Source: a virus. Taken from it: 47,301 bases of DNA. Position numbers and translations under genes: made by a program. Below, one piece after another: positions 1 to 47,301 of this stretch. The stretch is from IMG/VR virus record IMGVR_UViG_3300036799_000105, positions 1 to 47,301 of that record; one strand, given 5' to 3'. The notes beneath the pieces were generated by a model. The model had not been told where the DNA came from, did not search any database, and worked only from the letters and a program-made list of their open reading frames with translations. Within the stretch, counting starts at the first letter, position 1. Every line of letters begins with the position of its first letter.

Positions 1-52
1 TTCACTTGCGGATTTTCTTATCTCTAGGGTTATTTTCCGAGGAATTGAGTGA

Positions 53-403
53 ATGAAAGGTGGTTACAAGCCGGGCGGCGGAAGACCAAAGGGCACGACA
101 AAGCTGGCCCAAGCAGTCAAGACCGTGCTCGTACCGGCTGGTGAAGCAGTAGGGATGCCTCCCTCACCCGATGGCAACCCACGGCTGACACCGCTCGAGT
201 ATATGCTGGGCGTAATCAACGATCCTGCGGCCGACAGCGCCCGTCGCGATAGGCTTGCGATTGCAGCCGCCCCGTTCGTTCATGAGCGGGTTGCGGACGC
301 GGTCGTCGGCAAGAAGCAGAAGCTGCAAGCTGAAGCTGTGAACGCGGGCGCGGGCAGCGAGTGGGGCGACGACCTCCAGTCTGAGGAGATCAGACCGAAC
401 TAG
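53..403 (+). CDS. terS: Terminase small subunit (putative)
   Basis: A 116-residue protein directly upstream of the large terminase. The N-terminus is Gly/Arg/Lys-rich (GGGRPKG), followed by a conserved block LTPLEYMLGVINDP with a downstream AAPFVHER segment, a pattern I know from small terminase-like proteins of alphaproteobacterial phages. In that role it would recognise the packaging site and load the large subunit. The ATG has a GAGGAATT ribosome site just upstream; the stop is 12 bases before terL. The family pattern and position agree, but no classic helix-turn-helix is obvious to me, so the functional call rests mostly on context. Confidence 0.72.
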   Translation: MKGGYKPGGGRPKGTTKLAQAVKTVLVPAGEAVGMPPSPDGNPRLTPLEYMLGVINDPAADSARRDRLAIAAAPFVHERVADAVVGKKQKLQAEAVNAGAGSEWGDDLQSEEIRPN

Positions 404-415
404 CGGTAGGAAACC

Positions 416-2089
416 ATGCCTGACTGGGATACGTCCTGCCCGGACTGGGAGGAGCGGCTGCTCGCTGGCCGCTCGCTCGTGCCGGATCTGCCATTGTTCC
501 GCAAGGAGGCCGACAAGGCCCTGCGGGTGTTCAAGCGGCTACGGATCCCGGATGTCATTGGAACGCCGACCAACGGCGAGGCTGCGGGGCCCTGGCTGTT
601 CCCAATCGTCGAGGCAATCTTCGGTGCCTACGATGCGCCGGCCAATCGGCGAGCGATCCAGGAATGCTTCCTGCTCGTGCCGAAGAAGAACTGGAAGACC
701 GGCGCCTCGGCCTGCATCATGCTGACGGCGCTGATACTCAACCGGAGGCCCGAGGCTGAACTGACGCTGATCGCGCCGACCAAGGACGTGGCCGATCGAG
801 CGTTTGGGCATGTCCAGGGATCGATCCGGCTGGACGGCCAGCTCACCAAGCTGTTCCACCCACAGAACCACATCCGGACCATCACGCACCGGAACACGGG
901 CGCCAAGCTCCAGGTGAAGGCGGCGGACACGGACGTCGTCACCGGCATCCGCTCCGCCTACATGATGATCGACGAGACGCATGTTTTTGCCACCAAGTCG
1001 GCGGCCACTGGGATCTTCCTCGAGATCCGTGGCGCGCTCGCGGCCAGGCCTGACGGGTTCCTGATCCAGATCACCACGCAGTCGAAGAACCCGCCGGTCG
1101 GAGTGTTCAGGACCGAGTTGCACAATGCGCGCGATGTGCGGGACGGCAAGCTGCAGCTTCCGCTGCTGCCGATCCTCTACGAGCTGCCGCCACGGATCGC
1201 TGACGATGGTGCCTGGAAGGAGCGGCAATACTGGGGGCTGGTGAACCCGAACATCAACCGCTCGGTGGACGAGGCGTTCCTGGCGCGGGAACTGATGAAG
1301 GCCGAGCGCGAGGGCATCCAGGCGCTGGGGCTGTTTGCCAGCCAGCACTTCAACATCGAGATCGGCATCTCGCTGCGGACGGATCGCTGGCCGGGCGCTG
1401 AGTACTGGCAGAGCCGGGCGGACCCGTCGCTGACCTACGACGAGGTGTTGCTGCGGTCAGAGGTGATCGTGGTCGGGATCGACGGTGGCGGCCTCGACGA
1501 TCTGTTCGGGCTTGCCATCCTGGGACGGGACAAGGAGACCAAGGACTGGCTGCTGTGGACGCACGCCTGGTGCCACAGCGGTGTGCTCACCCGGCGCCGC
1601 TCGATCGCCCAGCATCTACGGGACTTCGAAGCTGACGGCGACCTGACGATCGTCGAGGACATCGCCACGGTCGAGCCTGAGATCGTCGCCATGGTTGCCG
1701 AGATCAAGCAGCAGGATTTACTCGGCGCGGTCGCGGCGGACAGCGAGGGGCCGTTCGGCGAGTTCGTCGACCTGCTCGACCAGATCGAGGTGACGCAGGA
1801 GAACAAGCTGCTGGTCGGCGTCAATCAGGGCATCCGCCTGATGCGCGCCATCAAGACCACGGAGCGGCGGCTGGCATCCGGCACGATGCGGCATAACGGC
1901 ACGCGGCTGATGGCTTGGTGTGTCGGCAACCTCAAGATCGAGGCGACGGCGACTGCGCTGCGGGCGACCAAGGCGAATGCTGGTGATGCGAAGATCGATC
2001 CGGCGATGGCGATGTTCGACGCGGTCGACATTCTGACGACCAACCCGGATCCGAAGTTGAAGCCGACGTATCAGCTATTCTTCGCGTAA
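416..2089 (+). CDS. terL: Terminase large subunit (Terminase_1 type)
   Basis: A 557-residue packaging motor. The ATPase half carries a variant Walker A, VPKKNWKTG (Lys94), and a Walker B MMIDETH (Asp186, Glu187). The nuclease half opens with VGIDGGGLDD around Asp356, the RNase H-like metal site. Length and order fit the HK97-like terminase group (PF03354). The enzyme pumps DNA into proheads and cuts the concatemer. The start has a GTAGGAAACC ribosome site. It is the second gene of the packaging operon and is followed by genes on the opposite strand, so head genes beyond 3319 need readthrough of that cassette or their own promoter. Confidence 0.95.
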   Translation: MPDWDTSCPDWEERLLAGRSLVPDLPLFRKEADKALRVFKRLRIPDVIGTPTNGEAAGPWLFPIVEAIFGAYDAPANRRAIQECFLLVPKKNWKTGASACIMLTALILNRRPEAELTLIAPTKDVADRAFGHVQGSIRLDGQLTKLFHPQNHIRTITHRNTGAKLQVKAADTDVVTGIRSAYMMIDETHVFATKSAATGIFLEIRGALAARPDGFLIQITTQSKNPPVGVFRTELHNARDVRDGKLQLPLLPILYELPPRIADDGAWKERQYWGLVNPNINRSVDEAFLARELMKAEREGIQALGLFASQHFNIEIGISLRTDRWPGAEYWQSRADPSLTYDEVLLRSEVIVVGIDGGGLDDLFGLAILGRDKETKDWLLWTHAWCHSGVLTRRRSIAQHLRDFEADGDLTIVEDIATVEPEIVAMVAEIKQQDLLGAVAADSEGPFGEFVDLLDQIEVTQENKLLVGVNQGIRLMRAIKTTERRLASGTMRHNGTRLMAWCVGNLKIEATATALRATKANAGDAKIDPAMAMFDAVDILTTNPDPKLKPTYQLFFA

Positions 2090-2096
2090 GACTGTA

Positions 2097-2459
2097 TTAG
2101 CCGCTCGTGATACATCGCTGAGTCGAGATCAGGTCGCTAACCGTGGCACGCTGGCCCTTCAGCGAGGCAACCTGAGGTGCGATATCACCTCCGCCCATAG
2201 AGGCCGTCGGTAGGCCGATCAGGAACACGCCCCAGGCATCGTTAATGGACGCGGACTTCTGCTGCAGCATGGCGGTCTGCAAGGCAGTCTCGATCCGCTG
2301 CTGCAGACCAAGCAGCCGGTCACAGGAATACCCCGCATAGATCGATGGCGGGATAGTGGCGGCTGGAATGCTCTCGGGCGGCGTCGCGCAGGCACCTAGC
2401 GACGCCAAGAGAGCCAGCACGGCGTAATTGAGGGGGAACAGTCTAGCGGCGCAGGGCAT
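2097..2459 (-). CDS. Small lipoprotein
   Basis: A putative outer-membrane lipoprotein. The preferred start at 2459 gives a short basic N-terminus, a hydrophobic stretch (YAVLALLASLGAC) and a lipobox LGAC; the mature part begins CATPPESIPAATIPPS. Two later cysteines (YSCDRL and QRCI) could pair. A Gly-rich patch with MGGGDIAP suggests a helical-hairpin lipoprotein of a kind common in proteobacteria. It overlaps the end of the upstream minus-strand gene by 17 bases, implying coupling. An upstream start at 2501 is possible but adds a long pre-signal tail. Role unknown: lysogenic conversion, superinfection exclusion or, less likely, an outer spanin. Confidence 0.65.
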   Translation of the reverse strand: MPCAARLFPLNYAVLALLASLGACATPPESIPAATIPPSIYAGYSCDRLLGLQQRIETALQTAMLQQKSASINDAWGVFLIGLPTASMGGGDIAPQVASLKGQRATVSDLISTQRCITSG

Positions 2460-2727
2460 CTGCGAGATCGCAAGCCTGGGCGGACGCCTGGACGAAATCA
2501 TACCGGACGCCCGAGAGCCGATTGCCCATCTGGAGGATGCAGTCGTTTCTGGATACGCTCTCGGTCATTACCGTCGCATAGGTCGGGAAGTTCTTCTGAT
2601 ATCGCGCTTTCGCGGCCTCTTGGGGTTCGCTGTTGATCGCCGCGGCGGCGCCCAATAGGCCCCCGACGGCCATGATTGAGCCGGCGCATAGGACAGCGCG
2701 GCCGAAGGACATGCGTTTATACGCCAT
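2443..2727 (-). CDS. Exported or membrane-anchored small protein
   Basis: 94 residues starting with a basic N-terminus and one hydrophobic segment (AVLCAGSIMAVGGLLGAAAA), which could be a signal peptide or membrane anchor; the rest is soluble with two cysteines (NDCIL, QACDL). A GAGAGGGAAC ribosome site precedes the ATG at 2727. Second of three minus-strand exported proteins, overlapping the lipoprotein gene. I do not recognise the family. An inner-membrane protein overlapping a lipoprotein gene is the architecture of spanin pairs, but no coiled coil is evident, so I do not assert that. Confidence 0.6.
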   Translation of the reverse strand: MAYKRMSFGRAVLCAGSIMAVGGLLGAAAAINSEPQEAAKARYQKNFPTYATVMTESVSRNDCILQMGNRLSGVRYDFVQASAQACDLADALRR

Positions 2728-2744
2728 GGGGTTCCCTCTCGCTT

Positions 2745-3161
2745 TCAGTCTTTGGTGCAGGCTGCGGCGATCGTGAAGGAAGCATCGCTGCCGAACGTCT
2801 GCATGTAGGCTTGCATGACTTCGGCAGTGCCGCGATCAATGCGAACGAGGAAAATCGTAAAGCCGCTGTAGCCGCCGTAGCCGTTCTTTCCATTTGCCCA
2901 GCCATGGACATAGGTGACGCCGTTGCACCTTCCCGCGACCGTGACATTCCGAAACAGCACGGACGTCGGGTCACGCGATCGATCGATCACGGCCGCTTTT
3001 GCCAAGGAAATTGCCGAAGCCTCTGGCGTCGCCGCTTGGGCGTTCCACGAGATGCAGAGACTCGCTACCAAAAATAGGGCGAGCGTCCTCGCTCTCTCCG
3101 GGCGGATTGCGGTGTTCAATTTGAGGCGGCGGGCGAGCGTTGGTAAGGTGTGCTTAGCCAT
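2745..3161 (-). CDS. Secreted protein with GYSGF-type domain
   Basis: 138 residues. An N-terminal signal peptide (ALFLVASLCISWNAQA, predicted cleavage after Ala) leads to a mature domain with the pattern RDPTSVLFRNV...CNGVTY...NGYGGYSGF. This pattern occurs in small periplasmic proteins of alphaproteobacteria; function unknown. Two cysteines (GRCNG, AACTKD) could form a disulphide in the periplasm. The ATG at 3161 has a GAAGGAACC ribosome site. First gene of the minus-strand cassette, so its promoter should lie in 3162-3318. Confidence 0.72.
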   Translation of the reverse strand: MAKHTLPTLARRLKLNTAIRPERARTLALFLVASLCISWNAQAATPEASAISLAKAAVIDRSRDPTSVLFRNVTVAGRCNGVTYVHGWANGKNGYGGYSGFTIFLVRIDRGTAEVMQAYMQTFGSDASFTIAAACTKD

Positions 3162-3318
3162 GATCGAAGGTTCCTTCTTCGGTTAGGTTAGGACCGTCGC
3201 CTGTGCCCAACACGGCGGCGGTCCGCTTCGCTCGTAGCCCAGGCGCGTCGGCGATTGCAAGCCCGGATCAACCCGGTTGCGGAACACAAGCCCCATTACA
3301 ACCAGAGAGAGGTCCGAC
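3162..3318. promoter_or_regulatory. Divergent intergenic region, probable promoters
   Basis: 157 bases between the divergent moron-like cassette (leftward) and the capsid gene (rightward). It should carry the moron promoter, possibly a promoter for head genes, and the AGAGAGAGG ribosome site of the capsid ORF. A short tandem GGTTAGGTTAGG is visible near 3181-3191. No convincing -35/-10 pair stands out to me. Confidence 0.4.
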
Positions 3319-5268
3319 ATGGACGTGTCGACCCGCGCCTACAGTCTGCTCGAGATCAAGTCGGTCAACGAGGAGAGCCGTACCATCCGCGGGATGGCGA
3401 CGACGCCCAGCACGGATCGCCAGGGCGATATCATTGAGCCGCTCGGCGTGAAGTTCGCCAACCCGCTGCCGTTGCTGTGGCAGCACAAGAGCGACAAGCC
3501 TGTCGGGCTCGCCACGTTCGACAAGCCGAGCAAGGCCGGCATCGGTTTCTCGGCCTCGCTTGCGGCGATCAGCGAGCCTGGGACGCTGAAGGACCGCATT
3601 GACGAGGCATGGCAGTCGCTCAAGGCGGGCCTCGTGCGCGGCGTGTCCGTCGGCTTCAAGCCGATCGAGTATTCCTTCATCGACGGCGGCGGTGTGCGCT
3701 TCGTCGAGAGCGAGGTGTTGGAGCTGTCGCTGGTGACGATCCCGGCCAACGTGGACGCCACCATCACCTCCATCAAGAGCATCGATGCCGACCTGCGCGC
3801 CGCGAATGGCAAGCCGCAGGCAGCCGATCCACAGCCCGGCGCATCGGGAAAATCCAAACCGGTTCAAAGGGGAAAGAACATGAGTAAGCGGACGATCAAC
3901 GAACAGATCACTGCGTTCGAGGGGACGCGTCAGGCCAAGTCGGCACGCCTCTCCGAGATCCAGGATGGTGCGATGGAAGAAAATCGCACGAAGGACGAGG
4001 GCGAGCGCGAGGAATTCGAGACGCTGCAGCGCGACATCGAGGGCATCGATCTGGAGCTGGTTGATCTCCGCAAGATGGAGAAGATGAATGTGGCGGCTGC
4101 GCGGGCGGTCGAGAACGTCAAAGATCCCGACAGTGCCAGCCAGGCGCGGACTGGCGTTGTGGCCGCGACGGCGAAGGTGAAGCTGCCGCCTGGAATTCCG
4201 TTCACCAGATTTGCGATTTCGCTGATGGTTGCCAAGGGCAACTTGATGCAGGCCGAACGCATCGCGTCGGGCAATGAGCGCTGGCGCAACGAGACACCGG
4301 AGGTCGAGCTTACGCTGCGTGCCGCAGCCGCGGCTGGCACCACGACCGACCCGGCCTGGGCGGGCCCGCTGGTGGTGTATCAGAACCTCCAAAGCGAATT
4401 CGTCGAGTATCTGCGCCCGATGACTATCATTGGTCGCATTCCGGGGCTGCGGCGTGTGCCATTCAAGGTGAAGATCCCGCGGCAGACTGGCGCGGCTAGC
4501 GTTGGTTGGGTAGGCGAAGGCAAGGTCAAGCCGATCAGCGCGCTGGCATTCGATAGTATCACAATGGATATCAGCAAGATTGCTGGCATCATCGTGCTAA
4601 CGGATGAACTGGTGCGGCTCTCCAGCCCTGCAGCCGAGGGTCTGGTGCGTGACGAGCTGGCCAAGGCGATCGTTCAATACATGGACTCGCAGTTCGTCGA
4701 TCCGACGAAAGCCGCCACCGATGTCTCGCCGGCCTCGATCACTTACGGTGTGACGGCGATCCCCGCATCCGGCACCACCGGATCAGCGATGCGCGCCGAC
4801 ATTCGCAACCTGATGGCGACGTTCCTCGACAGCAACCTGCAATTGAGCAGCGCTGTCTGGATCATGACCCAGCAGACAGCGCTTGGGATCCACCTGATGA
4901 CGAACGCTCTCGGGCAGCCGGAATTTCCTGACATCACGATGGGTGGCGGCACGCTCCTCGGCCTGCCGGTTATTACCTCTGAGGGTGTGCCTCAATCCGG
5001 CGGCTCGCCGTCCGATGGGTTCCCGATCATCCTGGTAAATGCGAGCGATATCCTGCTCGCGGACGACGGCCAGGTTGTTATCGACGCGTCGCGTGAGGCC
5101 TCGCTGCAGATGGACACGACGCCTGACTCACCCGCCACCTCATCGACCATCATGATCTCGATGTGGCAGCAGAACATGATGGCGATCAAAGCCGAGCGCT
5201 ACATCAACTGGGCGAAGCGCCGGGCTGAATGTGTCGGCTACATCTCGGGCGCGAAATACGCCGAGTGA
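3319..5268 (+). CDS. Fused S78 prohead protease and HK97 major capsid protein
   Basis: One 649-residue frame. Residues 1-~170 are a prohead protease (S78/U35, PF04586): His56 in WQHKSDKPVG, Ser110 in RGVSVGF, and acidic residue near 135 in VLELSLVTIPAN. From about 188 there is a coiled-coil scaffold (delta-like) domain rich in Glu and Lys, then an HK97 capsid fold (PF05065) with VPFKVKIPRQTG, WVGEGKVKPIS and ITSEGVPQSGG. The ATG at 3319 has an AGAGAGAGG ribosome site; a TTG at 3277 would add 14 residues and is less likely. A strong in-frame internal start sits at 3880 (listed separately). The protease should cut itself and the scaffold from the capsid during maturation. Confidence 0.93.
   Translation: MDVSTRAYSLLEIKSVNEESRTIRGMATTPSTDRQGDIIEPLGVKFANPLPLLWQHKSDKPVGLATFDKPSKAGIGFSASLAAISEPGTLKDRIDEAWQSLKAGLVRGVSVGFKPIEYSFIDGGGVRFVESEVLELSLVTIPANVDATITSIKSIDADLRAANGKPQAADPQPGASGKSKPVQRGKNMSKRTINEQITAFEGTRQAKSARLSEIQDGAMEENRTKDEGEREEFETLQRDIEGIDLELVDLRKMEKMNVAAARAVENVKDPDSASQARTGVVAATAKVKLPPGIPFTRFAISLMVAKGNLMQAERIASGNERWRNETPEVELTLRAAAAAGTTTDPAWAGPLVVYQNLQSEFVEYLRPMTIIGRIPGLRRVPFKVKIPRQTGAASVGWVGEGKVKPISALAFDSITMDISKIAGIIVLTDELVRLSSPAAEGLVRDELAKAIVQYMDSQFVDPTKAATDVSPASITYGVTAIPASGTTGSAMRADIRNLMATFLDSNLQLSSAVWIMTQQTALGIHLMTNALGQPEFPDITMGGGTLLGLPVITSEGVPQSGGSPSDGFPIILVNASDILLADDGQVVIDASREASLQMDTTPDSPATSSTIMISMWQQNMMAIKAERYINWAKRRAECVGYISGAKYAE
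3866..3882 (+). promoter_or_regulatory. Internal ribosome site and start for capsid-only product
   Basis: AAAGGGGAAAG precedes an ATG at 3880 that is in frame with the long ORF (codon 188). Translation from here would yield scaffold plus capsid without the protease, 462 residues beginning MSKRTINEQI. The site falls exactly at the boundary between the protease and the scaffold domain, as if two genes fused while keeping the second ribosome site. Seen in sequence; use of the site is inference. Confidence 0.65.
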
Positions 5269-5277
5269 GCGTTGCAT

Positions 5278-5306
5278 CTCCGCCTCGCCGATAGCGCGGG
5301 GCGGAG
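5278..5306 (+). promoter_or_regulatory. Strong RNA hairpin after the capsid gene
   Basis: An 11-bp stem with one G-U pair: CTCCGCCTCGC (5278-5288) pairs with GCGGGGCGGAG (5296-5306), loop of seven bases. There is no T-run, so it is not a standard terminator. Its 3' arm contains the ribosome site (GGAGG, 5303-5307) of the 23-codon ORF at 5314. It could stabilise the capsid mRNA end or limit translation of the small peptide. Confidence 0.6.
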
Positions 5307-5313
5307 GTTCTTC

Positions 5314-5385
5314 ATGGGGCAGCATGTGATCCTGCTCGGTCTGTTCGGCGTGATGGTCATCATCCTTGTCGCTGGCGTCACCTGA
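5314..5385 (+). CDS. 23-residue membrane peptide
   Basis: A 23-codon ORF, MGQHVILLGLFGVMVIILVA plus GVT, that is almost entirely one transmembrane helix. It has an ideal GGAGG ribosome site seven bases before the ATG, partly buried in the hairpin at 5278-5306, and sits between the capsid gene and the proline-rich gene (start 5397). Very small membrane peptides in phages can act in lysis control or membrane association, but nothing here proves a role. Too short for most gene finders. Confidence 0.55.
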   Translation: MGQHVILLGLFGVMVIILVAGVT

Positions 5386-5396
5386 TCGGAGAAACC

Positions 5397-5753
5397 ATGA
5401 CCAAGGTAATCGTGAACAAAGGCGGCAAGGTCTGGGACCGCGAAAAGCACCGTGAGGCCAAAGAAGGCGAGGTGGTCGAGGTTAAGGAGATCGAGGCGAA
5501 GATCCTGAAGCATCGTGGCCACGCGTCAGATGCTCCGCCGGAAGCGCCCCCGGCGAGCAAGCCGACAACCGCAGCGCCGAAGCCGCCGCCGCCTGAGCCC
5601 CCGCCTGAGCCCCCGCCACCAGCTCCGCCTCCATCACCGCCTCCTCCGCCGCCGGCGCCGCCTCAGCGCGAGGCGCAGGCCGCACCGGACTCATATGCTG
5701 CCGAGCAGGTTCGTAACCGCTACCGCCGTCGCGATCTGCGGTCTGAGGAGTGA
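5397..5753 (+). CDS. Proline-rich virion-associated protein
   Basis: 118 residues. The first ~45 form a compact basic/acidic domain (VIVNKGGKVWDREKH, GEVVEVKEIEAKIL) resembling small beta-rich domains found near phage head genes. Residues ~50-90 are almost pure Pro/Ala/Glu with runs of PPPPEPPPEPPPP. The C-terminus is basic (RNRYRRRDLRSEE). It lies between capsid and portal with a GGAGAAACC ribosome site. Possible head decoration, linker or scaffold-interacting protein; I cannot name a family with assurance. The long polyproline tract is an obvious recombination or stalling site. Confidence 0.7.
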   Translation: MTKVIVNKGGKVWDREKHREAKEGEVVEVKEIEAKILKHRGHASDAPPEAPPASKPTTAAPKPPPPEPPPEPPPPAPPPSPPPPPPAPPQREAQAAPDSYAAEQVRNRYRRRDLRSEE

Positions 5754-5756
5754 CGC

Positions 5757-7187
5757 ATGACCGGCGGGCCACTGACCTGGGAGACCGAGGCAAAGTCGTA
5801 TTCCGGTATCTCCGACACCAGCCGCACGGGATATTCGTTCTATCCGCTGGTGCATGAGCCGTTCACCGGAGCATGGCAGCGTAATCTCGAGCTGCGGACC
5901 GAAAGCACTGCGACCTTCCACGCGGTCTATTCGTGCATCACGCTGATCGCGAGCGATGTCAGCAAGGTTCGCATTCGGCTGGTCGAGCAAGATGACGACG
6001 GCATTTGGTCGGAGACGTTCTCGCCTACCTTCAGCCCGGTTCTGGCGAAGCCCAACCGGTATCAGAACCGGATCAAGTTCTACGAGCAGTGGATCGTCAG
6101 CAAGCTCGTCCACGGCAACACGTATGTGCTGAAGGAGCGTGACGGCCGCGGCACTGGGCCGCTGCAGGGCGCGGTGCGCGCGTTGTATATCCTCGATCCG
6201 CTGCGCACGCGGGCGCTCGTGGCACCCGACGGCGAGGTGTTCTACCAATTGTCGCGAGACAATCTCGCCGGCATTACCGAGCCGCTCGACAACCTGATCG
6301 TGCCGGCGAGCGAGATAATTCACGACGTGATGGTGCCGCTGTATCACCCTCTGTGCGGCGTCTCGCCGTTGACGGCATGCGGCCTCGCCGCGGCGACCGG
6401 GCTCAACATCCAGCGCCAGTCCGCAGCATTCTTCGCGCAGCAATCGCAGCCAGGCGGCATTCTCATCGCTCCTGGCCGGATCAGTGAAGAAGATGCCAAA
6501 CGGCTGAAGGCGCACTGGGAGACGAACTACACAGGCGACAACGTCGGCCGCGTCGCCGTCGTGGGCGATGGGCTGAAATACGAGCCGATGTCGGTCAACG
6601 CCGTCGATGCGCAACTGATCGAGCAACTGAAGTGGAGTGCGGAGACGGTGTGCTCGTGCTTCCATGTTCCACCGCATAAGATATCGATCGGCCAGATGCC
6701 GAACTACAACAATGTCGAGGCGCTCGATCAGCAGTATTATTCGCAGTGCCTGCAAGCGTTGTTCGAAAATATCGAGATCTGCCTCGACGAGGGATTGGGC
6801 CTCACCGATCTCGTCGGCAAGACCTACGGCACCGAGTTCGACCTCGACGATCTGATGCGGATGGACACCGCGACCTTGATGAAAGCGCTCAGCGACGGCG
6901 TGCGTGGTGGGCTGCTGGCGCCGAACGAAGGCCGCAAGCGACTTGGCTACAAGCCGGTCGAGGGCGGCGACACGCCATATCTGCAGCATCAGGACTACGG
7001 TCTTGCCGCGCTCGCGAAGCGCGATGCGACCGACAATCCGTTCGCTGCGACCGGTCCAGCCCCGACACCGGTCCCAGCAACTCCGCCTCCAGCCGACGCT
7101 CAGCAGCGTGACCTCGATCTCGAGGCGCTCGCCATGGTCGCCGCGCTGGAGGCGAATACTCAACTGCGCCTGCTTTTCGCGGCGTAA
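5757..7187 (+). CDS. Portal protein (HK97 family)
   Basis: 476 residues matching the HK97-type portal (PF04860). Visible landmarks are FHAVYSCITLIASDVSKV near the N-terminus, the conserved NRIKFYEQWIVSKLVHGNTYV segment, PLYHPLCGVSPLTACGLAA, and HVPPHKISIGQMPNYNNVEALDQQYY. The portal ring is the DNA entry channel and the base of the head-tail connector. The C-terminus is Pro/Ala-rich. The start has a GAGGAGTGACGC ribosome site and lies three bases after the previous stop. Core structural gene. Confidence 0.95.
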   Translation: MTGGPLTWETEAKSYSGISDTSRTGYSFYPLVHEPFTGAWQRNLELRTESTATFHAVYSCITLIASDVSKVRIRLVEQDDDGIWSETFSPTFSPVLAKPNRYQNRIKFYEQWIVSKLVHGNTYVLKERDGRGTGPLQGAVRALYILDPLRTRALVAPDGEVFYQLSRDNLAGITEPLDNLIVPASEIIHDVMVPLYHPLCGVSPLTACGLAAATGLNIQRQSAAFFAQQSQPGGILIAPGRISEEDAKRLKAHWETNYTGDNVGRVAVVGDGLKYEPMSVNAVDAQLIEQLKWSAETVCSCFHVPPHKISIGQMPNYNNVEALDQQYYSQCLQALFENIEICLDEGLGLTDLVGKTYGTEFDLDDLMRMDTATLMKALSDGVRGGLLAPNEGRKRLGYKPVEGGDTPYLQHQDYGLAALAKRDATDNPFAATGPAPTPVPATPPPADAQQRDLDLEALAMVAALEANTQLRLLFAA

Positions 7188-7207
7188 CCCAGCAAGGGGC
7201 CCGGCAG

Positions 7208-8167
7208 ATGAACGCACTTGAGGTGCGAACCGTCGTACAGGCCCTCCTGTCGCCGCTGGAGAAAGCGATCGAGCGCGCGTCTGCGCCGCTGCTGGCCAGG
7301 ATCGAGGCGCTCGAGGCCCGTGCACTGATCGAAGGCCCGGCAGGACCGCCTGGGCGCGATGGTGAAGACGGCCGGGGCGTGGACACGGGTGAGGTGGTGC
7401 GTCTGGTGGAGGCGCAGGTCGAGCGAGCGATCGCCGCATTGCCGCCGGCGCTCCCAGGTGAGCCTGGGCCAGCGGGAGCTCCCGGCGTGGATGGACGTGA
7501 TGCGGATCCGGACCACGTCAAGCAGCTCGTTGCCGAGGCTGTGGCGGCGCTACCACCTGCGGCACCGGGGCAGATGGGCAAGGACGGGGCGCCAGGTCGC
7601 GACGGCGTCGACGCCGATCCTGAAGCCACCAGAGGCATGATCGAGAAGGCCGTTGCCGAGGCCGTGGCAGCACTGCCGCCGGCCGAGGCTGGCAAGGATG
7701 GCGCCCCCGGCCGCGATGGGCGTGACGGTGTGCCAGGGCCGGCGGGACGCGATGGTGCCGATGGCAAGGACGGCGCCGTCGGCAAAGACGGACGCGATGG
7801 CCTCAGCGCCGAGGACATGAGCGTCACAACGCCAGACGATGGACGGACGATCGTCGTCACCTTGGCGCGTAACGGCGAGGTGGTCAGCCAGAACGTCATC
7901 ACCACAGGTCTTCCGGCCGATCGTGGGGTTTGGAAGGACGGCGCGTATGCCAAGGGCGACGGTGTCTCGCTCGGCGGCGAATTCTGGATCGCCCGGCGCG
8001 ATACCAAGCTGCGCCCGGTCTATGGCCCGAATTCCGATTGGCGGCTCGCGGTGAAGAAAGGCCGCGACGGTCATGACGGCAAGGACGGCAAGCCGGGCGA
8101 GCCTGGGCCCGAAGGTAAGCCAGGACGGGATCTGACCCAGATCGGCCCCGATGGCCAGAAGTGGTGA
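7208..8167 (+). CDS. Collagen-like decoration or fibre protein
   Basis: 319 residues. An N-terminal amphipathic helix (residues ~1-40) precedes several Gly-X-Y blocks (for example GPAGPPGRDGEDG, GEPGPAGAPGVDGRDA, GKDGAPGRDGRDGVPGPAG), interrupted by short helices ending AALPP that recur three times. Near residues 235-280 is a compact module with GVWKDGAYAKGDGVSLGGEF and WIARRDT, a pattern like small carbohydrate-binding or fibre-tip domains, then more Gly-X-Y. Probably a trimeric collagen-like surface fibre. It overlaps the next gene by 17 bases, joining it to the sugar-transfer cassette. Collagen-like proteins of large viruses can be glycosylated; that this one is glycosylated is inference. 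Confidence 0.8.
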   Translation: MNALEVRTVVQALLSPLEKAIERASAPLLARIEALEARALIEGPAGPPGRDGEDGRGVDTGEVVRLVEAQVERAIAALPPALPGEPGPAGAPGVDGRDADPDHVKQLVAEAVAALPPAAPGQMGKDGAPGRDGVDADPEATRGMIEKAVAEAVAALPPAEAGKDGAPGRDGRDGVPGPAGRDGADGKDGAVGKDGRDGLSAEDMSVTTPDDGRTIVVTLARNGEVVSQNVITTGLPADRGVWKDGAYAKGDGVSLGGEFWIARRDTKLRPVYGPNSDWRLAVKKGRDGHDGKDGKPGEPGPEGKPGRDLTQIGPDGQKW

Positions 8168-8795
8168 ACCTGCTTGGTTCCTCGACTGGAGCAACGAGGC
8201 CTGCGCGATCGTCGCCTCCGGTCCCTCGGCCAAGCGGGTGAGCATCGGTGCACTGCGCGGCAAGCTGCGGGTGATCGCGATCAAGGAGTGTGTGGAGCTC
8301 TGCCCGTGGGCGGATGTGGTCTACGGCTGCGACGCGGCGTGGTGGCGGAACGCCCTCGGGCTGCCAAAGTTCACCGGACTGAAGGTCTCGGCCACGCCGC
8401 GGATAACGACCCGGTTTCCCGACATCGAGATCCTCAAGATACCGGACCCATCGTCGGACAGATTGGCGCTGACGACCCCTGGCTCTGTTGGTTCCGGCGG
8501 GAATAGCGGTTTCCAGGCGCTGAACCTCGCCGTGCAGTTCGGAGCGCGCCGCGTGCTGCTGATCGGCTTCGACATGACCGACCGGTATGGCGTGCACTGG
8601 TATGGCAGGGCGAACGGCAACGGACGCAGCAATCCTGCCGAGTGGAACTTCAAGCGCTGGCGGGCTGGCTTCGACACCGCCTCCGTCCAACTGAAGACGG
8701 CCGGCGTTCAGGTGCTCAACGCGTCGGATCTGTCGGCGCTGACGTGCTTTCCCAAGGTCACGCTCGAACAGGTGCTGCACGAATGGCAGATATGA
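8151..8795 (+). CDS. MptE/DUF115-like Rossmann-type protein
   Basis: 214 residues. It opens with a nucleotide-binding-like ACAIVASGPSAKRV segment, followed by ADVVYGCDAAWW, GSGGNSGFQALNLAVQFGA and RRVLLIGFDMT...HWYGRANG. I know this pattern from a phage-encoded family related to DUF115/MptE-like proteins, which is linked to sugar or nonulosonate transfer in flagellin and capsule loci. The catalytic chemistry of the phage members is not established. The ATG lies inside the end of the collagen-like gene (17-base overlap) and the stop overlaps the next start (ATGA). First enzyme-like gene of the surface-modification cassette. Confidence 0.72.
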   Translation: MARSGEPAWFLDWSNEACAIVASGPSAKRVSIGALRGKLRVIAIKECVELCPWADVVYGCDAAWWRNALGLPKFTGLKVSATPRITTRFPDIEILKIPDPSSDRLALTTPGSVGSGGNSGFQALNLAVQFGARRVLLIGFDMTDRYGVHWYGRANGNGRSNPAEWNFKRWRAGFDTASVQLKTAGVQVLNASDLSALTCFPKVTLEQVLHEWQI

Positions 8796-9520
8796 ACCGC
8801 AGCATCTACATCGGCTTCGATCCGCGTGAGGCCGCGGCCTATGCCGTGGCGCGCTGGTCGACGAAGCGGCGACTGACGCAGCCGCTTGCCATCCGCGGCG
8901 TGGTGCTGGCGAAGCTAGTCGCGAATGGACTCTACCGACGTCCGATCGAATTGCGCGAAGGCCCGACCGAAAAGCGCATCATGTGGGACGTGATCTCGAA
9001 TGCGCCGATGAGCACCGAGCACGCCAATGCGCGCTTCCTGATGCCGCATCTGGCGAAAACCGGTTGGGCGCTGTTCATGGACGGCGACGTTCTGGTGCGC
9101 GGCAATGTCGCCCGTCTGTTCGATGGCCTCGATCCGGCGATGGCTGTGTATTGCGTGAAGCACAAGCACATGCCACCGGCCGGGGTGAAGATGGACGGTC
9201 AGGCGCAGACGCAATACGTGCGCAAGAACTGGTCGTCCGTCATGGTGTGGAACTGCGATCACCCGGCCAACCGCGCGCTGACCCTCGACGCGGTCAACAC
9301 GATGGCCGGGCGGGATCTGCACCGGTTCGTCTGGCTCGAGGACGAAGAGATCGGCGAGCTCGATCCCAAGTGGAATTGGCTGGTGCGGCAGAGCCCGGTG
9401 CTCGAGCTTAACGCGCCGCAGATCGTCCATTACACCGAAGGCACGCCTGACATGCCGGGCTACGAGGATGATCCCTACACGGACGAATGGCGGCAGGAAC
9501 TTGCGTGCTGGGCGGATTAA
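8792..9520 (+). CDS. Glycosyltransferase-like protein (GT8-like)
   Basis: 242 residues starting MNRSIYIGFDPREAAAY, which is typical of GT-A-fold enzymes that read nucleotide sugars. A DxD-type motif is present: FMDGDVLVRG with Asp97 and Asp99, expected to bind metal and the sugar nucleotide. Later WSSVMVWNCDH, LDPKWNWLVRQ and IVHYTEGTPDMPGYEDDPYT resemble the acceptor and His-containing end of GT8-like enzymes. The start overlaps the previous stop by four bases (ATGA). The donor sugar cannot be told from sequence. Likely acts in the cytoplasm on a virion protein or host surface precursor. Confidence 0.78.
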   Translation: MNRSIYIGFDPREAAAYAVARWSTKRRLTQPLAIRGVVLAKLVANGLYRRPIELREGPTEKRIMWDVISNAPMSTEHANARFLMPHLAKTGWALFMDGDVLVRGNVARLFDGLDPAMAVYCVKHKHMPPAGVKMDGQAQTQYVRKNWSSVMVWNCDHPANRALTLDAVNTMAGRDLHRFVWLEDEEIGELDPKWNWLVRQSPVLELNAPQIVHYTEGTPDMPGYEDDPYTDEWRQELACWAD

Positions 9521-10306
9521 GTGGGGCTCGGTGACCAACTAATCGGAACTGGTCTCGCGCGTGGTGCTGCGGCGCGGAGCAAGAAGATCGCTTTCGGCGA
9601 TGGCAAGCAGATCCTGTGGGACGCCAACAGCCGGGTGATCTTCGCTGGCAACCCGAACATTGCCCCGCCGAAGTCGACGTTTGTGAACTCGCCTTTTAGC
9701 CTGGAGTGGGTGCCGTTCTACAAAGGCAGCCGTCTCTACAATCGCCAGGCGACGGGTCGCTGGGAGTGGAACTACGACTTCCGGTGCATACCGGGTGAGA
9801 TCTTCCTGACGAAGGAGGAGACGCACTACGCCAAGCTTGCTGGCGACGGGTTCGTGCTGATCGAGCCCAATCCGTCAAAGAAGTCGCCAGTCGCGAACAA
9901 GCAGTGGCCGTTCGAGAGGTTCGAGGCTATCGCGGCAAAGCTGAAGGCCGACGGCTACGACGTGCTGCAACTGCATTACCCCGGCGTGCGGCGGCTCAAG
10001 GCGGCGCGGCCGTTCGGGTGCCCCAGCTTTCGCATCGCTCTGGCGGTCATGGCGCGCGCGCAGCTCTACATCGGTGGCGAGGGCGGGCTGCATCACGGCG
10101 CGGCTGCGGTGGGCGTAGGAGGCGTCGTGCTGTTCGGAGGCTTCATTCCTCCCCAGGTCACCGGCTACGCCCTGCACACCAATCTGACGGGCGGCGCAGA
10201 GGCCTGTGGCTCGCTCAATCCCTGCACACACTGTCATGCCGCCATGCAGGCGATCGGCGTGGACGAGGTGCTCGAGCATGCCAGGGCGCGGCTATGCCGA
10301 GCGTGA
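9521..10306 (+). CDS. Glycosyltransferase-like protein (GT9/GT-B-like)
   Basis: 261 residues with a GTG start directly abutting the previous TAA. It begins with a GLGDQLIGTGLARG loop, as in heptosyltransferase-like GT-B enzymes (GT9). A C-terminal half with FVLIEPNPSKKSP, RAQLYIGGEGGLHHGAAAVG and VVLFGGFIPPQVTGY matches the GT9 donor-binding region. A CNPCTHCH-like cluster (NPCTHCHAAM) near the end may bind metal. Probable transfer of a heptose or other sugar; substrate unknown. It overlaps the next gene by 13 bases. Confidence 0.78.
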   Translation: MGLGDQLIGTGLARGAAARSKKIAFGDGKQILWDANSRVIFAGNPNIAPPKSTFVNSPFSLEWVPFYKGSRLYNRQATGRWEWNYDFRCIPGEIFLTKEETHYAKLAGDGFVLIEPNPSKKSPVANKQWPFERFEAIAAKLKADGYDVLQLHYPGVRRLKAARPFGCPSFRIALAVMARAQLYIGGEGGLHHGAAAVGVGGVVLFGGFIPPQVTGYALHTNLTGGAEACGSLNPCTHCHAAMQAIGVDEVLEHARARLCRA

Positions 10307-10863
10307 CGACTGAGACCACGCTGCAGCGCCGCGTTGCCGGGTACCACGACATCCGGCTCGACGGCATGCTGGATCTCGTGATTCGAGCCCATGGTGCCTC
10401 GGTGATGGATGTCGGGTGCAACCGAGGCCTCGTTGGGTTCGAGATGGCGAACAACGGCGCCCGACTGGTGCACGGCTGCGATAACTACGCCGAGGGCATC
10501 GCAACCGCCCGGCAACTGTTCGCCGATCTGCGCAACTGCGAGACCCGGTTCGAGGTCGTGGATTTGACCGAGGGAGGCCCGGCGCTGAAGGTGTTCGGCG
10601 ACGTGCGCTATGACATCGTGCTGATGCTCGCCGTCTATCACAAGCTGAAGCGGATCATGGATCCGAAGAACCTCGATTGGCTCATGGGTGTTCTTGGTGA
10701 TCGCACCAACAAGTGGTTCGGCTGGCGCGCGACGTCCGACAAGCCGGCGGAGAATGACGCTGAGATGAAAACGCTGGACCGGCAGTTGGCACCGCTGAAG
10801 CGCATCCATACGAGCTACATCTCAAAGACGCTCGGCGTTGCAGCGATCTGGGAGCGGCCGTGA
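10294..10863 (+). CDS. SAM-dependent methyltransferase
   Basis: 189 residues. Motif I is VMDVGCNRGLVGFEMA (Asp39-Gly41), an acidic motif II follows in VHGCDNYAEG, and DIVLMLAVYHKL forms the motif IV region of class I methyltransferases. The substrate is not evident; a cassette neighbour suggests O- or N-methylation of a glycan or virion protein. It starts 13 bases inside the preceding gene and ends in a GTGA overlap with the next, a second methyltransferase. The pair may act on one substrate or be specialised. Confidence 0.82.
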   Translation: MPSVTTETTLQRRVAGYHDIRLDGMLDLVIRAHGASVMDVGCNRGLVGFEMANNGARLVHGCDNYAEGIATARQLFADLRNCETRFEVVDLTEGGPALKVFGDVRYDIVLMLAVYHKLKRIMDPKNLDWLMGVLGDRTNKWFGWRATSDKPAENDAEMKTLDRQLAPLKRIHTSYISKTLGVAAIWERP

Positions 10864-11420
10864 AGGCATTGCAGCATCCGGCGGAACTCCAGCGCTTCGT
10901 CGGGCTTGTGGCCCGCGAGGGCGTGCGCAGCTACCTCGAGATCGGCTGCAAGTTTGGCGGGACGTTCTCCGCGGTGACGCGGGCAATGCCGCCTGGATCA
11001 AGGGCCGTCTCGGTCGACCTGCCGGCCGGGAACAAGCACTGGGCGCAAAGTCGCATTGCGCTCACGGCCTGCGTCGCGGAACTGAAGAGGCTCGGTTACG
11101 ACACGCACCTGATCTGGGGCGACAGCACGGACGACACGGTGGTCAGCCAGGTTTCGGCGCTCGGACCGTTCGATCTGATCCTGATCGACGGCGGTCACAC
11201 GCTGCCGTTCGTGCGTGCCGACTGGATGCATTACGGCCCCATGGGCCGCATCGTGGCGTTCCATGACATCGCGTGGTCGCGGTCGCCAGATTGGACCGGC
11301 TACCAGATCGACGTCCCGCTGTTCTGGACCAACATCAGGGAGAGCTACCGTCACGAGGAGATCAAGCTAGATCCCACCGGTCAGGACAACGGGTTGGGGA
11401 TCCTCTGGGTGCGGGACTGA
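10860..11420 (+). CDS. Class I SAM methyltransferase (Methyltransf_24-like)
   Basis: 186 residues from a GTG overlapping the upstream stop. Motif I is YLEIGCKFGGTFSA (Tyr25 on). VSVDLPAG is the ribose-binding acidic strand. DLILIDGGHTLPFVRADW (Asp110, His113) is the hallmark of the Methyltransf_24 group often found beside glycosyltransferases. The C-terminal half retains MGRIVAFHDIAW. Such enzymes methylate sugars in LPS and rhamnan loci, so glycan methylation is a reasonable guess. Ends two bases before the next gene. Confidence 0.82.
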   Translation: MKALQHPAELQRFVGLVAREGVRSYLEIGCKFGGTFSAVTRAMPPGSRAVSVDLPAGNKHWAQSRIALTACVAELKRLGYDTHLIWGDSTDDTVVSQVSALGPFDLILIDGGHTLPFVRADWMHYGPMGRIVAFHDIAWSRSPDWTGYQIDVPLFWTNIRESYRHEEIKLDPTGQDNGLGILWVRD

Positions 11421-11422
11421 GC

Positions 11423-12079
11423 ATGCTCCACGTCTGCTGCTGGCACTGGGGCCACAAGTATGGCGCCGAATATGTCGACCGACTGCGGGCGGGCGTGAGG
11501 CGTCATCTCAAGCAACCCTACCGCTGGTCGGTCTTTCATCCAGAGCGGGGGGACGAGCGTCTCGTTTTCGCATCAGGCTGCTTCCCTCGACTCAGGATGT
11601 TTGATCTGGACTGGCAGGCGCGCCAGGGTATTGGATCGGGTGAGCGCTTGGTCTGCCTCGACCTCGACAGTGTCGTGACCGGCCCCCTCGATCCGCTGTT
11701 CAACCGACCCGAGCCGTTCCTCATCCTGCAAGGGGCTAATGCCTCGAACCCGTGTCCCTTCAACGGATCGGTGATGATGCTTCGCGGCGGTTATCGCTCG
11801 GATGTCTGGTCCGATTTCTCGCTCGAGGCCGCAGCCGCCATCCCGTATTATCAGTTCCCCGACGATCAGGGCTGGCTCGCCCACAAGATACCGGATGCGG
11901 CGGGCTGGAATGTCGGTGCAGAGAGCGGCGTTTACGCGTTCCAGAAGCCCGGGTGGCCGAGTAGAGGCACGGCGCTCCCGGCTGATGCGAGGCTGGTGGT
12001 GTTTCCTGGTTATCGGGATCCGAGCCTGTTCACCAAGCTGCCATGGGTGCAGCAGCATTGGGCCGCGGAGTGTCCATAG
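11423..12079 (+). CDS. Second GT-A-like glycosyltransferase
   Basis: 218 residues. It begins MLHVCCWHWGHKYGAEYV with GVRRHL, then carries LVCLDLDSVVTGPLDPLF, in which Asp80 and Asp82 are the DxD-type metal site. CPFNGSVMMLRGG and FPDDQGWLAHKIP follow as in GT8-like or glycogenin-like enzymes. Not closely similar to the 8792 gene outside these blocks, so likely a different acceptor or sugar. The ATG lies two bases after the preceding stop. Confidence 0.78.
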   Translation: MLHVCCWHWGHKYGAEYVDRLRAGVRRHLKQPYRWSVFHPERGDERLVFASGCFPRLRMFDLDWQARQGIGSGERLVCLDLDSVVTGPLDPLFNRPEPFLILQGANASNPCPFNGSVMMLRGGYRSDVWSDFSLEAAAAIPYYQFPDDQGWLAHKIPDAAGWNVGAESGVYAFQKPGWPSRGTALPADARLVVFPGYRDPSLFTKLPWVQQHWAAECP

Positions 12080-12870
12080 ATCCTCGGACTGTGATTCTCT
12101 ACAGCCCCCCGGGTCTTCGTGCATTCAAGCAGGATTTGTTTGACCGCATCGGAGCCAGCATCAAAAAGCTGGGCGGCCGCTATACCCGCCAAGACCTCGA
12201 GCCGTTGAAGAGCCTGTCGGATGACAGCGTCCCGATTGTCGGCTGCATGCCGGAATGCACTGAACTGATCGCTGGCTGGCGGAGCAGTGGTCGCCCTTGG
12301 GTGTACTTCGATAGGGGCTACGCGAGAAGAGTGTTTGCAACCTGGCTGCCGCGTGGTGAACAGGGTGGGTTCTACAGATGGCACAGGGATAGCTACCAAC
12401 TGACAGCCATCCGCGACGTCCCAGGCGACCGCTGGGAGGCTTTAAAGATCGAGGTCCGGCCTTGGCAGCGGAGTGGCCGGCACATCGTCATAGCTGCTCC
12501 GACGCGCACCTACGCGCGGTTCCACAGATGCGAGGGGTGGATCGCCGATACGATCGACGCGCTCGCCAGGGTGACGGACCGCCAGCTCGTGATCCGCGAC
12601 AAGGAGACAAAGCGGCCGCTGCAGGCTGACCTAGATGGCGCGCATGCACTCGTGACGCACGCCTCGATCGCCGCGGTCGAGGCTGTCATCCTTGGATGCC
12701 CGGTGTTCGTGCATCCTGACAGCGCGGCCGCTCTTGTTGGACGGACTGACCTGAAGATGATCGAGCGCCCACTGATGCCGGATCGCACGAAGTGGTTACA
12801 CTCGCTAGCCTATAACCAGTTCAACGAGAAAGAGCTGGTTGATGGCACCCTGTGGAGGCTGGTGGCCTGA
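12070..12870 (+). CDS. Glycosyltransferase-like protein (polysaccharide-type)
   Basis: 266 residues if the GTG at 12070 is used (10-base overlap with the previous gene); an ATG at 12043 would add nine residues and a longer overlap. The central region HIVIAAPTRTYARFH and the C-terminal THASIAAVEAVILGCPVFV resemble the donor-binding half of GT-B enzymes, in which S-x2-A-x-E-A and G-x-P-V recur. Weakly recognisable; function inferred from fold-like pattern and neighbours. Last sugar-transfer gene before the head-tail connector, whose start is one base inside this stop (TGATG). Confidence 0.62.
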   Translation: MSIDPRTVILYSPPGLRAFKQDLFDRIGASIKKLGGRYTRQDLEPLKSLSDDSVPIVGCMPECTELIAGWRSSGRPWVYFDRGYARRVFATWLPRGEQGGFYRWHRDSYQLTAIRDVPGDRWEALKIEVRPWQRSGRHIVIAAPTRTYARFHRCEGWIADTIDALARVTDRQLVIRDKETKRPLQADLDGAHALVTHASIAAVEAVILGCPVFVHPDSAAALVGRTDLKMIERPLMPDRTKWLHSLAYNQFNEKELVDGTLWRLVA

Positions 12871-13568
12871 TGGACAGCATCCTGACAGTCGTCGATCGGG
12901 CCAGCAGCTACGACCTGGTCGACCTCGAGACCGTGAAGGACGAACTGCACATCACCGGTACCGCGAGCGACGCCAAGCTGCAGCGCTGGATCAGCGCGAC
13001 GTCGGTGCGCTTCGCTAATATCTGCGGTGTCGTGTTTCCAGAGGAAAATGTCTCCGAAGTGTTTCGCCTGCTTGGTTCGCATCACGGCTACTACTCCACC
13101 TTCCACAGCTTCCACGGTTATCACGGCTACGGCCACGGTATTGGCGGAGGACCATACGGCTTGCCTATCAAGCTTCGCCGCCGTCCCGTGACGTTCATCA
13201 GCGGTGTCCTGGATGGCACCAGCACTCTGACGATCGATGACTACGAGACAAACCTTGCGGGTGGCCTGATCTATCGGCTCATCGGCGATTGCCGCGGCAG
13301 TTGGTGCGGGACGGGCGTCACCGTCCAGTACACCGCCGGCTACTATCCGATCCCTCCCGACGTGACTGACGCTGTGATGACGATCCTGCGGCACAAGTGG
13401 GCGGCATCCTCGCGCGATCCGCTGCTGCGTCGCTTCCAGATCGAAAACGTCGGCTCCGAGGACTACTGGGTGCCGCTGTCGCAGCAGAGCCTCTATGAAG
13501 CACTGCCACCCGATCTGCAGCCGGTTGCAGATACCATCGCCTACTACCGGGATCATGTGATCGCTTGA
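12870..13568 (+). CDS. Head-tail connector (gp6-like)
   Basis: 232 residues. The N-terminal part (VDLETVKDELHITGTASDAKLQRWISAT) and the middle PPDVTDAVMTILRHKWAASSRDP match the gp6/gp15-like connector family (PF05135), which forms the ring below the portal. Between them, residues ~70-95 form an unusual His/Tyr/Gly-rich insert (HHGYYSTFHSFHGYHGYGHG). The ATG at 12870 overlaps the previous stop and has GGAGG 13 bases upstream. A core head-completion gene, lying between the glycosyltransferase genes and the radical SAM gene. Confidence 0.82.
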   Translation: MDSILTVVDRASSYDLVDLETVKDELHITGTASDAKLQRWISATSVRFANICGVVFPEENVSEVFRLLGSHHGYYSTFHSFHGYHGYGHGIGGGPYGLPIKLRRRPVTFISGVLDGTSTLTIDDYETNLAGGLIYRLIGDCRGSWCGTGVTVQYTAGYYPIPPDVTDAVMTILRHKWAASSRDPLLRRFQIENVGSEDYWVPLSQQSLYEALPPDLQPVADTIAYYRDHVIA

Positions 13569-14455
13569 ACAGCACTGGCAAATGGTCGAACGGCCTCGCC
13601 GAATGGACTGAGGGGGATACTGCGTTCCTCTCGATAGCCTTCACCTGGAGGCTGGATGACGCCTACATGCGTGCGATCTGGTACCGCGCGCAGGGCTACA
13701 AGGTGCTGGCTGGCGGGCCCGGTGTGTTCACCCGCAAGCACTACCTCGCGGAGGTCGCTGAACTCGGCGGCGACGTTCCCGAAGCCATCGTGCATCACAA
13801 CCCGATGGCGACCATGGCGAGCCGAGGATGTCCTGTCGGATGCTGGTTCTGCATCGTGCCGAAAATGGAGGGGAAGCACTTCACTCTGCTGCCTGACTTT
13901 CCGGTGCGGCCGGTGCTCTGCGACAACAACCTGTCGGCGCTACCGCCCGAATTCCAAGACCACATCGTCAGCCGATATAAGGTGACCGGCGTGCCACTGC
14001 TGGATGCGCAAAGCGGGTTTGAGCCGGCGACGTTCACTGAGGATGTGTTCATGCGCTGGAGCGAGATCTATCGCGGGCCATGGCGCTTTGCATTCGACGA
14101 AGCCAGGGATCGTCCTGACGTAAAGCGAGTGATGGCGATGCTACGTCACGTCAGTCCACGCCGGAAGCAAGTCTACACATTGATCGGCAATGAGCCGTTC
14201 GATGCCTGCATGGAACGCATCGCGGAGGTAATCGCCTGGGGCGGCGAGCCTTATGCGCAGCCGTTCATCAAGCTGAATGCGTTGGAGAAGCGTCCGCATG
14301 TGCGGTTCGACTGGAGCGAGCGCAAGCTGAAACAGGTTCAACGCTGGGTAAACGGGCGGTTCTGGCGATACACGCCCTTCGCTGGTTACGACGCATCGGC
14401 CAAAACCGCGAACCAGTCTGACGTGCGCCAAGTCAGCATGATCGAGATTGCTTGA
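13565..14455 (+). CDS. Radical SAM enzyme
   Basis: 296 residues. The cluster motif is C-x3-C-x2-C at Cys89, Cys93 and Cys96 (ASRGCPVGCWFCIVPKMEG). Before it lies a region that could bind cobalamin or merely resemble such a domain (YRAQGYKVLAGGPGVFTRKH). After it, RPVLCDNNLSALPPEF and DAQSGFEPATF look like the TIM-barrel strands. Reaction unknown. A TTG at 13565 overlapping the connector stop (TTGA) gives the full N-terminus; internal ATGs would cut it off. A radical SAM gene amid neck genes is unusual and suggests modification of a virion protein, glycan or host target. Confidence 0.85.
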   Translation: MNSTGKWSNGLAEWTEGDTAFLSIAFTWRLDDAYMRAIWYRAQGYKVLAGGPGVFTRKHYLAEVAELGGDVPEAIVHHNPMATMASRGCPVGCWFCIVPKMEGKHFTLLPDFPVRPVLCDNNLSALPPEFQDHIVSRYKVTGVPLLDAQSGFEPATFTEDVFMRWSEIYRGPWRFAFDEARDRPDVKRVMAMLRHVSPRRKQVYTLIGNEPFDACMERIAEVIAWGGEPYAQPFIKLNALEKRPHVRFDWSERKLKQVQRWVNGRFWRYTPFAGYDASAKTANQSDVRQVSMIEIA

Positions 14456-14461
14456 TGCACG

Positions 14462-14719
14462 ATGTCACGTCCTCCGTTCTCAATGCTTCGCGCGGCCTTC
14501 TGGTTGCTCGCCTTCGTGGTCGCAACCGAGTTGTTTACCACTCTGGTAGCGATCAGCGGATGCTTCTGGTTGATCGTCGTGACCCGCGCTGCGCAGTTCG
14601 GCGCCTGCGAGAATGTCGGTCAACAGGTGCGCGAGGTATGGGCCGAAGCGCTCGCCGCAGTTCTTGCTCTACTGCTCGCCAGCAAGAACGGCGGTTCGCC
14701 ACCGTCGCCGCCTGAATGA
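14462..14719 (+). CDS. Small membrane protein (holin candidate)
   Basis: 85 residues with a long N-terminal hydrophobic stretch (residues ~8-40, FWLLAFVVATELFTTLVAIS then GCFWLIVV) and a second one near 62-73 (ALAAVLALLLASK), then a short Pro-rich tail. Two helices and a short tail fit a class II holin, but many phage membrane proteins look alike and there is no endolysin beside it. It overlaps the next small ORF by ATGA. Function unassigned. Confidence 0.6.
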   Translation: MSRPPFSMLRAAFWLLAFVVATELFTTLVAISGCFWLIVVTRAAQFGACENVGQQVREVWAEALAAVLALLLASKNGGSPPSPPE

Positions 14720-14907
14720 GTTCGAGCTTCTGGCTCGGCCTCATTGCTCTGGCTGCGATGACTATCATCACGACGGGCGTAGCTACACCACACCGTGCCG
14801 ACAAACACTTCAACCAAGGAGTTGCGTACCATGGCAGTAACACCAGCATTCATCGTCACGGGCGGTGGCCCGAATCAAGAATTGCCCGGCGTTCCTGGAT
14901 ACCCTGA
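14716..14907 (+). CDS. Possible small signal-anchored protein
   Basis: 63 residues with an N-terminal hydrophobic helix (FWLGLIALAAMTIITTGVA) and a basic soluble tail. The ATG overlaps the preceding stop (ATGA), which suggests coupling, but the 3' part overlaps the following repeat-protein gene by 77 bases and the tail sequence is not convincing. A paired membrane protein for the preceding candidate holin is one reading. Low support. Confidence 0.35.
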   Translation: MSSSFWLGLIALAAMTIITTGVATPHRADKHFNQGVAYHGSNTSIHRHGRWPESRIARRSWIP

Positions 14908-15565
14908 CAATTCGTTGCCTGGTTCGCAGCCAGGCATTGATAATTCGTTGCCGGGTGTGCCGCGCCCAGTCGACCCGTCGTACGGGCTCCCACTTCCGCC
15001 TGTAGTTACACATCCAATACCGCCGGGACCGACCCATCCCATCGTAATTCCTCCGACTTATCCCGTGCCGAAGCCGCCGGGCCATGTTGATAATTCGTTA
15101 CCGCAGCCCCCGACCGTTTGGCCGAAGCCACCAGTTACGACATGGCCACCTCCGAGCCCGATCTATCCGGGTCTGCCGATCTACCCTGCGCATCCGATTT
15201 CGCCAGGTGGTGGGGGCGGCCAGCCGTCGCACCCGATCAGTGGCGGCGGTGCGCCAGATCAAGGTCTCCCTGGCGCGCCTGGGGCACCAGATCAAGGACT
15301 GCCGTCTGTTCCCGGCGCTCCAGACCAGACATTGCCACCGATCCCCGGCGCAGTTTGGCCCCCGGTTCCTCCCGAACTTGGTGGCGGACTGCTGATGTGC
15401 GTGTGTTGGATCGTTGGTGTCGGCTACAGGTACGTGGTGATCGATCCGTCGTTGACGGCATCGAACCCGATCGCCCCTGGCGGTGAGAGACCCAATCAAG
15501 GTCTGCCGCCCGCACAGGGTCGTCCGGGTCAGGGACTCCCGCCTACTCCAGAACCGAAGAAATAA
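14831..15565 (+). CDS. Pro/Gly-rich tandem-repeat protein
   Basis: 244 residues of low complexity. A short motif recurs many times in two forms, DNSLPG/DNSLPQ and PDQGLP/PNQGLP (for example GAPDQGLPGAPGAPDQGLPS), separated by Pro-rich linkers. Near residues 188-215 is a single hydrophobic/aromatic segment, LLMCVCWIVGVGYRYVVIDP. The ATG at 14831 has AAGGAG ten bases upstream and the stop is 62 bases before the next gene. It lies in the neck region, so it may be a whisker, linker or fibre protein. No named family recognised. Confidence 0.72.
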   Translation: MAVTPAFIVTGGGPNQELPGVPGYPDNSLPGSQPGIDNSLPGVPRPVDPSYGLPLPPVVTHPIPPGPTHPIVIPPTYPVPKPPGHVDNSLPQPPTVWPKPPVTTWPPPSPIYPGLPIYPAHPISPGGGGGQPSHPISGGGAPDQGLPGAPGAPDQGLPSVPGAPDQTLPPIPGAVWPPVPPELGGGLLMCVCWIVGVGYRYVVIDPSLTASNPIAPGGERPNQGLPPAQGRPGQGLPPTPEPKK

Positions 15566-15627
15566 ACCCTGATGCGGCGCGTGCTCGGTTGGGTGCGCGC
15601 CGCATTCTTCCAACAAACGAGAGGGCA

Positions 15628-15960
15628 ATGTCGTTCACACCGGAGTCGGTCTTCGCGATGCTGACGACGCGCGCTGAGGAGGCCACTTTGCGCCGCCTCG
15701 GCACGCCGCCGATCGACGTCGCCGTGCTAGCGAAGATCGATGACGCCGCACCAGCAACCGACCTTGCCAGCAACATGGCGCAGTTCCAGCGCCGCGTGGT
15801 GATCAGCGACCTCGAGATCTCCGAGGCTGGCTGGCCGGGGCCACCGAAGCGCAATGACCAGATCATCTCGCACGGTCAGACGCTGACGATCATCACGAAC
15901 GATCCGGTCATCATCGGCGACCTGGTCGTCATGCACCGGATCATGACCAGGGGCGGATAA
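15628..15960 (+). CDS. Head closure/stopper-like protein
   Basis: 110 residues, ATG at 15628 with a GAGAGGGCA ribosome site. Small and beta-rich at its C-terminus (GQTLTIITNDPVIIGDLVVM) as in head-closure (gp16/FII-like) proteins. Position after the connector and before the neck and tail-terminator genes supports the call. The next start overlaps its stop by one base (TAATG). Family not certain by sequence alone. Confidence 0.5.
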   Translation: MSFTPESVFAMLTTRAEEATLRRLGTPPIDVAVLAKIDDAAPATDLASNMAQFQRRVVISDLEISEAGWPGPPKRNDQIISHGQTLTIITNDPVIIGDLVVMHRIMTRGG

Positions 15961-16652
15961 TGGCCCTCGCAGCCCCCAGAGCGTTCGAAAGGGTCATCAG
16001 GCTGCAACTGGACCGTTATGGCCCTGATGAGGCGAAGCGCCATCACATCGAGATCGCAAAGGCCGGATTGGCCGGCTACCTCGGCACACAGACTCCACGC
16101 CCCGGCGTGAAGCTCGAGGTGGACGGTCGACCGGCCAGCGCGGAAGAAGAGGTCAAGCCGTACGGGATCATCGTCTATCGCTTCCTGCGCATGGGCGAGA
16201 TCATCCCTTACGCACTGCAAATGGCACGCGAGTTCTCCCCGGTTGGACAGGCGAACGACGCCCGGCCCGGTCATCCTGGTCTTTACCGGGAGTCCTGGTT
16301 TTTCCTGGTGGACGGACGCAAGACGGACGAGGCGGATATCCCGCCCGAGGCCGAGGTCATTCTCACCAACAACCAGCCTTACAGCCGCAAGATCAATACC
16401 GGGGCAAAGGGGTTCGAGCGTTACGTGCCGCCCGGCATCGTTGAGAAGGTGCGCCAGGCCGTGCTGGCGAAGTTCGGCAATCTGGTGGAAGCGCAGATCG
16501 TGTTCCTGGATCTCGAGGCTGCCTACACCCTCAAGCATGACTTGCGGCACATCTATCGCGGCCGGCGCTATGGCGCGCCCAGGAACGATGCGAGGGCTGG
16601 CATGCCGATCACCTATCCCGGCGTGCTGTTCAAGCCGAGGCAGTTTAGCTGA
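15960..16652 (+). CDS. Neck/tail-completion protein (HK97 gp10-like)
   Basis: 230 residues. The block EAEVILTNNQPYSRKINTG is the kind of signature found in gp10-like tail-completion proteins, where a loop with N-N-x-P-Y-x-x-x-I precedes the C-terminal domain. It would join the tail to the connector. The stop overlaps the next gene's ATG (TGATG). Longer than many family members, with a basic C-terminal tail (RHIYRGRRYGAPRNDAR). Confidence 0.62.
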   Translation: MALAAPRAFERVIRLQLDRYGPDEAKRHHIEIAKAGLAGYLGTQTPRPGVKLEVDGRPASAEEEVKPYGIIVYRFLRMGEIIPYALQMAREFSPVGQANDARPGHPGLYRESWFFLVDGRKTDEADIPPEAEVILTNNQPYSRKINTGAKGFERYVPPGIVEKVRQAVLAKFGNLVEAQIVFLDLEAAYTLKHDLRHIYRGRRYGAPRNDARAGMPITYPGVLFKPRQFS

Positions 16653-17104
16653 TGGACTGGTTGAGCGCCGAGGCCGCATTGCGCGCGCACATCGAGGCGG
16701 GCTGGGCCGCGTCGGCCTTCGCCGCCGTGCCACTCGTCTGGGAGAACACGCTCGACGATCCAACCGAACAGTTCGTCGCGCTCGACATCTCGGGCACGTA
16801 TGCCGAAAAGTGGGTATACGGCAGTCCTGGCCGGCACAATTCGATCGAGGCGGGGATTGTCTTCTTCCACGCGTTCACACCGCTCGGTTCCGGCAAGGCA
16901 ACCAGCATCGCTCTGGTCGAGACGATGACGATGCTGCTGGAGCTGCGCTCGGTCGCTCCCGGCATCAACATGGATGGCGGCAACCCGCCGTCGCCGGTCG
17001 AGATGCGCAGCATGTATGATAGGGACATTCCGCGCATGCAGCCTGGCGGCAACTATTATCGCTGTTCTGGTAGCGTGCCGTTCATCGTTATCGACATTCG
17101 ATAG
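16652..17104 (+). CDS. Tail terminator-like protein
   Basis: 150 residues. The pattern LRAHIEAGW, PLVWEN..., FVALDISGTYAEKWVYG and GIVFFHAFTPLGSGKATS corresponds to the phage tail terminator-like family (PF13554/DUF4128-like). It caps the tube and determines the joining end. Coupled to the preceding gene by a one-base overlap; followed by a 90-base gap with the major tail protein's own ribosome site. Confidence 0.75.
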   Translation: MDWLSAEAALRAHIEAGWAASAFAAVPLVWENTLDDPTEQFVALDISGTYAEKWVYGSPGRHNSIEAGIVFFHAFTPLGSGKATSIALVETMTMLLELRSVAPGINMDGGNPPSPVEMRSMYDRDIPRMQPGGNYYRCSGSVPFIVIDIR

Positions 17105-17194
17105 CCTACCTGCCTGTCACCGCGGTGGCGTGACCGACGGGTCTAAACAAGCCGCCGATCTTCTCTCAACAATGATCATGAAAGGAGTTCGGCC

Positions 17195-17674
17195 ATGGCC
17201 GCCTTCGGCGTACTTGGTTCGCGTCTCTTCGTAGGCGACACCGCGTTGGCAAACATTGAGGACGCCGCAGACGCGCTGATCGACTTCTCCGCCCTGTCTG
17301 TCAGTGCCGAGGTCGGCCTGATAGAGAGCATCGGAAATTTTGGCAAAATCTTCGACCTCGTGACCTTCCAGGCGGTGAAGGATGGCCGCACGTACAAGTT
17401 CAAGGGCGGTTACAACGGCGGCTCTATCGCCATGGTCGTCGCGTCCGATCTCACCGATGCGGGACAATTCCTGCTTGAGGGGTTCGCCAACTCTCCGCTG
17501 CAGAACACCTATCCGTTCAAGATCACGCTGAACGGTGCAGACGCGCTGTTCGATACGATCTACTTCGGCGGCAAGGTGTTCAGCCACGAGTTTGTTCTCG
17601 GGTCGGTCAACAACGTGGTCAAGGCGAACATCAAGGTCGAGGTGAACACCGAGATCTTCATCGGCGCCGCCTGA
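17195..17674 (+). CDS. Major tail (tube) protein
   Basis: 159 residues, alternating beta strands with VTFQAVKDGRTYKFKGGYNGGSI near the middle, FKITLNGADALFDTIYFGG and FVLGSVNNVVKANIKVEVNT towards the end. The size, composition and place between tail terminator and assembly chaperones are those of a siphovirus tube protein. AAAGGAG precedes the ATG by eight bases, a very strong ribosome site fitting a protein made in hundreds of copies. Confidence 0.85.
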   Translation: MAAFGVLGSRLFVGDTALANIEDAADALIDFSALSVSAEVGLIESIGNFGKIFDLVTFQAVKDGRTYKFKGGYNGGSIAMVVASDLTDAGQFLLEGFANSPLQNTYPFKITLNGADALFDTIYFGGKVFSHEFVLGSVNNVVKANIKVEVNTEIFIGAA

Positions 17675-17684
17675 CCAACAGAAA

Positions 17685-17731
17685 GCCTGCGCAGGCCTGG
17701 GGTCGGCGGAGCTATCGGGGCGCCGCCGACC
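17685..17731 (+). promoter_or_regulatory. Two strong hairpins after the major tail gene
   Basis: GCCTGCGCAGGC (17685-17696) is a perfect 12-base palindrome. GGTCGGCGG (17701-17709) pairs with CCGCCGACC (17723-17731) to form a 9-bp GC stem. No T-run follows. They may slow transcription or protect the tube-protein mRNA, setting a ratio between the abundant tube protein and the chaperones. Confidence 0.5.
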
Positions 17732-17767
17732 TCTCTACGCCCCGAACGCCCCGCATAAGGAAACCAC

Positions 17768-18124
17768 ATGGCCAAGATCAACGAGGGGGATGTCACCATC
17801 CACCTCAACGGAGACGATATTGTCCTCCGTCCGACCCTGAAGGCGCTCAGCGCGATCTCCTCCGGTGGCGGACTTGGGAAGGCGCGGCAGTCCATCGTCG
17901 ACCAGGACTTCTCGACGATCTGCAGCATCATCCTGCACGGCGCCAATATGGCTGGCGTCAGTGCCGGTAAGCAAATCCCCGACGCAGTGTTCAAAAACGG
18001 CATGTCCACGGAATTGCTAGTGGGACTGCTCAACTATGTCGGCATCCTCGGCAACGGCGGCAAACCTCTGCCCGATGATGTCGCCGCGGCCGAGACCGAG
18101 AGTGCGGAGGGAAACGGTTCCTGA
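17768..18124 (+). CDS. Tail assembly chaperone, zero-frame product (G-like)
   Basis: 118 residues, AAGGAAACC ribosome site. An acidic, mainly helical protein (LRPTLKALSAISSGGGLGKAR, FSTICSIILHGANM) resembling the GTA gp11-type chaperones. It is placed immediately after the major tail gene and before the tape measure, and is the zero-frame partner of the frameshift product below. It should bind the tape measure protein and guide tube polymerisation, then leave the virion. Confidence 0.78.
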   Translation: MAKINEGDVTIHLNGDDIVLRPTLKALSAISSGGGLGKARQSIVDQDFSTICSIILHGANMAGVSAGKQIPDAVFKNGMSTELLVGLLNYVGILGNGGKPLPDDVAAAETESAEGNGS

Positions 18125-18393
18125 CGATCGATGACTACATCGATCAGGTATTCGAAACCGCGACCGGCTGGCTCGGCTGGGATCCGGAGACTGTGCTCAA
18201 CACGCCGCTCTCGCAGATCAATCTGGCGCTGAAGGGGAGGATCGATTTCGTCGTGAAAACCAACCCATTCGGCAGCGGCAAGAAGGACGATACCACGGTG
18301 ACCGGACCGGAGGCCGTGCAGCAGTTCTTCATGAGCCTGGCCAAGGACGCGCGGCGGTTGCCGCCGCCCAAGAAGGCGAACGGCAGTGGCTGA
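17768..18393 (+). CDS. Tail assembly chaperone, -1 frameshift fusion (G-T-like)
   Basis: After AAC at 18113-18115, a one-base backward slip at the heptamer 18109-18115 continues translation in the -1 frame to a TGA at 18391. This gives about 208 residues. The extension begins RFLTIDDYIDQVFETATGWL, which is homologous in style to the T part of lambda-like G-T chaperones, and ends PPPKKANGSG. The extension has no good start of its own; the frame contains a stop at 18076. An alternative is separate translation from ATG 18193 (66 residues), which would discard conserved-looking sequence upstream. Confidence 0.75.
18109..18115 (+). promoter_or_regulatory. Programmed -1 frameshift heptamer
   Basis: GGGAAAC is read in the zero frame as ..G GGA AAC, the canonical X-XXY-YYZ slippery arrangement, matching the lambda G/GT site (GGGAAAG) except for its last base. 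It lies three codons from the zero-frame stop, exactly where frame overlap allows fusion. Confidence 0.75.
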
Positions 18394-21300
18394 CGAAACC
18401 GCAAAAACCTCCCTAGTCTTCGATGCCAGCGGCGCTCAGAAGGGCGCCGCTGATTTTCGTGCGGCCAGCGAACAGGTCATCGCCGCCGAGAATGCTGCCA
18501 CAACTGCGGTAGACGCCGGCGAGGTCAAGAAGGCCGCGTCACGGGGCCGAGGCGCCAAGGCGGCACAGGACTCCGCAGCAGTCCAGGTAGCAGCGGCAAA
18601 GGCCGGCGCGGACGCCGTAGTAACATCGGCCGACCGCATCCTCCGCAGCACCACGCAGCAGATGGCCACGCTCGACCGTTATGCGAAGATGTGGGATCCA
18701 CTCGCGGCTGCCGCAGGGCGGGCCGCGAAGCAGCTCGATACCGTCTGGGACATCGCGCAGAAGACCAAGGGCGACGTTCAGGTCCGCGCGCTTAGCATGA
18801 TGACGGAAGCGGTCGACCGGCTTAACACCGCGACTCGCAACCTCGCGGCCGGGTTCGACGTCGACAAGCGGATCGCGGAACTGACCGCGCGATTTGATCC
18901 TGCCACCACCTCCGCGCGCGCCATGACGGCGCAGTTGAAGGATCTGAACGACGCGCAGCGGCTCGGCATCATAGGTGGCGATGCTTATCTCGCTGAGCAG
19001 CAGAGGATCATTGAGAGCTACGACCAAGGTGCGCAGGCTGCGGCGAAGGCGGCTGCCCAACAGCGTGAGATGATCGCGGCGGCACAGGCGACACAGGCAG
19101 CGCAGAACGCGCAAGCAGCGACTGCCGACCCCAGGACGATCCTCGGTCTGAGTGCTGGCGCCGGCACAGGAAGCGCGCAGGCCTCAGCTGCAGTGTTCGA
19201 GGAGGCGACCCAGGCCCAGGCAGCACTAGCGGCGCAGATGCAGCAACTGGAAGCGCAGTTCGATCCGATTACGACCGCGGCGCGCAAGTACGCTTCTGCG
19301 CTGGAAGATATCAATGCTGCCGTGTCGCTGGAGGTCATTAGCGAGGAAGAGGCTGCAGCGCAGCGGGCCAAGCAAGCAACGAGCTACGGCCAAGCAGCGA
19401 CATCGGTCCAGGCTGCCACGCGATATCTCGGCAATTACGGCGAGAGCGCCTTTGCAGCACGGTTCGCGACGCAACAGCTCGGCGTGCAGACCGTGCAGTT
19501 CTTCTCTTCGCTCCAGGCAGGACAGCCATTCATACAGGCCTTCATCGGCCAGGCGCATCAGCTCGTCGACGTGGCGATTGCGACCGGGACCGGCTTCAAA
19601 ACCCTGGCGACTGGCGTTGCTAGCTTCTTCACCAGCATTGGGCGCTGGGTTGTAGCTAATCCTATTGTCACAGCAATGATCGCGACCACTGCCGCCTTGT
19701 TCACCATGGGCGCGATGGCGGAGGCGACCGCCCGACGGGTCGAGAACCTGAAGAACGTCCTGTCAGGCGTGCGCGGTGACTATGTCGCTGCCTCGGCAGC
19801 AGCGGAGCAACTTGCCAAGAGTCTAGCAGCCTCGTCGGCGACAATGTTGACGACCGCGCAGTCCAGGGAAGCGGCGCAAACCCTGTTCCAAGGCGGTTTC
19901 AGTGGAACCGTGGAGCAGGGCCAGGCGGTGGTAAAGGTCTTCGCCGACCTGTCCAAGGTTGTCGGCGAGGCCCAGCCGAACTTCAAGCGCCTCGCCGAAG
20001 CCATGCAGGATCCTGCGGCCGTGATGCAGCAGCTCCTCGACCAGAACCATCTCAGAGGCCTCAATCAGGAACTGGTCAATAACGTCAAACGCATGCAGGA
20101 CGCAGGTAACTATGCTGGTGCCGCAGCAGCCGCGATGCAGGCCTTCATCAACGCGACAAAGAACGTGCCGGAAGGTAACCAGACCCCACTGGAGAAGGCG
20201 CTGAAGGGCCTGGAGGAGGCCTTTAAGAGGACAGGACAGGCCGGTCGCTCGTTCGCTGAGACCATCGGGACGGCAATGACCAATGCAGCCGCCGCGGTGA
20301 TCAACGGCATGGCGAGCATGATCCCGCTGGTTCAGCGGTTTCTCGATCACCTTTCGGGTAAAGGGAATATCGCGACAGCAACCGGTGACTTCACCAGCTT
20401 CCTTCCTGGGGATCAGCAGAAGCTACTCGCGGCGCCCGGCGCGCAGCCCACGGTGCTGAGCAGTGCTGGCGCAGCCGGCATCATGCAGTTGATGCCAGGC
20501 ACGGCGGCGGGCCTTGGCGTCAATCCTTTCATCCCGAACGAGAATGTGCTCGGCGGGCTGAAGTACATTCAGCAACTCGCCACGCAGATGCAAAGCTTCC
20601 CTGGCGGAGTCGAGCAGGGCGTCGCGCGGTCCTATCTGACAGGCCCCCATGGCAACGTCATGTCGGGCGCGGCGACCGATTACTCCGAGAAGGTGTTCAG
20701 CGCCGACGTCAGCAAGCTCCCGACAGAAACCGCCGCGATGATCGACTTTTGGGGCAAAACTCTAAACCTACCGCCGAACCTGATTGCGCTCGGGAAGCGC
20801 ATAGCGACTGTCGAGAGCGGCGGGGTCCAGGGCCCGACCAACGCCACGCAGGCGTTCGTAACGCCTCCAGGCGCGGTCCAGACCGTCCCGGTCGCCCCTA
20901 CCAAAACCACGGCCGAACTCCTCCCGACGGGGAACGAGTTCCAGAAGGCCCTCGACGATGCCGCGAAATTAACCAAAGGCTACGGTCTGCTCTACGACAA
21001 GCAGAAGGATCTGGCTGGCCAGCAGAAGCTGCTTGAGACCGCTGTGGCTATCAGCTTCACCACAGGCGACATAGCGGGCGCTATCAAATACTCGACCGCC
21101 CTACAGGCGCTGGCAGGCCAGCAGTATCTGGCGATCAGCCCGCAGCAGGAATTCATCAAGGGGCTGAAGCAGCAGGCCGAGACCGCGCAGATCGTCACCG
21201 AGGGCGATCGCCGGATGGCCGAGGCTCTGCAGCAACTCAACGAACTCAACAAGCAGCATCCCGACACCGCGAGCGAACAGCAACGCGGACAGGTGATCAA

Positions 21301-22555
21301 CGCTGTGCTCGAGCAGCAGTCGGGTGCCTATAAGCAACTCGCCCATGAGACCGAGCTGCAGATCGCGCAGCAGGATGCTCTAACCCTGGCGTATGGTCAG
21401 GGCTACGCCGCTGTTGCAAAGGTCACGGCGGCGACCCAGGCCTACAACGACGCGATCAAGCTGTTCCCGGCCGGCACGCAGCGGCAGGCGGCGCAGGAGG
21501 CACTGACCCAGCAGAACCTGCGGCGGGCTACGTCGACGCAAGAAACGGCAGCCGCCCAGCAGTCGCTTCAGAACCAGGACACGCTCACCATAATCCAGGC
21601 TGAGACCGATACGCTGATGCAGAATAATGCGCAGCGCACGTTGTATCTCGCCCATCTGAAGAACGAGCTGGAGGCGAAGCGACTGCTGCCCAACGCCAGC
21701 GAGGCTGTGCGGCAAAAGTACGTGCAAGAGGCCGATGCGATTGCGGGAGCTACGCTGGAGCTCCAGCGGCAGCAGAACGCGTTAGCCACCATCAGCGGCG
21801 CGTTCGAGAGTGCCTTCGACACGATCGGCAACTCGATCACCCAGGCACTGCTCCAGGGCCAAGGCGCGGCGATCAACTGGCGCAACATCATGACATCGGT
21901 GGCGCAACAGGTGCTGCAAGCGTTTCTGAAGATGGCCGTGCTCAATCCCATTCTGAACTCGCTGTTCGGCGGCAACCGCTCGACCATCACTGACGTCTTC
22001 GACACGCTGAACAAGACGACGCCCGGGTCGTCTTCGACGTCCGATAGCAGCGGCGGTTTCGCCGGGTCGCTCATTGGGCTTGCTTTGAAAGGGATCGGCC
22101 TGATCGGCGGCGGCGTCGATAGTTCAAGCTTCGATCCGGGCACGCTGGGCGCCGTGGGGGACGCCTCGGGCCTCACGCCTGGCGGACAGGCATTGCAGAG
22201 CCTCGGTCTCTTCCAGCCGCTCCCGGCGCACCACGCGGGCGGCATCGTGGGTTCCAACGACAACCTGCCGATGACGCTTTTTCCAACGGCGATGATTGCC
22301 GGTCTGCCGCGCTTCCACGGCGGTCTCGGCGGGAACGAGTTCGCCGCCATCCTGCAAAAGGGCGAGCGCGTATTGACGGAGCAACAGCAACAGCAGGTGC
22401 AAGCCGCGGCGAACGGTGGCGGTGACACTGTGTCGATCAGCATCGATGCCCGCAACTCGACGCCAGAGGCCGTCAACAGCTTCCGGCGGTCGCTGCCCCA
22501 GATCGCGGGGATCATGAGCGACCAAATGACGAAAGCGAAGATGAGGAACCGTTGA
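18386..22555 (+). CDS. Tail tape measure protein with degenerate lytic transglycosylase-like domain
   Basis: 1389 residues from a GTG overlapping the chaperone extension by eight bases. The N-terminal half is long Ala/Gln-rich helix; a hydrophobic region at ~410-450 (VASFFTSIGRWVVANP then TAMIATTAALFTMGAM) is the usual membrane-spanning part. At ~680-765 there is an SLT-like stretch (GAAGIMQLMPGTAAGLG, Met700), but the usual catalytic Glu position is Ala683 (LLAAPGAQPTVLSS). A second piece, ALGKRIATVESGGVQGP, has Glu810. The C-terminus is helical then disordered (GGNEFAAILQKGERVLT region). It sets tail length and probably helps DNA cross the envelope. Confidence 0.92.
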   Translation: MADETAKTSLVFDASGAQKGAADFRAASEQVIAAENAATTAVDAGEVKKAASRGRGAKAAQDSAAVQVAAAKAGADAVVTSADRILRSTTQQMATLDRYAKMWDPLAAAAGRAAKQLDTVWDIAQKTKGDVQVRALSMMTEAVDRLNTATRNLAAGFDVDKRIAELTARFDPATTSARAMTAQLKDLNDAQRLGIIGGDAYLAEQQRIIESYDQGAQAAAKAAAQQREMIAAAQATQAAQNAQAATADPRTILGLSAGAGTGSAQASAAVFEEATQAQAALAAQMQQLEAQFDPITTAARKYASALEDINAAVSLEVISEEEAAAQRAKQATSYGQAATSVQAATRYLGNYGESAFAARFATQQLGVQTVQFFSSLQAGQPFIQAFIGQAHQLVDVAIATGTGFKTLATGVASFFTSIGRWVVANPIVTAMIATTAALFTMGAMAEATARRVENLKNVLSGVRGDYVAASAAAEQLAKSLAASSATMLTTAQSREAAQTLFQGGFSGTVEQGQAVVKVFADLSKVVGEAQPNFKRLAEAMQDPAAVMQQLLDQNHLRGLNQELVNNVKRMQDAGNYAGAAAAAMQAFINATKNVPEGNQTPLEKALKGLEEAFKRTGQAGRSFAETIGTAMTNAAAAVINGMASMIPLVQRFLDHLSGKGNIATATGDFTSFLPGDQQKLLAAPGAQPTVLSSAGAAGIMQLMPGTAAGLGVNPFIPNENVLGGLKYIQQLATQMQSFPGGVEQGVARSYLTGPHGNVMSGAATDYSEKVFSADVSKLPTETAAMIDFWGKTLNLPPNLIALGKRIATVESGGVQGPTNATQAFVTPPGAVQTVPVAPTKTTAELLPTGNEFQKALDDAAKLTKGYGLLYDKQKDLAGQQKLLETAVAISFTTGDIAGAIKYSTALQALAGQQYLAISPQQEFIKGLKQQAETAQIVTEGDRRMAEALQQLNELNKQHPDTASEQQRGQVINAVLEQQSGAYKQLAHETELQIAQQDALTLAYGQGYAAVAKVTAATQAYNDAIKLFPAGTQRQAAQEALTQQNLRRATSTQETAAAQQSLQNQDTLTIIQAETDTLMQNNAQRTLYLAHLKNELEAKRLLPNASEAVRQKYVQEADAIAGATLELQRQQNALATISGAFESAFDTIGNSITQALLQGQGAAINWRNIMTSVAQQVLQAFLKMAVLNPILNSLFGGNRSTITDVFDTLNKTTPGSSSTSDSSGGFAGSLIGLALKGIGLIGGGVDSSSFDPGTLGAVGDASGLTPGGQALQSLGLFQPLPAHHAGGIVGSNDNLPMTLFPTAMIAGLPRFHGGLGGNEFAAILQKGERVLTEQQQQQVQAAANGGGDTVSISIDARNSTPEAVNSFRRSLPQIAGIMSDQMTKAKMRNR

Positions 22556-22556
22556 G

Positions 22557-23210
22557 GTGCCAGCTTCGTTCGACGAGGTGCAGTTCCCGCCCAACATATC
22601 GGCCGGTGCCCAAGGCGGGCCGGCCTTCAACACGACCGTGCTCACGCTGGACTCAGGCGCCGAGCACCGCAACATAAACTGGTCGAGGGAACGCCCGACA
22701 TATGACGTCTCGACTGGCATCAAGACTGCCGAGGACGCGCGGGCCTACCAAAAGTTCTTCTACGCCAGACGAGGCAGGGCGATAGGCTTCCGGTTCAAGG
22801 ACTGGGGCGATTACCGGCTGCCATTCTGGGACCAAACGCCAGGGGATCTCGACCCGATCCCGGTGTTCTTCGTGACCAACGGCGTCACCAATCAGTTCCA
22901 GATTTACAAGGTGTATGGCGACGCGGCCGGCAATCCATTCAACCGCAAGATCGTCAAGGTCGTGGCTGGCACGGTCAACCTGTTCAACAATGCCACGCCG
23001 ATGACCTCGCCCACAGATTATGCGATCGACCTCAACACCGGCATCGTCACCCTGTCCGTAGCCATCCGCGGGACGACCGGGCATGAGATCAGCGGCTTTC
23101 TCGAGTTTGATGTGCCTTGCAGGTTCGATACTGATACGCAGAACCTCACGCTCAATGGCAATGACCTCGTCAAATGGGACGCCATCCCAGTCGTAGGGCT
23201 TAAACTATGA
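22557..23210 (+). CDS. Distal tail protein (DUF2460, GTA gp12-like)
   Basis: 217 residues from a GTG one base after the tape measure stop. N-terminal FDEVQFPPNISAGAQGGPAF and FFYARRGRAIGFRFKDWGDY are the DUF2460 signature. It probably starts the tail tip. Next gene overlaps by ATGA. Confidence 0.87.
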   Translation: MPASFDEVQFPPNISAGAQGGPAFNTTVLTLDSGAEHRNINWSRERPTYDVSTGIKTAEDARAYQKFFYARRGRAIGFRFKDWGDYRLPFWDQTPGDLDPIPVFFVTNGVTNQFQIYKVYGDAAGNPFNRKIVKVVAGTVNLFNNATPMTSPTDYAIDLNTGIVTLSVAIRGTTGHEISGFLEFDVPCRFDTDTQNLTLNGNDLVKWDAIPVVGLKL

Positions 23211-24073
23211 AGACAATGTCACCGGCACTGAAAGCGCACCTCGCCCTCGAAGTGACCACGAAGGCGAATTGCTGGGAACTCGTCAGGCGCGACGGCCAGA
23301 GCTTCTTCTTCACCGACCACGACCAGGATCTGGTGATCTCTGGCCAGACCTACCTCTCGGCGATCGGCTATCAGCAGACGGCGATCACCGCGGACAGTTC
23401 GCTCGCCGTCGACAATATGGAGGTGACCGGCATCCTCGACTCCGAGACGTTGATCGCGGACGACTTGCGGTCGGGGCTGTTTGACTTCGCCGAGATCTTC
23501 CTCCTGACCGTCAACTGGGCGGATCTGTCGCAGGGCATTATGCGGCTGCGCAGAGGCACGCTAGGCGAGATCTCGACGACGCCAGCCGGCACGTTCCAAG
23601 CTGAGCTGCGCGGCATGGCACAGCGCCTCGTCGCCAAGGTGGCGGATGTCTACACGCCCGAGTGCCGGGCGGACCTCGGTGACACCAAATGTAAGGTGGA
23701 TCTGAGCGCTTTCACCGTGACGGCGACGGTGACAGATGTCGGCGCCGACAATCGGAGCCTGGCTCTCGATCTCACTGAGCCTCGCGCAGTCGACGGCTGG
23801 TTCGCCGGTGGAGCGCTGACGTGGACGAGTGGCGAGAACAACGGGCGATCGATGGAGATCAAGTTCTGGGTGCAATCGACGAACGGGCTCGAGCTGTACC
23901 TGCCGATGCCAAGGCCGATCGAGGTCGGCGACACCTGTCGCCTCTACGCCGGCTGCGACAAGCGGCATGATACTTGCCGGGACAAGTTCAACAACATCAT
24001 CAATCGTCGCGCCGAGGACTTCATCCCCGGTTTCGATGCGATCATCCAGACACCGAACGCGATCGTCGCCTGA
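23207..24073 (+). CDS. Tail tip protein (DUF2163, GTA gp13-like)
   Basis: 288 residues. The C-terminal part carries CRLYAGCDKRHDTCRDKFNN with four cysteines, the signature of the DUF2163/phage BR0599 family. In homologues a zinc- or iron-sulphur-like site has been inferred for this cluster. Acts at the tail tip after the DUF2460 protein; overlaps it by ATGA. The end (RRAEDFIPGFDAII) follows the family pattern with a slightly changed tail. Confidence 0.87.
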   Translation: MKTMSPALKAHLALEVTTKANCWELVRRDGQSFFFTDHDQDLVISGQTYLSAIGYQQTAITADSSLAVDNMEVTGILDSETLIADDLRSGLFDFAEIFLLTVNWADLSQGIMRLRRGTLGEISTTPAGTFQAELRGMAQRLVAKVADVYTPECRADLGDTKCKVDLSAFTVTATVTDVGADNRSLALDLTEPRAVDGWFAGGALTWTSGENNGRSMEIKFWVQSTNGLELYLPMPRPIEVGDTCRLYAGCDKRHDTCRDKFNNIINRRAEDFIPGFDAIIQTPNAIVA

Positions 24074-24082
24074 GAGTTGGCG

Positions 24083-24505
24083 ATGGTAGCGCGCGAAACA
24101 ATCGTCGCCGAGGCGCGGTCCTGGGGCGGCGTGCGCTGGGTTCATCAGGGGCGCAGCAGACACGGCATAGACTGCATCGGGCTCGTGGTGGTGGTGCGCT
24201 CGGGGCTTGGCATCGGCGACTACGACATAGCTGGCTATCCACGGGCTCCGGACGGGACATTCATGTCGCACTTCTTCAACGCAGGCGGCGTGCGGGTTGA
24301 AATCCTCAAGGCAAAGCCAGCAGACCTGTTGCTCTTCAAGGATGCAAAGTCACCCTGTCATGTCGGCATTGTCACCGCGCGCAACGGCGAGCTGATGCAT
24401 ATGGTTCACGCGCACGCGACCCGTCATAAGGTGCTCGAAGAGCCGGTCATCAATGAGTGGCAGCAGAAGTGGGTGGCCGCGATACAGATGCCGGGCGTTG
24501 ACTGA
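24083..24505 (+). CDS. NlpC/P60-family cell-wall peptidase (GTA gp14-like)
   Basis: 140 residues. Catalytic Cys31 in SRHGIDCIGLV and His93 in SPCHVGIVT; a polar third residue is expected nearby. Enzymes of this family cut peptide bonds of peptidoglycan. The third gene of the conserved tip block, so it probably acts in the virion at entry rather than as a free endolysin. The ATG at 24083 is preferred over an upstream TTG (24077) because of a GAGAG ribosome site. Overlaps the hub gene by one base. Confidence 0.87.
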   Translation: MVARETIVAEARSWGGVRWVHQGRSRHGIDCIGLVVVVRSGLGIGDYDIAGYPRAPDGTFMSHFFNAGGVRVEILKAKPADLLLFKDAKSPCHVGIVTARNGELMHMVHAHATRHKVLEEPVINEWQQKWVAAIQMPGVD

Positions 24506-27500
24506 TGGCGGTCCTTGCGGTCGCTGGCATCGGTGCGGTTGCCGGTCTGGGCATCGGTGCGGCTGCTGGCCTGACGACGTTTGCCGCTCTCGCGACTGCC
24601 GCCTCGATCGGCTTCTCGGTCGGCACGCTGGTTGGCCAGCAACTGTTCCCCGAGCAGGTCAAGCAGGAAGGCTCGCGGCTCACCGATCTCACGGTAACGA
24701 GTTCAGCGTTCGGTGCGGTGAGACCGATCGTGTATGGCCAGGTGCGTATCGCCGGGAACATCATCTGGTCGACACCGATCCGCGAGCAGAAGAACACGCA
24801 GAAACACGGCAAAGGCGGCAGCGGCCCGTCGGTCACCAACACGACCTATACCTACTTCGGATCATTCGCGATCGCTTTGTGTGAGGGGCCGATCGATGCA
24901 GTATTGCGCATCTGGGCCGACAGCAAGCTCATCTACGACAGCACCGGCCCGCAGCTCATCCAGCAGAAAGGCGTGAACTTCCGGTTCTATCCTGGTGACG
25001 AAGAACAACTGGCGGACAGCATCATCCAGGCGGACAAGGGCGTGGAGAACGTGCCGGCGTATCGGGGCACTTGCTACATCGTGTTCGATAACTTGCCACT
25101 CGCCGACTACGGCAATCGGCTCCCGAACATCACCTGTGAGGTGGTCGAGAGGCGTACCCCGGCGTTTCCCTATCAAACCTGGACGGAATTCGATCCAACT
25201 ATCGTCGGGGGCGACGCCGGCGCCCAAGGCACACCAATGGGCGTCGATTGGGATCGCAATCTCCTTTATTTTCAGGGGTCCGATCCATTCACGCTTATTG
25301 TTGCTGATGCGGTGACGCTGCGCACGATCCGCGAAGTGCCCATGACGGAGGTTCTTTCCGACGGTACAGATGGTGGTTACTCGATCAAAGCCTACGGTCC
25401 GAACATTTTCGTCGGACCGGACGGTGCACTTTACTTCGAGTCATCACCTGGGATCATACGGGTTGATCAGAACACACTGAAGCAAACCGCGGTGTTCCAT
25501 CTTACCGGCGCTTTCAATTTTCCGCAGTTCCTCGCGAGTATCAGCACTTTTACCCCCGAAGGTGCGCGGAAAGACTATCTGGTCGAGTTCGGCTTCTTTT
25601 CTGACTGGCGCGTGCTGTCCATGCCGGATCTCGTCCTGCAAGCCAGCGGCGTGAATGCTGACAGCGCTGAAGGATTAGGAGGTACTACCGGCAAGTGGGG
25701 GGTGGGATTTGGCGAGGCATGGGGACTATGGGGTCCGGGTGCTCTGGGCGGCCCTCATCTTTTTATCACTCGCGTGCGGCTGGATGGCTTGACCTTCACC
25801 AACACGACGATGGCGACATTCACCGTGGATCAGTTCGATCCTGCCGCGCTTATCTTCCTCGGTGCTGACAGGAAGTTCCTGGTCTACGACCAAACAGACG
25901 ATAGCCTGATAATCAATTTCACGACGGCTCATGATATTGCGCATGGCTTCACGGCATGGGTCGTGAAATGGTCCGCGGCAAGCGGCATCGTCTGGAAGAC
26001 AGACCTCACCGCTGCTGGTGTTTCTAACGCGCAAGGAGGTCCATCCGCCGAAGTCAACGGTCAGAGCCGTCTCACACAAGGCACATTTGCGTGGTTTACC
26101 GTCGGTGGGCTTGTCCAGATCAGCACTGCGACGGGAGCGGTATTGATTAACCAGACCGCTGCTCCGGCGTCCGGTGGCTGGCCGATCGGCTTGTTGAACA
26201 GCATCCAGGTCTACGACAGCGAAACACAGATTGTCGCTGGCGGTTTCAACGAAAACCTGGCTGGCGTGTCGGTGCCAGGCAGCATCGCAAAGGCCTTTAT
26301 TGCCCGCAGGACGGGACTGGCCACGACACTCGGCGAGATCGTCTCTGATCAATGCCAGCGTGCTGGCTTTGAGGCCGCCGACTTCGATGTCTCCACGTTG
26401 ACCGACGTGATCGAAGGCTACGTCGTCAGTCAACGCGCGACCGTGACGGACGTGCTGACGCCTCTGCTCGGCGCCTTTATCGTCGATGCGGTCGAAACCG
26501 ACTACACGCTGCGGTTCAAGCATCGCGCAGGAGCGACTGTTGCCAGCATCGTGCAGGATGATCTGATTCGCACCGACCAGCAGTCAGCCGAGCCCTACGT
26601 CGAGACACGGCAGCAGGAGATCGAGCTGCCCATGCGTCTCACGATTACCTATATCGACAAAGACCGCGATTATCAGATGAACACCGCAGCGGTGAAACGT
26701 ATCCGCAATCCCGACCCGACGGTGTTCTCCGACAATCAAGTGGATGTCCAGCTTGCTGCCGTTATGACGTCCACGCCGGGAAAGAAAATGGCGGAAATGC
26801 TGCTTTATACCGCCTGGAATGAACGCCACACCTTTGCCGCGCGTCTCTCGCCGGCATTCGATTATCTGGACGCGGCTGACGCTGTGCAGCTTACCCTGAA
26901 CGACGGCTATACCGCGCGCGTGCGCCTGGGCAACATCAGCCTGGGCGTCGACTATTCGATAGAGACCAAGCTGATCGGCGAGACGGACGGGCAATATGTG
27001 TCGCTCGCCGAGGCCGATCCCGGTGTTCCGTGGTTCGGCTCCCACTTCATCACCGCAGCGGGCAAGTCGGAGCTCATCCTGCTCGACACGCCGTTGCTGC
27101 GTGATATCGATGATTTGGCTGGCCGCGCCATCCGCGGCTACTGGGGCGGCGGTCCGTTCTCCCGCGCAGCGGCATGGCCTGGAGCCGTGCTGCAGGAGGC
27201 GGACCCTAGCAGCAGTCTCTGGACAACCCTCTCATCGATCACCGATGAGGCTACCTGGGGATACGTAGAGGCGGCGCCTGCTGATTGGCCCCCGGTGTTC
27301 GCGACCCAGGATGAACTGCATGGTGGCGTCATGACCGTCGGGATCATCGGCGGCGGCGGCTTCCTGCCGTCATCGGTGACAGACGTCGATCTGGCGAACT
27401 TTGCCAACCCCATCGCCCTGATCAAGTCGAACGGCCAAGTGGAGATCATCCAATATCGCGACGCTGCGGCATTGGCCAACGGACGCTGGCAACTCTCTAC

Positions 27501-28143
27501 GCTGCGGCGCGGCCAGCGTGGCACCGATACGATGGCCTTTGGTCACACCAACGGCGAGACCTTCGTGTTCCTCGATGAGAGCCTGATCGATCTGCTGCAG
27601 ATCCCACTCGCACAGCACAACATCAGCGAGTTCTATCGTCTGGTGACGATCGGCATGATCCCGGACGACGCCAACATCGAGGCGTTCGCTTTCCACGGCC
27701 GCGACATGATGCCGTATGCGCCGGTCAACGCCGAGCGCGCTCAAGTTGGCAGCGACGTGGTGCTGACCTGGATCCGCCGCACGCGGATCGGTGGCATGAT
27801 GGTGGACGGCACGGACACCGTGCCCCTCAACGAGGCCACAGAGGCCTACGAGGTCTATCTGCTGGCAAGCGCGGCGGATGCCGAGGACTTCGATCCGACG
27901 GTCCCGGCGACCTATTTGCGGGCCTTCCTGGCCCTGTCATCTGCAACCCTGACCTACACTGCCGCGCAGATGGTCACCGATGGGTTCGATCCGGCGACCG
28001 ATACGATCTACGCGGTGATCTACCAACTGTCGGCCGTCGTTGGACGTGGCTTCTCAACGCTGCACGTCCTGCCATCGCTGGGTGGTCTGACGCTCGGCCT
28101 CGAGGACGGGTCAGGCAGTTGGGCCGGTTGGCTGTGGGGGTAA
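24505..28143 (+). CDS. Tail hub/receptor-binding protein (GTA gp15-like) with propeller-like insertion
   Basis: 1212 residues. The N-terminus is a Gly/Ala-rich hydrophobic segment followed by SRLTDLTVTSSAFGAVRPIV and YGQVRIAGNIIWSTP, typical of the tail-hub family (Phage-tail_3, PF13550). Around residues 225-600 lies a stretch with repeating WDRNLLYFQG, NIFVGPDGALYFE and KFLVYDQTDD-like blocks that looks like a beta-propeller insert. After it, hub sequence resumes (TTLGEIVSDQCQRAGFE, QQEIELPMRLTITYI). The C-terminus has fibronectin-like stretches. It would form the tip cone and bind the host. The insert could be the specificity module. Confidence 0.85.
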   Translation: MAVLAVAGIGAVAGLGIGAAAGLTTFAALATAASIGFSVGTLVGQQLFPEQVKQEGSRLTDLTVTSSAFGAVRPIVYGQVRIAGNIIWSTPIREQKNTQKHGKGGSGPSVTNTTYTYFGSFAIALCEGPIDAVLRIWADSKLIYDSTGPQLIQQKGVNFRFYPGDEEQLADSIIQADKGVENVPAYRGTCYIVFDNLPLADYGNRLPNITCEVVERRTPAFPYQTWTEFDPTIVGGDAGAQGTPMGVDWDRNLLYFQGSDPFTLIVADAVTLRTIREVPMTEVLSDGTDGGYSIKAYGPNIFVGPDGALYFESSPGIIRVDQNTLKQTAVFHLTGAFNFPQFLASISTFTPEGARKDYLVEFGFFSDWRVLSMPDLVLQASGVNADSAEGLGGTTGKWGVGFGEAWGLWGPGALGGPHLFITRVRLDGLTFTNTTMATFTVDQFDPAALIFLGADRKFLVYDQTDDSLIINFTTAHDIAHGFTAWVVKWSAASGIVWKTDLTAAGVSNAQGGPSAEVNGQSRLTQGTFAWFTVGGLVQISTATGAVLINQTAAPASGGWPIGLLNSIQVYDSETQIVAGGFNENLAGVSVPGSIAKAFIARRTGLATTLGEIVSDQCQRAGFEAADFDVSTLTDVIEGYVVSQRATVTDVLTPLLGAFIVDAVETDYTLRFKHRAGATVASIVQDDLIRTDQQSAEPYVETRQQEIELPMRLTITYIDKDRDYQMNTAAVKRIRNPDPTVFSDNQVDVQLAAVMTSTPGKKMAEMLLYTAWNERHTFAARLSPAFDYLDAADAVQLTLNDGYTARVRLGNISLGVDYSIETKLIGETDGQYVSLAEADPGVPWFGSHFITAAGKSELILLDTPLLRDIDDLAGRAIRGYWGGGPFSRAAAWPGAVLQEADPSSSLWTTLSSITDEATWGYVEAAPADWPPVFATQDELHGGVMTVGIIGGGGFLPSSVTDVDLANFANPIALIKSNGQVEIIQYRDAAALANGRWQLSTLRRGQRGTDTMAFGHTNGETFVFLDESLIDLLQIPLAQHNISEFYRLVTIGMIPDDANIEAFAFHGRDMMPYAPVNAERAQVGSDVVLTWIRRTRIGGMMVDGTDTVPLNEATEAYEVYLLASAADAEDFDPTVPATYLRAFLALSSATLTYTAAQMVTDGFDPATDTIYAVIYQLSAVVGRGFSTLHVLPSLGGLTLGLEDGSGSWAGWLWG

Positions 28144-28146
28144 TGA

Positions 28147-29430
28147 ATGGCTGACGTCAAAATCAGTGGGGCGACGCCTGCCGGGTTGCTGCTGGATACC
28201 GATATGGTGCCGATCGCTCGTGTCGGAACTGACCAGCCTATGAATACCACCCTGGCTGACTTCGCGACCTACGTCACTGTGCTCGCCAGCACACATCCGC
28301 CAGGGATGTCTAACCAGCCGCCGACCTCTGGCACGTCGGAGCTGTATGCCCGCAGTGACCACGTTCATCCGACCGACACCTCGCGCGCACCGATCGCTTC
28401 ACCGCAGTTCACCGGCCAACCGACAGCGCCAACCATGCTGCCGAGCGATTCCTCGAATGCGCTAGCGACCACGAAATTCGTGCATGACCTCGCAGCCGGC
28501 GGGACGCTCCATACGCAGACTCCGGGGATCGACGACAATTCCGAACTGGTGGCGACGACGGAGTTCGTGATCAACCAGGGTTCCACGGACCCACCGCTCG
28601 TGAACGGCATTGTCACAGCCGGTGTGTCCCGGCGTTTCGCTCGCGGCGATCATACTCATCCTGTCGATACCTCGCGTTATGCGGCGAGCAATCCGAGTGG
28701 CTTCGTCAATGCAGCAGGCGCTGCCGCCGCAGCGCCCGTGCAGTCAGTGGCGGGCAGGACCGGCGCCATCTCGCTGGCGCACACCGACATCACCGACTGG
28801 GCCGCGACGCTGGCGCCCTATGCGCTGACCGGCAGTGTTCCGGCCGCATCGACTACCACACCGAACATGGATGGCTCAGCGGTGGTCGGCACCGGCACAA
28901 CCTGGGCTCGCGCCGATCATGTGCATCCCGTCGATACCTCGCGCTATGCCACCACCAATCCGTCCGGCTATCAGACCGCGGCGCAGGTCACGACCATTGC
29001 CCGCACCGGCACAACGACCAATGACAACGCGGCAGCGGGGCAGATTGGAGAATTCATCTCGGCCTCGGTTATGAGTCCTGGCGTGGTGGCAAGCAACGCG
29101 GCGGTGCTCAATGTGGCGACCATTAGCCTGACGGCCGGTGATTGGGATGTGCAGGGGCAGGTTGGAACCGTCGTGCCAGCCGCGACCAAGATCGCGGCCA
29201 TGTCGGCGTGGCCTTCCACGACATCCGCTACGTTTCCAACAACGCCGCAAGGTGGCCTGCACCAGGTCGATGGAATGGTAACGCAGGGCGGCGATGTCGT
29301 GGTTCTGCCGACCGGCAGAATGCGAATATCCCTTGCCGCCACCACTACAGTCTACTTGTCTGCTATGGTCACCTTCGCTGGCGGTACTCTGGCCTGCACC
29401 GGTTACATCGGCGCGAGAAGGATGCGGTAG
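28147..29430 (+). CDS. Tail fibre with repeated ARxDHxHPxDTSR motif
   Basis: 427 residues. Three repeats occur: YARSDHVHPTDTSR, FARGDHTHPVDTSR and WARADHVHPVDTSR, separated by 70-110 residues of helix/beta spacer. The His-x-His pairs of such repeats in phage fibres can bind a metal ion on a trimer axis. The C-terminal half is beta-rich (WDVQGQVGTVVPAATKIAAM, TTVYLSAMVTFAGG). Likely a trimeric side or central fibre. Starts four bases after the hub gene stop. Confidence 0.78.
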   Translation: MADVKISGATPAGLLLDTDMVPIARVGTDQPMNTTLADFATYVTVLASTHPPGMSNQPPTSGTSELYARSDHVHPTDTSRAPIASPQFTGQPTAPTMLPSDSSNALATTKFVHDLAAGGTLHTQTPGIDDNSELVATTEFVINQGSTDPPLVNGIVTAGVSRRFARGDHTHPVDTSRYAASNPSGFVNAAGAAAAAPVQSVAGRTGAISLAHTDITDWAATLAPYALTGSVPAASTTTPNMDGSAVVGTGTTWARADHVHPVDTSRYATTNPSGYQTAAQVTTIARTGTTTNDNAAAGQIGEFISASVMSPGVVASNAAVLNVATISLTAGDWDVQGQVGTVVPAATKIAAMSAWPSTTSATFPTTPQGGLHQVDGMVTQGGDVVVLPTGRMRISLAATTTVYLSAMVTFAGGTLACTGYIGARRMR

Positions 29431-31041
29431 ATGGCCGTCTCACCGATCCTGCAGATCCCTCTCGTTGCGCCGACGCAATCGGACAAGACCACCACGCTCA
29501 ACGACATGATCCTCGACGTCGAGGGTGCGGCCAACGACCAGCTCATCGTCGATATGTCCGCCGGCAATGTCACTCTGACCGCGTTGCAGTACACCCGCTA
29601 CAATGTGTTCAGTTGCACGGGCCTAACCGCGGACCGGGCCCTGATCGTGCCGCTGACGATCAGTGGCAATCCGGCCAAGCGCGTCTTCGCTGTCCGCAAT
29701 AGTTCAGCTTTCAATGTGACCGTCGGTGGCGCGACCGGTGGCAGTGTGATCGTGGCTACCAGCAGCGGCACTGTTATCCAGAACGATGGCACAGACTGCG
29801 TCGGATACGGCGCTGGAGGCCCTGGCCCGCCCGGCATCTCTGGCCCGGCCGGGGGCGCGGTCGGCATCTCCTATGTGTTCGACACCACGACGACGAACTC
29901 GGATCCAGGTAGCGGCAAGCTCCGCTTTAATGCGGGGACGCAGAATGCTGCGACTGCAATCTTCGTCGACTTACTCGATCAGGCCGGAACCGACTGGACG
30001 GCCGTGCTCGATACTTTTGACGATAGCGGCAGTTCGCCCACTGGCACGGCGCGGGTATTCAAGCGCGCTGACCCCACGCATTGGATCGTGTTCCATCTGA
30101 CAGCGGTGGTGAGCCATACGGGATATCGAGAACTGACAGCCGTTGTGGTGGGCTCATCTTCCACCAACCCGCTTGCAGCAGCGGACGAGATCTCACTGAC
30201 ATTCGATCGCACGGGCGACATCGGCGCTACAGGGCCACCTGGCACCGGCGCAACGGGAGCAACAGGCGCGACCGGCGCAACTGGCGCGACTGGATCGGCC
30301 GGGGCGCCAGGCTCGGTCTGGCGCGATGGAACTGGAGCGCCGTCGTCCGGTCTCGGGATCAATGGCGACTATTACCTCAATCACGCGAACGGCGATGTCT
30401 ATCTGAAGGCGTCTGGCAGCTACTCCGTAGTCACGAACATCCTGGGCCCAACAGGCGCGACGGGCGCTACCGGCCCCGCTGGTGTCGGCTCTGGCACGGT
30501 CACCAGCGTTGCCACCACCGGGGCAGGCATCTCCGGTGGCCCGATCAGCACCACTGGCACGCTATCGGTGCAATGGAATGCTGGCACAGTCAGCTCGCTG
30601 TCAGGTCTTAGCGTCTCGAGCGGCACGCTGTCGGCCGTGCCGGCCGCCGCATCGATCACCGGCACGCTGACGTATACGCAGTTGCCGACTGAGGTTCAGC
30701 AGCTCCCTATTGCCTTTCCTTTCTCCGGCAAGCCGGCAAGTGGGGCGACGGTGAATGTGCCGATGGCCTTCGCGGTAACCATCCCGGCCAGCCTCGCTGG
30801 CGCCGTGGTTTATGATGTCACGCAGGCGACGGCGAGCGCGGTATTCGTGTTGAATAAGATTTCCTCTGGCACGACAACGGCGATTGGCAATGTAACGGTC
30901 ACGACCACCAGCCACACTAGCGCTACATTATCAGGGACCGGCGGAAGCCTTGCGATCGGCGATGTGCTTCAGCTTGTTGCCCCAACTCAGGATGCAACGC
31001 TGGCCGATCTCGGCATCACAATCCTGGCGGCGAGGGTCTGA
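29431..31041 (+). CDS. Tail fibre with collagen-like GAT repeats
   Basis: 536 residues directly after the previous stop. Residues ~130-145 ([13 protein letters not shown]) and ~264-294 ([19 protein letters not shown]) are collagen-like triplets, with a third block near 338-350. The remainder is beta-rich; [20 protein letters not shown] is the phage fibre-tip pattern seen in many collagen-bearing fibres. Probably an antireceptor or fibre shaft. Confidence 0.75.
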
Positions 31042-31046
31042 CACTT

Positions 31047-31538
31047 ATGGCCAACAGAACAGCATGGACAGCCGGAAACGGTGTGGGGCTCACTTGGACC
31101 ACGGCGATCAACTCTGCCGATATGGCGAGCATGGCGAACGTCAGGACCGTCCTCTCGTCCGTCTCCGACATCGCCAATGGGACGAATCTCGACCAGTTCA
31201 TGGACATTAGCGTCCGCTGCGCTATTGCCTCGAGTACCGTCGCCGCAGGTGCGAACTTCGCCCTGTGGATTTATGATCTGCTCGACGACGGTTCGACCTA
31301 TGGTGATGGTCAGCTCACGGCGGGCACCTCTGCTGCGATCACCCCGACATTCGCCCCTTGTGGGATTATCCCGCTGGTCGCTGCTGCGGCGCAGACGACC
31401 CTCGTTGGCTATGTAAACGGCATTATAATACCACCAGGGTCATTCCGGATGGCAATCCAGAACAACAGCGGGTTCGCACTTACTTCGGGTACGCAGACCG
31501 TCAGGTATAGGACGTACAACCAGAACCTGAACAGCTAA
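31047..31538 (+). CDS. Minor virion protein
   Basis: 163 residues, beta-rich (FMDISVRCAIASSTVAAGANF, FALWIYDLLDDGSTYGDGQ), with a C-terminal strand set ending TVRYRTYNQN. I recognise this as a type common at the ends of siphophage tail operons, function unknown. It lies between two fibre-type genes, so tail tip attachment or capsid association is likely. Confidence 0.65.
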   Translation: MANRTAWTAGNGVGLTWTTAINSADMASMANVRTVLSSVSDIANGTNLDQFMDISVRCAIASSTVAAGANFALWIYDLLDDGSTYGDGQLTAGTSAAITPTFAPCGIIPLVAAAAQTTLVGYVNGIIIPPGSFRMAIQNNSGFALTSGTQTVRYRTYNQNLNS

Positions 31539-31548
31539 AGGACGGGAG

Positions 31549-32355
31549 ATGGGCGTCATCCAGCAGCGCACCACACTCGCCTTTCCTGGCGGGCTGGCCG
31601 CACAGAACAGGCTCCACCCAATGGCTTTGGGGGCACGCTACGCTGGGGTCGCCTCGCCTGGAGGGGGGTTTATTGACCTCCTCACCGGTAAGCCGAGCGT
31701 GCCGACCAACGGCACACCGACGACGACAGTCCTATCCGGCAGCGGCCCTGGCGTCCCCACCAATACGTCAACAGTCTACAACGCAATTGCAAACTCATAT
31801 TCAGACAGCCCATCGTCTGTAACGATGGCTGCAATCCTCACAATTACCGCGTCTCCCCCAGGCAATCCGGCTGTAATATTCAGCACGAGGTCAACAATAA
31901 CCGGAGCTTCTGGTATCTTTTGGGGGCTTGCTGGGATTTTTAATTGCTTCGCTAATGGAGCCGGGGTATTGTTGGGCGCAAGCTTTATACTGACAGTTGG
32001 TCAGGCATATTTCGTCGCATCTAGCTTCAGGAATGGGCTGCAAAATTTCGTTGCGATCAATCTAAAAACCGGAAGAATTTTGACGACAACAGGCACGAGT
32101 GCCATGACCATGACGGTAGGGACTGGTTCGTATGCCATAGGTGTTGCGACGGCAGGCCAGCACCCGAACGCCTCCATCTCTGCCGTTGCCTACTCGATCA
32201 ACAACTTCATGTCCCTGGAGCGACTGCTCCAATGGGCGAGGGCTCCGTGGGACTACTGGTATCCGCCGGTAATGGGCGATCTGATGTCCTCGGCATTGAT
32301 TGGATCGTCGGGGATCACCGGAGCATCGCAGGCCCGCGTCATAATGCTGGCATGA
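31549..32355 (+). CDS. Putative lectin-like tail protein
   Basis: 268 residues, ATG with an AAGGACGGGAG ribosome site. Beta-jelly-roll-like composition; the end SLERLLQWARAPWDYWYPP is like the closing motif of phage LamG/concanavalin-like structural proteins. Base composition in the middle is less GC-rich than neighbours. Last gene of the rightward late block; candidate receptor-binding accessory. Confidence 0.65.
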   Translation: MGVIQQRTTLAFPGGLAAQNRLHPMALGARYAGVASPGGGFIDLLTGKPSVPTNGTPTTTVLSGSGPGVPTNTSTVYNAIANSYSDSPSSVTMAAILTITASPPGNPAVIFSTRSTITGASGIFWGLAGIFNCFANGAGVLLGASFILTVGQAYFVASSFRNGLQNFVAINLKTGRILTTTGTSAMTMTVGTGSYAIGVATAGQHPNASISAVAYSINNFMSLERLLQWARAPWDYWYPPVMGDLMSSALIGSSGITGASQARVIMLA

Positions 32356-32481
32356 AACAGCCCCTCACTGGCAGCGCCGCCTAAGCCCGCGCGGCCCGCA
32401 GGCATTTTCGGTGCGAACGGCTCGGGCATCGTCGTCACCGCCAATTTCGGCGACGGTCAGAACAAAACTAGCCCGTTTGAT
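32356..32481. other. Convergent junction with possible gene remnant
   Basis: 126 bases between the last tail gene and the convergent minus-strand gene. No clear terminator. The plus strand from about 32400 reads GIFGANGSGIVVTANFGDGQ in an open frame without a start, which looks like a leftover of another tail protein. Confidence 0.35.
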
Positions 32482-33084
32482 TCACCCCCCGATTCGCACC
32501 GCGAGTTGCGCCTGCCGCAGTCGCCGCTCCTCGGCCCATTTGGCGGCGATCCTGGCCTGTTGGGCGGCGGGATCCATCACCGGCAGTGCTGCGACCGCCA
32601 CGGCGGCGGAGAAACCAGATTCAAGCTTTATGCTCTTGATAGGCGCGCAGATGCGCAGTGCGGGGTGTGCATTTGCGCACTCTTGCTTTCCCGGCACGAT
32701 CAGCACGTAGGCGTTGCTGGTCTGCTCCGCCCGCCAGCCGGTCCGCACGATGCGGCGATCCCAATCCAGCAGCCCGAGGGCCTTGGCGTCGGCCAGGGCG
32801 CGCTCAACCGTGCGCTCCCCCACCCCAGCATCAGCCGCCAGACGGGCGTGGGACGGGTCACAGCGGCCGTCCCGCGCGAGGTAGTCCGGTAGGATCTCCA
32901 GCGCCCAGGCGCCCTTGGGGCCGATCCTGCCGGCCCTGACGTGGTGATGGACGATGTACCGCCACCGCGCCTTGCGGTTGCGATCCATGGGGTGGCGTCT
33001 GCCGGGCCCGAATTGCGATCCACGGTGGAACGGTTTGTGACGGTTAGAACTTGGCCGACGGCCAGCAGGGCGAGGCTTTTTCAT
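32482..33084 (-). CDS. Winged-helix DNA-binding protein (replication-initiator-like)
   Basis: 200 residues. A basic N-terminal tail leads to GAWALEILPDYLARDGRCDP and RLAADAGVGERTVERALADA, a helix-turn-helix of the type seen in replication initiators and phage regulators (HTH_36-like). LDWDRRIVRTGWRAEQTSNAY is the wing region. The ATG at 33084 overlaps the upstream stop (ATGA). The C-terminus is Ala/Arg-rich helix. Could initiate replication or regulate transcription; the sequence does not decide. Confidence 0.72.
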   Translation of the reverse strand: MKKPRPAGRRPSSNRHKPFHRGSQFGPGRRHPMDRNRKARWRYIVHHHVRAGRIGPKGAWALEILPDYLARDGRCDPSHARLAADAGVGERTVERALADAKALGLLDWDRRIVRTGWRAEQTSNAYVLIVPGKQECANAHPALRICAPIKSIKLESGFSAAVAVAALPVMDPAAQQARIAAKWAEERRLRQAQLAVRIGG

Positions 33085-33242
33085 GACAGCCAGCCTTGCC
33101 GAACGGCGAAATCGGGCAGGGGCGGCACCCAAGAATTCAGGCTGGTCCCGCTAAGGAGCCAGTCGCGCAGTCGTACCGGGCACCGGTCATCCACTATCTG
33201 GTCAATGATCACGTCGAAGTCGTCGTCGTCTTGCGTCGTCAT
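33081..33242 (-). CDS. Small acidic protein
   Basis: 53 residues beginning MTTQDDDDFDVIIDQIVDDR, with a GGGGGAGAAACC ribosome site. Overlaps the winged-helix gene by ATGA. Acidic N-terminus and short aromatic C-terminus; no family recognised. Cognate small partner or antagonist of the DNA-binding protein is possible. Confidence 0.55.
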   Translation of the reverse strand: MTTQDDDDFDVIIDQIVDDRCPVRLRDWLLSGTSLNSWVPPLPDFAVRQGWLS

Positions 33243-33363
33243 GGTTTCTCCCCCATGCCGAGGCCAGCCGTCAGGACGCTCCGCAGCCAAAACGGGCTTG
33301 ATTTTAGGCGCTGCTTGTTGGATGCTGGTGACTGTCAGATCGTTCCAGCACCCGTTGGCTTGG

Positions 33364-33394
33364 AGGCCGCCCTTGTGGCGGCTTTCGGCTTTTT
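33364..33394 (+). terminator. Rho-independent-like terminator
   Basis: GCCGCC (33366-33371) pairs with GGCGGC (33377-33382) around a five-base loop, followed by TTTCGGCTTTTT. It would stop rightward transcripts coming from the tail operon antisense to 32482-33242. Confidence 0.5.
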
Positions 33395-33601
33395 AGGTCA
33401 TGTGTTGCTCCAAAGGCGCCCGACACCGAGTCGGGCCTGTAACCAGCCTGCCGTAACCGTAACCGTCTGGCGAGACTGATTTTTAACGGCGCGATCACGC
33501 GCCCAGCCCGCCCCAGCGGCACAAGGCCGCTTCGCGACGCACAGCAAACCGTGCAATTTAATCGCAGCCATGGGGCAGTTCTCGAGCTCGTCCTATGGTT
33601 A

Positions 33602-33637
33602 GGGACGCGGTTCGGGGTACGAGCCCGGCCGCGTCCC
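33602..33637 (+). other. Nested strong hairpin
   Basis: GGGACGCGG (33602-33610) pairs perfectly with CCGCGTCCC (33629-33637); inside, CGGG (33613-33616) pairs with CCCG (33624-33627). About 13 mostly GC base pairs. Preceded by a D-arm-like GTCCTATGGTTAGGGAC, but the whole does not fold as a tRNA. Confidence 0.55.
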
Positions 33638-33656
33638 GCCTTATTCTGCTACCGTT

Positions 33657-33674
33657 GCTTGCGGCGCCGCAAGC
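33657..33674. repeat. Perfect 18-base palindrome
   Basis: GCTTGCGGCGCCGCAAGC is fully self-complementary. Possible dimeric protein-binding site or hairpin in the same transcript as the flanking structures. Confidence 0.6.
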
Positions 33675-33714
33675 CCGTAGCGTTGCGCGCGATCACTGAA
33701 CATACCCTCGAACC

Positions 33715-33751
33715 AGCCCGGTCCTCCCGTGTGAGGCCGGGCTCTTTTTTT
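33715..33751 (+). terminator. Rho-independent terminator
   Basis: AGCCCGG (33715-33721) and CCGGGCT (33737-33743), with CCTC/GAGG inside after one bulged T, followed by C and seven Ts. A textbook rightward terminator, yet no rightward gene precedes it for over 1.3 kb, which points to a small RNA or readthrough control before the HTH gene at 33810. Confidence 0.8.
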
Positions 33752-33809
33752 GTGCCCCTGGGCGGCTGGCAATTGTGGCAACTGGCGGGTTTGTGCTAGT
33801 TCGTCCTCT

Positions 33810-34172
33810 ATGGACAAGACGCCGACACACAAAGAGTTCGCCGTGTGGCTGGCTGCTCAAATGGCGGCCCGCGGGTTCAATCATTCCGACGTAGCGCGGG
33901 CGATCTGGGGCACCACTAAGGACACCAGGGGCTACGAGGTAGCTCGCAACCGGGACCGCATCGGGCACTATTTAGCCGGGACCAGCTATCCGGAGCTGAA
34001 TACGCTCTACGCGTTGGCGCAGGCATTCTCGGTTTTTCCGGACGATATCCCCAGATCCGGCAGGCCATCACGCCGCGTCGTATTCCGTGCCCAACAGCAT
34101 GCTTCACACGTTTCGCCAGCGACGTTGATCAACCAGAAGCTGGACCGCATTCTCGCGCTATTAGAGCGGTGA
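33810..34172 (+). CDS. XRE-like HTH regulator
   Basis: 120 residues. KEFAVWLAAQMAARGFNHSD and IGHYLAGTSYPELNTLYALA form a lambda-repressor-like helix-turn-helix with a short C-terminus (INQKLDRILALLER) that may dimerise. Starts 58 bases after a strong terminator, so it has its own promoter; TTGTGG and CTAGTT 17 bases apart upstream are a weak candidate. Separate from the 42 kb switch, so it may control the neighbouring small genes or replication. Confidence 0.72.
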   Translation: MDKTPTHKEFAVWLAAQMAARGFNHSDVARAIWGTTKDTRGYEVARNRDRIGHYLAGTSYPELNTLYALAQAFSVFPDDIPRSGRPSRRVVFRAQQHASHVSPATLINQKLDRILALLER

Positions 34173-34351
34173 ATGGCGACGAGCACCTAAAGCCGGCGAC
34201 AATCTCCCTGGCCGCTGTGCGCGCGATGCTCGATGCGATGGAGGCGTATGTGCCCTACGCGCAACGAGAGAATGCGCGGGCACATGCGCTGGCGGTGAGC
34301 ATCGGCTACGCCTATCCGCCGCCCAAGGCGATGGGGCATTTTGAAGAGTAG
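34169..34351 (+). CDS. Small helical protein
   Basis: 60 residues from GTG overlapping the HTH stop (GTGA). Helical (ISLAAVRAMLDAMEAYVPYA) and ending PPPKAMGHFEE. No family recognised; coupled to the HTH gene. Confidence 0.55.
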   Translation: MNGDEHLKPATISLAAVRAMLDAMEAYVPYAQRENARAHALAVSIGYAYPPPKAMGHFEE

Positions 34352-34353
34352 GG
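34332..34353 (+). repeat. Direct repeat, copy 1
   Basis: GGGGCATTTTGAAGAGTAGG followed by GG. A nearly identical copy lies at 34621-34644 (one extra A). This copy encodes the last residues and stop of the 34169 gene; each copy ends a short rightward gene. Confidence 0.55.
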
Positions 34354-34356
34354 GGC

Positions 34357-34620
34357 ATGCTTATGATCGATCTGGCACCGCGTTTGGCCCGTCTGGAAGC
34401 GCTCCGAACGTTCCTGCGGGGTAGCTCGCTCGCTGATCTGGACCTGATTGTCACCATCACTAGGGAAGGTATTCGGCGCGCCGGCCCGTCAACGTTCGCG
34501 ATAGCCGCCATCCTGGACGAAATCCTAGAGGTTGATCCCAGGCTTGCCGCCGGCCCGCTTGCCGCTGCCGCCAAGGCCGCCGAACAGGCTGTGGAAGCTG
34601 TTCGCCTTCGCAGGCACTGA
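34357..34620 (+). CDS. Small helical protein
   Basis: 87 residues, Ala/Leu-rich helices (LARLEALRTFLRGSSLADL, LAAAAKAAEQAVEAVRLRRH). Placed third in the HTH-led operon. Unknown function. Its last 96 bases are overlapped by a convergent minus-strand frame. Confidence 0.55.
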   Translation: MLMIDLAPRLARLEALRTFLRGSSLADLDLIVTITREGIRRAGPSTFAIAAILDEILEVDPRLAAGPLAAAAKAAEQAVEAVRLRRH

Positions 34621-34767
34621 GGGGCATTTTGAAAGAGTAGGAGGAGGTCGCTCAGCCGCGAGCGATGCAAGCAGCGCCGCCAGCTTCGCGTCGTTGACGC
34701 CAGCCTGATACCAGAACCGACGGGACCATTCGGCAGCGGTTTCCATCTCCTTTCGGCTACTCTCCAA
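34525..34767 (-). CDS. Small hypothetical protein
   Basis: 80 residues from a TTG three bases beyond the preceding stop (ATG at 34746 is the alternative, with AAAGGAG abutting it). The first 40 residues (EMETAAEWSRRFWYQAGVND, AKLAALLASLAAERP) look like a real helical protein; the rest overlaps the rightward gene 34357-34620 antisense, so the true end or one of the two genes is doubtful. Confidence 0.42.
   Translation of the reverse strand: MESSRKEMETAAEWSRRFWYQAGVNDAKLAALLASLAAERPPPTLSKCPSVPAKANSFHSLFGGLGGSGKRAGGKPGINL
34621..34644 (+). repeat. Direct repeat, copy 2
   Basis: GGGGCATTTTGAAAGAGTAG followed by GAGG, directly after the stop of the 34357 gene; pairs with the copy at 34332-34353. 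Suggests local duplication or an unequal exchange between gene ends. Confidence 0.5.
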
Positions 34768-34769
34768 AC

Positions 34770-35168
34770 TCAGCCTTTTGAAGAAGCGACCTGGACGATA
34801 TTGATGGCCTTGGTGACGTGGTCGACGTCCTCAATCCACAACTTGTTCGACTGGCTCATGGGCCGCATGCCGAACTCTTGCAGGATCATCTCGACCGCCT
34901 CCTGGCTCGGCATCTTCTTCGGTCTGGCGACGCTGATGCTGATGTGATGGCACAGCCCGGCTTTCGGTTGCATCTCGTGGCTGTAGGCGATGCGGTAGCC
35001 GACCGGCAGTTGCAGACTGAGTGTCTCCATCATTTCGCGGAAGGCGGCGATGTCCCGATTTGCGGCGGTCTGAACTTGCACCACATCCTGCGGGTTGGCT
35101 GCTGCGAGGGCGCGTAGGTCTGCGATCTGCTTCCGCTCGGCTTCACCGATGATGAGCGCTTGGGTCAT
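34770..35168 (-). CDS. Conserved-type hypothetical protein
   Basis: 132 residues from ATG 35168. Helical N-terminus (MTQALIIGEAERKQIADLRA) followed by an alpha/beta domain (YRIAYSHEMQPKAGLCHHIS, KLWIEDVDHVTKAINIVQ). The frame stays open upstream to 35351, which could make a 193-residue fusion with the MKLIHF start, but the joining stretch is implausible as protein. Unknown role near the 3' end of the leftward early operon. Confidence 0.65.
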   Translation of the reverse strand: MTQALIIGEAERKQIADLRALAAANPQDVVQVQTAANRDIAAFREMMETLSLQLPVGYRIAYSHEMQPKAGLCHHISISVARPKKMPSQEAVEMILQEFGMRPMSQSNKLWIEDVDHVTKAINIVQVASSKG

Positions 35169-35187
35169 TGCGTTTCCATAGGCCGCT

Positions 35188-35351
35188 TCACTGTTCATCC
35201 TCATAGTTGGCTGGCACCGGCGGTGGTTCGACCACCTCTTTTCGTCGGACACCCACAGGCCCGTTGGCTTGAAGGAGCCATACTCTTCCTGGCCGCGCGC
35301 GATCAGACCGTCGAGCTTCACCGGGGCGTCGTTGAAATGGATCAGCTTCAT
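35188..35351 (-). CDS. MKLIHF-type small protein, probably frame-interrupted
   Basis: Starts MKLIHFNDAPVKLDGL and continues to KPTGLWVSDE, the beginning of a small phage protein type I recognise, function unknown. After about codon 37 the natural-looking tail (KEVVEPPPVPANYEDEQ, stop near 35188) lies one frame away, whereas staying in frame runs on into the next gene. Either a one-base change at GACGAAAAGAGG, a slip, or unusual but real fusion. Shown as the reconstructed gene. Confidence 0.4.
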
Positions 35352-35711
35352 CTAGGGGGAGGAGCCAGCCCCGCAGGCGGGACAACGCCACGTCGCCTCG
35401 TCAGGCATCGCCAGATCGACGTCCAAAACAAGCCGAGAACGACAGACCGGGCAGCGCGGCTTCGCTGCGATGAATGGTGGATACTGCTGATGGTGCGGAT
35501 GCGACGCCTTCGGCATCACGGCGCCTAGCAGCAAGCCGCAGCCTTCGCACTGCAAGCAGACGCTGAAATGCCCAGGCGGGACGAACCGCGCCGTGAGGAC
35601 TGCGGTATCGCTCATCTGACATCGCTTGCAGTGGCCTCTGGCGTTAGCGAGCAACTGCTGCACGCTCTGGCGTGCGGCCTCATCCATTGGCCAGTCTTGG
35701 CGTAGGTTCAT
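35352..35711 (-). CDS. Zinc-ribbon protein with four CxxC motifs
   Basis: 119 residues. Cysteine pairs: CKRC, CLQCEGC, CPVC and CPAC near the end (WRCPACGAGSS). Two zinc-ribbon units are likely, one from each two pairs. The ATG overlaps the preceding gene (ATGA). Small zinc-ribbon proteins of phage early regions often bind nucleic acid or host polymerases; target unknown. Confidence 0.72.
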   Translation of the reverse strand: MNLRQDWPMDEAARQSVQQLLANARGHCKRCQMSDTAVLTARFVPPGHFSVCLQCEGCGLLLGAVMPKASHPHHQQYPPFIAAKPRCPVCRSRLVLDVDLAMPDEATWRCPACGAGSSP

Positions 35712-35926
35712 AGCGGCGTCAGTTCCACGACCTCTCCGGTGACGATGGAGCGAAAGCTGCCGTCGTTCTCCTGCAGCACCGGCATTGTCCCGACGTGGCC
35801 GTGCAGGACCGTTTCGAACTCCAGCATCAACGACTTGCCGTTGCCCGACGCCAGGATCACCACCCCGGGCGTGCTGTCCGATCCGATGGAGATCAGCACG
35901 CGGTCGCCCTGGCGCCAGACGCTCAT
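35708..35926 (-). CDS. Small beta-barrel-like protein
   Basis: 72 residues, WRQGDRVLISIGSDSTPGVV and VLQENDGSFRSIVTGEVVEL: short strands around glycines, SH3-like in pattern. Overlaps both neighbours by four bases. Possibly nucleic-acid binding; unassigned. Confidence 0.65.
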   Translation of the reverse strand: MSVWRQGDRVLISIGSDSTPGVVILASGNGKSLMLEFETVLHGHVGTMPVLQENDGSFRSIVTGEVVELTPL

Positions 35927-36195
35927 GACCGGGTTCCCTCGGTCGAGGTGAAGGTCACCAGCCGCACGCTGACGACCGGGTGCTTGGTCTGGTGCGACAT
36001 GCGCATCACCTGTCGCGCTATGCTCTCCATGCTCTCGGCGACGTGCCGCCGTGATGAGAACAGCGGCGACATGCCCATACCTGGCAACCCTCCAGCGAGG
36101 AGCCCCTCCGTGCCGTCCTCATAGGTGCCGATCCAGCAGTGCAGATCACGGATCATCTGCCCTGGCCTCGGCTCGGAGTGGATCAGGGTGCTCAC
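35923..36195 (-). CDS. Conserved-type hypothetical protein
   Basis: 90 residues from GTG 36195. LHCWIGTYEDGTEGLLAGGL is a beta-rich core, then a helix and a C-terminal strand (VVSVRLVTFTSTEG). Overlaps neighbours by four bases on each side. No family recognised. Confidence 0.62.
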   Translation of the reverse strand: MSTLIHSEPRPGQMIRDLHCWIGTYEDGTEGLLAGGLPGMGMSPLFSSRRHVAESMESIARQVMRMSHQTKHPVVSVRLVTFTSTEGTRS

Positions 36196-36689
36196 GTCGG
36201 ATTTTCCAACTCATTGACGTTGCTATGCTCAAGTCCCAGAACCGCGCCGATCTCGGCCTTTCCGGCTCTCGACTCCGATGGGTTCCCGTCCTCCGCCGGC
36301 TGATGCGTCAAACGTGATTTTAAAACCTTGGTTGACGGGGGCTTCAACGCCTGCAACTCGCCTTTCACCAAGCTAAAGGCCAACGCCGCGACCCCCTTGG
36401 GCATGGCCTGGGCATGGTCAGCCAAGCGGCAAGCGCGATCTATGGCGCGATCCAGCGCATCCTTGGAGTGGCCGCCGTTTGACACGTTTGAAAACCCGTT
36501 TTGCGGGGTGGTCTGGGCGACCTTGCCGAGGCTGCCAGAGCGGTAGGCCAACACGATCCTGGTCAGAAGCTCACCGACGACGATGTTTTCCCTGCGAGCC
36601 TCATCCGCGAGATATTCGCGCAAGCCCTTCGGGAACTCGCGTATCTGCCACACCCCGGCCGGGCCGAGGTCTTCTTGATTCTGGTCCAT
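36192..36689 (-). CDS. Putative ribbon-helix-helix regulator
   Basis: 165 residues. Near the N-terminus WQIREFPKGLREYLADEARR and ENIVVGELLTRIVLAYRSG fit one strand and two helices of Arc/MetJ-like regulators. The rest is helical (DALDRAIDRACRLADHAQAM) with a Lys/Arg tail. AT-rich palindromes (GGTTTTAAAACC and relatives) sit just before the start and twice within the gene, candidates for self-regulation. There is a real gap upstream, so a promoter probably lies in 36690-36790. Confidence 0.6.
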   Translation of the reverse strand: MDQNQEDLGPAGVWQIREFPKGLREYLADEARRENIVVGELLTRIVLAYRSGSLGKVAQTTPQNGFSNVSNGGHSKDALDRAIDRACRLADHAQAMPKGVAALAFSLVKGELQALKPPSTKVLKSRLTHQPAEDGNPSESRAGKAEIGAVLGLEHSNVNELENPT

Positions 36690-36693
36690 AAAA

Positions 36694-36715
36694 CAAGGTT
36701 TTAAAACCCGGTTTT
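36694..36715. promoter_or_regulatory. Candidate operator of the ribbon-helix-helix gene
   Basis: GGTTTTAAAACC (36697-36708) is a perfect palindrome overlapping AAAACCCGGTTTT (36703-36715). The 13-base CAAGGTTTTAAAA (36694-36706) recurs inverted at 36318-36330, and AAAACCCGTTTT is at 36491-36502, both within the gene. AT-rich islands in GC-rich DNA. Confidence 0.55.
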
Positions 36716-36790
36716 ACGTCGGCGCAACAGGCTGTTGCACATTCCTGACGACATCAGCCCGAGGCTGTGGCGCCGATGCCACAACCGCCC

Positions 36791-37135
36791 TCACCCGTCC
36801 GTCTGCTCGAACCGGGTGTTGCCGGTCACCGGGTCTTTGCCGACCGGCCGCAGCATTCCGCAGCAGACCGAGCCTAGGATCCGCGACATCGGGTCGAGGC
36901 GGGTCATCACCTCCAGGTCGAGGCCGAGGATCAAGCGCCGGACGTAGTCCTTGACCTCGGGGATCTCCCACAACTCACGGCTGTCATTATCGAACCCGTC
37001 GATCGCCAGATGCACAGGCCCGGTCGTGCTGGTGCGCACCGTGGTGTTGAGGTGCTTCAGGGTTTCGGCCAGCGTGCTATCGGACAGGTCCGTCGCGCCG
37101 CCGACCACGCAGAAGATGGCGTCGAAGTCGCGCAT
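36791..37135 (-). CDS. Conserved phage protein, unknown function
   Basis: 114 residues with DFDAIFCVVGGATDLSDSTL, VHLAIDGFDNDSRELWEIPE and VKDYVRRLILGLDLEVMTRL. The D-x-D-x-R-E-L-W-E-I pattern is one I recall from alphaproteobacterial phage and prophage proteins, uncharacterised. Alpha/beta fold with conserved acidic residues. Confidence 0.68.
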   Translation of the reverse strand: MRDFDAIFCVVGGATDLSDSTLAETLKHLNTTVRTSTTGPVHLAIDGFDNDSRELWEIPEVKDYVRRLILGLDLEVMTRLDPMSRILGSVCCGMLRPVGKDPVTGNTRFEQTDG

Positions 37136-37144
37136 CAGCTCCTC

Positions 37145-37456
37145 CTACCCGCTGCCCCGAGGCTTGCTGAACCGAAGCTCGATCTCCTTGGCGTAAGCCT
37201 CAAGCTCCTTGTGGATCAGGTCCATCCGCGACAGATCGGCTTCGGTTTCCTCCACGCCATCTTCCAGGATTGTCATGATCGACGAGAATAAGTGTTGGGC
37301 GCCGGCCATGAACGCCATCCGCATTTCTTCGAGCTGGACCGCTGGAGCATTGAACGGGATGGCTTGGATGCGCAGCGACACCCATCCGGCCTCGATGAGC
37401 TTGCCATCGTCGGCGAGCTTGCGGGAGAGCTGTTCGAGGAATTGGCGGTCAGCCAT
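37145..37456 (-). CDS. Conserved-type helical protein
   Basis: 103 residues: LARKLADDGKLIEAG-like start (QLSRKLADDGKLIEAGWVSL), LEEMRMAFMAGAQHLFSSIM, then an acidic helix (EDGVEETEADLSRMDLIHKE). The ATG follows the previous stop directly (TGA-ATG). Phage early protein of unknown role. Confidence 0.68.
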   Translation of the reverse strand: MADRQFLEQLSRKLADDGKLIEAGWVSLRIQAIPFNAPAVQLEEMRMAFMAGAQHLFSSIMTILEDGVEETEADLSRMDLIHKELEAYAKEIELRFSKPRGSG

Positions 37457-37669
37457 TCAGATCTCCTGCGAGAAATCGAGGATGCGCTCGGCGTAGCGGA
37501 CCAACACCAGTCGCGCGTCCCTGCTGTTGGTTGTGCCGCCCGCGAGCGTCGCCACCATCGCCGCGGCCATCGCCTCGATCACCAGTTCGGGCTGGAGGCC
37601 GTCCACGATCGGCTCGACCACCTCCATGATCCGCTCGGTCAGCGCGATGCCCGCAGAGCGGTCGGTCAT
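37457..37669 (-). CDS. Small helical protein
   Basis: 70 residues, helices IALTERIMEVVEPIVDGLQP and AMAAAMVATLAGGTTNSRDA. Coupled on both sides (ATGA and TGA-ATG). No family recognised. Confidence 0.65.
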   Translation of the reverse strand: MTDRSAGIALTERIMEVVEPIVDGLQPELVIEAMAAAMVATLAGGTTNSRDARLVLVRYAERILDFSQEI

Positions 37670-37863
37670 TGCGTCCCTGCCTTGGGAGCGTGGCCGGTGC
37701 AGTACTTCCGGGTGACCGAGCCGCCGGGCACCGGGCTGATGACGAACACGTCGGCCGCCTCACCGCACTCACAGCATCGGTTACGAATGTGGAACTCTGC
37801 AAGCACCCGCGCCCGCTGCTGCTCCCGCGCTGCCACCCTTTTCCCCCGCTTTGTGGAAATCAC
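37666..37863 (-). CDS. Small putative zinc-binding protein
   Basis: 65 residues from GTG 37863. Basic N-terminus, then NRCCECGEA and YCTGH, a possible C2CH zinc site. Starts directly after the preceding TGA. Confidence 0.62.
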   Translation of the reverse strand: MISTKRGKRVAAREQQRARVLAEFHIRNRCCECGEAADVFVISPVPGGSVTRKYCTGHAPKAGTQ

Positions 37864-38226
37864 TCACGGTGTCCAGTCGGCGACGCTGCGGAAGCCGCCG
37901 TCGCGGACGTGCTTCCCGAGCCGGCGCAGCAGTTCATGGAACCGGTGCTGCGGGTAATCGTCCTGGACCTGCAGAGCGCGGCGCTCGATCCGATCGATAT
38001 GCGACCTGACGCGCGGGTGGGTAAAGAGCTCGGCGTCCCGTCGGACGTTGTCGTTCGATTCTTGTGATCGCTCCGGATTGCTGGCCACGAGCCGCTCGAT
38101 CGCTGCTTCCAGCCGCTCTGATGACGGATCATCGCGATGCGCCCAGCGGCCAAGCTCGAGCGTGGCGTTTGACCGCCGACGCAGGTGGCGCCGCGTTACC
38201 ATGTGGACTAGGGGAAAATCACTCAC
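37864..38226 (-). CDS. Basic helical hypothetical protein
   Basis: 120 residues from GTG with CGGAGGTTAGCCC upstream. Highly charged (RRHLRRRSNATLELGRWAHR, HRFHELLRRLGKHVRDGG). The beginnings of this gene and the next share GTGAGTGATTT. Unknown role; may bind nucleic acid by composition. Confidence 0.6.
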   Translation of the reverse strand: MSDFPLVHMVTRRHLRRRSNATLELGRWAHRDDPSSERLEAAIERLVASNPERSQESNDNVRRDAELFTHPRVRSHIDRIERRALQVQDDYPQHRFHELLRRLGKHVRDGGFRSVADWTP

Positions 38227-38275
38227 GGGCTAACCTCCGTTTTGCACAGGCGGGGTCGGACGTTTGCAGGTCGTC

Positions 38276-38500
38276 CTACTGCACCCTAATCACAGCCGGC
38301 GCGCAGTCCACGCACACCCGCATTGGGCGCTTGGCCGCATCCGGGCGGTGCTGGACGATGTGCCCGCACACGCCGCACTTGGCCGCCAGGTTGTCTGGCA
38401 GGATCAGCGGGCTCGTCCACGGCATGCACACCATCACGTCGGCCTGCTCAGCCTGCTCGATGCTGATGAACTCGATCTTGGCGCGGAATTTTTCGCTCAT
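38276..38500 (-). CDS. Putative zinc-ribbon protein
   Basis: 74 residues. CGVCG and CVDC form a probable zinc ribbon in the second half; an acidic N-terminal helix (FISIEQAEQADVMVCM) precedes it. ATGA overlap with the gene before it. Confidence 0.66.
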   Translation of the reverse strand: MSEKFRAKIEFISIEQAEQADVMVCMPWTSPLILPDNLAAKCGVCGHIVQHRPDAAKRPMRVCVDCAPAVIRVQ

Positions 38501-38589
38501 GGCTGACGGACCCCAACCTCACCGCACCTCGGACAATGGGGCTGTGGCGCGTAGGCGATTCGGCAGGCCGAACAATACCAGACGCTCAT
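38497..38589 (-). CDS. 30-residue zinc-ribbon peptide
   Basis: MSVWYCSACRIAYAPQPHCP then RCGEVGVRQP: one complete CxxC-CxxC knuckle and nothing else. GGAGGAA ribosome site, ATGA overlaps on both sides. Short enough to be missed by gene finders. Confidence 0.62.
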   Translation of the reverse strand: MSVWYCSACRIAYAPQPHCPRCGEVGVRQP

Positions 38590-38789
38590 TGCGATTCCTC
38601 CGGTTGGTCGTTCGACAGGCGCATCACAGACGAGCAGAAGTCGCCTTTCAGATTCCACTTCTCCATGAGGCATCGGTACATAGGGACGCCGCACTCCTCG
38701 CATGTGCCTTGCTCCCACAGTACAATGCAGGAAAACGAGGGCATCTCGCCCACCACGTTCACCCGCTGCCCATAGGTGAATGGCTTCAC
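38586..38789 (-). CDS. Small Cys-rich protein
   Basis: 67 residues from GTG 38789 (MKPFTYGQRVNVVGEM). Cysteines FSCIVL, GTCEECGVPMYRC and GDFCSS suggest metal binding. Its start lies within the second repeat unit of a 29-base tandem duplication that also carries a decoy start. Confidence 0.64.
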   Translation of the reverse strand: MKPFTYGQRVNVVGEMPSFSCIVLWEQGTCEECGVPMYRCLMEKWNLKGDFCSSVMRLSNDQPEESQ

Positions 38790-38827
38790 CGCTTCACCCC
38801 ATAGGTGAATGGCTTCACCGCTTCACC
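38770..38827 (-). repeat. Two-copy 29-base tandem duplication with a 10-codon mini-ORF
   Basis: Two exact 29-base units spanning the junction between two genes. On the minus strand each unit holds a GTG start and the stop of the preceding reading frame. This gives an extra ORF at 38786-38818, MKPFTYGVKR, whose GTG overlaps the upstream stop and whose stop overlaps the true start at 38789. Confidence 0.7.
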
Positions 38828-39015
38828 TCGATCCATCGCGCCACACAGGCATCGCAGAGGCGCACGCACCGGCCGTCCTCACGCCACATGATCAGCGGCA
38901 CATCCTCCTCCTCGAGGACCGCATCGCAGATCGAGCATGTCTCTGTCGGCGCTTCATCCGGGCCGCCCCAGGCGAGCAAGGTCGGGTCGAAGTCGCGGCG
39001 GAACCCGAGCTTCAC
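38815..39015 (-). CDS. Small putative zinc-ribbon protein
   Basis: 66 residues from GTG 39015 overlapping the previous stop. TETCSICDAVLEEEDVPLIM followed by RCVRLCDACVARW, two CxxC pairs about 27 residues apart, a zinc-binding beta-hairpin pattern. Ends in the duplicated segment. Confidence 0.66.
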   Translation of the reverse strand: MKLGFRRDFDPTLLAWGGPDEAPTETCSICDAVLEEEDVPLIMWREDGRCVRLCDACVARWIEVKR

Positions 39016-39398
39016 GACGCCAGCATGTCCGTCTGTGCCACCACACCCACGACGCCCTTCTTGCCGCCCCTGCGCACCATCCGCTCTGGCCCCTGTAGCA
39101 CCTCGACGGTGCCCCAATGCACCCGGCCGCCCCCGTTCTCGCCGACGGTCTCCGTGCCTGCTGCCGAGATCAAGGTCGACAGCCGCGGCTTGACGTCCTT
39201 GAGGTCCACCGCGTCGTCGCACGCCATGGTCACCCGCAGCGAGATCAGCTTAGTCATCCGCTCCTCCTCCGTTCGGCGAAACTCGCGCTGTCTCGCCGCA
39301 TGGCAGATCAGGCAGCGCGTCCACGTCTTGCCGGTCTTGCTGTGCCGCACGAGCGTCGAGTTGCTGCTGTGCAGCCGATGCCCGAACCAGCAGATCAT
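39012..39398 (-). CDS. Composite frame: Cys-rich leader plus 81-residue protein
   Basis: 128 residues if read from 39398: an N-terminal 47-residue piece with TRCLICHAARQREFRR (CxxC-H), then MTKLISLRVTMACDDAVDLK onward. The second part has its own GGAGGAG ribosome site before ATG 39257, giving an 81-residue protein (VHWGTVEVLQGPERMVRRGG) of unknown function. Both products may be made. The first start overlaps the ATPase gene stop by ATGA. Confidence 0.6.
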   Translation of the reverse strand: MICWFGHRLHSSNSTLVRHSKTGKTWTRCLICHAARQREFRRTEEERMTKLISLRVTMACDDAVDLKDVKPRLSTLISAAGTETVGENGGGRVHWGTVEVLQGPERMVRRGGKKGVVGVVAQTDMLAS

Positions 39399-40606
39399 CG
39401 GATCAGGTCTCCCTGCTTGTTCTCGGGCTTCTGCGTATCCGTGCGCTGCCAGCTCGCCTTGATGGCGGGACCGACCTCGCGGTCATACAGCGCCTTCCGG
39501 TGTTTCTTCAGCCACTCAATCTGCTTGCGCAGGTCGGGGTCGTCGACCAGGGCGAGGTGCGCACGCCGGTCTGCGGTGTTGAGGAACTTGGCCCCGATCT
39601 GTTTTGCGCCTTCCTCGATGTCCGCTTCCTTGTTCGAGGGGGGAGGCGAGGGAGAGGGAGCATCATCTTGTCGCTGGTCCTCGGGCGGCGGGGGTACATC
39701 GTCCGCGGGAGGGATGTCGTCCACCGCCGGCGGCGGCTCATCCAGCTTCCCCGAATCGAGGGGGATCTGCGATAGCGGTGGCTGAGACTTTACCTCCTCA
39801 TCCTTCGAGCCCGCCTGTATCCCCCCCGGAGCGGCGGGCTCTTTTTCGCCGCGCGCCCAGGCAGCGAGAGCAGCTCCGGTCGCTTCATCAAGCGGACGAT
39901 CGAGGTGGATGATCGGCTTCAGGTCTGGCAACAATGCTTTTATCGCCATCGGAACGCCGGGGTTGTGCACGTCGGCCAGCAACAGGCTGGCGGTCATAGC
40001 GTAGGCGGCGTCCTTGTCGCCGATCGGCTGAAAGCCCTGGTCGACAGGAATGACTTTCCCTTTGTCTTTGCCCTCAGTCTGCTTGATCATCGCGATCTTC
40101 TTTTCCGCCGAACAGCACAAGATGATCGCCATGTTCAATTGATAAAGCCGCTGGAACATGTGCTTATGCGGCGGCTTTACCTTGGCCCATACGACCATCT
40201 TCAGCGACTCGCGGCGCAAGAGATTGTCGCCCGCCATACGGTTCAACTCTTCGTCGGCCCATTCCAGCACACCGCCCGGTCCAACCCACTCGGCAGCGAA
40301 ATTATCGATAATCAGCACGGCAGCCTTCTGCTTCTGTGCGGCGATGGCAGCTTGCTCGAACAACATCGGCCGGAATGGCTCACGCAAATCGAGATGCATA
40401 AAGTCGAAGGCGCTCGCGTAAAGTCTCGCTCGTGCATTGTCCGTGTCAGCAACGAATATCTTGCCGTCTGGACCAGCCATCCCCTTTGCGAGCCGCAGAG
40501 CCGAGAAAGTTTTGCCCGTGCCGCTCGGGCCCGAGATCATAAGCAGCGGCGCGAAACGGCCTCTGACTGCGCGTCGATAGGTAAGGTCTGGTGTTCCGTC
40601 AGGCAT
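39395..40606 (-). CDS. Sak4-like RecA-fold ATPase
   Basis: 403 residues. Walker A GPSGTGKT (26-33), Walker B AAVLIIDN (Asp101), then a RecA-like core with MVVWAKVKPPHKHMFQRLYQ. The type is the phage Sak4/AAA_24 recombination ATPase, expected to work with an exonuclease and SSB in annealing or recombination. Unusual for its long acidic Pro-rich linker (~270-345, DDIPPADDVPPPPEDQ) before a short C-terminal helix domain. GGAGGGG ribosome site at 40606. Confidence 0.83.
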   Translation of the reverse strand: MPDGTPDLTYRRAVRGRFAPLLMISGPSGTGKTFSALRLAKGMAGPDGKIFVADTDNARARLYASAFDFMHLDLREPFRPMLFEQAAIAAQKQKAAVLIIDNFAAEWVGPGGVLEWADEELNRMAGDNLLRRESLKMVVWAKVKPPHKHMFQRLYQLNMAIILCCSAEKKIAMIKQTEGKDKGKVIPVDQGFQPIGDKDAAYAMTASLLLADVHNPGVPMAIKALLPDLKPIIHLDRPLDEATGAALAAWARGEKEPAAPGGIQAGSKDEEVKSQPPLSQIPLDSGKLDEPPPAVDDIPPADDVPPPPEDQRQDDAPSPSPPPSNKEADIEEGAKQIGAKFLNTADRRAHLALVDDPDLRKQIEWLKKHRKALYDREVGPAIKASWQRTDTQKPENKQGDLIR

Positions 40607-40731
40607 TCAGCGCCCCTCCTACCCATGCCGCCACAGATGCTGCAGCAGCGCGCCGGGAAATGCGCGTGGCGTCCGGTGCCGAGGCAGGCGTCGCAAAGCA
40701 ATACGGTCGGTGCGATGTCGTCCATGGCCAT
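40537..40731 (-). CDS. DnaJ-type zinc-finger-like small protein
   Basis: 64 residues. LLCDACLGTGR and RCCSICGGMGRRG are the CxxCxGxG repeats of DnaJ-like zinc fingers. GGGGAGGG ribosome site. The 3' 70 bases overlap the ATPase gene in another frame, which is unusual; the two are probably translationally linked. Confidence 0.62.
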   Translation of the reverse strand: MAMDDIAPTVLLCDACLGTGRHAHFPARCCSICGGMGRRGAECLTEHQTLPIDAQSEAVSRRCL

Positions 40732-40734
40732 GAA

Positions 40735-41670
40735 CTACCCTCCCCAATTGCCCTGCTTGATCATCCGCTGGATGAAGGCGGTATCTTCGACAGCGCGGCC
40801 GATGCCGCCGATGCGGGTTTCTTCCCACTGCCTGACCACCCACGGCGGCGGCAGGATCGGTTCGGTGATGAGCGGGTAATTGGGCCATCCGTCGCGCATG
40901 CACTGGAACCAGACGGCGCGCGCTGCTGCGCACTTGGCACGGCCGACTTCGAGGGCGACCGGATCAAGCTCGAACACGCGGATGCCGTAGGGCGGATCGG
41001 TCTCCACGACGACGAACAGCATGCCTTCGGGCGCTTCGCCGCGGAGGAACTCGCAGCCCCTCGGGTACATTGCGGTCTGCAGGTCAGCGCCGAACTCGAA
41101 GCAGCGCCTGCCCCAGCCGGCGATCGTGGCCAGGCCACCGGTCGTCTTGAGGTCGAGGAGCGGTGCGGCTGGATCGTCCGGTAGCCAGTCGATGCGAGCA
41201 CGCGCCCAGTGGTCGCCCTCGTCCCACACCAGCGTCTGCTCGGGCTTTCCGGCGGTGAACAGCCCGGTCTTGGCGCGGAATTCCTCCAGCGCCTCGGTCA
41301 CGTTGAGCGCGGTGGCATACTGCTTGGACTTCAGCGGGATCCTGCCCTCGCGCAGCGCATCGTCGCGCAGCTCCTTCGCCGCGTTCGTGCGGTAGCTGTC
41401 GAACGGAATGACAGCGACCCTGTCCTGCCCCTCCAGGAACATGCAGTGCGCTGCGCTGCCGATGTCCATGTCGTCGTCGCCGCTGGCCGGGCCGGTCGGT
41501 GCTGAGCCGCCAAGGCGCGGATGCTGGGCATAGGCGTGGGCCGGCGAGGCTTCGATCAGCACCCGCGCGATCGACCGCGACAAGCTCGGCTGCGGCGCCG
41601 GATCCGAATGGTATACCAATGGCGGCATATCGTAGATGCCGGGCCCTGGCACGCGCTGAGCGTCGCTCAC
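40735..41670 (-). CDS. RecE-like PD-(D/E)XK exonuclease
   Basis: 311 residues from GTG 41670 overlapping the stop of a small membrane protein gene. Core: DIGSAAHCMFLEG, Asp161 in RIDWLPDD, Asp173-x-Lys175 in LLDLKTT, then Gln-x3-Tyr in DLQTAMYPRG. These fit the exonuclease VIII / DUF3799 group (PF12684), 5'-3' degrading enzymes of phage recombination. A Trp-rich end (WVVRQWEETRIGGIG) follows. Works with the Sak4-like ATPase downstream. Confidence 0.85.
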   Translation of the reverse strand: MSDAQRVPGPGIYDMPPLVYHSDPAPQPSLSRSIARVLIEASPAHAYAQHPRLGGSAPTGPASGDDDMDIGSAAHCMFLEGQDRVAVIPFDSYRTNAAKELRDDALREGRIPLKSKQYATALNVTEALEEFRAKTGLFTAGKPEQTLVWDEGDHWARARIDWLPDDPAAPLLDLKTTGGLATIAGWGRRCFEFGADLQTAMYPRGCEFLRGEAPEGMLFVVVETDPPYGIRVFELDPVALEVGRAKCAAARAVWFQCMRDGWPNYPLITEPILPPPWVVRQWEETRIGGIGRAVEDTAFIQRMIKQGNWGG

Positions 41671-41774
41671 AGGGCGGCAAGCTCATCGACGGCGAGCCAC
41701 ACGAGCGTGCCAATCGCTGCCCATGTCGCGGCGACGCAGGCGATCCAGAGCACGACGAAGCTGGCGCCGTTCAC
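41667..41774 (-). CDS. 35-residue membrane protein
   Basis: GTG 41774 to TGA 41667, MNGASFVVLWIACVAATWAA then IGTLVWLAVDELAAL, one transmembrane helix. GTGA overlaps at both ends tie it to its neighbours, which is strong evidence that it is translated. Single-helix early proteins near recombination genes can alter membrane or host functions; role unknown. Confidence 0.62.
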   Translation of the reverse strand: MNGASFVVLWIACVAATWAAIGTLVWLAVDELAAL

Positions 41775-41974
41775 TTGCCAGACCGCACGGTGACCGTCGG
41801 CACCGGCATGCAGGCCATCACCCAAACATTTTCACGGCTTGGTAGATTTTGCGGTTCACTGCGGCGGACGAAGTCTAGTTTGCCAGCACGCCAGCTCACG
41901 TAGACAATCCATTCGTTCGCAGACGCGCCTATCTCGTTGCTACTCAAAGGAAACTTGTGCTGCGTTGTCGGCAT
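41771..41974 (-). CDS. First gene of the leftward early operon
   Basis: 67 residues, MPTTQHKFPLSSNEIGASAN, then WIVYVSWRAGKLDFVRRSEP and a strand-rich end. GAGGAACG ribosome site. It is the first gene after the switch operator at 42031, so it should be made at once after infection. No family recognised. Confidence 0.58.
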   Translation of the reverse strand: MPTTQHKFPLSSNEIGASANEWIVYVSWRAGKLDFVRRSEPQNLPSRENVWVMACMPVPTVTVRSGK

Positions 41975-42030
41975 ATCGTCGTTCCTCGCAACTCCGGTCC
42001 TATGGGGTCGCAGGAAGCCTAATCCCGTAG

Positions 42031-42045
42031 TTGCCTTCTAGGCAA
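42031..42045. promoter_or_regulatory. Operator copy 1
   Basis: TTGCCTTCTAGGCAA, 15 bases with inverted TTGCC/GGCAA. About 57 bases upstream of the leftward operon's first start (41974). Shares the core with the two copies below. It would repress the leftward early promoter. Confidence 0.75.
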
Positions 42046-42226
42046 TAGCGGCATTCATCTACGCACCGAACACGATTGACACACGACTGGACTCTGGCCC
42101 AGCATTGGGTGGAAAGCGTCGCCTAAACGGCAACGCCGGCAGCCGCAAGTGGCCGCGCGATGGAGCGATGGTCTTACTGTTTTCTGGTGCCCTATGCTGG
42201 TTCAGACGCAGGGAGAACGTTCGACA

Positions 42227-42394
42227 ATGCCCAAACGGAAAAGGGCGAAAGCGACTTGCGAGGGGCTACAACAACCTCGCCAGATGGTCGATCCTACTTA
42301 CGCCGCCCGCGTGCTGGAGAAGATGGCGGCGAAGGTGGCGGCTCAACGGGCGAGAAAAGTGCAAAAACGAAAGGACTCTCCCGATAAGAGTTGA
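42227..42394 (+). CDS. Possible small basic protein
   Basis: 55 residues, MPKRKRAKATCEGLQQPRQM then a Lys/Arg-rich helical end. GGGAG lies 14 bases upstream, too far to be good. Overlaps the 3' end of the repressor gene antisense by about 100 bases. Could be a real gene transcribed against the repressor or chance. Low support. Confidence 0.32.
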   Translation: MPKRKRAKATCEGLQQPRQMVDPTYAARVLEKMAAKVAAQRARKVQKRKDSPDKS

Positions 42395-42701
42395 GCAGCG
42401 CTTCTCGGAGTTCCTGCTTCATATCTGCGCCTACGCGCCCACGAAAGATGAAATCGAGGGTGCAGCCGGTCGAGGCGCAGATCAGGATAAGCGTTTCAAC
42501 GTTGGGCTGACGCGATCCCTGTTCCCACTTGTTCAAGATTTGCGGGTTGATCCGTAGCACGCGCGCCCAGTCAGCTTGCGTATGACCAAGCACCTCCCGA
42601 AGCATTCTCAGCCGCGTCCCAACAGCCACCAAGGTCTCAGCGCTAATCGTCCGCTTAACCATGCGTCGATGATACTTTCTGCGACGGATTCTCTCTACCA
42701 T
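42294..42701 (-). CDS. Repressor-like XRE HTH protein
   Basis: 135 residues from ATG 42701 (ATG 42662 is an alternative). LRMLREVLGHTQADWARVLR and INPQILNKWEQGSRQPNVET form a clean lambda-type helix-turn-helix. The C-terminus (after ~110) is short and Pro-rich; no LexA-like self-cleavage domain with Ser/Lys is seen, so induction would need an antirepressor or other signal. It faces the Cro-like gene and has operators around its promoter, which is the usual switch arrangement. Confidence 0.8.
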   Translation of the reverse strand: MVERIRRRKYHRRMVKRTISAETLVAVGTRLRMLREVLGHTQADWARVLRINPQILNKWEQGSRQPNVETLILICASTGCTLDFIFRGRVGADMKQELREALLNSYRESPFVFALFSPVEPPPSPPSSPARGRRK

Positions 42702-42708
42702 CAGCGTG

Positions 42709-42723
42709 TTGCCCTTTAGGCAA
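42709..42723. promoter_or_regulatory. Operator copy 2
   Basis: TTGCCCTTTAGGCAA. It abuts the repressor promoter's -10 (its last base, 42723, is shared) and extends over the expected transcript start. Autoregulation is expected. Confidence 0.75.
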
Positions 42724-42752
42724 CTATACCAACTATCCACAGGCCCTGCCAA
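42723..42752 (-). promoter_or_regulatory. Repressor gene promoter
   Basis: On the minus strand, TTGGCA (42752-42747), an 18-base spacer and TATAGT (42728-42723): five matches to TTGACA and five to TATAAT. Expected start near 42716, giving a very short leader before ATG 42701. Confidence 0.7.
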
Positions 42753-42795
42753 TCAACCGCCGGTAGCTAAGGTGGTCCGCCGTTTCGCGCCGTCC

Positions 42796-42824
42796 TTGAC
42801 CGTTGCCTTGTAGGCAATTAACGT
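42796..42824 (+). promoter_or_regulatory. Candidate Cro-like gene promoter with operator copy 3
   Basis: TTGACC (42796-42801) as -35 and a weak TAACGT (42819-42824) as -10, 17 bases apart. The operator TTGCCTTGTAGGCAA (42803-42817) fills the spacer. Transcription would begin a few bases before ATG 42834, so the mRNA may be leaderless. Confidence 0.55.
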
Positions 42825-42833
42825 CCCGCGCCC

Positions 42834-43082
42834 ATGCAGCACAGTCGCATCATCGACGATCTCTCGGCGCGGCTCGGCAGCCAATCAAAGCTCGCCGCAC
42901 GCCTCGGTCTGTCGAATACCACGATCAGCCACTGGCGCAACGATGACGGGATACCGCCGCGCCATTGGCCGAAGCTGCTCGATATAGCCAAGCGTGTCGG
43001 ATACCGGCTGACGCTGGGTGGACTGGTCGCTGGTCCAGCACGGCCCGACCGGAGCGATACCAAGTCGTGTGAAGCCGCGTAG
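42834..43082 (+). CDS. Cro-like HTH regulator
   Basis: 82 residues. IIDDLSARLGSQSKLAARLG and LSNTTISHWRNDDGIPPRHW form a YdaS/Cro-type helix-turn-helix. No ribosome site is evident, consistent with a leaderless or nearly leaderless transcript. First gene of the rightward early operon opposite the repressor. Expected to oppose the repressor at the TTGCC-GGCAA operators. Confidence 0.8.
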   Translation: MQHSRIIDDLSARLGSQSKLAARLGLSNTTISHWRNDDGIPPRHWPKLLDIAKRVGYRLTLGGLVAGPARPDRSDTKSCEAA

Positions 43083-43128
43083 AGGGCGCGCGCCAGTCGC
43101 CGCCTGATTAACCAACCGGGGGATAACA

Positions 43129-43737
43129 ATGGCCAAAGCCGCCGCCTCACTCGCCGAAGCTCGCAGCCACAACGTCCCGCCCGAGGTCTTCCTCAAGCAC
43201 TACCGCGAGATCCGCGATCTCAAGGACGCCCAGGCAGATGCCGCTGCCGCGGTCGCCCGCGCCAAGAAAGCGGCGAAGAACGATGGTGTCGACCTCGATG
43301 CGCTGAAGTGGCTGGAGAAGCTCGCCGGCCTCGATACCGACGAGGCCGAGCTGCAGATCAAGCACCTCCAGATCTACGCCAAATGGATCGAACTGCCGAT
43401 CGGCATGCAGCTCGACATGTGGGGCAAGCCAGAGCCAGCCACCGTCGACGCCCAGGCTGCGGAGGAGCAGCGCGAGTGGGCTGCGGGCGGCGATGGCTAC
43501 AAGGCCGGCGAGAAGGGCGACCAGCAGCGCGAGGACAACCCACACGAGGCTGGATCAGCCGAGCATGTCGCCTGGGACAAGGGCTGGACGCGAGGTCACA
43601 AGGTCTGGCTGTCGGCACAGAAACAGATCGCCAGCGAGATGGGGCCAAAGGGAGCCAAGAAAAGCACCAATGGCGCCACGCCAGCCCGCAAGCGCGGCCG
43701 TCCCAAGGCCAGCGGAGAGCAAGCGGCCATCTTGTGA
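43129..43737 (+). CDS. GapR-like and RMF-like fusion protein
   Basis: 202 residues, GGGGGATAAC ribosome site. The N-terminal ~85 (VFLKHYREIRDLKDAQADAA, ALKWLEKLAGLDTDEAELQI) resembles the helices of GapR-like DNA-binding proteins, which prefer overtwisted DNA ahead of polymerases. Residues ~120-155 (GYKAGEKGDQQREDNPHEAG, AWDKGWTRGH) resemble the ribosome modulation factor-like motif (G-x-x-A-x-x-x-G, NP, W-x-x-G-W). The basic tail ends KKSTNGATPARKRGRPKASG. The domains are recognised by pattern; the combined role is unknown. Confidence 0.68.
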   Translation: MAKAAASLAEARSHNVPPEVFLKHYREIRDLKDAQADAAAAVARAKKAAKNDGVDLDALKWLEKLAGLDTDEAELQIKHLQIYAKWIELPIGMQLDMWGKPEPATVDAQAAEEQREWAAGGDGYKAGEKGDQQREDNPHEAGSAEHVAWDKGWTRGHKVWLSAQKQIASEMGPKGAKKSTNGATPARKRGRPKASGEQAAIL

Positions 43738-43749
43738 GCGGCCCGTGTA

Positions 43750-44175
43750 GTGGGTCGCGCAGTCCTCACCCTCATTGCTGACGAGCAAACCGAGCACGAG
43801 CTCCAGATCGAGTGCACGAGGATGCTTCGCATCATCCTGCTGCCCGATGTGCAGTGGACGTCGGTCGATCATGCTCACTCTCTGGATCGGCGCATCGGTC
43901 GCAATGGCGTGCCCATTGGATTGATGGAGGCGCAGAAGCGGAAGTCCCGCGGCATTCGGGCTGGCATCACCGACATGCTGTTTTGGTACCGACAACGCGG
44001 CTTCGCCATCGAGCTGAAGCGCAACGCCAGCGAACCGCTCAGCGACGATCAGAAGACATTCTGCAAGGGTCTCCTCTTGGCCGGCATCCCGGTGAAGATC
44101 TGTTGGTCGAAAGACCAAGTATGGCGGACCGTCGTCGAATGGGGCCTCACACGGCCGATGACGGTGATGGCATGA
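43750..44175 (+). CDS. VRR-NUC nuclease
   Basis: 141 residues from GTG 43750. RAGITDMLFWYRQRGFAIEL followed by KRN gives the VRR-NUC motif, with Asp75 and Glu88-x-Lys90 as metal-binding residues, and a conserved Gln near SDDQKTF. Structure-specific nucleases of this group resolve or trim DNA in replication. It overlaps the next gene by ATGA. Confidence 0.85.
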   Translation: MGRAVLTLIADEQTEHELQIECTRMLRIILLPDVQWTSVDHAHSLDRRIGRNGVPIGLMEAQKRKSRGIRAGITDMLFWYRQRGFAIELKRNASEPLSDDQKTFCKGLLLAGIPVKICWSKDQVWRTVVEWGLTRPMTVMA

Positions 44176-44405
44176 AACGCCGCACTGTCACACCCAGCGA
44201 CAAGCAGGCGATCGAGGAGTTCCGCGCCGAGTTGCGCGCGCTCTACGACAAGCGTCGGTGCCGCGTCTGCGGCAAGCCAGTAACCGTTGTCCTCGTCGGC
44301 CAGGTCGCTGTCCGCGAGGCCGGGATCCTGCTGCAGCGTGCCAAACCGGATCGGAATTTATGCAGCGTCCATGCGGGGCTGATGAGCAATGAGAGGGCGG
44401 CATGA
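44172..44405 (+). CDS. Small putative zinc-binding protein
   Basis: 77 residues. Helix DKQAIEEFRAELRALYDKRR leads to CRVCG and later NLCSVH, a possible C2CH site. Coupled by ATGA at both ends to the nuclease and the helicase. Possibly a helper of the helicase complex. Confidence 0.65.
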   Translation: MKRRTVTPSDKQAIEEFRAELRALYDKRRCRVCGKPVTVVLVGQVAVREAGILLQRAKPDRNLCSVHAGLMSNERAA

Positions 44406-46318
44406 GCGAGCCGCGCACCCTTCGTAGTCAGCGGCATCGAGCTGTCCTCTGGTACCACCAAGACGGTAGATGCGCACGCTGCGGCCGACCTCTGCCTTTA
44501 GAGGGATGGCACGCTGACCACGTCATCGCATGGCGCGAGCGGCAGGTCACAAATGTCCATGACATGCAGGCGCTTTGTCCGCCGTGCAACCTCGCAAAGG
44601 GAGGAGGCTCAATGGTTTCGTCGTCCAGACTGCGGCCCTGGCAACAAGAGCTTGTAAGGCAGTTTGACCAGATCTCACCAACGAAGCGTAAGTTCATCAT
44701 CGACGCGGTGCCAGGCGCAGGGAAGGGTTCAGTGCCTTACTTGCTGAAGGCCCATGCACCACGCAATATGATCGACGCCGTATGTCATGTCGTTCCGCGT
44801 CTAAATCTACGTGATCAAGCTGAGGTCCGAGCCGATTGGCTGCTTGAATATTTCGCGTCCACCGGTCTAGCGGCTCCAAAGCTGCGGGCGGCTGGGAACG
44901 AATATGACCCGCGCCGAGGGTTAGACGGATACAGTGTGACATATCAGTCAATAGTCTCAGATCCTGACCTACATCGGCGGGAGTTCGAGCGTTGTCGCTA
45001 TGGTCTGTTGCTCGATGAGCCACAGTTCTTGCTGGAGGACAGTGCATGGGCGGCGGCTATACAACCACTCGTAGATCGAGGCGTGGTGCTTGGAATGATG
45101 AGCGGCACGTTTCACCGGTCCGACCGGGGACGTATCCCCTTCCTTCCATATCATGACACCGCCACTGGCGAGGTCGTTGACTTCGATGCTACGGACTGGA
45201 CGACCATTCACTATTCTCGCCGCGACGCATTGCGTGATCACGCAATTCTGCCAGTCGAGTTCAGCGCTTTTGAAGCCCACGCAGTCTTCGTAAAGGGACA
45301 GGCCTTATATGAATTCACGTCATTCACCGAGTTAACGACACGGTCTGACCAACGAGCAGGCCTATATGCCGTGCTTCGTGACAAGGGCGGTAAGGAAATA
45401 GCTACAGCGATGCTGAAGGACTGGTTGGTCTATCGGCGCGACAATCCTACAGCACAGGCACTGATCATCACGCACAACCAGTCTGAGGCTAGAAACTATC
45501 GTACGTGGATACAGAGCCAATATCCGCAGATCGATGTGCGAATTGCGATCTCGGATGAAGGCGCGGCTTCGACAGCGGTCCTGAAAGACTTTTGCCGAGG
45601 CCGAGGCGAAGTGGTTATTACGGTAGGCAAGGCCTACGTCGGTATGGATGCACCACGCATCTCGCACATTGCGCTACTGACTTACATCCGTCAGCGAGGC
45701 TGGATTGAGCAAGCGATCTCTCGAGGTGTGCGGATCAATCCAGATGCGAGCGCTGGCAGTTGGTCGCGCCAGCGTTGCCGAGTGTATTCACCTCGCGACC
45801 CGTTACTGCTGGAGATAATCAGGGAGATTGAGGCTGATCAGCAGCAGGCGATTGAGGAACAGATCGAAGACGAAGAGTCCGACGGCAAAGAAGGAGGTGG
45901 TGAGCGGGAAGAGATGATCGTCTTCCGCAGCGGCATTGATGAGATGCATGCGCATGAGCTTAATATGTTCAGCCTCACCGCCGATCTGACGGGACGTTGC
46001 AACGCGGTTATTAGAACCCACGACCTGACTTTATCGCCAGGTCAATTGACTGCCGCGACCCTGGAACTGATGGGCGCCGAGCCGATGACATACCAGCCCG
46101 TCGCGCCAGAGATCGGTCAGCGAGAACAAGAGGAGATATGCAGAAGGGCGCTGGAACAGCGCTGCCGGCGAATTGACGGCGCTCGCGGGGCCGCCTTCGG
46201 CACGACGAACAGCGCTATGTTTCGTCACTTTAAGGTCGGCCGACCGGATATGACGTTGCAGCAGCTCCTCACGGCAAATGCTTGGCTCGACCGAACATTT
46301 CCAGAGCCTGTGCCATGA
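44402..46318 (+). CDS. HNH nuclease fused to SF2 helicase
   Basis: 638 residues. Residues 20-69 are an HNH domain: CARC (24-27), HADH (37-40), CPPC (59-62). From ~75 an SF2 helicase: Walker A VPGAGKGS with Lys108 but Gly109 where Thr/Ser is usual, DEPQ (205-208), MMSGTF as motif III-like, VVITVGKAYVGMD, and motif VI QAISRGVR (437-444). C-terminal ~500-638 is acidic then helical. It may unwind or restart forks and cut. An in-frame ATG 44612 with GGAGGAGG upstream could make helicase alone. Less GC-rich than neighbours, perhaps recently acquired. Confidence 0.82.
   Translation: MSEPRTLRSQRHRAVLWYHQDGRCARCGRPLPLEGWHADHVIAWRERQVTNVHDMQALCPPCNLAKGGGSMVSSSRLRPWQQELVRQFDQISPTKRKFIIDAVPGAGKGSVPYLLKAHAPRNMIDAVCHVVPRLNLRDQAEVRADWLLEYFASTGLAAPKLRAAGNEYDPRRGLDGYSVTYQSIVSDPDLHRREFERCRYGLLLDEPQFLLEDSAWAAAIQPLVDRGVVLGMMSGTFHRSDRGRIPFLPYHDTATGEVVDFDATDWTTIHYSRRDALRDHAILPVEFSAFEAHAVFVKGQALYEFTSFTELTTRSDQRAGLYAVLRDKGGKEIATAMLKDWLVYRRDNPTAQALIITHNQSEARNYRTWIQSQYPQIDVRIAISDEGAASTAVLKDFCRGRGEVVITVGKAYVGMDAPRISHIALLTYIRQRGWIEQAISRGVRINPDASAGSWSRQRCRVYSPRDPLLLEIIREIEADQQQAIEEQIEDEESDGKEGGGEREEMIVFRSGIDEMHAHELNMFSLTADLTGRCNAVIRTHDLTLSPGQLTAATLELMGAEPMTYQPVAPEIGQREQEEICRRALEQRCRRIDGARGAAFGTTNSAMFRHFKVGRPDMTLQQLLTANAWLDRTFPEPVP
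44599..44614 (+). promoter_or_regulatory. Internal ribosome site and start within the HNH-helicase
   Basis: AGGGAGGAGG five bases before ATG 44612 (codon 71, in frame). It sits exactly between the HNH domain and the helicase. The Gly-Gly-Gly codons make the ribosome site, so it could be coincidence of coding. Confidence 0.5.
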
Positions 46319-46938
46319 GCCTCGCCATGCGCGACCCACGCACCATGATCTTGGATGTCGATCACTCTGGTCTTCACGACGAGCCAGGATCACGCGGCTG
46401 GATTATCACCCGGCGCAGCATGATGGTCGCCTGCCTGTCTGACATCCGGAATAACCTTGATGTCGGGCGTTCGGTGTTCCAGCAGATGCGAGAGTATGGT
46501 GGCTGGGAGCATCTCAGAGATCTAAAGGGCCGTGCATTCCGGTCGTTCGAGGAATTCTGCGAGAGCCCGAACGGCCTCGGTATGCGCCGCGAGCGGATCG
46601 AGGAACGCCTAACTGCCCAAGAGCTTGCGCAGTCCGACGACGTGGCGCCGTTGGCTAAGCGGGGCAGGCCGGCGAAGGGACAGGAGGAGCCTGGCGAAAA
46701 AGGTTCTATCCGAACCATTTCCCGTGGCGAGACTGCCGCCTACCTCGTCGCCAAGCTGAAGCGCGACCGGCCCGACATAGCTAAACGTCTCGCTGCGGGC
46801 GAGTTCCGATCCGCCCGCGCTGCTGCGCTCGCCGCAGGCATCATCGAACCGACAGCTGAACTGACGAAACTTCTCCGGGCTTGGAAGCGGGCTTCGCCGG
46901 CCGAGCGCGACGCCTTTCTGGCCAAGGTAACGCAATGA
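46315..46938 (+). CDS. Conserved phage replication-associated protein
   Basis: 207 residues. Start ATGA overlap with the helicase. The C-terminal half, ISRGETAAYLVAKLKRDRPD then FRSARAAALAAGI and LLRAWKRASPAERDAFLAKV, is a pattern I know from DNA-binding-like proteins of many phages, without known function. The KRGRPAKG linker is basic. Confidence 0.68.
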   Translation: MSLAMRDPRTMILDVDHSGLHDEPGSRGWIITRRSMMVACLSDIRNNLDVGRSVFQQMREYGGWEHLRDLKGRAFRSFEEFCESPNGLGMRRERIEERLTAQELAQSDDVAPLAKRGRPAKGQEEPGEKGSIRTISRGETAAYLVAKLKRDRPDIAKRLAAGEFRSARAAALAAGIIEPTAELTKLLRAWKRASPAERDAFLAKVTQ

Positions 46939-47216
46939 CCTCATCCCGTTCATGGACGCACCGCGCCGCCATGCTGTTCTACGAGTGGCTGGTCGAGCGC
47001 AAGGACGAGGAGCTGCCACCGCTTCACGAGATCAGCGTGATGCTGTCCGAAACGATCGATCCATACCGGCTCTCGCATTCGATCGCATGGCTGGCGAAGC
47101 AGGGAATGATCGATGTCGGTCACAGGCGCGGCCACTACATCATTCGCGTGCGCTCGACCGGGCGTATCTACCGAACGGTTGATTGTCCGCTCGAGCTACC
47201 GGAGCAGGCAGCATGA
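46935..47216 (+). CDS. Winged-helix-like small protein
   Basis: 93 residues. WTHRAAMLFYEWLVERKDEE, LHEISVMLSETIDPYRLSHS and LAKQGMIDVGHRRGHYIIRV: three helices then a two-stranded wing, like the DNA-binding domain of LexA or GntR type regulators. The end (RIYRTVDCPLELPEQA) extends the wing. Last complete gene at the right end. Confidence 0.66.
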   Translation: MTSSRSWTHRAAMLFYEWLVERKDEELPPLHEISVMLSETIDPYRLSHSIAWLAKQGMIDVGHRRGHYIIRVRSTGRIYRTVDCPLELPEQAA

Positions 47217-47301
47217 CCTTGCGTCGCGCACCTCGTCGGCCTCAAAACGGCAACGCCCGCCAGGATGGGCCTGACGGGCGTTCAGAGGGAGCATGTGATG
47301 C
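47213..47301 (+). CDS. Partial reading frame at the right edge
   Basis: ATG 47213 overlaps the preceding stop (ATGA) and stays open to the edge: MTLRRAPRRPQNGNARQDGP and on. If the window ends are joined it reaches a TGA at 50-52 next to terS, giving 46 residues. Its middle forms a hairpin (47252-47282), so it may instead be leader RNA of a second short frame from ATG 47298. Confidence 0.35.
   Translation, partial: MTLRRAPRRPQNGNARQDGPDGRSEGACD
47252..47282 (+). promoter_or_regulatory. Hairpin at the right edge
   Basis: AACGCCCG plus CAGG pairs with CCTG plus CGGGCGTT (one C-A mismatch, five-base loop). No T-run within view. An AGAGGGAG ribosome site follows at 47284-47291, before ATG 47298. 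Confidence 0.55.

Follow-up and report, generated by a model that had tools for sequence, protein, structure and literature searches.

In chloroviruses and giant viruses, glycosylation of capsids or fibrils involves virus-encoded glycan assembly with sugar methylation. Virion glycosylation encoded by phages is also known already: mycobacteriophage capsids and tails are reported to be glycosylated (Freeman 2023, as cited in PMC11652166 and PMC12619734). Maf enzymes transfer ulosonic acids, including Kdo, to Ser/Thr of flagellin, and their central Maf_flag10 domain (PF01973) has been likened to Cst-II (PMC11339370). In phage P1, the genes pmgO, pmgP, and pmgQ are nonessential (PMC10695390). We analyzed a 47.3-kb virus record (47,301 nucleotides; IMGVR_UViG_3300036799_000105; hereafter the window), which carries a run of glycosyltransferase and methyltransferase genes among its late structural genes. 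In the parts of the literature covered by our searches, a DUF115-led, methylating, and putatively LPS-core-like cassette in a head operon is undescribed; no paper was found there on DUF115 together with phage glycosyltransferases, or on the combination of a collagen-like protein, a portal protein, and glycosyltransferases.

Late operon and the radical SAM gene

The late operon is ordered TerL, protease-capsid fusion, portal, collagen-like protein, seven enzymes, head-tail adaptor, and radical SAM protein (Table 1). The original prediction had described at least eight coupled enzyme genes behind a Gly-X-Y protein. All ORFs named there are present where it placed them, and the enzyme cassette is confirmed as seven contiguous, translationally coupled genes (8151-12870), adjacent ones nearly abutting or overlapping by a few bases; the supposed eighth, the radical SAM gene, lies outside the run. 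The Gly-X-Y protein is indeed collagen-like by its Pfam score, and its gene overlaps the DUF115 gene by the expected 17 bases, an overlap seen again in two relatives, L002 and L004. The MT1 gene may start at 10294 (ATG) or at 10303 (GTG).

Table 1. Genes of the late operon in the window, with the main support for each assignment.
Feature	Position	Strand	Support
TerL	416-2089		
Prohead protease fused to major capsid protein	3319-5268	+	Pfam Peptidase_S78 and Phage_capsid; candidate acceptor
Portal protein	5757-7187	+	Pfam Phage_portal 4.6e-83
Collagen-like post-portal protein	7208-8167	+	Pfam Collagen 51.8 bits, cutoff 27.2
DUF115 / sialyltransferase-fold protein	8151-8795	+	phrog_4603 3e-40; AF2 model
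GT8-like glycosyltransferase	8792-9520	+	Pfam GT8 5.6e-4, under cutoff; DxD at residues 97-99
GT9 glycosyltransferase, heptosyltransferase-like	9521-10306	+	Pfam GT9 30 bits, cutoff 22
SAM methyltransferase MT1, WbdD-like	10294-10863	+	Pfam Methyltransf_25 28.6 bits, cutoff 27
SAM O-methyltransferase MT2	10860-11420	+	Pfam Methyltransf_24 33.5 bits, cutoff 26.3
GTb, probable GT-A glycosyltransferase, DLD motif	11423-12079	+	phrog_1962 glycosyltransferase 4e-8
GTc, weak glycosyltransferase, KpsC/WbbB-like fold (beta-Kdo transferase type)	12070-12870	+	AF2 model, PDB fold match
Head-tail adaptor	12870-13568	+	phrog_442 3e-20
Radical SAM protein	13565-14455	+	CX3CX2C motif; phrog_9298 2e-12

The head-tail adaptor gene, which had not been named in the prediction, lies inside the interval, closes the enzyme run, and parts the radical SAM gene from the rest. 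The radical SAM gene was rejected as a cassette member: it lies beyond the adaptor, is missing from the closest relatives (L002 included), and was not found in the 80 DUF115 relatives kept from our scan. One of 19 radical SAM relatives (L240) has the window's downstream genes in common; in L241, L243, L249, and L255, genes for terminase, portal, helicase, RecE/RecT, and ATPase are among the annotated neighbors. In other phages, homologs of this gene lie next to genes for replication, recombination, or packaging. Its CX3CX2C motif is intact (RGCPVGCWFC), and its Pfam score did not reach the cutoff (17.5 vs. 29.5 bits).

Predicted enzymes and their conservation

The predicted enzyme identities held to different degrees. 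GT9, MT1, and MT2 passed their Pfam cutoffs, whereas for DUF115, the GT8-like protein, and the radical SAM protein this single sequence stayed under the curated Pfam cutoffs, and PHROG matches, motifs, or folds back the assignments. DUF115 reached 18.2 bits against PF01973 (MptE-like/Maf_flag10; cutoff 34.6) and matched phrog_4603 strongly. The GT8-like protein scored 20 bits (cutoff 24.3) and has the DxD motif and C-terminal His looked for in this family (D97, D99, and H213, all invariant). The GT9 profile matched heptosyltransferase II (1psw, 8e-7), the MT1 profile WbdD (4ax8, 1.2e-9), and the MT2 profile solved O-methyltransferases (2e-5). GTb had a PHROG but no Pfam match, and its D80-L81-D82 is invariant. 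PDB sequence searches with DUF115, GT8, GTb, GTc, and the radical SAM protein returned no convincing relatives, and for GTc no related chain.

A structure-based search of each enzyme had been suggested with the original prediction; AF2 models of DUF115 and GTc supplied it for these two. The DUF115 model (pLDDT 96.6) had CstII as its top PDB fold match (Foldseek E 7.6e-5, probability 1.00, TMq 0.59), a similarity indicating a GT42 sialyltransferase-like fold. The GTc model (pLDDT 89.9) matched KpsC best (6mgc, E 4.5e-6, TM about 0.4-0.5) and also WbbB, which points to a beta-Kdo transferase fold at modest TM. Neither protein has more than a modest fold match (TM about 0.4-0.6). The CstII-like DUF115, KpsC/WbbB-like GTc, GT9, and WbdD-like MT1 together suggest an LPS-core-like methylated glycan built from host donors. 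All donors could come from a host, where CMP-Kdo, ADP-heptose, and UDP-sugars serve as LPS precursors. As no transmembrane segments were found in the cassette enzymes, these are predicted to be cytosolic.

Scanning IMG/VR with the single DUF115 protein gave 175 relatives, of which 80 were kept, and an alignment scan gave 299. Relatives were read in stretches around the matches, to which statements that a gene is lacking apply, and their gene lists are approximate (plus-strand gene calling). Of the 56 loci in which five or more of the seven families occur, 31 kept the full order DUF115-GT8-GT9-MT1-MT2-GTb-GTc; the portal gene stood before DUF115 in 33 and after it in 11. L002 shares the seven enzymes with the window at 75-95% identity. 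All seven enzymes are under purifying selection (dN/dS of 0.11-0.25 for each, measured against two relatives; the neighboring adaptor was similar), and no catalytic motif varies within the family alignments. MT2 and GTb showed lower dS to L002 than the other genes (0.32-0.39 vs. 0.52-1.10), which suggests exchange within the cassette.

Two head lineages have the cassette placed among their head genes, the second being represented by L025 (TerL-portal-protease-capsid-DUF115-GT8-GT9-GTc-MT-MT1-adaptor). Relatives also occur in P1, PAJU2, TVS20, and CcrColossus, within late or morphogenetic regions. The glycosyltransferases are linked to structural genes in this way, which is one of the marks of phage-encoded virion glycosylation systems. 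Most or all of the cassette is also carried by prophages or prophage-like contigs in the genomes of Bradyrhizobium, Phenylobacterium, and Mesorhizobium, which makes Alphaproteobacteria the probable usual hosts.

A portal scan, in which loci were not selected for the cassette, yielded 44 loci that extend 5 kb or more past the portal gene. DUF115 was present in 39 of them, whatever glycosyltransferase set came after it. The genes behind DUF115 differed among these portal relatives and included FkbM and other methyltransferases, GT-D, GT8-like, and TOD1/MUCI70-type glycosyltransferases, a sulfotransferase, and an NAD-dependent epimerase. By analogy, this variable gene set resembles O-antigen loci. 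L199 and L207 carry DUF115 without a recognized member of the other six families, their other small ORFs being partly annotated; these apparent DUF115-only versions provisionally fit a DUF115 that acts directly on protein. We propose DUF115, on the basis of its modeled fold, as the initiating protein glycosyltransferase.

Proposed virion-protein glycosylation and alternative explanations

It appears fairly probable to us that the locus is a late-expressed cassette for virion-protein glycosylation, in which DUF115 starts a glycan, the glycosyltransferases extend it, and the methyltransferases cap it. DUF115 would link Ser/Thr of a virion protein to the first sugar, which may be Kdo or another ulosonic acid supplied by a CMP donor; its CstII-like fold and distant Maf-domain kinship suggest this role. 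GT8, GT9, GTb, and GTc would lengthen the glycan with CMP-Kdo, ADP-heptose, and UDP-sugars of the host as donors, and O-methylation by MT1 and MT2 would cap it. From the original prediction, the dedicated glycan, with its cassette in the late head operon, is supported; the parts assigned to the radical SAM enzyme and the collagen-like fiber were not borne out. Its choice of a virion protein rather than DNA agrees with our analysis: the target is most likely a virion protein because the cassette sits in the head operon, the enzymes appear cytosolic, and DNA-base-modification genes were not recognized in the scanned proteins.

The acceptor is probably a virion protein and not the collagen helix, and the capsid protein would be a likelier acceptor than that helix. 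Capsid-domain Ser+Thr was 0.170 in DUF115-bearing vs. 0.142 in DUF115-free sequences (p = 0.004, the six cassette-free sequences not being independent). The CcrColossus cassette, which sits beside tail and lysis genes and not head genes, counts against our main explanation. We tentatively extend the proposal to many phages, which might own an O-antigen-like locus where a constant DUF115 protein glycosyltransferase of the sialyltransferase/Maf fold draws on the host CMP-Kdo pool to start a glycan on a virion protein, and exchangeable glycosyltransferases, methyltransferases, sulfotransferases, and epimerases set the type of virion glycan.

The main rival explanation is that, late in infection, the enzymes remodel the core of host lipopolysaccharide at the cytoplasmic face, by which released progeny would avoid binding debris or superinfecting. 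GT9 heptosyltransferase, GT8, KpsC/WbbB-type, and WbdD-like methyltransferase are all enzyme types of LPS/O-antigen assembly, inner-core LPS assembly is cytosolic, and Mesorhizobium chromosomal polysaccharide-type loci hold a GT8 about 60% identical to that of the window. The explanation is nevertheless unlikely, given that the cassette is coupled into the head operon and not into an early or lysogeny position, that DUF115 is similar to a protein O-glycosyltransferase domain, and that membrane proteins, a flippase, and a polymerase are absent from the cassette.

The original prediction had pointed to the collagen-like fiber as the acceptor, which would be glycosylated for stability or display. 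In many relatives the collagen-like gene lies immediately upstream of DUF115, with the overlap conserved in the window, L002, and L004, and glycosylated collagen repeats occur elsewhere, in B. anthracis BclA (as cited in PMC3368898). A survey of co-occurrence, also suggested with the prediction, gave a divided result: 37 of the 44 portal loci have both Gly-X-Y protein and DUF115, but three have the Gly-X-Y protein alone, two DUF115 alone, and two neither, and the association of these two near-universal genes was not significant (Fisher p = 0.057). In the stretches examined, the cassette occurs without collagen repeats in the second head lineage (L020, L025, L070, and others), and PAJU2 has DUF115 and a methyltransferase with a post-portal collagen-like homolog that lacks repeats. 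Conversely, a Gly-X-Y protein without DUF115 was found in L181, L190, and L206 and, post-portal, in the stretch examined of cultured RHph_X2_26. Homologs of the collagen-like protein are encoded after the portal gene in PAJU2, RHph_X2_26, and PPompW_132418, and in 11 loci the cassette lies ahead of the portal gene, apart from the collagen gene. Ser+Thr averages 2.8% in Gly-X-Y stretches, and amounts to 5.6% in the window's whole collagen-like protein vs. 14.9% in the protease-capsid protein. Low Ser/Thr and separability weaken the collagen helix as a required acceptor, and we regard the fiber as a quite improbable one; its non-collagen part might still serve as one, a repeat-less homolog being present in PAJU2. 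We concluded that, although many relatives show the collagen-like gene linked to the cassette, the two are separable, and the gene is probably not essential to it.

Two further explanations can be weighed briefly. DUF115 might be an MptE/HPPK-like pyrophosphokinase of cofactor metabolism within a set of mixed metabolic genes, as its weak MptE-like Pfam score and weak fold matches to M. jannaschii HPPK (E 0.01) and thiamine pyrophosphokinase would allow; this is highly improbable, as sialyltransferases are the better fold match, DUF115 is stably linked to glycosyl- and methyltransferases, and other pterin genes were not seen. Decoration of hypermodified phage DNA, for which the nearby radical SAM gene and the frequent modification of DNA by phage glycosyltransferases (literature cited in PMC12619734) could speak, has a very low probability in our view: hydroxymethylase, thymidylate-synthase-like, and TET/JBP-type genes are absent among the window proteins scanned with Pfam or PHROGs (some small ORFs were unscanned), the position is late, and the enzymes resemble those working on polysaccharide or protein.

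Comparison with known systems

If virion-protein glycosylation is correct, the widespread phage family phrog_4603/DUF115, P1 pmgO included, would gain a function, phages of Gram-negative bacteria would coat their particles with host-derived, LPS-like, methylated sugars, and the cassette locus would vary as bacterial O-antigen loci do. Chloroviruses and giant viruses differ from the window in being viruses of eukaryotes. Mycobacteriophage virion glycosylation, as described in the citing papers, likewise uses phage-encoded glycosyltransferases for a capsid or tail protein; the cassette described here, known from its genes, differs in its seven enzymes with two methyltransferases and DUF115, its head operon, and its Gram-negative hosts.

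The individual enzymes resemble bacterial counterparts in part. DUF115 shares distant domain and fold kinship with the Maf flagellin glycosyltransferases, but is a single 214-residue domain that lacks the Maf flanking domains and scores below the Pfam cutoff. GTc has the retaining beta-Kdo transferases KpsC and WbbB as its top fold matches, but is a single domain without a sequence match to them. MT1 matches the methyltransferase domain of WbdD, the O-antigen chain-terminating methyltransferase, and has no kinase domain.

Among the cultured relatives of the cassette are CcrColossus gp126-gp131 and P1 pmgO. In Caulobacter phage CcrColossus a single operon encodes DUF115, GT8, GT9, a methyltransferase, and two GTc-like proteins; unlike in the window, this operon is flanked by tail genes (a tail protein gene precedes it) and lysis genes, and its products have low identity and are mostly annotated as hypothetical. 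The P1 set pmgO-pmgP-ppp-pmgQ is smaller and includes a phosphatase, but there too a morphogenetic region encodes a glycosyltransferase along with proteins of the DUF115 family.

The collagen-like protein and a radical SAM gene at L222

The collagen-like protein matches phrog_1289, which is annotated as 'portal protein'. In PAJU2, RHph_X2_26 and PPompW_132418, homologues come after the true portal gene, so this label is probably wrong and the family one of post-portal proteins. At the related locus L222, a radical SAM gene lies a short distance downstream of the portal and Gly-X-Y genes, and its product appears to be split by an intein.

Coordinates of the genes discussed
Feature	Location	Strand	Domains
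Collagen-like protein	window 7208-8167		
MT2 + GTb	window 10860-12079		
GT8 of Mesorhizobium chromosome	L085:9992-10705		
SPASM-type radical SAM protein	L222:12599-15025	+	Pfam Radical_SAM, Intein_splicing, SPASM
Tail protein	window 24505-28143		Phage-tail_3, Rcc01698_C
Cro/C1-type helix-turn-helix protein	window 42294-42752	-	

Possible exchange and recombination of cassette genes

Synonymous divergence from L002, a locus sharing all seven enzymes, is lower for MT2 (O-methyltransferase) and GTb (probable glycosyltransferase) than for the remaining cassette genes, suggesting recombination within the cassette. The Mesorhizobium GT8 (∼60% identity) is surrounded by GT4, GT2, sulfotransferase, aminotransferase and polysaccharide deacetylase genes, a setting that suggests exchange with host polysaccharide loci. 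Homologues in the order GTc-GT9-GT8 were found on six contigs binned as Verrucomicrobia or Akkermansia (L104, L110, L116, L117, L118 and L120).

Lifestyle and tail tip

The Cro/C1-type protein is consistent with a temperate phage. The Rcc01698_C domain, named from a Rhodobacter capsulatus protein, suggests a GTA-like tail tip.
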